A stretch of 30,207 nt of DNA, taken from positions 1 through 30,207 of the IMG/VR virus record IMGVR_UViG_3300042402_004331, one strand, 5' to 3'. Shown here one piece after another: positions 1 to 30,207 of the stretch (position 1 is its first letter; each line of letters begins with the position of its first letter). The DNA comes from a virus. The position numbers and the translations under genes were made by a program. The notes under the pieces were generated by a model. That model did no database searches. It saw only the letters and a list, made by a program, of their open reading frames with translations, and had not been told where the DNA came from.

Positions 1-3000
1 GCATTGTTCCCTCTGCGGACATCCCTCCTGGCAATCTTCTGCTCCCTTTTAATCCACTTTCTCTGAGGGCTTGCTCTCCCGTCGCTGCGGCTCGACCCGT
101 TAGATCGCTTACACTGTCCACTCCAAAACCATCAAGCACGCTGGCAGTAATATCTGTAAAACGCTGCCGTTTTAATGATCTGTTACTGGTGTTGTTGGCC
201 AAGTCTACCTGTGCCGAGCGAATAGCCCCTTGACTACGGAATTCCAACGCTTCTCTCTGGAGTTTGAAAACTTTTGACTGGTTAATGTCTTGTCTCCGTA
301 ATAAATCCAAGTTTTGCTCTTGGTAGCCGACGTTCTCTCCTGCTATATCTGCCGCTGTTTGCAGGTCGTCTAACTCTTCTGGGGTTGTTCTAGGATCTTT
401 CTTGGCTGATTTAAGAGCATTATCAGCTTTTCTTTTTTCAACTTTCGCATCATTCAACGCCCTTCTAGCAGCTAGTTTGTCCCGTTCTATTTCAATACCT
501 TTCATTAATTGTTGGGATATCAGGCTTTGTTTATCAAATTCAGCTTGTTGTATAGCTGATTTTAATTTAATAGCCGAGATTAATTCAGCGAGTTGTTTTT
601 TCTTCCGTTCAGAGCGTTCTCCTTGGACTAAAGCATCTAATTCCCCTGAGTAAAAGCTACTAGCCGCGTCAAACACCCCTTTTTGTGCGTCCTGTAATTC
701 CGAACGCATTTGAAGGGCTTTATTGAGAATATCGAATTTCCGACTCTGATTATCTAGTTCGTTATTCTGGCGTTTAATAGTGTTCTCATAAGCTTGTGCT
801 TCCTTGTTTAATCCTGCTTCGTATTTCCTTACGATTGCATCAATCAACTGCCCCTGAGCCTCAACCAACTGCAACTGGAGCTTGATTTTCTCGCCAGCAT
901 CCGTCTCTAAACTAATTTTGGTTTGTAATGTTCTAATGGCTTGCTGTGCTATTGTTAGATCATATTCTTCCCCAAAAATCTTCCCTTGGTTTAGCAGGGT
1001 TTTTAAGGCAATTATTTCCTTAGTATTCTTAATTTCGGTTTCGGCAATCTCTAATGCTGCCCAGGCTTCTCGTTCTTCCCTGGTAGCTTCCTCTAGGGAC
1101 AGTCTTAATTTGGCTTGTTTATTGACATCTTTTTCTCGGCTAAGTTGAAATTGCAACTCCTGAACTTTATCGGTAGCACTTGAAGCCCCTTCTAGCTCCC
1201 TGAGTGCGTTACCACTATTAATCTGCTTTTCTATGCTTAATAATTGAGCATCATTCTCTTTGGCGATGTTCCCTAAAACGGTTTGAGTGTGGGCATCCCA
1301 GGCTTCCTTCTCGGTTTTCAACATCCCTAGGGATTGTTGGAGTTGTTCTTGTCTTAGCTTTCTGATTTCAGTTTGTCTATTAGCCTCTAGTCGTGGGTCT
1401 GAGAGTGCGGGTTGAGCTTTTATTGCCTCTAGTTTTTTAAATGTGTTATTGTATTCAGACTCAAGAGTTTTGAGGTTGTTTTTAATATTTTCCTCGTCAA
1501 TTAAGTTCCGATCACCTCCAAATTCATTAAACGACTTCTGAACTTCATTTTGTCTAATTAGTTCAGCTTCTTTAACTAAATCAACAGTTTTTTTAAGTTG
1601 TTTTTCTAGTGTAGAAAGTTCTTGGTCGTAGCCATCCTTGATTGTTTTTTGACGCTGAACTTGGAGTTTTCCGATTTCGGCGTTGACAGCTTCTCGACCT
1701 TCTTTGTCAGTATCCGCTAACTTCTTTAATTTGTTCTGTTGTTGCCTGATTTGTTCATCTAACCCCTTGATTTGTAATTGTGATTTTTGGCTATTGTAGT
1801 TTTCCTCTGTGGATAATCCTTGAGCAAGATATCCCTCGATGATTGACTGTTGCTCCTGAAAGTTTTTAACCAGTTCCTCGTTTCGTTTAGATCGTTCCTC
1901 TGCAATGGCTTTAGTGATATCCGATTCTATTTTCTTAATTTCTTCCCCTGCTTTTCGGACTGCTTCAAGATTTCCAAAGGATTGTTGTTCAGACTGAATC
2001 CGTTGTTGTGCTGCCTTGCGTTCCTCTAATTCCTTAATTGTTAGTTCGGTGGTTAATCTCTCTGATTCTCTAATTCCTATCTCCCCATTCTTTTGTTGAG
2101 ACTCTATTTCGGCTTTTTGTTTTGCGATAGTATCGGATCGCTTTTTGCTTTCCTGCTCAATGACTTTAGTAATTGTTTCCTGTGCTTTGCGTTGAACCTC
2201 TTGATCTAACCTTGTATCATAGGCTAATTGACGGAGTTTGCTAGTAACATCCCTATCAATCGTTTGCCCCATTTCTAATAGAGCCATGTTAAACTCAATA
2301 ACCTCGGACGCTTTTTTCTTGAACACATCCTGATCTCCAGATGGTTTTAGAATTGCATCCATAGCTTCATTTGCTTTTTTCTTTAACTGTTCTAACGCTG
2401 TTCCTAATACCGTTAAATCTTTTGGGGCAATAACCACGTTAGAGGAGGCTTGGGCTAATGCCGTTTTTAACTTTTCTAACTCGCCTATTTGAGATTGAAT
2501 ATTAGACTTGTTAGCATCCCCTTTAACCGTTCTTTCTTGTTCTTTTAATGCAGCTATCTGATCCTCGATAAGTCCAATTCTTAGCCGTGCCTGTGTTTGC
2601 AATTGCCGATTTTTCCTGTATTCTCCATCCGTTAATCTAATACCTAATTTATCAGCTTCCTGTTGCTTTTTCTGAGCCACAGACAGTTTCTCAAGGGATT
2701 CAATAGCCAAATCCCCATATTCCTCTGTTCGGGTTGCTAGTTCGGTTGTTGCCTTCGTAGAATCGTTTAAGGATTGACTATAAAGAACGAGTCCAACCCC
2801 TCCCAAAACCGCAGCCACAGCCAATAAAGGTGCTAATAGTGCTGCGGTTGATAGTACCAATCCTTTTATTGCAACACCCAATCCTCCGACCGTCAAAGTC
2901 CCCGCAGCCGCAGCCGATGACAATCCTAACAATGAACTCGCGGCACTCCCAGCACTTGCAGCCATCCCAGCCAAACCAAGGGAACTCAATACCCCCGACA

Positions 3001-4699
3001 AAACAAAAAATGCCGTGGTGGCACTACTTACAACACCAGCCAATTGAATTTTAATGAAGGACAATATCGCAGGGATTAATTGGGCGCGGAAGGCGATCGC
3101 TAAACCAGTAACAACAACTGTTGAGGTAATTAAAGCGGACTGCCACGATCCAACCAGAATGTTGATAACCTCACCCAAACCCCCTGCAACCCCTCCGAGA
3201 ACCTCCATCAAGGCTTTATTCTGAAGAATAAATGTGTCAATTGCCTTAAACGCAGCAAAGGCGACAACCGCAACCCCGACACTCTTAAGGACATTCCCTA
3301 GTGCGGCGGTTGCAGCCGTGATTAGGGTCACAGATCCGGGTATCAGTTGGAGATTGGCGAATAATCGCGCCACTCCTGTTGCACTAAAAACAGAAGCTCC
3401 CCCTAAACTTGTGAATGCTGCTGCCAATCCCCACGCGTTCCTTGCTAATAACAGCAGTAGTTGCCCCACGCCCGGAAGGAGAATATTCCCCAAAACCCCG
3501 AAAGCGGAGGTAAGTAACTTGACCCCAAAAACGAGAGATTTAACCTGTAGAGCAACTACTAAAAACCCACTAGCTAGAGGTGCTATAGCCCCTGACAAAG
3601 CCGAAAATAGATTCAGTGCTGGACGCAATACCGCCATTGTGAATCCCAGCCCTTGATTCAGTGCCTCCAATGCGTTCGCCAGAGAGGTAAACAAAAATAG
3701 GGGGACATCTTTAAAAACCGTCACTACATCCCCCAAGACGGTTTTAAAAATAGATTGAAAAGCTAGACCCGCGCGAAGGATCTGATCTGTAACCTTCCCT
3801 GATTCGCCCACCAACATCTCAAGGTTCGTTTGTAAAAACTTATAGACTTCGTTTAGGGATTGAGTCAAAGGTGCTAATAGTTTTTCCCCCGATCTTTGTC
3901 CTATTAATTCAAACATTTCTTGAATGTTTGACGTTACTCCAGAAAAACTCTGTGCGGCTAATTTATTTCCAGCCCTAAACGCAGACAATCGTGTGGTTAA
4001 TTCCTGAACTAAAGTCCCTTGAGCCTTCCACTTGGCAACCATCGTGTTAGTTATTCCTAACGATTTAGCCAAGATGGAATTCATGTCAATTGTTCCTAGG
4101 AAAATTGATTGAATCTCTTGTCTACTTTGATATAAAGGAACCTGTAATGTCCCCAAAGCGGCTGCAAAGTCAATGGTTAGACTCCGTACATCGCTTAGGG
4201 TAGCCCCGATAGGTGTAGCTCCTTGTGCGACCTGTTGAAATATTGGGATTAATTGCTTTGACGTGACCCCAACTAGATCAATAGAATCAATCCTTAACTG
4301 TCTAATCTGATCATTTATAGGTTGATTGAGAGCTAAGATAGCCTGGGTGGGATCTTTAATCTCAAACCCATTACTAATAATTTTTGAAGTTGCTGCCATC
4401 GTTGATGCGACCGATAGCAACTGCCCTTGTAGTTCGACAGTTTGTCCAATCAACAAATTAAACGGGCCGTTAGAAACCAACCCTCGAAGCGTTGACATCC
4501 CCTGCCCAAAGAATCCAATAACTGAGGTCGTCTGAACAATTGAGCTTGTCACTCCCCCAAAAGATTCACGGAATAAATCAAAAACCTGCAAAGGCTGACG
4601 TAGACCGAGGAGGCTTTCCCCTAGATCCCTGATTACATCGACAGCCTGGCTGGCGTTTGCTGTAATCGTAATAGTAGTCCCGCCAAATCCTGCCACCAT
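1..4699 (-). CDS. Phage tail tape measure protein (3' end beyond window)
   Basis: An uninterrupted minus-strand frame of at least 1,566 codons starts at ATG 4699 and runs off the left edge. A stop codon lies immediately upstream, and a GGGGGA ribosome site sits 7 nt before the ATG, so the start is well supported. Residues about 330-640 are rich in Ala/Gly/Val/Leu with several membrane-like hydrophobic stretches. Residues about 650-1430 are almost continuous charged helix/coiled coil rich in Lys, Glu, Gln and Arg. Great length, a hydrophobic centre and long coiled coils are the hallmark of tape measure proteins, which set tail length and line the tail tube. The position after head and neck genes fits. 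No peptidase or lysozyme domain was seen in the visible part. Family assignment is by architecture, not by a specific motif. Confidence 0.85.
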   Translation of the reverse strand, partial: MVAGFGGTTITITANASQAVDVIRDLGESLLGLRQPLQVFDLFRESFGGVTSSIVQTTSVIGFFGQGMSTLRGLVSNGPFNLLIGQTVELQGQLLSVASTMAATSKIISNGFEIKDPTQAILALNQPINDQIRQLRIDSIDLVGVTSKQLIPIFQQVAQGATPIGATLSDVRSLTIDFAAALGTLQVPLYQSRQEIQSIFLGTIDMNSILAKSLGITNTMVAKWKAQGTLVQELTTRLSAFRAGNKLAAQSFSGVTSNIQEMFELIGQRSGEKLLAPLTQSLNEVYKFLQTNLEMLVGESGKVTDQILRAGLAFQSIFKTVLGDVVTVFKDVPLFLFTSLANALEALNQGLGFTMAVLRPALNLFSALSGAIAPLASGFLVVALQVKSLVFGVKLLTSAFGVLGNILLPGVGQLLLLLARNAWGLAAAFTSLGGASVFSATGVARLFANLQLIPGSVTLITAATAALGNVLKSVGVAVVAFAAFKAIDTFILQNKALMEVLGGVAGGLGEVINILVGSWQSALITSTVVVTGLAIAFRAQLIPAILSFIKIQLAGVVSSATTAFFVLSGVLSSLGLAGMAASAGSAASSLLGLSSAAAAGTLTVGGLGVAIKGLVLSTAALLAPLLAVAAVLGGVGLVLYSQSLNDSTKATTELATRTEEYGDLAIESLEKLSVAQKKQQEADKLGIRLTDGEYRKNRQLQTQARLRIGLIEDQIAALKEQERTVKGDANKSNIQSQIGELEKLKTALAQASSNVVIAPKDLTVLGTALEQLKKKANEAMDAILKPSGDQDVFKKKASEVIEFNMALLEMGQTIDRDVTSKLRQLAYDTRLDQEVQRKAQETITKVIEQESKKRSDTIAKQKAEIESQQKNGEIGIRESERLTTELTIKELEERKAAQQRIQSEQQSFGNLEAVRKAGEEIKKIESDITKAIAEERSKRNEELVKNFQEQQSIIEGYLAQGLSTEENYNSQKSQLQIKGLDEQIRQQQNKLKKLADTDKEGREAVNAEIGKLQVQRQKTIKDGYDQELSTLEKQLKKTVDLVKEAELIRQNEVQKSFNEFGGDRNLIDEENIKNNLKTLESEYNNTFKKLEAIKAQPALSDPRLEANRQTEIRKLRQEQLQQSLGMLKTEKEAWDAHTQTVLGNIAKENDAQLLSIEKQINSGNALRELEGASSATDKVQELQFQLSREKDVNKQAKLRLSLEEATREEREAWAALEIAETEIKNTKEIIALKTLLNQGKIFGEEYDLTIAQQAIRTLQTKISLETDAGEKIKLQLQLVEAQGQLIDAIVRKYEAGLNKEAQAYENTIKRQNNELDNQSRKFDILNKALQMRSELQDAQKGVFDAASSFYSGELDALVQGERSERKKKQLAELISAIKLKSAIQQAEFDKQSLISQQLMKGIEIERDKLAARRALNDAKVEKRKADNALKSAKKDPRTTPEELDDLQTAADIAGENVGYQEQNLDLLRRQDINQSKVFKLQREALEFRSQGAIRSAQVDLANNTSNRSLKRQRFTDITASVLDGFGVDSVSDLTGRAAATGEQALRESGLKGSRRLPGGMSAEGTM

Positions 4700-4755
4700 C
4701 TAAAAATCCCCCTTTTCCTTGCTATGATTAAGAGGCAGTTTTAATTAAATACTAC

Positions 4756-4797
4756 GCATTGGTTTAATTGCATTGGTTTAATTGCATTGGTTTAATT
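4756..4797. repeat. Three perfect tandem 14-bp repeats upstream of the tape measure gene
   Basis: The unit GCATTGGTTTAATT occurs three times head to tail with no mismatch, followed by a partial fourth unit. It lies in the 163-bp gap between the tape measure gene and the 4863-5387 gene, just beyond the hairpin at 4805-4842. It could be a protein-binding array or simple slippage; nothing in the sequence decides between them. Confidence 0.9.
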
Positions 4798-4804
4798 GAA
4801 TTGT

Positions 4805-4842
4805 AACAATAAAACCCCAAGAATACCTGGGGCTTTATTGTT
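4805..4842 (-). terminator. Long hairpin, probable terminator or attenuator
   Basis: Arms AACAATAAA and TTTATTGTT enclose a GC-rich inner stem (CCCCA/TGGGG) with a short AT loop. The outer A/T arms make it look like a bidirectional intrinsic terminator. It follows the stop of the 4863-5387 gene by about 20 nt and would reduce or stop minus-strand transcription before the tape measure gene, which may then need its own promoter in 4700-4804. Confidence 0.65.
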
Positions 4843-4862
4843 CTCCCTACTTGTTAGGGAAA

Positions 4863-5387
4863 TTAATTGATTGGAAACGAAGACATCTCAGCGTTTAATT
4901 GCTCTATCTGCTGTTTGATTTCCCGAAACCGTGATTCATTCAAGGACGAGGCGTTATGGACATTCCCCTTAACAGACACTTGAATCCCCCCTAATAGTAA
5001 AGCAATCTTCTGATCTCCAAATTGTTTCCCAATCTGGTCTGCGGCTTGTTTCAATAGGGCAATCTTTTCTAGGATTTCAGTGGAGGATCTTTCTTCTGAA
5101 GGGAGAGCTTCAACTGCGGCAATCCGTTTGTCGATAACCGCCACTACTAACTTTGCCACAAAATCGACAATCTGATAAGTGTCAATCAATGGGTAAACAT
5201 ATCCCTCTGAGGAGTAGAAGAAATGTTCGGGGATTGAGGGACAGACAGCTTTTAAGGTGTTGCTAATTTTATTAAGCGACTCCGCGCTAGTGAATCCATC
5301 TTTTGTGCCTTCTATAGCCCAATTCAACATAAAATCCACAGGTTTTTCCAGGGGATACTCAACACCGTCCAATACAATAGAAGCCAT
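4863..5387 (-). CDS. Unknown phage protein, tail-assembly-chaperone candidate
   Basis: A 174-residue soluble protein with no signal peptide or membrane segment. The N-terminus begins with a short beta-type stretch (ASIVLDGVEYPL), the middle is helical, and the C-terminus is charged helix. I do not recognise a family. In many long-tailed phages the one or two genes just before the tape measure gene encode tail assembly chaperones, and this gene holds that position. That is positional inference only. No clear slippery site or second overlapping frame typical of the gpG/gpGT pair was found at its 3' end. The start ATG at 5387 has only a weak upstream purine tract (AGGA). Confidence 0.6.
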   Translation of the reverse strand: MASIVLDGVEYPLEKPVDFMLNWAIEGTKDGFTSAESLNKISNTLKAVCPSIPEHFFYSSEGYVYPLIDTYQIVDFVAKLVVAVIDKRIAAVEALPSEERSSTEILEKIALLKQAADQIGKQFGDQKIALLLGGIQVSVKGNVHNASSLNESRFREIKQQIEQLNAEMSSFPIN

Positions 5388-5510
5388 ACATTTTAATCCT
5401 ATAATTTCTTAACTATTCTATCAAAAAATTGGTATTATTGGAAAATTCAAACAATTCACCAGAAAGGATGTGAAATTAGTGGGCTGTTTATTCTGATTGA
5501 CCTATTAATT

Positions 5511-6316
5511 TCAGTTCCCTTGCCTAACTACAGAATAGATAAAATCAAACATTTCTGGATCGTTCTTGGCTAGGTAAATGGGGTTTCTGTACATCAATTC
5601 CAGCCCCATTGATAATACTTCTGTCCCGTAGGTATACACTTTCCCCATATAAGGATGTAACCATTTATCAACTTTCGTTATTTCGCTTTTACTATAGCCC
5701 CGATTACCCGTCGCTTCTTTTAATGAAACGGCTGACTCCCCTGCGGTTCTTTTGTTGTAAAAATTCAACACTTTTCGACTAACTGTATTATTATTCCATT
5801 CAAGCCAATGCCCCATTTCATGTACTACCGTCGCTATAGAATTGTCGCCGGGAGCTATTACAACCCCTCCTGTATATTTCCCGTATTTTTCCTTTTAAGC
5901 CTATCTTTTATTGTGGGATCATCAGTTTTAATCTTGCAGCTTTTCATGATGTTAATACAGGCTTTCCCACAGTTATAAGCTGTTGGCTTAACACACTGTG
6001 GCTTCTTATTACCTCCTATCCCCGCATCTACCCGATAGGAGTAGCCACTAGAGAACTCCTCCCAGTCATCTACGCTATCCATCCGTCCTGGGGTATAAGG
6101 TTTAAAGGTTACTGACTGCCCTTTGATATTAAATGAAAAAATACGGGGACGGGTTGCATCCTTGAATTTGCCTTCAAACTCCCCTTGATCGTTTACCGAA
6201 AAATCCAACATCACCACCGGAGCATTATAGGCAAATGGTTGAGACAGAGTTTGGGCGATCGCCAACTTCATCTGTGGCTCGGTTGGTGTGGCATCTTTTC
6301 TAGTCGTTGAACTCAT
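5511..6316 (-). pseudogene. Shared N-terminal Cys domain fused to HExxH metallopeptidase, broken by a -1 frameshift
   Basis: The first part (6316 to about 5895) encodes the shared N-terminal domain, with Cys108, Cys116, Cys120 and Cys127 in the YNCGKACI motif. That frame then ends at 5858. The -1 frame opens at about 5895 and runs to 5511, encoding a compact zinc peptidase domain: GGVVIAPGDNSIATVVHEMG, then HWLEW, giving HEMGH as the zinc-binding helix. A downstream TEVLSMGLEL supplies a likely third glutamate ligand, and the C-terminus is rich in DPE and FDF residues. This pattern resembles metallopeptidase domains at the ends of phage MuF-type proteins. The paralogue at 8371-9693 has five A residues (CTTAAAAAG) where this gene has four (T run 5893-5896 on the plus strand), so a one-base loss restores the frame. 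Either a sequencing error, a real mutation, or less likely programmed slippage. The peptidase domain is short for its type and may lack its N-terminal part. Confidence 0.8.
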
Positions 6317-6327
6317 GGTTAAATCTC

Positions 6328-8277
6328 CTATACTTCCTCAGCTTCAACAATAATCCGTCCGTTTTCTTCCTTGACACTTTTAACTCGATGGCGAGTGTCT
6401 TTTAGCACCATAACTTCGTCTTCTTCTTTGATCCTGCTCAAATTCCTAATAGACACACCTGATTTATTAATGGTTTTAATGACGACGGGATACCTTTTTT
6501 CCTCAATAAAGAAATCGTCCGAAAAATTCTTTGCTGTTTTAAGGCTAGATGACCAAGAGGCGTGAGCACCTTGATTATCTAGCACCCCATCCTTGTCGCC
6601 TTTAGTCCAGTTTAAAGCCTCCTCTTTGGTTGCAAAATGAATCCCTCGGTAAACTTCGCCTTCGTATGGGGTTGAGTTCCTGACATAATTAGAAATCCGA
6701 TTGGCATCCTCGTTTTCTTCCCCTGCTTTTTGATCAACTCGGATGTCAGTGGCATCCCTTGTCCATTTATAGATGGCTGTAGTGGTGGCTGCTGCCTCCT
6801 TCTTAGAAATATTTACCCCTGCTTTTTCCAGTGCTTCACGATACTCATCGGGGGTTGAGGGCATGGATTCGTGGTCGCCCTTCCCTACTAAATTAAGGTT
6901 TTTAGGTTTTTCTTCGGGTTGTTTAACCGCCTTTTCCTCGGATTCTTTTTGGGTTTTAGTTATTTCTGGTGATGGTTCAGGCATTTTCTTTTCCTTGTTA
7001 GGAGAAACTTCTTCTGTCTCAACGATCAAAACACCATCTTCGTACACAACCTTTTTAACCCGATGGCGAGTGTCTTTGATGACCACTACCTCATCTTCCG
7101 TATCAAAGGTGCTTAAATTTTTGATAGAGGCACCTGACTTATTAATTGTTTTGATAATGATAGGTTGTGATGTCTCATCGAACGCATTGTCAACAGCAAA
7201 TTCTCTCGCTTTATCCCAATTAGAAGTCCAAGAGGCGTGGGCATTTTGATTGTCCAATATTCCGTCTTTGTCTCCTTTTGCCCACTCCAGTGCTTCTTCT
7301 GTTGATTCAAGGGAGATGCCTCGGTAGATTTCACCTTTGAATGGCGTTGAACTCTTGACGTAATCAGTGATCCGGTCGGCAACGAGGCTGTATTCCCCTG
7401 CTTTTTGAGATTCTCTAATATAAGAGGCATCTTCTGTCCACTCTTTAACGGCTCCGGTAATCTTTATAGCATCGTCATAAGAGATGGGATTACCCGATGC
7501 TTTCATTGCTTCAAAGTACCCGTATGCGTCGCCAGGAACGGACTCATGATCCCCCTTCCCTACTAAATTAAGAGGCTTGGGTTCGTTTTCAGGTTCTTTA
7601 AGGGTTTCTGTTTGATCTTCACTCTTTACAGCTATTTTAGCAGCTTTCTTCCCTTCTTCAAAGTCAGATTCTTTCCCTTTTTTGCTAGGGGGAATTTCCT
7701 TTATTGTTTCTGGGATTTTATCTATTTCTGGTGGTTTTTCTACCTCTTTCTTGGTTTTTGTAGTTGATTTAGGATTGGATTTCTTGGCTTCTTTAGCGTA
7801 ATCAATACCAGCAGCTTTCAATTTCTCTAAACGATCCTTTGACTGAGCGTCATCGGGGTTTGATTTACAATTATTATTAATATTTATACAGGCTTTCCCG
7901 CAATTATATGCGGTGGGTTTAACGCATTGGGGTTTCTTTTTGTCTCCTGCCTTGCCTTTTGCCTTAACTCCTTTAGCTTTAGCATCAAAACGGAAGGAGT
8001 ACCCTAAAGAAAACTCCTCCCATTGTTCTACTGCATCGCCCGAATCCATCCGTCCTGGGGCGTAAGGTTTGAAGTTAACGGTATTTCCATCTAACTCAAA
8101 ATCAAACACCCTCGGACGGGCAGAATCCTTAAATCTCCCAGATATTTTACCCGTGTCATCTACCTTAAAGTCCAACACGTCCACTGGGGCGTTATAGGCA
8201 AAAGGAAGAGCAAGAGTCTGGGCGATCGCTGCTTGCATTTGTGCTTTTGTTGGGGCTGATTTAGTCTCTATGCTCAT
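6328..8277 (-). CDS. Shared N-terminal Cys domain with two tandem ADP-ribosyltransferase domains
   Basis: 649 residues. Residues 1-150 are the shared domain, with Cys118, 126, 130 and 137. A Lys/Glu/Pro-rich linker (about 160-235) follows. ART domain 1 spans about 236-425 and ART domain 2 about 460-649, joined by another charged linker. Each ART has a helical lobe, then YRGI (Arg319; Arg544), an STS-like block (SWTS at 349-352; SWSS at 574-577) and an ExE loop (E394-D-E396; E619-D-E621). These are the R-S-E catalytic elements of arginine-type ADP-ribosyltransferases such as the PF03496 exoenzyme family. The two copies are clearly homologous (GKGDHES, GDKDG, LDNQ-AHASW repeated). They would transfer ADP-ribose from NAD+ to a host target; the target is unknown. 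Phage ARTs such as T4 Alt are packaged and modify host RNA polymerase, a plausible but unproven analogy. Confidence 0.88.
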   Translation of the reverse strand: MSIETKSAPTKAQMQAAIAQTLALPFAYNAPVDVLDFKVDDTGKISGRFKDSARPRVFDFELDGNTVNFKPYAPGRMDSGDAVEQWEEFSLGYSFRFDAKAKGVKAKGKAGDKKKPQCVKPTAYNCGKACININNNCKSNPDDAQSKDRLEKLKAAGIDYAKEAKKSNPKSTTKTKKEVEKPPEIDKIPETIKEIPPSKKGKESDFEEGKKAAKIAVKSEDQTETLKEPENEPKPLNLVGKGDHESVPGDAYGYFEAMKASGNPISYDDAIKITGAVKEWTEDASYIRESQKAGEYSLVADRITDYVKSSTPFKGEIYRGISLESTEEALEWAKGDKDGILDNQNAHASWTSNWDKAREFAVDNAFDETSQPIIIKTINKSGASIKNLSTFDTEDEVVVIKDTRHRVKKVVYEDGVLIVETEEVSPNKEKKMPEPSPEITKTQKESEEKAVKQPEEKPKNLNLVGKGDHESMPSTPDEYREALEKAGVNISKKEAAATTTAIYKWTRDATDIRVDQKAGEENEDANRISNYVRNSTPYEGEVYRGIHFATKEEALNWTKGDKDGVLDNQGAHASWSSSLKTAKNFSDDFFIEEKRYPVVIKTINKSGVSIRNLSRIKEEDEVMVLKDTRHRVKSVKEENGRIIVEAEEV

Positions 8278-8360
8278 GTTTTTGTTCTTCCTTTTGCTTC
8301 AGAATTATCAAGACCTGTATTGCCGCAGTTATAGGAGGTAGGTTTTCGCGCTGGGTTTTT
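8274..8360 (-). pseudogene. 29-codon remnant of the shared Cys domain
   Basis: In the gap between two family members, one minus-strand frame without a start codon reads RKPTSYNCGNTGLDN and then stops, overlapping the next gene's ATG as ATGA. KPTSYNCG matches the KPTAYNCG core of the family, and the SYNCG spelling is closest to the 16141-18753 member. It is best explained as the debris of another copy lost by recombination or deletion. Too short to be functional. Confidence 0.65.
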
Positions 8361-8370
8361 TCATTCGATT

Positions 8371-9693
8371 TTAATTGTCAGGCTTTATTTTTTTTGCGTA
8401 AGCTCTTAGTCCTGCCCAATTTGTGCTGACAGAATCCTCGATTTTATCAGCAGCACTATCCTCTACACTCCCTTCCATTAATTGATATTTATCGTTCTCC
8501 TGCACCTTGATCATTAATTTATTAAAATCCCCCCTACTAACTTTATCGCCCATAGCTCGTCTAATTTGATATATTGGAACGAGGTTGTCATAATTATTCT
8601 CCTTGTTTAATTTGTCATAAACCGTGTCCGCCAACTTCGAGAATTCCTCAATATCAACAATTTGACCGGGCTTTCTTTTTGTCTCTTTTTCTGCTTTTTC
8701 TATAGCTTTCTCATCAGTAAATCTTATAAAGTTTTTCTCTCCAAAACTGGTCTTAATCCCATCTTTGTAAGATTTGTTAGGATCTCCCCCCATCATTTGT
8801 ATGTCATCGTTATCTAACTGGCTATCCATCATCCACTTGTCAAAATCTTGATCGGAAATCCGACCCTTTAGCTCTTTTCTAACTCTTTCTATTGGAAGAA
8901 GTCCGTCATAATTATATTCCATGTTGATTCGAGCTAATTCTTTGGGTATTTCCTTTTTAAAGGTGTCATAATCCTTTATTGGTTCGTCACTATAAAATGG
9001 ATTTGCCTTGGATTTAGGACTAGATTTAGCTTTGGGTTTAACTTCGGGCTTTGGCTCGATCTTGGCTTCTGGTTCTGCCGTTTTCTTTGTTGCCAATTTT
9101 TGACCAGTAGGCTTTTTACTCTCTGCTTTAGGCTTGGTTTGGGGCTTTTCTACAGTCGTTTTTGCTGTTTTCGCGTAATCTTTCCCAATTCCTTCTAACT
9201 TTTTAAGCCTGTCTTTTATTGTGGGATCATTGGTTTTGATTTTGCAGGTTTTCATGATGTTGATGCAAGCTGCACCACAGTTATAGGCTGTCGGCTTAAC
9301 GCATTGAGGCTTTTTTTTGCCACCTACTCCTGCATCAACACGGAAGCCATACCCTGCTGAAAATGCCTCCCATTCTTGGACATCTTCCTCTGATTCTAAG
9401 CTGTCCATTTTGCCAGGTTTATAAGGCTTATAGGCTACAGACTCCCCATCTAGGGTAAAGGAAAACACCCGTGGACGTGCCGCATCTTTAAATACTCCGG
9501 TAATATTGCCATTCTCGGCAACATCAAATTTAAGCACAACAACTGGGGCGTTGTAAACAAAATCCATTGACAAGGTTTGGGCAATAAGTAACCTCATTTG
9601 AGCTTCGGTTGGTGCAGTACCTCCGCCACCATCCCCAACTAATACTTCATCTTCGTCAACACGGAACAAAGAACTTGGTTTTGTTTTTAACAT
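8371..9693 (-). CDS. Shared N-terminal Cys domain with two winged-helix-like repeats
   Basis: 440 residues. An extra 25-residue leader containing GDGGGG precedes the shared domain (about 27-155; Cys131, 139, 143, 150). A Lys/Pro-rich linker (about 175-230) follows. The C-terminus holds two related repeats, about 241-325 and 348-437. Each begins with a helix, then NYD-LLPIERVRKEL or NYDNLVPIYQIRRAM, then S-x-DF-K-M and a terminal strand region. The second ends in DKIEDSVSTNWAGLRAYAKK. This pattern resembles a winged-helix-like domain seen in uncharacterised cyanobacterial proteins (recollection, not searched). No catalytic residues were recognised, so the cargo may bind DNA or protein. The nucleotide sequence of the Cys region is very close to that of the 5511-6316 gene, indicating recent duplication. 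Confidence 0.82.
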   Translation of the reverse strand: MLKTKPSSLFRVDEDEVLVGDGGGGTAPTEAQMRLLIAQTLSMDFVYNAPVVVLKFDVAENGNITGVFKDAARPRVFSFTLDGESVAYKPYKPGKMDSLESEEDVQEWEAFSAGYGFRVDAGVGGKKKPQCVKPTAYNCGAACINIMKTCKIKTNDPTIKDRLKKLEGIGKDYAKTAKTTVEKPQTKPKAESKKPTGQKLATKKTAEPEAKIEPKPEVKPKAKSSPKSKANPFYSDEPIKDYDTFKKEIPKELARINMEYNYDGLLPIERVRKELKGRISDQDFDKWMMDSQLDNDDIQMMGGDPNKSYKDGIKTSFGEKNFIRFTDEKAIEKAEKETKRKPGQIVDIEEFSKLADTVYDKLNKENNYDNLVPIYQIRRAMGDKVSRGDFNKLMIKVQENDKYQLMEGSVEDSAADKIEDSVSTNWAGLRAYAKKIKPDN

Positions 9694-9718
9694 GATTTTA
9701 CCTTTTATAAATAGAAAC

Positions 9719-9751
9719 CTTGTGAGTTAATCACAAGTAAAAACCTTGTGA
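9719..9751 (-). repeat. Near-duplicate 3' end with two competing hairpins
   Basis: TCACAAG (9731-9737) can pair with CTTGTGA at 9745-9751 or with a second CTTGTGA at 9719-9725, giving two mutually exclusive 7-bp stems. The cause is a near-duplication of AAACCTTGTGAG-TAATC at 9715-9732 and 9741-9758. The structure covers the stop codon of the 9731-10150 gene and the leader of the next gene, so it may affect their coupling. Confidence 0.6.
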
Positions 9752-10150
9752 GCTAATCTTCTCAACTAACTCCATGTCCCACGTCACGATATTTTTAGTT
9801 AGTGAGACTAAGTTACAAACAACTCCATCGGGAGGGTAAAATGTGGTGTCTGCTCCGACAATATAGTCAACCCCCTCACCCTTCAATTGTTCTTCTAAAT
9901 AACGCCGTGAAATCCCTTTGACGGAATAGGATTTAGTTATTCCCTCCACTGAGCTTAGATTTTCAATCCCTTCCTTACTTGGGAATTGATCTTGAATAAC
10001 CGGAGATGGGGTAATCTCCAGATACTCGTAATCATTGCCCAATCTTGTGCGAACGACAAGGCTTCGAATATTGGGATTGCCAAATCCCCCCGCGAGAGGG
10101 GAGATCCGGTCTCTTAGGGCTATCATTTGCTCAACAAAGGATTGACTCAT
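9731..10150 (-). CDS. Unknown phage protein, neck or tail-completion candidate
   Basis: 139 residues, soluble, no recognised motif. Its ATG (10150-10148) overlaps the stop of the preceding gene as ATGA, indicating translational coupling within the head-completion cluster. It contains a central beta-rich segment (DYEYLEITPSP) and a C-terminal strand-rich half that mentions GADTTFYPPDG, a style common in small neck or tail-terminator proteins. Position after the DUF4054 adaptor gene favours a head-tail joining role (inference). The last codons are duplicated just downstream at 9715-9732. Confidence 0.65.
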   Translation of the reverse strand: MSQSFVEQMIALRDRISPLAGGFGNPNIRSLVVRTRLGNDYEYLEITPSPVIQDQFPSKEGIENLSSVEGITKSYSVKGISRRYLEEQLKGEGVDYIVGADTTFYPPDGVVCNLVSLTKNIVTWDMELVEKISSQGFYL

Positions 10151-10332
10151 TTCTTCTCTTTGGGAGTATAAGCAGCCTGTGGGTGGTCTGGCTTGTCTAA
10201 CTTCTTATTGATTTCCTGTAACTCAACATAAATTGCTGCCATTGCTTGCAGTTCTGGCGAGGCAGGAGCCGCTATTCCAGCAGAAGTAACTCGACCATTA
10301 TCAACGGTGAAATCAGGGAACTGTACTTTCAT
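10147..10332 (-). CDS. Small phage protein of unknown function
   Basis: 61 residues from ATG 10332, beginning MKVQFPDFTV. The frame is open further upstream, but ATG 10332 overlaps the previous stop as ATGA (TGA at 10331-10329), which decides the start. The C-terminal half is a single predicted helix (SPELQAMAAIYVELQEINKK) followed by a Lys/Pro-rich tail. It is coupled on both sides by 4-bp overlaps. No family recognised; probably a minor head-completion component. Confidence 0.65.
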   Translation of the reverse strand: MKVQFPDFTVDNGRVTSAGIAAPASPELQAMAAIYVELQEINKKLDKPDHPQAAYTPKEKK

Positions 10333-10664
10333 AAAACTAAAATAGGGGGAGTGAAGATAGTATTGCGGAGGTGGATGTATTGCCTCCCGTAAGTTGTCAA
10401 AGACCAATCATTCTCGGAGCCAGAAGGGGTAGAACTTCCTGGCCCGGATGCGATTCCCGTGACACTAGAGGCAATATCCGCCTGTTGAAACCAATCAATG
10501 CTGATTCGATGGGCAGCAATCAACATAATTCCATCCGTTCTCTTGGGATCTGCCCAACCAGCACAGTAATTATTCTCGGCAAAGTTTAAACTGTATTGAA
10601 TCACAGAAGATTCGACTACAGCGAACTGAGGATAAACCGCTAAAAAATCGGAAGGGAGAACCAT
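10329..10664 (-). CDS. DUF4054-type head-tail adaptor
   Basis: 111 residues. The pattern FLAVYPQFAVVESSVIQYSL, then a conserved AAH (in IAAHRISIDW), and a C-terminal YGRQYIHLR match the layout of DUF4054 phage proteins, small helical adaptors bound under the portal. The family usually follows a DUF2184 capsid gene by one or two genes, exactly as here. The gene begins 3 bp after the 10668-11147 gene and overlaps the next gene by 4 bp. Confidence 0.75.
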   Translation of the reverse strand: MVLPSDFLAVYPQFAVVESSVIQYSLNFAENNYCAGWADPKRTDGIMLIAAHRISIDWFQQADIASSVTGIASGPGSSTPSGSENDWSLTTYGRQYIHLRNTIFTPPILVL

Positions 10665-10667
10665 TTA

Positions 10668-11147
10668 TTACCCACGGATGTTCATAGTATTGACCGATTT
10701 GATATTCTTGACTTGCTCCGCTATTGCCTTAGAAATAGCGGGACGATCTTCTCTTTTCTCGGATCGTTCTAGCCAATCAATATCACTAGAATTGCGAATT
10801 AGATCCAGGGCATCTTTTTCAATATAATCGAGGGTTGTTTCAGTAGGAAACTTCCCTTCCTCTAGGGTGGGAGAGATTACTCTGAATGCTCCGCAATTAA
10901 CAAGTTGCAATCCGAGGGGATGCCGAACAATATAGTCATAGTCCTCGTCGGGAAGCTCCAAATTAGTCCCAGGCAGAATCCAACTCCCCCGTGTTTCCAC
11001 CGCATCCAACGAGGTTTTTTTGGTTCCCCCACGAGTAATAGGACGGGAGAAACGGATCGGCGAAGTGATAGCCTCCACTGATATTCCATAGGGAATGCGT
11101 GGATTGTGAGGATTTAGCTTTGGGTCAAAGATGATAGTTTTAGACAT
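10668..11147 (-). CDS. Unknown phage protein next to the major capsid gene
   Basis: 159 residues, starting 2 bp after the capsid gene stop. The first two thirds look beta-rich with many prolines (FDPKLNPHNPRIPYGISVEA; SPIRFSRPITRGGTKK), followed by LPDEDYDYIVRHPLGLQL and a charged helical C-terminus. The segment with LPGTNLELPDEDYDYIVRHP resembles a short fold seen in phage proteins of unknown role, but I cannot name the family. Position suggests a head-completion or capsid accessory role (inference). Confidence 0.65.
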   Translation of the reverse strand: MSKTIIFDPKLNPHNPRIPYGISVEAITSPIRFSRPITRGGTKKTSLDAVETRGSWILPGTNLELPDEDYDYIVRHPLGLQLVNCGAFRVISPTLEEGKFPTETTLDYIEKDALDLIRNSSDIDWLERSEKREDRPAISKAIAEQVKNIKSVNTMNIRG

Positions 11148-11149
11148 TT

Positions 11150-12103
11150 TTATTCGGGTAATACTACAATGTGCATGGAGAATGGGCGTTTGAGGTCAAT
11201 TCCCCCAAACTTAAACTTGGCACCACGCCAGAAAGAATCAACACCAATGGGACGAGTATCAGTCCACTTTAATGGTTGATAAATCTTAGCAGAGACTTTT
11301 TTGGGATCTCGACGGAAAGCCTGAATAAAGCGGGTAGGAGCCAAACCAATCGACTCTAAATATTCGGGAGCCATCTCGGACACCACACCGACTTCTTTGA
11401 TGTTGGAGTTGACTTTTAAGAAGTGTTCTAACACCGTGCGATCTAAGGCAGATGTACCAATTTGAATGATATCCGAGGAGAGGTGTTCGTAAGTTTCCGA
11501 ATCCATTAACAATGTGTCAGGCTTCTCTCGGTTATTGGTCAACCGAGTCGGAGCATTAACACAATCATTTAACACGCTCAGCTTTTGCTGTGATGTTGCA
11601 GACCCGTTTAAAGGGAAGGGAGCATAAGACCGCAGGGCTTGGGGGTGATTTAGAAACCCTGGCATCCCTGTTTCTAAATCTCCGTTTGCCACCAACTGAT
11701 TGATTTTTTGTTGTGCGGCTTCTTGAATTGTCCAGATTTTGTCCTCCTCAATGCTCTCGCCCATTCGACTGACAGCCGCGATATCATCCTCGGAAACGCT
11801 ATAACCTTGTCCCCATTTATGGATCGGCATCTTCATCTCGCCATAGACCAGTTCCACTTCGGGAAGGTCTGTGGTGTAGTTTCGGATTAATTTGAACTGC
11901 CCGACGTGACGGAGCCACCGATATCCCCAGGTTTTTGCCCAGGGCTTGTTTTGGATATTGAGAGGGCAAATGACTCCAGCAGCGAAAGGATAGTCCGCAA
12001 GATCGAACTCCTTATCTACTTGAGCTTCTAAGTCCATCAGGGTGCCAAAGAACGTCCCGATTTCATCAGCATCCAACCTTGTAGTCCCGGAAAAGTTCAT
12101 CAT
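11150..12103 (-). CDS. Major capsid protein (DUF2184 family)
   Basis: 317 residues. The middle matches the DUF2184 capsid pattern: a strand pair around TTDLPEVELVYGE, then IHKWGQGYSVSEDDIAAVSR, a long helix with QEAAQQKINQLVANGD, and the typical GMPGFLNHP loop. The C-terminus (PIGVDSFWRGAKFKFGGIDL) is beta-rich, as in HK97-fold capsid subunits that close the axial domain. It would assemble into the icosahedral shell. It lies in the expected order: protease, cement protein, capsid, adaptor. Two adjacent ATGs (12103 and 12100) are possible starts; the upstream ribosome site is weak. Confidence 0.85.
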   Translation of the reverse strand: MMNFSGTTRLDADEIGTFFGTLMDLEAQVDKEFDLADYPFAAGVICPLNIQNKPWAKTWGYRWLRHVGQFKLIRNYTTDLPEVELVYGEMKMPIHKWGQGYSVSEDDIAAVSRMGESIEEDKIWTIQEAAQQKINQLVANGDLETGMPGFLNHPQALRSYAPFPLNGSATSQQKLSVLNDCVNAPTRLTNNREKPDTLLMDSETYEHLSSDIIQIGTSALDRTVLEHFLKVNSNIKEVGVVSEMAPEYLESIGLAPTRFIQAFRRDPKKVSAKIYQPLKWTDTRPIGVDSFWRGAKFKFGGIDLKRPFSMHIVVLPE

Positions 12104-12122
12104 AGTTTAAGTTCTTTCTATA

Positions 12123-12953
12123 TTAAGGAACATTGAAGCCGATTAAAACGCACACCGCGCCAGTGCTAGTGACCACAGGGGAACATTTGAACTCAGCCTT
12201 CGCGGAGATATTAATTGTACCACTTGTCACTTTTGTTGCTTTCCCCTCGTGTCCCGCAGCAATAGAGACGTAGACGGCATCATTGATTGTGATATCCGTC
12301 TCAACACATTCAACCCAGATCCCTGACGATTCCCCTGTCCGGTCAACCACGTCCATCACATCCTGATAGGGGTAAGTTGTCCCACTATAGTTTGCACCTT
12401 GATAAATCAAAGGTTGCATTTCGATGTCTTTGACGATTCGAGTAATCCCTAAGATTACGTCAGTGGTAGCAGTAGGAAGTCCTGCAACTTTGGGGTCGGT
12501 TTCGGTGTTTGCTCTGGCAACAAACCGACCGAATGGTACGGGGAGAGGAATAATCATCGCCGTGGTTACAGTTGCCGTTAAACTAGCACCAGTAACTACC
12601 AGGATGTTCTCGATACCATATTCCAGTGCCGTGAATAGCACGTTATTCCCACTAACACTTGCAATCCCCCGTCGCCCAAAAGCAGGGTTTACTCGGATTG
12701 CATTCAATAAACCAGCTTGCAGTTCCGCTTGAGTGGCACTAGCATCGGTTGTAAAACGTGCCGTGCCTAGTCCGTTGTTTAACCTGACGGTATATACAGT
12801 GCTAGAAGCAGGGGAGGCAGGAATCGCCAGAGTCCAGACCTCTTTAACAGCATTCTTTACAGAAACAAGGGCTTTGACTCTCGGAAAATTAATGGATCCC
12901 TCGCCCATGCCAGGAGTCGCCCGATCAAATTGAAGATTGTAGTTGTACCGCAT
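12123..12953 (-). CDS. Capsid structural cement/decoration protein
   Basis: 276 residues. The N-terminal tail (RYNYNLQFDRATPGMGEGSI) and the C-terminal half, with G-x-V and strand-rich blocks (YPYQDVMDVVDRTG, NDAVYVSIAAG, GAVCVLIGFNVP), fit the structural cement proteins that reinforce DUF2184-type capsids. Residues about 45-125 look like an inserted beta domain (TVYTVRLNNGLG, TQAELQAGLLNAI, SGNNVLFTA) that also occurs in the plus-strand gene at 23301. The ATG overlaps the protease stop by one base (TAATG). Cement proteins bind the outside of the mature shell. Confidence 0.7.
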   Translation of the reverse strand: MRYNYNLQFDRATPGMGEGSINFPRVKALVSVKNAVKEVWTLAIPASPASSTVYTVRLNNGLGTARFTTDASATQAELQAGLLNAIRVNPAFGRRGIASVSGNNVLFTALEYGIENILVVTGASLTATVTTAMIIPLPVPFGRFVARANTETDPKVAGLPTATTDVILGITRIVKDIEMQPLIYQGANYSGTTYPYQDVMDVVDRTGESSGIWVECVETDITINDAVYVSIAAGHEGKATKVTSGTINISAKAEFKCSPVVTSTGAVCVLIGFNVP

Positions 12954-14533
12954 TATCTAGTAACCCCCATGCGTGTTTTTCCTATCGTTAAAGGCTGCTT
13001 ATAGGCGTGCACCCGTCGTCTTTCCCCTTCGGTGAGTTCATCTCCGTGGGTAGATTGAGCAGGTCTTTTGAGCATCGAATCAAGGCGATGGGAAAACTCC
13101 TCTGAGTCTCCATCGTCTCCATCGTCTCTATCTTCTTCCTCCTCGTCATCCCCTTCTTCTTTATCACCTGGATCGGTGGGGGAAGAATTACGATTCTCCT
13201 GAACGTAGGCAAAAACCCCGTCTACATAAGAATCGGATCGGAACGTCAAGTCCATATTGGGTTCGATTTCAGCTAACAAAGTGCGTTTGATGTCGCTAAT
13301 AGAGAAGCTACTATCAAACCGAGCGTCAGAGAACCCTGGCAACAAACTGTCGGCTTCCTTCCATATCGCCAAAAGATCCCCGACCGAATCACCCCGACAA
13401 GCACTCTCATCTTCGTCGTTGCTATCAACACGAGGCTTGGACTTTTTTTTCTTTTTGGAAGTCGTAGTTTCTTCTTCCTCTGCAACATCCCATTCTTCCA
13501 TCATTTCTTCTTCTTCATTGTCCTCCTCTTCCATCATTTCTTCATCTTCGGGAACGGGAGGCATCATTTTCTTTTTGCCTCCATCAACGCGGACGTACTG
13601 CCCCATGTCATTCCGGTAATAACCTAATTCACCAAGGACATTATCGGCATTGTCTACGATGATCTCTAGGTTATCTAACCGGAACTGGTAATTTTCCCGT
13701 GCGGCTTCTAGCTTCCGGTTCTCCCGACTCGTAGTATCAAACCGTGTAACAAGCGAATCGTGGCGTTCCTTTAATTCTTTCAATTCACGGAATCGAGTAC
13801 CGCTAATGGAAGCGAAAGATTCAGGGATTCCTGAATACTCAACTCCATCGCATCTAACTATTGCCATACGCTGTTCATTATCTCCATTATCATTGGTTTT
13901 GTTAGGGTTGCTAGGGTTTTCGATGACTTGCCCTGCGATAGCTTGCCCTGCGACAGCTTGTCCTGCGACAGCTTGCCCTGCGACAGCTTGCCCAATCCCC
14001 GCAGCACTATCTAATCGGAGGCGAACATCTCCCCCTGCCCTTCCTCGGCTCGTCAAAGCCAAATGGTTGGCACGGACATTAATCTGTTCCCTGTCATAGT
14101 GTTGCCCATTCCACACCCCTTCCCCTTGCTTGATGTCGCAGGTATATCCAGCAGATAGTTGTTCCTTTTCCCTTGCATCAATTAGGGCGATCGCCTTAGC
14201 ATCAAAAAACGACACCAAGCCTTTGATCACCCCTTCAGTCTTGTCATAATAAGCAGAAGAATCAGTCATCCCTACCGTGTAATCCTTGTAGCTTTCGCTA
14301 TTAAGAAGTCCAACATAGGGATGTTCTATCACCAGGGGGAGGAGTTTGAAACTCTCTACTGTGGCCAGTTCTGCATTGGTTTCCGGTCTCCTGAGTTCGT
14401 GGACTATGGAGCCATCAGGCTGACGATACTCCAACACCCCGTCACAACAAAAAGACCCCTCACAATGGAGACGACCATCCTCAGTTCTTATTACCCTAAA
14501 TTTAGTTGGAGCATCGAGCCTGATTTCAACCAT
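12953..14533 (-). CDS. DUF2213 prohead protease fused to scaffold-like region
   Basis: 526 residues. The N-terminal 170 residues match DUF2213 peptidases of the HK97 prohead protease type: His71 in LVIEHPYVG, Ser127 in EQLSAGY, and NHLALTSRGRAGG near 156-168. A repeat linker (about 181-204, units of GQAVA) separates it from a second half with a coiled coil (about 238-290), very acidic runs (about 320-355 and 455-490) and Lys-rich segments, typical of scaffolding domains. It would guide capsid assembly and then be cut away by its own protease. It opens the capsid gene run, downstream of a divergent promoter shared with the HTH gene at 14666. Confidence 0.82.
   Translation of the reverse strand: MVEIRLDAPTKFRVIRTEDGRLHCEGSFCCDGVLEYRQPDGSIVHELRRPETNAELATVESFKLLPLVIEHPYVGLLNSESYKDYTVGMTDSSAYYDKTEGVIKGLVSFFDAKAIALIDAREKEQLSAGYTCDIKQGEGVWNGQHYDREQINVRANHLALTSRGRAGGDVRLRLDSAAGIGQAVAGQAVAGQAVAGQAIAGQVIENPSNPNKTNDNGDNEQRMAIVRCDGVEYSGIPESFASISGTRFRELKELKERHDSLVTRFDTTSRENRKLEAARENYQFRLDNLEIIVDNADNVLGELGYYRNDMGQYVRVDGGKKKMMPPVPEDEEMMEEEDNEEEEMMEEWDVAEEEETTTSKKKKKSKPRVDSNDEDESACRGDSVGDLLAIWKEADSLLPGFSDARFDSSFSISDIKRTLLAEIEPNMDLTFRSDSYVDGVFAYVQENRNSSPTDPGDKEEGDDEEEEDRDDGDDGDSEEFSHRLDSMLKRPAQSTHGDELTEGERRRVHAYKQPLTIGKTRMGVTR
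13927..13993 (-). repeat. 15-bp coding repeats encoding a GQAVA linker
   Basis: Four nearly identical 15-bp units (CTTGCCCTGCGACAG on the plus strand) plus a partial fifth encode the pentapeptide repeat between the protease and scaffold halves. Unit number probably varies by slippage. Confidence 0.9.
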
Positions 14534-14555
14534 TTCTCAATACAAAAAACAAATA

Positions 14556-14630
14556 ATTCTTTTTAAAGAATAACGCACCCTATCAGTCATTTGAAGAGGG
14601 TGTAAAAAAATAATTTCTATACAAGAAAAT
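14556..14630. promoter_or_regulatory. Divergent regulatory region with three inverted repeats
   Basis: The 132-bp gap between the divergent protease (minus) and HTH regulator (plus) genes contains three inverted repeats: ATTCTTT-TT-AAAGAAT at 14556-14571, CACCCT-N15-AGGGTG at 14576-14602, and TTTCT-ATACA-AGAAA at about 14614-14628. The last lies inside a sequence of more than 20 bp repeated at 19724-19747. They are plausible operators for the adjacent regulator. No convincing -35/-10 pair could be fixed. Confidence 0.5.
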
Positions 14631-14665
14631 AGACTAAAATTAAATCAATGATTTAGATATAAATA

Positions 14666-15040
14666 ATGACTATTACAAAAAGAGAGTACCCTTCTAAGAA
14701 AACGTTAGGATCTGGTGCATTGGCTCCCTATCGCGCTCTCGGTCGGTCAATTCGACGGGATCTTATAAATGCAAATCTTGGGATGATGGAATTTAGCGAG
14801 AAAAGTGGGTGGGATTGGCAGACAATTCGACGGATTTTAATGGGGGAGCGGCGGACGGATTTTATAGAACTGTTGATTATCGCTTCGTTAATTTCTGAGG
14901 ATCAATCGGAAACGGAAAGACTGATCCTCACCTGGACGAAGGAAACTTTGAAAATCATCGAGGAAGGAATCCCCCAAGAAATTAACCCAGGTCTTGTTGA
15001 TAATCTTGTCGAGATTAACGAAGAGAACCCTTTAGAATAG
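14666..15040 (+). CDS. Xre/Cro-type HTH regulator
   Basis: 124 residues. Residues about 25-78 form a helix-turn-helix of the Xre type: LGRSIRRDLINANLGMMEFS, then a recognition-helix segment WDWQTIRRILMGERR, then FIELLIIASLI. The rest is an acidic helical C-terminus, perhaps for dimerisation. It is transcribed against the surrounding structural genes, diverges from the protease gene, and overlaps the end of the 15015-15434 gene by 26 bp tail to tail. The start ATG has no clear ribosome site. It probably controls phage genes through operators in 14556-14630 (inference). Confidence 0.75.
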   Translation: MTITKREYPSKKTLGSGALAPYRALGRSIRRDLINANLGMMEFSEKSGWDWQTIRRILMGERRTDFIELLIIASLISEDQSETERLILTWTKETLKIIEEGIPQEINPGLVDNLVEINEENPLE

Positions 15041-15434
15041 CAATAATCTCCTGACGATTCCGTTGGCTTACTCCTAAAAATTGACGTTTAGGCATTTTCT
15101 TGGTGCCTTTTTGTAAATAGGAGCCATAGGGCAATGGAGTCCCTACCTCAACCCTTCCTTTTTCAATCCGATATCGAATAGAAGATCGCAACAATCCTTG
15201 GCGTTGTAGTATTTGCATAATAAAACCCCGACTAGCCTTGTATTTAAGGGTTGATGGGGCTAGGTGTTCCCATTTCTCCCCGTAAGGACTCTGTTCCTTC
15301 TGGAAGTTCTCATCGGTTGATGCCACCATAAACTGCCCGACTTTATGCAGTTCAGGTGTGAGGTTCTGAAACTTTCTGATTAATTTATTGAGGTAATTTT
15401 GGACTTGGTTGGTAACGAATTTTAGAGTTAGCAT
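15015..15434 (-). CDS. Phage virion morphogenesis/tail completion protein (gpG/gpS-like)
   Basis: 139 residues. The pattern matches the Mu gpG/P2 gpS family: helical N-terminus, then SPYGEKWEHLAPSTLKYK, a L-RQGLLRSSI block, VGTPLPYGSYLQKGTKK, and MPKRQFLGVS near the C-terminus. These small proteins finish the tail or join it to the head. Its 3' end overlaps that of the HTH regulator gene. It sits upstream of the protease and capsid genes in transcription order, an unusual position for this family. Confidence 0.8.
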   Translation of the reverse strand: MLTLKFVTNQVQNYLNKLIRKFQNLTPELHKVGQFMVASTDENFQKEQSPYGEKWEHLAPSTLKYKASRGFIMQILQRQGLLRSSIRYRIEKGRVEVGTPLPYGSYLQKGTKKMPKRQFLGVSQRNRQEIIAILKGSLR

Positions 15435-15486
15435 GGGGTTAAGAGTAGCATATATCCCATACTAACCTGTTAAACAAATTTGATGT

Positions 15487-16014
15487 TTAGCCCTCTAATA
15501 AAAACTGCTCTTGTTCCCTGATCACTCTCCAATCATCGTTGTTTGCATCGAGGGCTTCTTGTAAGTCTTCCATAGTCCATTTGCTATAGTGGACTATTTT
15601 TTCTAACAGAAAGTCCAACGATTGCCGTGTGAAGACTTTTTCCAATATGTCATCCAACCCCGTCTCGGCAAACGCAGCCAACAAAATAATGGAATCTTGA
15701 TTATTGTTAACTACTGCATCCCATGTGATTAACTTCGTAAAGTCTCTGGATGAGATAGTCTTGCTTCGTGTCGCACCTCTGGCTATCTTAACCTCAGTGT
15801 CTTTTGTGCGACCTGTGAAACCCATACCCTGTAGCTCTTTGAGGGCTTTAGACTCCGTTTTCTGCAACCTGCCCAAATACTCTTTACTGTGTCCAATAGC
15901 AATACTCGCACCACCGATTCCGATCCGTTTCTCCCCGTCTGGGAACAAATAACAGTCAATACTTCTGTTGCCTAATACCATTTCGGCACGGATTGATCGT
16001 ATAATGTCTGACAT
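15487..16014 (-). CDS. Conserved-looking protein of unknown function
   Basis: 175 residues. Start ATG 16014 is supported by AAGGAG 10 nt upstream. The N-terminal half contains FPDGEKRIGIGGASIAIG and KALKELQGMGFTG; the C-terminal half has ISSRDFTKLITWDAVVN and a helical end with LLEKIVHYSKWTMEDLQEAL. I recall similar sequences in cyanobacterial genomes as uncharacterised proteins, without a known role. No enzymatic motif is visible. It is flanked by a strong hairpin upstream (16049-16080), suggesting a separate transcription unit from the 16141-18753 gene. Confidence 0.65.
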   Translation of the reverse strand: MSDIIRSIRAEMVLGNRSIDCYLFPDGEKRIGIGGASIAIGHSKEYLGRLQKTESKALKELQGMGFTGRTKDTEVKIARGATRSKTISSRDFTKLITWDAVVNNNQDSIILLAAFAETGLDDILEKVFTRQSLDFLLEKIVHYSKWTMEDLQEALDANNDDWRVIREQEQFLLEG

Positions 16015-16048
16015 AGTGAACCATCTCCTTGAAAGCGTTGGTTTACAA

Positions 16049-16080
16049 GCCTCTCGTAGTGCGTAAACACCGCGAGAGGC
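16049..16080 (-). terminator. GC-rich hairpin between two genes
   Basis: GCCTCTCG at 16049-16056 pairs perfectly with CGAGAGGC at 16073-16080. It sits after the stop of the 16141-18753 gene and before the 15487-16014 gene. On the minus strand it is followed by TTGTAAAC rather than a clean T run, so it could be a weak terminator or an mRNA-stabilising structure. Confidence 0.5.
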
Positions 16081-16092
16081 AATTATTATTAA

Positions 16093-16098
16093 ATTATA
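16093..16098 (-). promoter_or_regulatory. Candidate -10 box for the 15487-16014 gene
   Basis: A perfect TATAAT on the minus strand, about 80 nt before the ATG at 16014. No good -35 element was seen at the right distance. The hairpin at 16049-16080 would fall in the 5' leader. Confidence 0.3.
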
Positions 16099-16140
16099 TC
16101 ATTTTTACTTTGGACGAACAGAAAATAAATTTGTCCTTGA

Positions 16141-18753
16141 TTAAATTTCTTCGGTTTCTACATAGAATATGCCATTTTTCTCAGTAACACTCTTAACTTT
16201 GTGCTTGGCATCTTTTGAAACAATAACTTCCGATTCTTGAGGCTTTAGTCCTACATCCTTAATTGATACCCCCGTCTTGTTTTTTGCCTTGATAATAACA
16301 GGATAAGCTCCTTCTACATATTGAGACAAAGATGGATTTTCTTTGTAGCTAGCTTTTGAAAAATCATAAGCTACTTTGTCATCAGAAGTCCATGAAGCAT
16401 GAGCTTTTTGGTTGTCTAAAACGCCGTTTTCATCCCCTTTTAACCACGTCTCAACTTCTTCTCTACTATTAAAAAGAATCCCTCTACTTACATCCCCATC
16501 ATAGGGTGTCATGCTTTTCATGAACCTATTGATATTTTCCTCGTTTTTATTTGGCCTCCCATCTTTTTGATCGTCTCTGACCTCATCGGAGTCTGTGATC
16601 CATCTTTTGACTGATTTAATGATTTTCTCAGCCTCCTCTATAGTAATGTTTTCCCCTTTTTTAACCATCGCCTCGTAGTATTCTTGTGCGTTTTTAGGGG
16701 TTCCTTCGTGGGTTCCATCTCCTATTAATTTAGGAGTCTCTTTGACGATTTCCTCTTTCGGGACTAAGGGGGATTCTTGTGGCGATCGCACCTCCTGAAC
16801 TTTTATTGTTTTCTGTTTTACTGCCTTTTGTTTTACTGCCTTTTGTTTTACTGCCTTTTGTTTTACTGCTTTCTGGGATTTGAGGGCATCAGGCTTTAAG
16901 TCATTAGGGGAACTATCAGAATCATCTACTTTGTAACGTTTACCATCTCGGATGACATGAGTAATGTCTTTCATTGGAGTCTTAGACTCAAATGCGTTTT
17001 GTTGACCGCTATATTGCTTTTTAGCCACAACATTCGTGACAGCAACCTTGGTTACTTCTCCCCCTTCCCTGATGTTGTACCCAGTAGGAATATTATTATT
17101 TCCCGAACTCCCCATAGAGCCATAGGTGTTTTCTTTCACCAACAATTTATCCCCTGGGCTTAAAGTTTTCTTTAATTCACTGCGCGGGATATTGCCAGAT
17201 AAAGGTGGGGGAAGTTCGTAATTATTCTTAATTATTGATTCTATTTTACTTCTTTTTTCGGTATATTCTGGGCTGTCGTAAAATTCATAACTGTTTTTAT
17301 ATTTCCCTTTCAATGACCCCATATAAGCCATTACTTCGGCTTCTGTTTCAAAGTCGCCATTGACCGCCTTCTGTCTTCTCTCGTTAAAGAATTGCTCCGC
17401 TTCAATAACGGGTTTATATTGATCAATATGTTCCTGATAACGTTTTTCATATCCTGGCGGGACTGTTCCACTTGCCTGTGCTGCTAAATATCGCTCATAG
17501 GTTTGTTTTTTGTAATCCAAAGTGCCGGATAAAGCCTCTGCTATAGCTTCCTCTGTTCCCTTTGGATCTTTAGAACTGGCAATAATATCCTTATATTGTT
17601 GATCAACCGATTTACCCCCCGCACCCTTAACCCCTGTTGAATCTGGGGATGGTTTGGGGTCTTCAGGTAGTGATAGACCTTTCCTTTTTCTTGACTCCTG
17701 AGCCCTTTCTTCAATCCGAGTATTTTCAAATTCTTCTGTAATTTTCTTTCTAGTCTCAGGGTCTAGTTTTCTAAGTCCTTTCTCTGTAACATTTTTAGAT
17801 TCTAAAAAGTCAGACCATTTTTTGTCAGCATTAATTGTTGTTTGACTTGGTTCTTTTTTCTGATCTTTTAGTTGACCGCCTGACAAATTAATTTTAATTT
17901 GTTTCCCATTATTTAAAAGGTCGTTAATTCTTCCCCCTAATTCTTTGTCAACAGATACAGCATTAGACCCTCCTAGTCCAACAGCTTCTCTAAGTCCGTT
18001 AATTCTAGCTACAGCAGTGGCGTGGGGGATTTGATATAAACTAGCGATAGACCGAGATGATAAACCTTCTGCTTCATTTTTTAGTCCGTTTTGATACTGG
18101 TGGTATTTTTGATAAGCTGTTTCTGCTAAACTTTTATTTAACTCATTTTCCGCGATAGCTTTCTTTAGTGTATCGCGCATTTTATCTTCGTTCGCTAGTG
18201 TCGGTTTTGTTTCCGGTGGCTTTGGAGTTAATTTATTATCTTCTTGCTTCTTGGTTGGATCATCCTGAACGGCTTTAAATTTCCCTGCTGCGGCTCTGAG
18301 TTTATCGACTTTTTCTTGGGAGGGTTTATCCGGTAGATCTGATTTGCAGTTTTTATTCAACCCAATACAGGCTTTGCCACAGTTATAGGAAGTATTGCCA
18401 CACTTAGGTTTTTCCTTCCTCTTGGTTTTAACTGCGTCATACCGATAGGTGTACCCTTTAGAAAATTCTTCCCACACCACTGGATCGATATCCGCGCTGT
18501 CTATTCTTTTCCAGGTAAACGGCTTAAAGGTAATGGAATCCCCAATCTCAAACTCAAAAACACGGGATCTAATGGCGTCCTTAAACCGTCCTTTGATGAT
18601 GTTTTTGTTGCCTACTTCAAAATCCAGAACGATAACCGGAGAGTTGTAGGCAAATGGCATCGACAAGACTTGAGAAATACCAAGTTTCATCTGCACTTCT
18701 GTTGGGGCAGCATCAAAGCTAGGGGGATTTTGACGGTTTAAGGTAGTGACCAT
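16141..18753 (-). CDS. Giant modular protein: shared Cys domain, multi-domain middle, C-terminal ADP-ribosyltransferase
   Basis: 870 residues. The shared domain spans about 15-140 with Cys118, 125, 129 and 136. The middle is long and varied: a HTH-like segment (about 228-260, LSSRSIASLYQIPHATAVAR), charged helical regions (about 300-360 and 385-510), and a Gly/Val-rich beta segment (about 530-610). A linker of AVKQK repeats (about 628-650) leads to one ART domain (about 675-870): SRGIL (Arg757), SWTS (787-790) and E840-S-E842, the R-S-E triad. The ART is clearly related to the two in 6328-8277 (THEGTP versus DHESVP; LDNQKAHASWTS). Residues beside the Arg differ (VSRG instead of IYRG). Predicted to ADP-ribosylate an unknown target; the middle domains may bind nucleic acid or the virion. 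Confidence 0.85.
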   Translation of the reverse strand: MVTTLNRQNPPSFDAAPTEVQMKLGISQVLSMPFAYNSPVIVLDFEVGNKNIIKGRFKDAIRSRVFEFEIGDSITFKPFTWKRIDSADIDPVVWEEFSKGYTYRYDAVKTKRKEKPKCGNTSYNCGKACIGLNKNCKSDLPDKPSQEKVDKLRAAAGKFKAVQDDPTKKQEDNKLTPKPPETKPTLANEDKMRDTLKKAIAENELNKSLAETAYQKYHQYQNGLKNEAEGLSSRSIASLYQIPHATAVARINGLREAVGLGGSNAVSVDKELGGRINDLLNNGKQIKINLSGGQLKDQKKEPSQTTINADKKWSDFLESKNVTEKGLRKLDPETRKKITEEFENTRIEERAQESRKRKGLSLPEDPKPSPDSTGVKGAGGKSVDQQYKDIIASSKDPKGTEEAIAEALSGTLDYKKQTYERYLAAQASGTVPPGYEKRYQEHIDQYKPVIEAEQFFNERRQKAVNGDFETEAEVMAYMGSLKGKYKNSYEFYDSPEYTEKRSKIESIIKNNYELPPPLSGNIPRSELKKTLSPGDKLLVKENTYGSMGSSGNNNIPTGYNIREGGEVTKVAVTNVVAKKQYSGQQNAFESKTPMKDITHVIRDGKRYKVDDSDSSPNDLKPDALKSQKAVKQKAVKQKAVKQKAVKQKTIKVQEVRSPQESPLVPKEEIVKETPKLIGDGTHEGTPKNAQEYYEAMVKKGENITIEEAEKIIKSVKRWITDSDEVRDDQKDGRPNKNEENINRFMKSMTPYDGDVSRGILFNSREEVETWLKGDENGVLDNQKAHASWTSDDKVAYDFSKASYKENPSLSQYVEGAYPVIIKAKNKTGVSIKDVGLKPQESEVIVSKDAKHKVKSVTEKNGIFYVETEEI
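16801..16875 (-). repeat. 15-bp coding repeats encoding an AVKQK linker
   Basis: Four near-perfect units (TTTTACTGCCTTTTG on the plus strand, starting at 16816, 16831, 16846, 16861) and one degenerate unit at 16801-16815 encode a basic pentapeptide repeat just before the ART domain. It is probably a flexible, length-variable hinge. Confidence 0.9.
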
Positions 18754-18805
18754 TGTTTTTGAGAATAGATTTACCGAGTCTTTCTGTACGGGTGCAGGTC
18801 GGGGT

Positions 18806-19030
18806 TTACCAGTCTTCCGGCCCTTGAGCTACAAAACGTTTGGCACGTTCGCGTTTTTCCTCTTCTGTCAAATCGTCATAACTTCTTTTTGGATATTTCT
18901 TAGCCATTCTTTCATCAAATTCCTGCAATGTCTCCCCTTCCCCTAAAGCATCCTCATCTTCGGATACAACAGCAGGAGGAACGGTTTTAATTTTCTTTTG
19001 TCCTTCAACAGCAGTTTTTTTGGCTTTCAT
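18806..19030 (-). CDS. Small charged protein of unknown function
   Basis: 74 residues. The N-terminus is Lys-rich and the rest strongly charged (EDEDALGEGETLQEFDERMA; DDLTEEEKRERAKRF), probably helical. It ends 52 bp before the 16141-18753 gene. A TATAAT lies upstream on the minus strand at 19063-19068, but no clear ribosome site precedes the ATG. No family recognised. It may be a small virion or accessory protein. Confidence 0.5.
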   Translation of the reverse strand: MKAKKTAVEGQKKIKTVPPAVVSEDEDALGEGETLQEFDERMAKKYPKRSYDDLTEEEKRERAKRFVAQGPEDW

Positions 19031-19080
19031 AATTGATTTTCGTTTTTAATGCTAATAGGTCTATTATACTTTGTTTTTGC

Positions 19081-19212
19081 TTAATTAAGTTTACTTCTAC
19101 CAATATCAAAATGTGCTTGGGCGATCGCTAACTTCACCTGGATTTCTGTTGGCGGAGCATCGAATCTTAATTTTGTCCATAAAGTACAGATGTCATCTTT
19201 TATACATAAATC
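19081..19212 (-). pseudogene. Startless remnant of the shared N-terminal domain
   Basis: A minus-strand frame bounded by stops, without a start codon, contains RFDAPPTEIQVKLAIAQAHF before ending at TAA 19081. PPTEIQVKLAIAQ is an obvious match to the opening of the family domain (PTEVQMKLGISQ in the adjacent gene; PTEPQMKLAIAQ in 5511-6316). A HIP1 octamer sits in the LAIAQ codons, as in two intact members. The homology ends after about 20 residues, so this is a truncated copy. Confidence 0.75.
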
Positions 19213-19257
19213 TTAGGGGTTACTACCTAAGCCTTGATTGACTTAGATAGTATAAAA

Positions 19258-19650
19258 TTAAATGTAAACACGGGAAGCAAACTCTAGCTCAATCGTGTCA
19301 AACAAGGTTTTCCCTGACACGGTAATTGGGGCAGTGGGTGTCACTTTTCGCAAGTAAGCACTATAAATAATATAGTTTGCAAAAGCCATGTTCGCACCGA
19401 CTGGCTGATTGTCGATTAATTTTTGGACGTTTTGGGTTCTTTCGGATTCAAACGTATCAAGATCATCGTCAACAGCACCCTGAATTGTTAGCGTCACGGA
19501 TTTCTTTACAAGAGGGATAACCGCTATATCTCCCCCTTGATTTAATTTAACCTCAAGAGTTTCGTCGTCCCCGAACGAGATGTCTTCAGGCTTGAAGGCG
19601 TAATCCTTCCCGGCTCTTGTAATCTTGAAAAAACTAACAGGAATTGGCAT
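19258..19650 (-). CDS. Phage structural protein candidate
   Basis: 130 residues from ATG 19650, supported by AGAAGGG about 7 nt upstream; a further upstream GTG (19680) has no ribosome site. The protein is beta-rich (ISFGDDETLEVKLNQGGDIA; SVTLTIQGAVDDDLDTF) and ends with a strand (TIELEFASRVYI). This style, with paired strands and one central helix (ERTQNVQKLIDNQPVG), resembles small tail-tube or tail-associated proteins, but I cannot name a family. It follows an operator-like sequence shared with the HTH regulator's promoter region. Confidence 0.6.
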   Translation of the reverse strand: MPIPVSFFKITRAGKDYAFKPEDISFGDDETLEVKLNQGGDIAVIPLVKKSVTLTIQGAVDDDLDTFESERTQNVQKLIDNQPVGANMAFANYIIYSAYLRKVTPTAPITVSGKTLFDTIELEFASRVYI

Positions 19651-19660
19651 GATAAAACCC

Positions 19661-19672
19661 TTCTGATCAGAA
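19661..19672. promoter_or_regulatory. Perfect 12-bp palindrome in the leader of the 19258-19650 gene
   Basis: TTCTGATCAGAA is a perfect palindrome partly overlapping the AGAAGGG ribosome site. It could be an operator or an mRNA structure affecting translation. Confidence 0.4.
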
Positions 19673-19723
19673 GTTATCACTATAATTTTAAGGTTGGATT
19701 CTTATAGATCAACGGGACTTTGT

Positions 19724-19747
19724 AAAATAATTTCTATACAAGAAAAT
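19724..19747. promoter_or_regulatory. Operator-like repeat shared with the 14666 promoter region
   Basis: TAATTTCTATACAAGAAAAT is identical to a sequence ending at 14630, with TGTAAAA preceding both and a similar TCA-TGATTT following both. It contains the inverted repeat TTTCT-N5-AGAAA. It lies about 75 bp upstream of the 19258-19650 start. A binding site for the HTH regulator at 14666-15040 is likely but inferred. Confidence 0.6.
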
Positions 19748-20130
19748 CACACCTTTTTTATTTCATTGATTTCTTAGTGAATAGAAGGGAGGCAGCCCGT
19801 TTCAGTGGGCCTGGGTATCCTTATGCCAAATCCTTACACATCAAGCTATTGTGAGGCTATTGTATCGTTCTACATTGGATACTGAGTCATCCATATAAAA
19901 GGACGGGGTTTTAAAGAAATATTCCAGGGATTCTCAAAAAGGGAGATGCAAATAGTCTGGTTTTACCATTCCCGACTACCTGATCTTTATTCAAAACCTG
20001 TCCAAATTTACCCTGAGCTACCTTCGCCCGATCTCACTTCTCCCTCAAGGTTGACTCTATTTTTTTTTTGGTGTGACAGGTCATATCAAAATAAATTGTT
20101 TGGTGATGTGAGATTTTTTTGCCCTTAAAA

Positions 20131-20143
20131 ATTCAGTGTGATC
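20131..20143 (+). repeat. Distal copy of ATTCAGTGTGATC
   Basis: An exact copy of the 13-bp core that recurs at 20387 and 20402, here about 245 bp away and followed by GGACACA, which weakly pairs with TGTG. Confidence 0.75.
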
Positions 20144-20373
20144 GGACACAACAGTTGCTATATACCCATACCCCAATACAACTCAGTAACTACATAGCGT
20201 TATAACCATATAGCTACTTGGTTATTTAGTAAAACATTCAAAAAATTGCTGTAATCTTTATGGGGGGCTTTATCTAGCCATTATAAAGGAATTCTTAAAA
20301 TGGTATCAAGTTATGATACAAACAACGAGATAATGGCTGTCACACCAAAACATAATAGAAGATTAATAAAAAA

Positions 20374-20417
20374 CACTGTGATCAAAATTCAGTGTGATCA
20401 AATTCAGTGTGATCACA
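20374..20417 (+). repeat. Clustered iterons with a TGTGATCACA palindrome
   Basis: GTGATC cores recur at 20378, 20394 and 20409 (spacing 16 and 15 bp). Two full ATTCAGTGTGATCA copies begin at 20387 and 20402, and the last forms the perfect palindrome TGTGATCACA at 20408-20417. Regular one-and-a-half-turn spacing suggests cooperative protein binding: an operator array upstream of the 20612 gene, or replication iterons. Confidence 0.65.
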
Positions 20418-20547
20418 GGTTAAGGTTATATTTTGGAAAGACAAATATACAGGGTCACTAAAATGAGTGTGTAGCCTTTAAAGAAGAACACTCTCCTCCA
20501 GTAGATATAATGGCGGATTTTTTTTGAGGGAGGGAGGGGCCGGATTT

Positions 20548-20556
20548 TGCTATAAT
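20548..20556 (+). promoter_or_regulatory. Extended -10 promoter (TGCTATAAT)
   Basis: A perfect extended -10 element lies 56 nt before the preferred ATG of the zinc-ribbon gene at 20612. No good -35 is required for this class. The earlier ATG at 20555 lies within this box and so cannot be the start if the promoter is real. Confidence 0.55.
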
Positions 20557-20611
20557 GAAAACCCAGAGAGAAAGAATCTTTCCGGGGTGTCCCACAATCA
20601 AAAATAAAATC

Positions 20612-20965
20612 ATGCCCCCGTCTCTAATCTCATCAAATCCACCGTGTCCGCATTGTGGATCTCTAAACCTGGAAGAGCAGAAAACCAAACCCCCTTATTA
20701 CAAGAAACTGGTCTGCTTGGATTGTGACCAGTTTGTGCGGTGGATACCTCGTCCACAGGGAGTTGAGAAAACCCAGGAGGTACTCAACCAACTAGAATCA
20801 ATTGAGAGGGCAAAACTAAGCCCGTGGCAGCGTGAGTTTGTAGAGAAGATGGTAGAAGTATGCAACGAAGCATTAGAGGCGGAGAAAGCCGTAAAATTGA
20901 CCCCTCGACAAATTGATCAAATTGCCGAGTTATCCTTCCGAGTGGATTCTATGTTGAGAAGATAG
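20612..20965 (+). CDS. Small zinc-ribbon protein
   Basis: 117 residues from ATG 20612; an in-frame ATG at 20555 overlaps the -10 box and is disfavoured. The N-terminus has a zinc ribbon: CPHCGS, then about 17 residues, then CLDC, followed by QFVRWIPRP. The remainder is helical (SPWQREFVEKMVEVCNEAL; TPRQIDQIAELSFRVDSML). The ribbon followed by FVRWIP is a pattern I associate with small cyanobacterial phage and plasmid proteins of unknown function. It may bind DNA or RNA. It is transcribed opposite to the late genes and tail to tail with the portal, suggesting an early or regulatory role (inference). Confidence 0.75.
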   Translation: MPPSLISSNPPCPHCGSLNLEEQKTKPPYYKKLVCLDCDQFVRWIPRPQGVEKTQEVLNQLESIERAKLSPWQREFVEKMVEVCNEALEAEKAVKLTPRQIDQIAELSFRVDSMLRR

Positions 20966-21088
20966 CTACTAAGTCGCAAATCTTGATAAGTGGCGATCGC
21001 TAAATCTATTTAAAAACACGGGACAACGATTAGTTTTGGTAGTGTCATCCAAGTGCCAATTGTTACCGAGTTACCTTGACCCATACAT

Positions 21089-21111
21089 AGATTTACGGGC
21101 TACGTAAATCT
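21089..21111. terminator. Perfect 9-bp inverted repeat between convergent genes
   Basis: AGATTTACG and CGTAAATCT flank a 5-nt loop. It lies in the 248-bp gap between the convergent zinc-ribbon and portal genes. There is no T run on either side, so it may be a factor-dependent terminator, processing signal or binding site. Confidence 0.4.
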
Positions 21112-21213
21112 GGAACTGACAAAGATTTCTTGTGACGGTTTAGACAACTTAGTCAACCCTAGTAAAATAAAATAGGTTGGCTAATTTGTATTCAGAAACT
21201 AATTAATTTTAAA

Positions 21214-23208
21214 CTAATCTAATTGAGCTTGGACATTGATTCTATTTGCTATATCTGTTAATATCTTTCCTTGATAAACTTCGTCAACTTCCTCTGAGTC
21301 TTCTATATCTTGGCGATATTGGTTTAACTCCGTAGGATCGCACTTCTCTACTCCTCCAAAACGATCTAATCCGGCGTGGTAGTAATAGCAATCGCGCACT
21401 TCTTTTGGGGAATCAAAGCCCAAAAAATACTTTGTTTCGTCAATCTCCCCTGTTGCTGTGTTAAGTTGCCGAACCTTCCAGAGACTTGGTGATTTCGGGT
21501 TTTTGATGTAAACGTCAATTGCTTTCGCGTCCTCCGCGTGTCCGTAGCTGCGTCTAATATGCCCATACCCTGCCTTCATTGTTTTGTTATAGCGAAGATC
21601 CCCTTTGTCGTGAGTGACCCCAATAGATAGCCCGTGCCAATTAAGAACCCGTTTTATTGGGGTGTAAGCAGCACTGTCCATTTGAGTTATAGGTTCTTCT
21701 TCAACAGGAGCAGGTTCTTCGGTGGGTGGGGCAGCTTCCTCTCCTCCTAACGCCCCCAGATCAAAACCACCGAGGGAGTTTGCTTGTTCTTCTGCTTTCT
21801 TCCTGGCTTCTTCCCATGCTTTTTGATCAATGTTAAATTCTGGCCACCAATCGGAGTTAGAAGGTACTGTCCGAGCTTCGTTGGGCGTAATAAATCCGGC
21901 TTGAATCCCTGAAGCTAAGGCTTGAATATCAGATAAGCGTCCAGAGCGAAGATCCTCAATGGTCATTCTCAAAATTGAGGGATACTGCCTTTGATAGTCG
22001 TCGGGGATTTTGCCTTTTGTGGGGCCGTCTTTGGCTAAGAAGATATAGCGATCAAGAATAGCCGCACTAGGATCTAAATTCTCTCCCTGGTACTCTGCTA
22101 CCGAGTTAGCGTAGTTTATTTGGGTTTCCTTGCCATCACGCCCCAACCCACCAGGGCTTTCCCCCCAAACTATCGTGTGAGGCATTCCAGAGGCCCCCGT
22201 GACCCCATCCTTTTGTACTTGCACAAGTGAATCCATCCCGGCGAGGGGACGGGCGTTCCAATTGAATTGTTCACGGGAGTCATGGAGAACCATGCCATAT
22301 AAATCAAACATTAATCGAATTGATTTCATGGTTTGCTTAATAGCTGCAATACTTTCTTCATCAGATGCCATCATCAGTTCCCGTAGCCCTTCAAAAGAAT
22401 GCTGTAAAACCGATTGGGTTTTAATCAATTCGCCTACTGCATTGAGTCCATTTGTATAGTTTTTGTAATACTTCCAAACCTCGTCAAAGACACTCAACCC
22501 CCATCCATTATTGTAAGAAATCATCCAATCATCAGGCATTAATGCCCCATTGAACCGAAGGACTCGAGACCGATGAATAAGGCGATCATCTTGCTTAGAG
22601 TTTGTTTCGTTAAACAGTAATTTTTGTTTTATTTGTTGGTCAATTGTTAGGATTTCATAATGTTCAATATCATCAAGGTCAAATATACTCGCAGCCGTTC
22701 TCACCGAAGGAGCAACTTGCCATCGGTGACGAACAATTAACCCAGAAATTGATTTAATCTTGCCTTCGTTAACAGGTTCGGAATAATGTCTCCCGTCATT
22801 AATCTTGAGAATAATAACTGTCCCGCCGTGAGAACGAGAGAACTGTAAGGCTTTTCTAAATTGTGATCTAGTTTTTAGTTTTTCGTGATAAGCATAGTAA
22901 TCGCGGACTAATTTAGAACCCACCTTACTAGAGAAATCATCCCCCAAGGATAACTGCCACATCTTTTGGGTTGACGAAGATGGAAGGCTCCACGCTATCC
23001 GCTTTAAGATCGCGTCCGCCAAGCAATTCTCGACCTGTTGCTGGGAGAAAGGTTGGATTCTTCCCGTTACAGGGAGAGGATTTCGCATCGAATTTGCGTC
23101 GGCACTCTCCGCCAACGCTTGCATCATGACGCGAGAGTCTTCCCGATAACGGTTCGCAATCTCTGTGGTGGTTTCTTTTTTTGTTGTCTCGGATGATTGG
23201 GCGGTCAT
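21214..23208 (-). CDS. Phage portal protein (DUF1073-like) with C-terminal pyrophosphatase-like domain
   Basis: 664 residues. Residues about 50-450 match the DUF1073 portal layout: an N-terminal helical region (QQQVENCLADAILKRIAWSL), the wing/stem with HRSRVLRFNG and GWGLSVFDEVW, a crown helix block, and GMPHTIVWGESPGGLGRDGK near 343-362. The portal forms the dodecameric DNA channel at one capsid vertex. After an acidic Pro/Glu linker (about 490-515) a further domain (about 535-635) shows GYGHIRRSYGHAEDAKAIDV, then a strand, TGEIDETKYFLGF and D-x3-E-x-R. This resembles the inorganic-pyrophosphatase-like (InPase) domain found in phage polyvalent proteins. Fusion of this domain to a portal is unusual. 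The start has no clear ribosome site. Confidence 0.82.
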   Translation of the reverse strand: MTAQSSETTKKETTTEIANRYREDSRVMMQALAESADANSMRNPLPVTGRIQPFSQQQVENCLADAILKRIAWSLPSSSTQKMWQLSLGDDFSSKVGSKLVRDYYAYHEKLKTRSQFRKALQFSRSHGGTVIILKINDGRHYSEPVNEGKIKSISGLIVRHRWQVAPSVRTAASIFDLDDIEHYEILTIDQQIKQKLLFNETNSKQDDRLIHRSRVLRFNGALMPDDWMISYNNGWGLSVFDEVWKYYKNYTNGLNAVGELIKTQSVLQHSFEGLRELMMASDEESIAAIKQTMKSIRLMFDLYGMVLHDSREQFNWNARPLAGMDSLVQVQKDGVTGASGMPHTIVWGESPGGLGRDGKETQINYANSVAEYQGENLDPSAAILDRYIFLAKDGPTKGKIPDDYQRQYPSILRMTIEDLRSGRLSDIQALASGIQAGFITPNEARTVPSNSDWWPEFNIDQKAWEEARKKAEEQANSLGGFDLGALGGEEAAPPTEEPAPVEEEPITQMDSAAYTPIKRVLNWHGLSIGVTHDKGDLRYNKTMKAGYGHIRRSYGHAEDAKAIDVYIKNPKSPSLWKVRQLNTATGEIDETKYFLGFDSPKEVRDCYYYHAGLDRFGGVEKCDPTELNQYRQDIEDSEEVDEVYQGKILTDIANRINVQAQLD

Positions 23209-23300
23209 TTTATATTAAAGTTATTGGTATTTTTTTGCAGAATTATCTTCAATTTTAAGGCATAATTATAATATTGTTAATTTATATTTAATCTCAAAAC

Positions 23301-23957
23301 ATGACTTCTTCAATTGGCTCAATCAGCTATCCCGCTTCCCAACCCGACCTGACAGTGACAATCCCCTTCAAAAAGGTGCGGAAACAAATTACCGAAGGGG
23401 GAGTAGTAAAAGATGTGTTAGAAGCCTGGGCAGATTTTGGTGGTGCGGTATCTCAAGTAAATACCATCACCATCACAGCCGGGAGTACGGGAAATGATTA
23501 CTTGATAGGCATCAGTGATGGGACAAACGACGCTATTGTCTCCTATGTTCAACAATCGGGAGATACTGCCACCGTAATTGCAGCAAGACTTTTAGAGGAG
23601 ATTAATGGGGTTCCTTCCGCATCTGCTTTGGTTTCGGGAACGGCATCGGCCAACGTTTTAACCCTTACCTCTGACTTACCTGGGGTAACAATTACTTACG
23701 ATGTAAGTGGGTCTACCACACCCGGAAATATTGTTGTGGCTCAAACTACAGCAGCTTCGGGAACCGCAAAAATGCGAAAAATAGGAGAGATAAAAACGTA
23801 CTTCATTCTCCCTGTTGGTGGGCGGAATATTGCCGTGGTTTCACAAGTCGTTTTTTATGATGGTGCGAATCCTCCTGTTATTGTACGAACAGGCGCCGAA
23901 GCTAGCGCAAATCACCCCACAAGCATGGAGGCGATCTCCGCTTCTGTTAATGGGTAA
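23301..23957 (+). CDS. Beta-rich phage structural protein
   Basis: 218 residues. After an N-terminal strand region (DLTVTIPFKKVRKQI) there is a domain at about 50-150: VNTITITAGSTGNDYLIGIS, TATVIAARLLEEING, a SGTAS-NVLTLTSDLPGV segment. This matches in layout the inserted domain of the cement protein at 12123-12953. The C-terminus has YFILPVGGRNIAVVSQVVFY. Probably a virion component such as a decoration or tail protein (inference). It opens the plus-strand run, diverging from the portal gene; a TATAAT lies at 23267-23272 but without a well-spaced -35. Confidence 0.65.
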   Translation: MTSSIGSISYPASQPDLTVTIPFKKVRKQITEGGVVKDVLEAWADFGGAVSQVNTITITAGSTGNDYLIGISDGTNDAIVSYVQQSGDTATVIAARLLEEINGVPSASALVSGTASANVLTLTSDLPGVTITYDVSGSTTPGNIVVAQTTAASGTAKMRKIGEIKTYFILPVGGRNIAVVSQVVFYDGANPPVIVRTGAEASANHPTSMEAISASVNG

Positions 23958-24591
23958 AGTTTGCCGAGCTTGGGTAAAAGAATCGGGAGGCGAGTTGTAC
24001 ACCCCTCCTGATTTGGTGCTACCTTCTTCCATCAAGGTTGACGAAGAAAAAATCGAATTAAAATTAGCTGGTCATCCATTAGTTGCGGCATTGTGCAGAA
24101 AAAAACGATGGGCAATTACTCCCGAATTTCCAGACTTTACGCTCTTAGAGGCGAGGCTATCGGGGAATAGTGGGCAATTATCCCTCTCTGGTAATGCTTC
24201 AAAATACGATATTAAAATCCCTAAGCCAGATAGCGAGGCGATCGCTTATTACTTCCCAAACGCCGATAATAAATCGCCTCTAACAGTAGAATTAGTGGAC
24301 AGGATTACGGGTCAATCTCAAATCGTGGTTGAAGAAGGTGGGAAAATCTATGCTTCTCCTAATCTTTCTGGGCAAACTGTAAAAATTAGAACGCAGGTGA
24401 TTTACCATGAAGCGACACAAGAGCTACAGGAACCCATAGAAAAGTTAGATGCTCATCTTGTCTTCAAAGAAGGGGAATCCTTAGATCGAAGATGGCGATA
24501 TTTGGAGTTAAAACAATGTGAATTCGAGCCATTGTTTGGCAATAGAATCAAGTTAGTTAATTGGCAAGGTAGTCGGGAGGAGTGGCTTTAA
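23950..24591 (+). CDS. Unknown phage protein
   Basis: 213 residues from ATG 23950, which overlaps the previous gene's stop by 8 bp. The frame is open further upstream but only inside the preceding gene. The protein is strand-rich, with repeated Leu/Ser-Gly patterns (SGNSGQLSLSGNASKYDIK; SPLTVELVDRITGQSQIVVE) and a C-terminal RRWRYLELKQCEFEPLFGN. No family recognised. The coupling to both neighbours suggests a structural role. Confidence 0.65.
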   Translation: MGKVCRAWVKESGGELYTPPDLVLPSSIKVDEEKIELKLAGHPLVAALCRKKRWAITPEFPDFTLLEARLSGNSGQLSLSGNASKYDIKIPKPDSEAIAYYFPNADNKSPLTVELVDRITGQSQIVVEEGGKIYASPNLSGQTVKIRTQVIYHEATQELQEPIEKLDAHLVFKEGESLDRRWRYLELKQCEFEPLFGNRIKLVNWQGSREEWL

Positions 24592-25241
24592 TGTTACACT
24601 TCCGATTAAATTATCAGACTGGGGATTTCGTCTTGGTTTTCCCTGTGCCTATTAGAGAGTCTAGGAAACTATCTGCATATCTTTTAGACTTACGAAAGTC
24701 CATTGCAGGGCTTCACATTTACCCAGAGGAAATGGATGATTACCTTTTCCCTCGGTTTCGTTATCATTATTTAAAAATAGCCCATTTTTTTGAATTTGAT
24801 CCTGACCAATTAACTCAAGAATCACGCCATCATTTTTTTATAGCAACGGAGCCAATCACCTATCGTGGGCAGCTAATCCCAGGTTTAAGTTTACTAGAAC
24901 AATTATTAGGTTATAAATATCCCGAAGAGGGAACAGACCCCAAGGTACTTCCCCAGGAACCCATTACAACGGGAGATTTAGCACTTGATATTATCGCGGA
25001 TGCTATCTTAATATTTAAAGTGGGAGGACTTGAGAATCATTACTCTTTAGACGATCTGGCAAAGCTGTGTAAACAAGCAAATGATAGACTAAAACAGGCG
25101 GAGGAGTTAGCAAAAGGGGAAACAACGGGTGGGGATGAAAACTTGGAAAACGAACCACTGGAGGATGATTTTGTTAAGGATAGGTCTAGGTTGTATAACT
25201 GGTTAATTAATTTAGGGGTAACTGTTCCTATGGAGTTTTAG
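24591..25241 (+). CDS. Unknown phage protein upstream of terminase
   Basis: 216 residues from ATG 24591, with GGGAGG 10 nt upstream and its A shared with the previous TAA (TAATG). A GTG at 24582 is too close to the ribosome site. The N-terminal half contains FPVPIRESRKLSAYLLDLRK and HFFIATEPITYRGQL; the C-terminal half is helical, with an acidic Glu/Asp-rich segment (about 178-195) and a final RLYNWLINLGVTVP. I do not recognise a family. A small terminase subunit is expected nearby and this gene holds that position, but it lacks a visible HTH. Confidence 0.6.
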   Translation: MLHFRLNYQTGDFVLVFPVPIRESRKLSAYLLDLRKSIAGLHIYPEEMDDYLFPRFRYHYLKIAHFFEFDPDQLTQESRHHFFIATEPITYRGQLIPGLSLLEQLLGYKYPEEGTDPKVLPQEPITTGDLALDIIADAILIFKVGGLENHYSLDDLAKLCKQANDRLKQAEELAKGETTGGDENLENEPLEDDFVKDRSRLYNWLINLGVTVPMEF

Positions 25242-25256
25242 GTACGGAGTTTTAAA

Positions 25257-25370
25257 ATGGAAAGAATTGTTATATATCGTGAAACCAGACCATCTCCAAA
25301 GGGACGTATAAAAATTAAAATCACAATTGGTTACACAGGGAGGATGGGTGACAAAACAAAGACAACATAG
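25257..25370 (+). CDS. Possible 37-residue peptide overlapping the terminase start
   Basis: ATG 25257 follows GGAG by 7 nt and opens a very basic peptide (IYRETRPSPKGRIKIKITIG) that ends 23 bp inside the terminase gene. The good ribosome site favours translation, possibly as a leader coupling translation to terminase. No homologue is known to me. Confidence 0.4.
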   Translation: MERIVIYRETRPSPKGRIKIKITIGYTGRMGDKTKTT

Positions 25371-26955
25371 TGGCTATCCTTCGATCTTGGATAAGTTAGG
25401 ATTTGTGGGGCAAAGTATCGCAAACTGGAACCCCTGGGAACCCAAGAGTGAACCGCAAAAAATGGCTCTGTCTTCTCCTGCTGACATTATCGGGTTTGGA
25501 GGGAGTGCAGGTGGGGGGAAAACCGCAATTATTCAGATTATGGCGGTGACACAACACCGGAAATCAATTGTTTTCCGACGAGAGTATCCTCGATTGCTGG
25601 ATATTATCGAAAAATCACGACTACTGTTGCGGGGTAGTGGCGCTACTTACAACAGCAACGAAAAGCTATGGAGGAAGATACCAGGAGGGAGAACTCTAAA
25701 GTTTGGCGCGGCACAGCATGAAAGTGATATTGAAAATTGGCGAGGGATTGAGCATGATCTCAAGGCAATAGACGAGGTGACAGAGTTCTCCCTTGAGCAA
25801 TTCCTCTTTTTAACGGGTTGGTGCAGAAGTCCAGATCCCCATCAGAAATGTAGGGTAATTTTTACTTTTAACCCACCTAGCCAGGTAAGTGGGCGATGGA
25901 TTATCGGGTATCTTGCTCCCTGGCTTGATCCAAAATACGAATCTCAAACAGGGAGACACCTTGCCGAACCAGGTGAGTTACGTTGGTTTGTGGGGGTGAA
26001 CGGGAAAGACCAAGAAGTAGATGTTGATAGTTTTTATCTCACGATTGGCAAGGAAATCCACGAGGTTTCTTCTCTTGATCCTGTAAAGGTTGAAGGAAAA
26101 CTCTATTATCCCAAACCCAAGAAGATCAGAATCGGAGATGAAGACTTAGAACCTCGTTCCCGCACATTTATTCGCGCGACACTAGACGATAATCCCTTCC
26201 TGAGAGATTCAGGGTATAGAGGGGTACTACAATCTCTCCCTGAACCTTTGCGATCGCAACTTCTCTATGGTGATATGACTATCGAGCCAGAGTCAGACCC
26301 CTATCAAGTTATTCCTGGGGATTGGGTCACTTTGGCAATGCAGCGATGGGTTGACTATCCTCAAGTCTTAAAAATGTCCCATATTGGCGTGGATGTGGCA
26401 CGGGGTGGGATAGATAAGACAGTATTGGCTTTACGATGGGATAACTGGCTAGATAAACTCAGGGAATTTGATGGAAGCCAGACCCCAGACAGCAATATTG
26501 TCGCACAGCAAATTGCCTCCTGCATAGCAAACACTGGAGTAAAGGTACAAATTGACGTAATTGGGGTGGGTGCTGCGGTTCACGATACCTGTCGGGGGAT
26601 GAAAATGCACGTTATTCCCTTGAAAGGAAGTGAAGCCGCGAAGGATGGAAACGGCGAGTATTTAAAGGACAAAAGTGGGCTCTTAACCTTTGCCAATATG
26701 CGGACTTATTGGTATTGGAATCTGCGAGACTTATTAGATCCCAAGAATCAAATCCCGATCTCCTTACCTCCCGACGATCAATTAAAAGAAGAACTCTGTG
26801 CCTTCCGGTGGTGGGAAAGCGGGAAAACAATCATGATTACCAAAAAAGATGATATTAAAAGCATTATCGGGCGATCGCCTAACCTAGCCGATGCGGTATG
26901 CTATGCGTTCGCCAAAACTTACCGAGAAGGATTAGCCGATTGGATGAAAAAATAG
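25348..26955 (+). CDS. terL: Terminase large subunit
   Basis: 535 residues from GTG 25348, chosen because GGGAGG lies 4 nt upstream; TTG 25327 is an alternative. Residues about 48-60 carry the ATPase loop GFGGSAGGGKTA (Walker A). Residues about 137-146 carry LKAIDEVTEF (Walker B with catalytic Glu), followed by the coupling motif IFTFNPP. The C-terminal nuclease domain begins with HIGVDVARGGIDKT (Asp349), followed by QIDVIGVGAAVHDTC and NLADAVCYAF, giving the acidic residues of the RNase H-like fold. It powers DNA packaging through the portal and cuts the concatemer. The separation from the portal, on the opposite strand, is unusual. Confidence 0.93.
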   Translation: MTKQRQHSGYPSILDKLGFVGQSIANWNPWEPKSEPQKMALSSPADIIGFGGSAGGGKTAIIQIMAVTQHRKSIVFRREYPRLLDIIEKSRLLLRGSGATYNSNEKLWRKIPGGRTLKFGAAQHESDIENWRGIEHDLKAIDEVTEFSLEQFLFLTGWCRSPDPHQKCRVIFTFNPPSQVSGRWIIGYLAPWLDPKYESQTGRHLAEPGELRWFVGVNGKDQEVDVDSFYLTIGKEIHEVSSLDPVKVEGKLYYPKPKKIRIGDEDLEPRSRTFIRATLDDNPFLRDSGYRGVLQSLPEPLRSQLLYGDMTIEPESDPYQVIPGDWVTLAMQRWVDYPQVLKMSHIGVDVARGGIDKTVLALRWDNWLDKLREFDGSQTPDSNIVAQQIASCIANTGVKVQIDVIGVGAAVHDTCRGMKMHVIPLKGSEAAKDGNGEYLKDKSGLLTFANMRTYWYWNLRDLLDPKNQIPISLPPDDQLKEELCAFRWWESGKTIMITKKDDIKSIIGRSPNLADAVCYAFAKTYREGLADWMKK

Positions 26956-26957
26956 GT

Positions 26958-27374
26958 TCATAACCCAATAAAACAGTCAATTTGAAACGTGGAGATTGCT
27001 ACCCAAAGCCGAGAAGAAGTCTGTTGCACCGTTGTAGCGTTAACTTCCCCTTTTAGCTGTACCTTTGCAGTTGAAAGCTCTAGCGCTCTAACAACCTCCT
27101 CGTTAATGGAGAATATCCCGTGTCTGGCATAGATAGCCTCGGTTGCCTTTTCGATCTCCGCATTTAAACGGGAGCTACAACCCATCGAAATCATCACGTT
27201 CCCCGTGAGAGATCCTAGATCGGATGTGTACCAATCTATCGCACCCGTCCGTTCCCCTATCATTAAGTCCCGCCCAAAGTCGAGGTCTTTTAAATAGAAT
27301 GCTTTAAGAAATGCTTGCTCAACTTGAGGGACAAACAATTCTATGGTCTGTTTTAATTCTTGGCGATAATTCAT
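26958..27374 (-). CDS. Unknown protein transcribed against the terminase-tail run
   Basis: 138 residues, soluble, mixed alpha/beta. The N-terminus is helical (MNYRQELKQTIELFVPQVEQ); the middle has GAIDWYTSDLGSLTGNVMIS and the end has strands (RLWVAISTFQIDCFIGL). No family recognised. It converges with terminase (2 bp between ends) and diverges from the 27405 gene with only 30 bp between starts. An isolated opposing gene in a late operon is typical of a moron-like insertion, though a structural role is possible. Confidence 0.6.
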   Translation of the reverse strand: MNYRQELKQTIELFVPQVEQAFLKAFYLKDLDFGRDLMIGERTGAIDWYTSDLGSLTGNVMISMGCSSRLNAEIEKATEAIYARHGIFSINEEVVRALELSTAKVQLKGEVNATTVQQTSSRLWVAISTFQIDCFIGL

Positions 27375-27404
27375 GCAATAATATTGTTATTAGTCTTTAA
27401 TTTT

Positions 27405-28124
27405 ATGTTCACCCTCTCTAATTCTAACCTACCTGAAACAATCCTGAGTCCATTCAATCTATTGGCTCCTATTTTGTCTGCACAAGGAAGTCAGGTATTA
27501 GCTCCTTTGTTTCAAACTAAAACATTTCATAAATATCCTGGCGTTAACCCTTCCCCAATAGAGCTAACAACCCCTGATGCCATCTTTACCCTCTATAAAA
27601 TAGACCTGCCTTTTTTAGCCGTCTTGCGAGTCGGGATAAACAATTTCATTCAAACTACTAACCCAGATAAATTGACTGGGCAGAGATTCTATTTAGAGAA
27701 TACCACCGTCTATTTTGCGACCAATACCGTCCCCGATAGTATTAATTTAACCGTAGAATTTAACGCGCCTATCCCCAGGGTAATATGTGAGTTGATAGTA
27801 TCTGTTCCCTTGGGAATGATTGTATCTCAAGTTTTAAATAGAGGTGTCCCTCTTAGTTTTGGACAAGTAGGAGAGCGAATTGTGATCGATTGCTCTGATT
27901 CCTGCTGCCGGATTAGAGGAGGGGAAACTTTAGAGATGACAGGGCAATATACCGCACCCCAGAAGTTAATTGGTCAACTCAACGTCTTTGATATTGGGGA
28001 GGACTTAGGGTTTATCGACTATGTAGAATGGAGAGGTAGACGGTTTGTTGAACCGCAGGGGGAATTTGCTCCTGGTCAGTTTTTCTGGGATGAGGCCATT
28101 CAATCTTTGAAATTAATCACTTGA
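27405..28124 (+). CDS. Tail/baseplate protein candidate
   Basis: 239 residues from ATG 27405; the frame extends upstream to 27360 only by overlapping the opposing gene. The protein is strand-rich (RVGINNFIQTTNPDKLTGQR; ELIVSVPLGMIVSQVLNRGV; GLIDYVEWRGRRF-type C-terminus). CSDSCC near 162-167 is an unusual cysteine cluster. It precedes the hub-like gene by 4 bp. I infer a distal tail or baseplate component from layout; no family motif is decisive. Confidence 0.6.
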   Translation: MFTLSNSNLPETILSPFNLLAPILSAQGSQVLAPLFQTKTFHKYPGVNPSPIELTTPDAIFTLYKIDLPFLAVLRVGINNFIQTTNPDKLTGQRFYLENTTVYFATNTVPDSINLTVEFNAPIPRVICELIVSVPLGMIVSQVLNRGVPLSFGQVGERIVIDCSDSCCRIRGGETLEMTGQYTAPQKLIGQLNVFDIGEDLGFIDYVEWRGRRFVEPQGEFAPGQFFWDEAIQSLKLIT

Positions 28125-28128
28125 TACC

Positions 28129-30207
28129 ATGCCTATTGTTTCCCGTCGATTGTTTAAAAATAACATTGTCAAAAACCCTCCTAGCCTTCCAGTTCCGATA
28201 AAACTGGGATCATTAACTGTTACAAAGAGCTTCCAAGATCATCCCAGTGCCTCAATTACCTATGAAGGGATTTTAGAAGAGGATATTAGCAGTTACGAAC
28301 AGGTTTATAAACCTTCTAGGAGTACAAGAATCAGTATAGACGGGATTCCATTTAGGGTCGCTCCCGATGGAGGCTATAGCTATGAAAGAACTGGATATTT
28401 ATATAAAGGAACCAAAAAAATAAATGTTTATACCGTTTCAATTAACCTAGAAGGATGGTGGAAGGTTTATTGTTCACGGTCGGTGAAAATTAAGCCTTTG
28501 GTTAATATGGCTACAGGGACATTATCAGCGAGTCGGTTGGCATCCAAAGCAGGTGTCAATCTGTCTGGCGGGTTTGACATCTTCCTCGATGAAGTTGGTG
28601 AAGACTCCGTGATGTCTCTGGATGATGTATTGGAGGAATATGCCTTAGTAAAGGGCTGTTACGTCCATTATGGGCAGTTTGTTGCGTTAAAAAACATCAA
28701 TTCCGGCTCCTCTTATAGTTTTAGTTGGGAAGAACAACTAGCGGACGGTTCTAACCAGCTAGGAGTTGCACCCTATTACAATGGAGCCGCGTTAACCTGG
28801 ACTCCAAGGGAAAGCAACAAAGAGCAAGTTGACCCGAATGCACCCCCCGAATTCAAGGAAAAAGAACCCGAACTTAAAACTGAATACGAATATGACCAAG
28901 ACGTAACAAACCCACCAAAAGGAACATCCATTCTAAGGAGTTTAGATAGCAACTTAGACCAATCTGGCCCCAAGAAAGTTAAGAGGACAACCTACTCAAT
29001 TGACGGACAAATAGACAGAGAGGTTGTTGAAACATGGGGGTTTGCTTATTACTTAAAAGATTTTGTGGAAACGCCCGATGGATTGATGATTTATAATCCG
29101 GCAAACTTCTGGAAACTAATCGAATTTCAGGAAACTCGTTATTACTATCAGGCGGTGAAACCACCGATTTACACACTTGCTAAACCTCAAAACACAAAAG
29201 AAATAAAGTATGAATTAGTTCCACACCCAGATTATGAAAAATATATAGGAAGTGGTGATTCAGTGCGTGGGCTTCAGTTTAAGGCTTCAAATGCTAAGTA
29301 TTTAACAAGTATTGTCACGTCTGGATGGAAATTAAGCCGATTTCAACAAGAAGAAATAGGAGGAGACACCGATACCCGTAAGATGATTTTTGTTGATGGG
29401 GGGGAGGAGGCATTGTTAGAAGAAATGGAACCGGGATGGGTTTATGTTGGCCCACCAGGTCAAGAAAGAATAGAGTGGGGGCTGGTCAAGACAGGAAGGC
29501 TAATCCTTGCTCCTTGGTGGAAAGTAGTTAAATTTCAAAAAATAAACAGGCAAGATGTAACCAACTTTTATCTAAAATCAATGCGCTCAGACTATGAACA
29601 GGATGCAGTTCCCTACAGCATTGAGTGGGTTTTTTGGGATGAAATGGACGAGCAGATGCAGCGAATGATGTTCTCAAAAGTTACACCCCCAAGAGAGGGT
29701 TCTAATCAAAGGTTGAAAGTGGGCTTAATTACTGCCGACATGGATTTTGTAGAGCCAATGCTGGCGTGGACAGAATCTAGGCAAGCGTCTTCGATTGCAA
29801 CAATGGCTCACCCTGACTCAACCGAAGAAGATCCCCTCCCCGCTTTGGTAACGGGAGAAGAAAGTTATTATCAATCAATTTGGACTAAAAAGAACGACGA
29901 ATATTCAACCGAGAAGATAGTGGAATTAACCGCATCGGGAGCCGGGTTTGTGGATGGGGTTGAGAATATTCGATATCGAGAGATTCAAGGGAGGCCACCA
30001 GAAGCTCAATACAGGAAAACAACATGGGAGCAACAACAACCAAAAGCCACAACAACACTTACAATAACAAAGAGCACCGTAAAACGATACTTTGTCTATT
30101 CTGATTCAATCCCTGAGTGGGCATCAGAAGGGGGAGAAAGTCTAAGTTTTGGGGCTGCCTCTACACTTAGTCAAGCAGAAAAAGCAGCCAAAACTCAACT
30201 TACAATT
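28129..30207 (+). CDS. Tail tip/baseplate hub-like protein (3' end beyond window)
   Basis: An open frame of 693 codons from ATG 28129 continues past the right edge. The N-terminal 200 residues are beta-rich with PVPIKLGSLTVTKSFQDHPS, then RISIDGIPFRVAPDGGYSYE, YTVSINLEGWW, and a helical block (SLDDVLEEYALVKGCYVHYG). This resembles the gpD/gp27-like hub fold that starts with strands and the ring-forming domain. The later part has long strand-rich and acidic segments. It is likely a tail hub or tip protein that contacts or cuts the cell envelope. Confidence is moderate because no specific signature is visible. Confidence 0.65.
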   Translation, partial: MPIVSRRLFKNNIVKNPPSLPVPIKLGSLTVTKSFQDHPSASITYEGILEEDISSYEQVYKPSRSTRISIDGIPFRVAPDGGYSYERTGYLYKGTKKINVYTVSINLEGWWKVYCSRSVKIKPLVNMATGTLSASRLASKAGVNLSGGFDIFLDEVGEDSVMSLDDVLEEYALVKGCYVHYGQFVALKNINSGSSYSFSWEEQLADGSNQLGVAPYYNGAALTWTPRESNKEQVDPNAPPEFKEKEPELKTEYEYDQDVTNPPKGTSILRSLDSNLDQSGPKKVKRTTYSIDGQIDREVVETWGFAYYLKDFVETPDGLMIYNPANFWKLIEFQETRYYYQAVKPPIYTLAKPQNTKEIKYELVPHPDYEKYIGSGDSVRGLQFKASNAKYLTSIVTSGWKLSRFQQEEIGGDTDTRKMIFVDGGEEALLEEMEPGWVYVGPPGQERIEWGLVKTGRLILAPWWKVVKFQKINRQDVTNFYLKSMRSDYEQDAVPYSIEWVFWDEMDEQMQRMMFSKVTPPREGSNQRLKVGLITADMDFVEPMLAWTESRQASSIATMAHPDSTEEDPLPALVTGEESYYQSIWTKKNDEYSTEKIVELTASGAGFVDGVENIRYREIQGRPPEAQYRKTTWEQQQPKATTTLTITKSTVKRYFVYSDSIPEWASEGGESLSFGAASTLSQAEKAAKTQLTI

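What the first reader, a model, noticed from the sequence alone, without database searches (positions are those of the whole stretch)
5511..19212. A family of phage proteins with one shared N-terminal Cys domain and exchangeable C-terminal payloads
Four genes and two remnants share a domain of about 130 residues: P-T-E-x-Q-M at the start, FAYNAPV-x-VLDF, GRFKDA-RPRVF, FKPY-PGRMDS, WEEFS-GY and a C-x6/7-C-x3-C-x6-C motif (seen directly). The C-termini differ: metallopeptidase, two ARTs, two winged-helix-like repeats, or a long linker plus ART. They lie among capsid and tail genes. Polymorphic toxins use this layout of constant head and variable tail (established for MuF and other systems). I infer that the shared domain loads the proteins into the virion or delivers them. 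The domain does not look like MuF.
Basis: partly seen in the sequence, partly recalled or inferred. Interest (0 to 1): 0.88.

Follow-up and report, generated by a model that had tools for sequence, protein, structure and literature searches.

The report
Cyanophage cargo adaptor with swappable effectors
Viruses of bloom-forming cyanobacteria carry many proteins that share one front piece and differ in the enzyme behind it; in relatives the same piece is fused straight onto the gate protein of the virus particle, so it probably loads a swappable set of enzymes into the particle for delivery to the host.

Summary
The window is a fragment of a PaV-LD-like Planktothrix phage (capsid 98.4% identical). 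The shared domain is real: four ORFs (46-68% identical, E 1e-72 to 2e-40), one N-terminal stub and a short Cys-motif relic. One correction: the metallopeptidase tail is out of frame, because the fourth gene is a deletion product. The domain has two parts: an alpha/beta head, then a basic four-Cys module (C-x6/7-C-G-x2-C-I-x5-C). Neither matches Pfam, NCBIfam or a solved structure.

Relatives extend it well beyond the window: PaV-LD-like, Nodularia, Aphanizomenon and Synechococcus phages, cyanobacterial genomes, other contigs. Payloads include ART, zincin, GNAT, ParB, DUF3626, winged-helix-like, JAB-like, alpha/beta-hydrolase and RIO-kinase domains. Genes sit in two fixed slots, portal-neck and capsid-tape measure. 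Near-identical heads carry unrelated payloads, in one case with the DNA match ending at the Cys codons. In two unrelated portal families (Mu-type, lambda-type) the portal itself is followed by head and/or Cys module and a payload. Payload families are shared between free and portal-fused forms. Several carriers also have a separate MuF gene, so it is not MuF.

Best reading: a cargo adaptor placing exchangeable effectors inside the virion for injection. Packaging is inferred; injection is untested.

The parts
8371..9693 (-). Gene C: adaptor head + Cys module (first Cys at residue 131) followed by two winged-helix-like repeats
   Evidence: payload model pLDDT 84.6, PDB matches weak but mostly winged-helix; repeat shared with a portal-fused protein L086 (43% over 63 aa)
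6328..8277 (-). Gene B: adaptor head + Cys module + two ART (ADP-ribosyltransferase) repeats with R / SW[TS]S / ExE residues
   Evidence: PF01129 E 6.5e-6 over cut-off; active-site residues over the family
5858..6316 (-). Gene A: adaptor head + Cys module with no payload in frame (deletion product)
   Evidence: 97.5% to L010 2801-3248, then jump to L010 10322-10738
5511..5816 (-). C-terminal remnant of a zincin metallopeptidase payload (HEMGHW), out of frame with gene A
   Evidence: PHROG 33618 positions 286-386 E 1.4e-48; same region is in frame behind the head in L010 9109-10704
16141..18753 (-). Gene D: adaptor head + Cys module + long linker + one ART, in the slot between portal and neck gene
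19081..19167 (-). Remnant of an adaptor head (28 residues, then stop)
   Evidence: about 261 bp around it conserved at 88-100% in five other loci
8313..8364 (-). Decayed solo Cys module (KPTSYNCGN readable, frame broken)
   Evidence: sequence read; intact solo versions L010 6548-7654, L008 8932-10110
21214..23208 (-). Context: portal protein (PF06381) with its own C-terminal InPase payload; upstream border of cargo slot 1
   Evidence: PF06381 E 2e-46; PF18823 E 3.9e-26
15015..15434 (-). Context: neck/tail-completion gene; downstream border of cargo slot 1
11150..12103 (-). Context: major capsid protein; upstream border of cargo slot 2
   Evidence: PF09950 E 8.9e-27; 98.4% to PaV-LD
2..4699 (-). 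Context: tape measure protein; downstream border of cargo slot 2
   Evidence: homologue of PaV-LD ORF088R

Best explanation
The shared piece is a virion cargo adaptor. An alpha/beta head plus a basic four-Cys module sits in front of exchangeable effector domains. During head assembly it places the effector inside the particle, as a free protein that docks to the portal, the inner head or packaged DNA, or, in relatives, by being part of the portal. The effectors (ADP-ribosyltransferases, peptidases, acetyltransferases, ParB-like and DNA-binding-like domains and others) then enter the cell with the DNA and act on host targets. The conserved coding sequence of head and Cys module also serves as a recombination arm, so payloads can be replaced. 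Shown: modularity, fixed genomic slots, payload exchange, fusion to portals. Inferred: packaging of the free proteins, recombination arm. Untested: injection, catalytic activity, metal or disulfide state of the Cys module.
For: Distribution: 123 hits, 55 representatives in PaV-LD-like loci; 8-10 matches in six of seven long phage records. Distant relatives in Nodularia, Aphanizomenon and Synechococcus phages, cyanobacterial genomes and other contigs; close and distant profiles match at 97.2% probability, E 3.6e-11. Place: portal-to-neck or capsid-to-tape-measure in PaV-LD-like phages; capsid-to-tape-measure also in CL131. Portal fusions: Mu-type portal (E<=1e-112) + head + Cys in L086, L096, L097; lambda-type portal (E<=1e-112) + Cys module in L104, L111. 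Exchange: 108 of 465 pairs with heads >=85% identical have payloads without BLAST similarity; window C versus L012 and L014 is 97-100% identical in DNA through flank and head, then falls to background at the Cys codons. The same lambda-type portal + Cys (89.7% over 582 aa) carries GNAT/ART-like domains in one contig and ParB in another. Payload families are shared by free and portal-fused forms: ParB 55% over 332 aa, DUF3626 65% over 723 aa. ART active-site residues kept: R and SW[TS][ST] in 31/31, ExE in 26/31. Cys module is basic: mean +5.8 against +0.8 for random stretches of the same proteins.
Against: No virion proteome could be read for any of these proteins. Heads with no payload and broken copies are common, so not every copy matters to the phage. 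The full head is missing from the lambda-type portal fusions (Cys module only), so which half does the docking is open. Position in structural operons alone would also fit late-expressed proteins that stay in the cell.
Confidence: 0.72

Rival explanations
1. The proteins are structural or scaffold-like minor head proteins: the head is a building block and the C-terminal domains mostly decorate or stabilise the particle.
For: Location among head genes and portal fusion; PHROG label 'minor head protein' for part of the family.
Against: A structural part should not be exchanged for unrelated enzymes at one locus; ART active-site residues are kept; copy number and payload set vary between close phages.
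Confidence: 0.12
2. Late-expressed host-takeover or superinfection-exclusion proteins that stay in the infected cell; the head binds a host target and is not a packaging signal.
For: No virion proteome could be read; payloads such as ART, GNAT and kinase would also act in the producing cell.
Against: Fusion to the portal in two unrelated portal families puts the domain in the particle at least in those phages; strict position in head/connector slots.
Confidence: 0.1
3. The head is a very divergent MuF domain and the proteins are ordinary MuF toxins.
For: Slot 1 lies downstream of the portal, where MuF genes lie (PMC5576092), and no MuF gene is found in the window, PaV-LD or the Nodularia phage.
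Against: No Pfam match to MuF; G312, G393, G394 and CL131 carry the domain and a separate MuF gene; predicted fold is a small four-stranded sheet with helices plus a Cys mini-domain with no PDB match.
Confidence: 0.03
4. Variant of the main model: the Cys module is a nucleic-acid-binding (perhaps zinc) module that tethers the proteins to packaged DNA, and the head is of minor importance.
For: Four invariant Cys, strongly basic; solo Cys modules without head precede payloads in several phages and follow lambda-type portals.
Against: Spacing is not that of a common zinc finger; no PDB match; the head is conserved too, which a spacer would not need.
Confidence: 0.25

Closest known systems
MuF polymorphic toxins of temperate phages (PMC5576092)
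   Same: Constant N-terminal domain encoded near the portal, variable C-terminal toxins including ART and metallopeptidase, presumed delivery from the phage head
   Different: Head domain shows no relation to MuF; many copies per phage; also placed behind portals; no immunity genes after C or B in the window; payloads include non-toxin types (GNAT, ParB, winged-helix-like)
Polyvalent proteins of phages and conjugative elements (PMC5512222)
   Same: ART, zincin, ParB-like and InPase domains combined in virion-operon proteins presumed to be injected; that paper also reports effector fusions to MuF and portal
   Different: The adaptor head and Cys module have no Pfam model, and the main text of that paper has no mention of Planktothrix, cyanophage or cysteine
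P1 DarB N-terminal packaging signal (PMC9024508)
   Same: An N-terminal piece that sends a protein into the capsid; 30 residues suffice for a reporter
   Different: Short signal of one protein, not a folded domain shared by many payloads
T4 capsid-targeting sequence and gpAlt (PMC9958956)
   Same: Head-packaged proteins, one of them an ADP-ribosyltransferase
   Different: T4 signal is about 10 residues; no payload exchange behind a constant domain
Planktothrix phage PaV-LD ORFs 061R, 065R, 078R-085R
   Same: Homologues in the same slots
   Different: Annotated only as hypothetical, minor head or virion structural proteins; different payload order

Membership tests
MuF polymorphic toxins | N-terminal MuF domain (PF04233 or related) | tested here: not met
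   No Pfam match in window or family proteins; no PF04233 in window, PaV-LD, G002, G003
MuF polymorphic toxins | Gene downstream of the portal | tested here: met
   Slot 1 yes, but slot 2 lies between capsid and tape measure
Polymorphic toxin systems in general | Constant N-terminus, exchangeable C-terminal domains | tested here: met
Polymorphic toxin systems in general | Immunity gene directly downstream | tested here: not met
   In the window, 93 bp between C and B, partly filled by a decayed Cys module, and 11 bp between B and A; not surveyed in relatives
Phage polyvalent proteins | Several effector domains in one polypeptide, from the known set (ART, zincin, ParB, InPase...) | tested here: met
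   One to three ARTs per protein; InPase + head + JAB-like in L083
Phage polyvalent proteins | Packaged and injected | not testable with these tools
   Needs virion proteomics; portal fusion is indirect support
Arginine-type ADP-ribosyltransferases (PF01129) | R, S-x-S/T and ExE residues | tested here: met
   31/31, 31/31 and 26/31 ART repeats by motif search; PF01129 over cut-off for window gene B
Zincin metallopeptidase payload | HExxH motif in frame behind the head | tested here: met
   In relatives (L008, L012, L018); in the window only as an out-of-frame remnant

The most novel reading that the evidence does not exclude
An undescribed, mostly cyanophage cargo-adaptor domain works with at least nine effector types and two unrelated portal families, giving phages an exchangeable set of injected effectors whose payloads are swapped by recombination within the adaptor's own coding sequence.
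Probability: 0.6. Interest if true: 0.85.

Novelty: new variant of a known kind. Interest (0 to 1): 0.74.

Why it matters
Most proteins in these cyanophage head operons are annotated as hypothetical. The adaptor gives a search handle: anything behind it becomes a candidate injected effector, in phages of bloom-forming cyanobacteria whose early host-takeover proteins are little known. It also points to a packaging solution separate from MuF, and offers a natural tag to test for loading a reporter into a phage particle. The exchange of payloads behind near-identical heads, in one case with the breakpoint at the Cys codons, makes the polymorphic-cargo idea directly testable in closely related phages.

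Tried and rejected
MuF identity: rejected. Known fold: PDB sequence search and PDB fold search gave nothing of weight. Defence-system or NCBIfam identity: none in PADLOC, one far-below-cut-off ART-like match in NCBIfam. Plasmids: no match. Broad cyanobacterial spread: 386 genomes gave two clear hits (G312, G283), weak hits and one remnant, so it is a phage rather than a host family. Pseudoalteromonas phage C5a Cys-like stretch: E about 0.1, not accepted. Published virion proteome of CL131 (PMC6293099): 23 proteins found, but the table is in a supplement I could not open. P. rubescens plasmid as a carried PaV-LD-like prophage: only about 390 bp match in the 17 kb read.

Full report
What the window is. 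A 30,207-base virus record. Its capsid protein is 98.4% identical to that of Planktothrix phage PaV-LD, and gene order matches PaV-LD: portal, small genes, neck, protease, capsid, connector genes, tape measure.

The observation. Four ORFs share the domain. Pairwise identities are 46-68% with E from 1e-72 to 2e-40. A stub (19081-19167) and a decayed Cys module (about 8313-8364) are further traces. The stretch 5480-6340 is 97.5% identical to L010 2801-3248 up to base 448 and 99.8% identical to L010 10322-10738 from base 445, so about 7 kb is absent; L014 carries the same junction, which speaks against an assembly error.

The domain. In 29 close relatives 32 columns are invariant, among them the four Cys. 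The predicted structure (pLDDT 73.7, pTM 0.70) has a helix, four strands and a helix, a poorly predicted linker, then a three-stranded Cys mini-domain and a long helix. There is no PDB sequence match of weight and no PDB fold match below E 0.1. Fold search against viral models found it in PaV-LD proteins, in Nodularia phages kac65v161 and 2AV2, and in one unnamed protein (A0A2H4PAQ8), which I take, without a direct look-up, to be CL131 gp048. Sequence profiles confirm the domain in kac65v161, 2AV2 and CL131 independently. A profile of cyanobacterial-genome and Nodularia members matches the PaV-LD profile with 97.2% probability, E 3.6e-11. The Cys module is strongly basic: mean charge +5.8 in about 34 residues against +0.8 in random stretches of the same proteins. 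It also occurs without the head, in front of zincins in PaV-LD-like phages, of a RIO-type kinase and an HNH-like protein in S-CBWM1 (the HNH reading is from sequence only), and behind lambda-type portals.

Payloads. By Pfam: ART, GNAT, DUF3626, ParB_N, alpha/beta hydrolase, DnaJ, RIO/APH kinase, and InPase on the N-terminal side; several of these are below the curated cut-off. By PHROG and motif: zincin HExxH. By sequence reading: ParB-like and JAB-like (HNHP) domains. By structure: winged-helix-like repeats (pLDDT 84.6), where PDB matches are weak (best E 0.03) but many of the top ones are winged-helix proteins. ART repeats keep R and SW[TS][ST] in 31 of 31 and ExE in 26 of 31.

Place in the genome. 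In PaV-LD-like contigs the genes occupy two slots: between portal (or ORF058 next to it) and neck, and between capsid/connector and tape measure. CL131 uses the second slot. Six of seven long phage records hold 8-10 matches each, solo Cys modules and fragments included.

Exchange of payloads. Of 465 protein pairs with heads at least 85% identical, 108 have payloads with no BLAST similarity (E<=1e-3). These pairs are not independent, because near-identical contigs recur. Window gene C (winged-helix-like payload) and its counterparts in L012, L009 and L014 (ART payload) have heads 95% identical. At DNA level C is 97-100% identical to L012 and L014 through the 5' flank and head, then falls to about 40-70% and soon to background from the Cys codons on. 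In L014 3119-3568 the head matches gene B and the Cys part matches gene A, a direct mosaic. In the reverse direction, 35 pairs have heads under 50% identical but homologous payloads.

Portal fusions. L086 (in cyanobacterial genome G312), L096 and L097 have a Mu-type portal (PF06074, E<=1e-112) followed by head + Cys + payload; L104 and L111 have a lambda-type portal (PF05136, E<=1e-112) followed by Cys + payload. Behind the portal the payload again changes: L104 and L111 are 89.7% identical over 582 aa of portal + Cys, then one has GNAT/ART-like and the other ParB-like domains. Payload families are shared between free and portal-fused forms: ParB 55% over 332 aa, DUF3626 65% over 723 aa, winged-helix-like 43% over 63 aa. 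This is the main argument that the domain is a virion part.

Not MuF. No Pfam match to MuF in window proteins or relatives; three Mu-type portal carriers (G312, G393, G394) and CL131 have a separate MuF gene.

Mechanism. Most likely the adaptor docks effectors in the head, near the portal or on DNA, and they leave with the DNA. Known precedents are P1 DarB, whose first 30 residues send a reporter into the capsid (PMC9024508), T4 internal proteins with a capsid-targeting sequence (PMC9958956), and ARTs reported as fused to MuF, portal or other head proteins (PMC9503650). Packaging of the free proteins is inferred; injection and activity are untested. CL131 virions were analysed by LC-MS/MS with 23 proteins found (PMC6293099), but the table could not be read here.

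Novelty. The kind (phage-packaged, modular effectors) is known; I found no description of the adaptor, its portal fusions or the payload exchange at the Cys codons in the papers I could search. Absence from these papers is not proof of novelty.

Noticed in passing
L105 4330-4614 and 4542-5915 (same in L106, L107, L108): A head-only ORF overlaps a Cys-module + zincin ORF in another frame, with a run of ten A at the junction; possible programmed slippage, or a homopolymer error shared by near-identical contigs.
   Followed up: partly
window 5480-6340 versus L010 2801-3248 and 10322-10738: Deletion of about 7 kb joins the head of one adaptor gene to the zincin tail of another, out of frame; shared with L014.
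   Followed up: yes
window 21214-23208: The window's own portal carries an InPase domain at its C-terminus without the adaptor, another case of a portal with an enzymatic payload.
   Followed up: no
L091 20670-26138 (CL131 gp048): An 1823-aa protein with five matches to the module profile, four of them with the full Cys motif, alternating with alpha/beta-hydrolase-like domains.
   Followed up: partly
L092 15602-16564 and 11974-13581 (S-CBWM1 gp084, gp091): Cys module directly in front of a RIO-type kinase and of an HNH-like protein in Synechococcus phage S-CBWM1.
   Followed up: partly
L014 3119-3568: Mosaic adaptor: head of gene B type, Cys part of gene A type.
   Followed up: yes
L049/L088, Planktothrix rubescens plasmid p2 (LR882960.1): A remnant of about 390 bp of an adaptor start and its upstream gene, the only trace in the GTDB genome scan with the close profile.
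   Followed up: partly
window about 20140-20410 (- strand reading): AT-rich stretch without long ORFs between portal and ORF058 homologue, with three copies of GATCACACTGAATTT.
   Followed up: no
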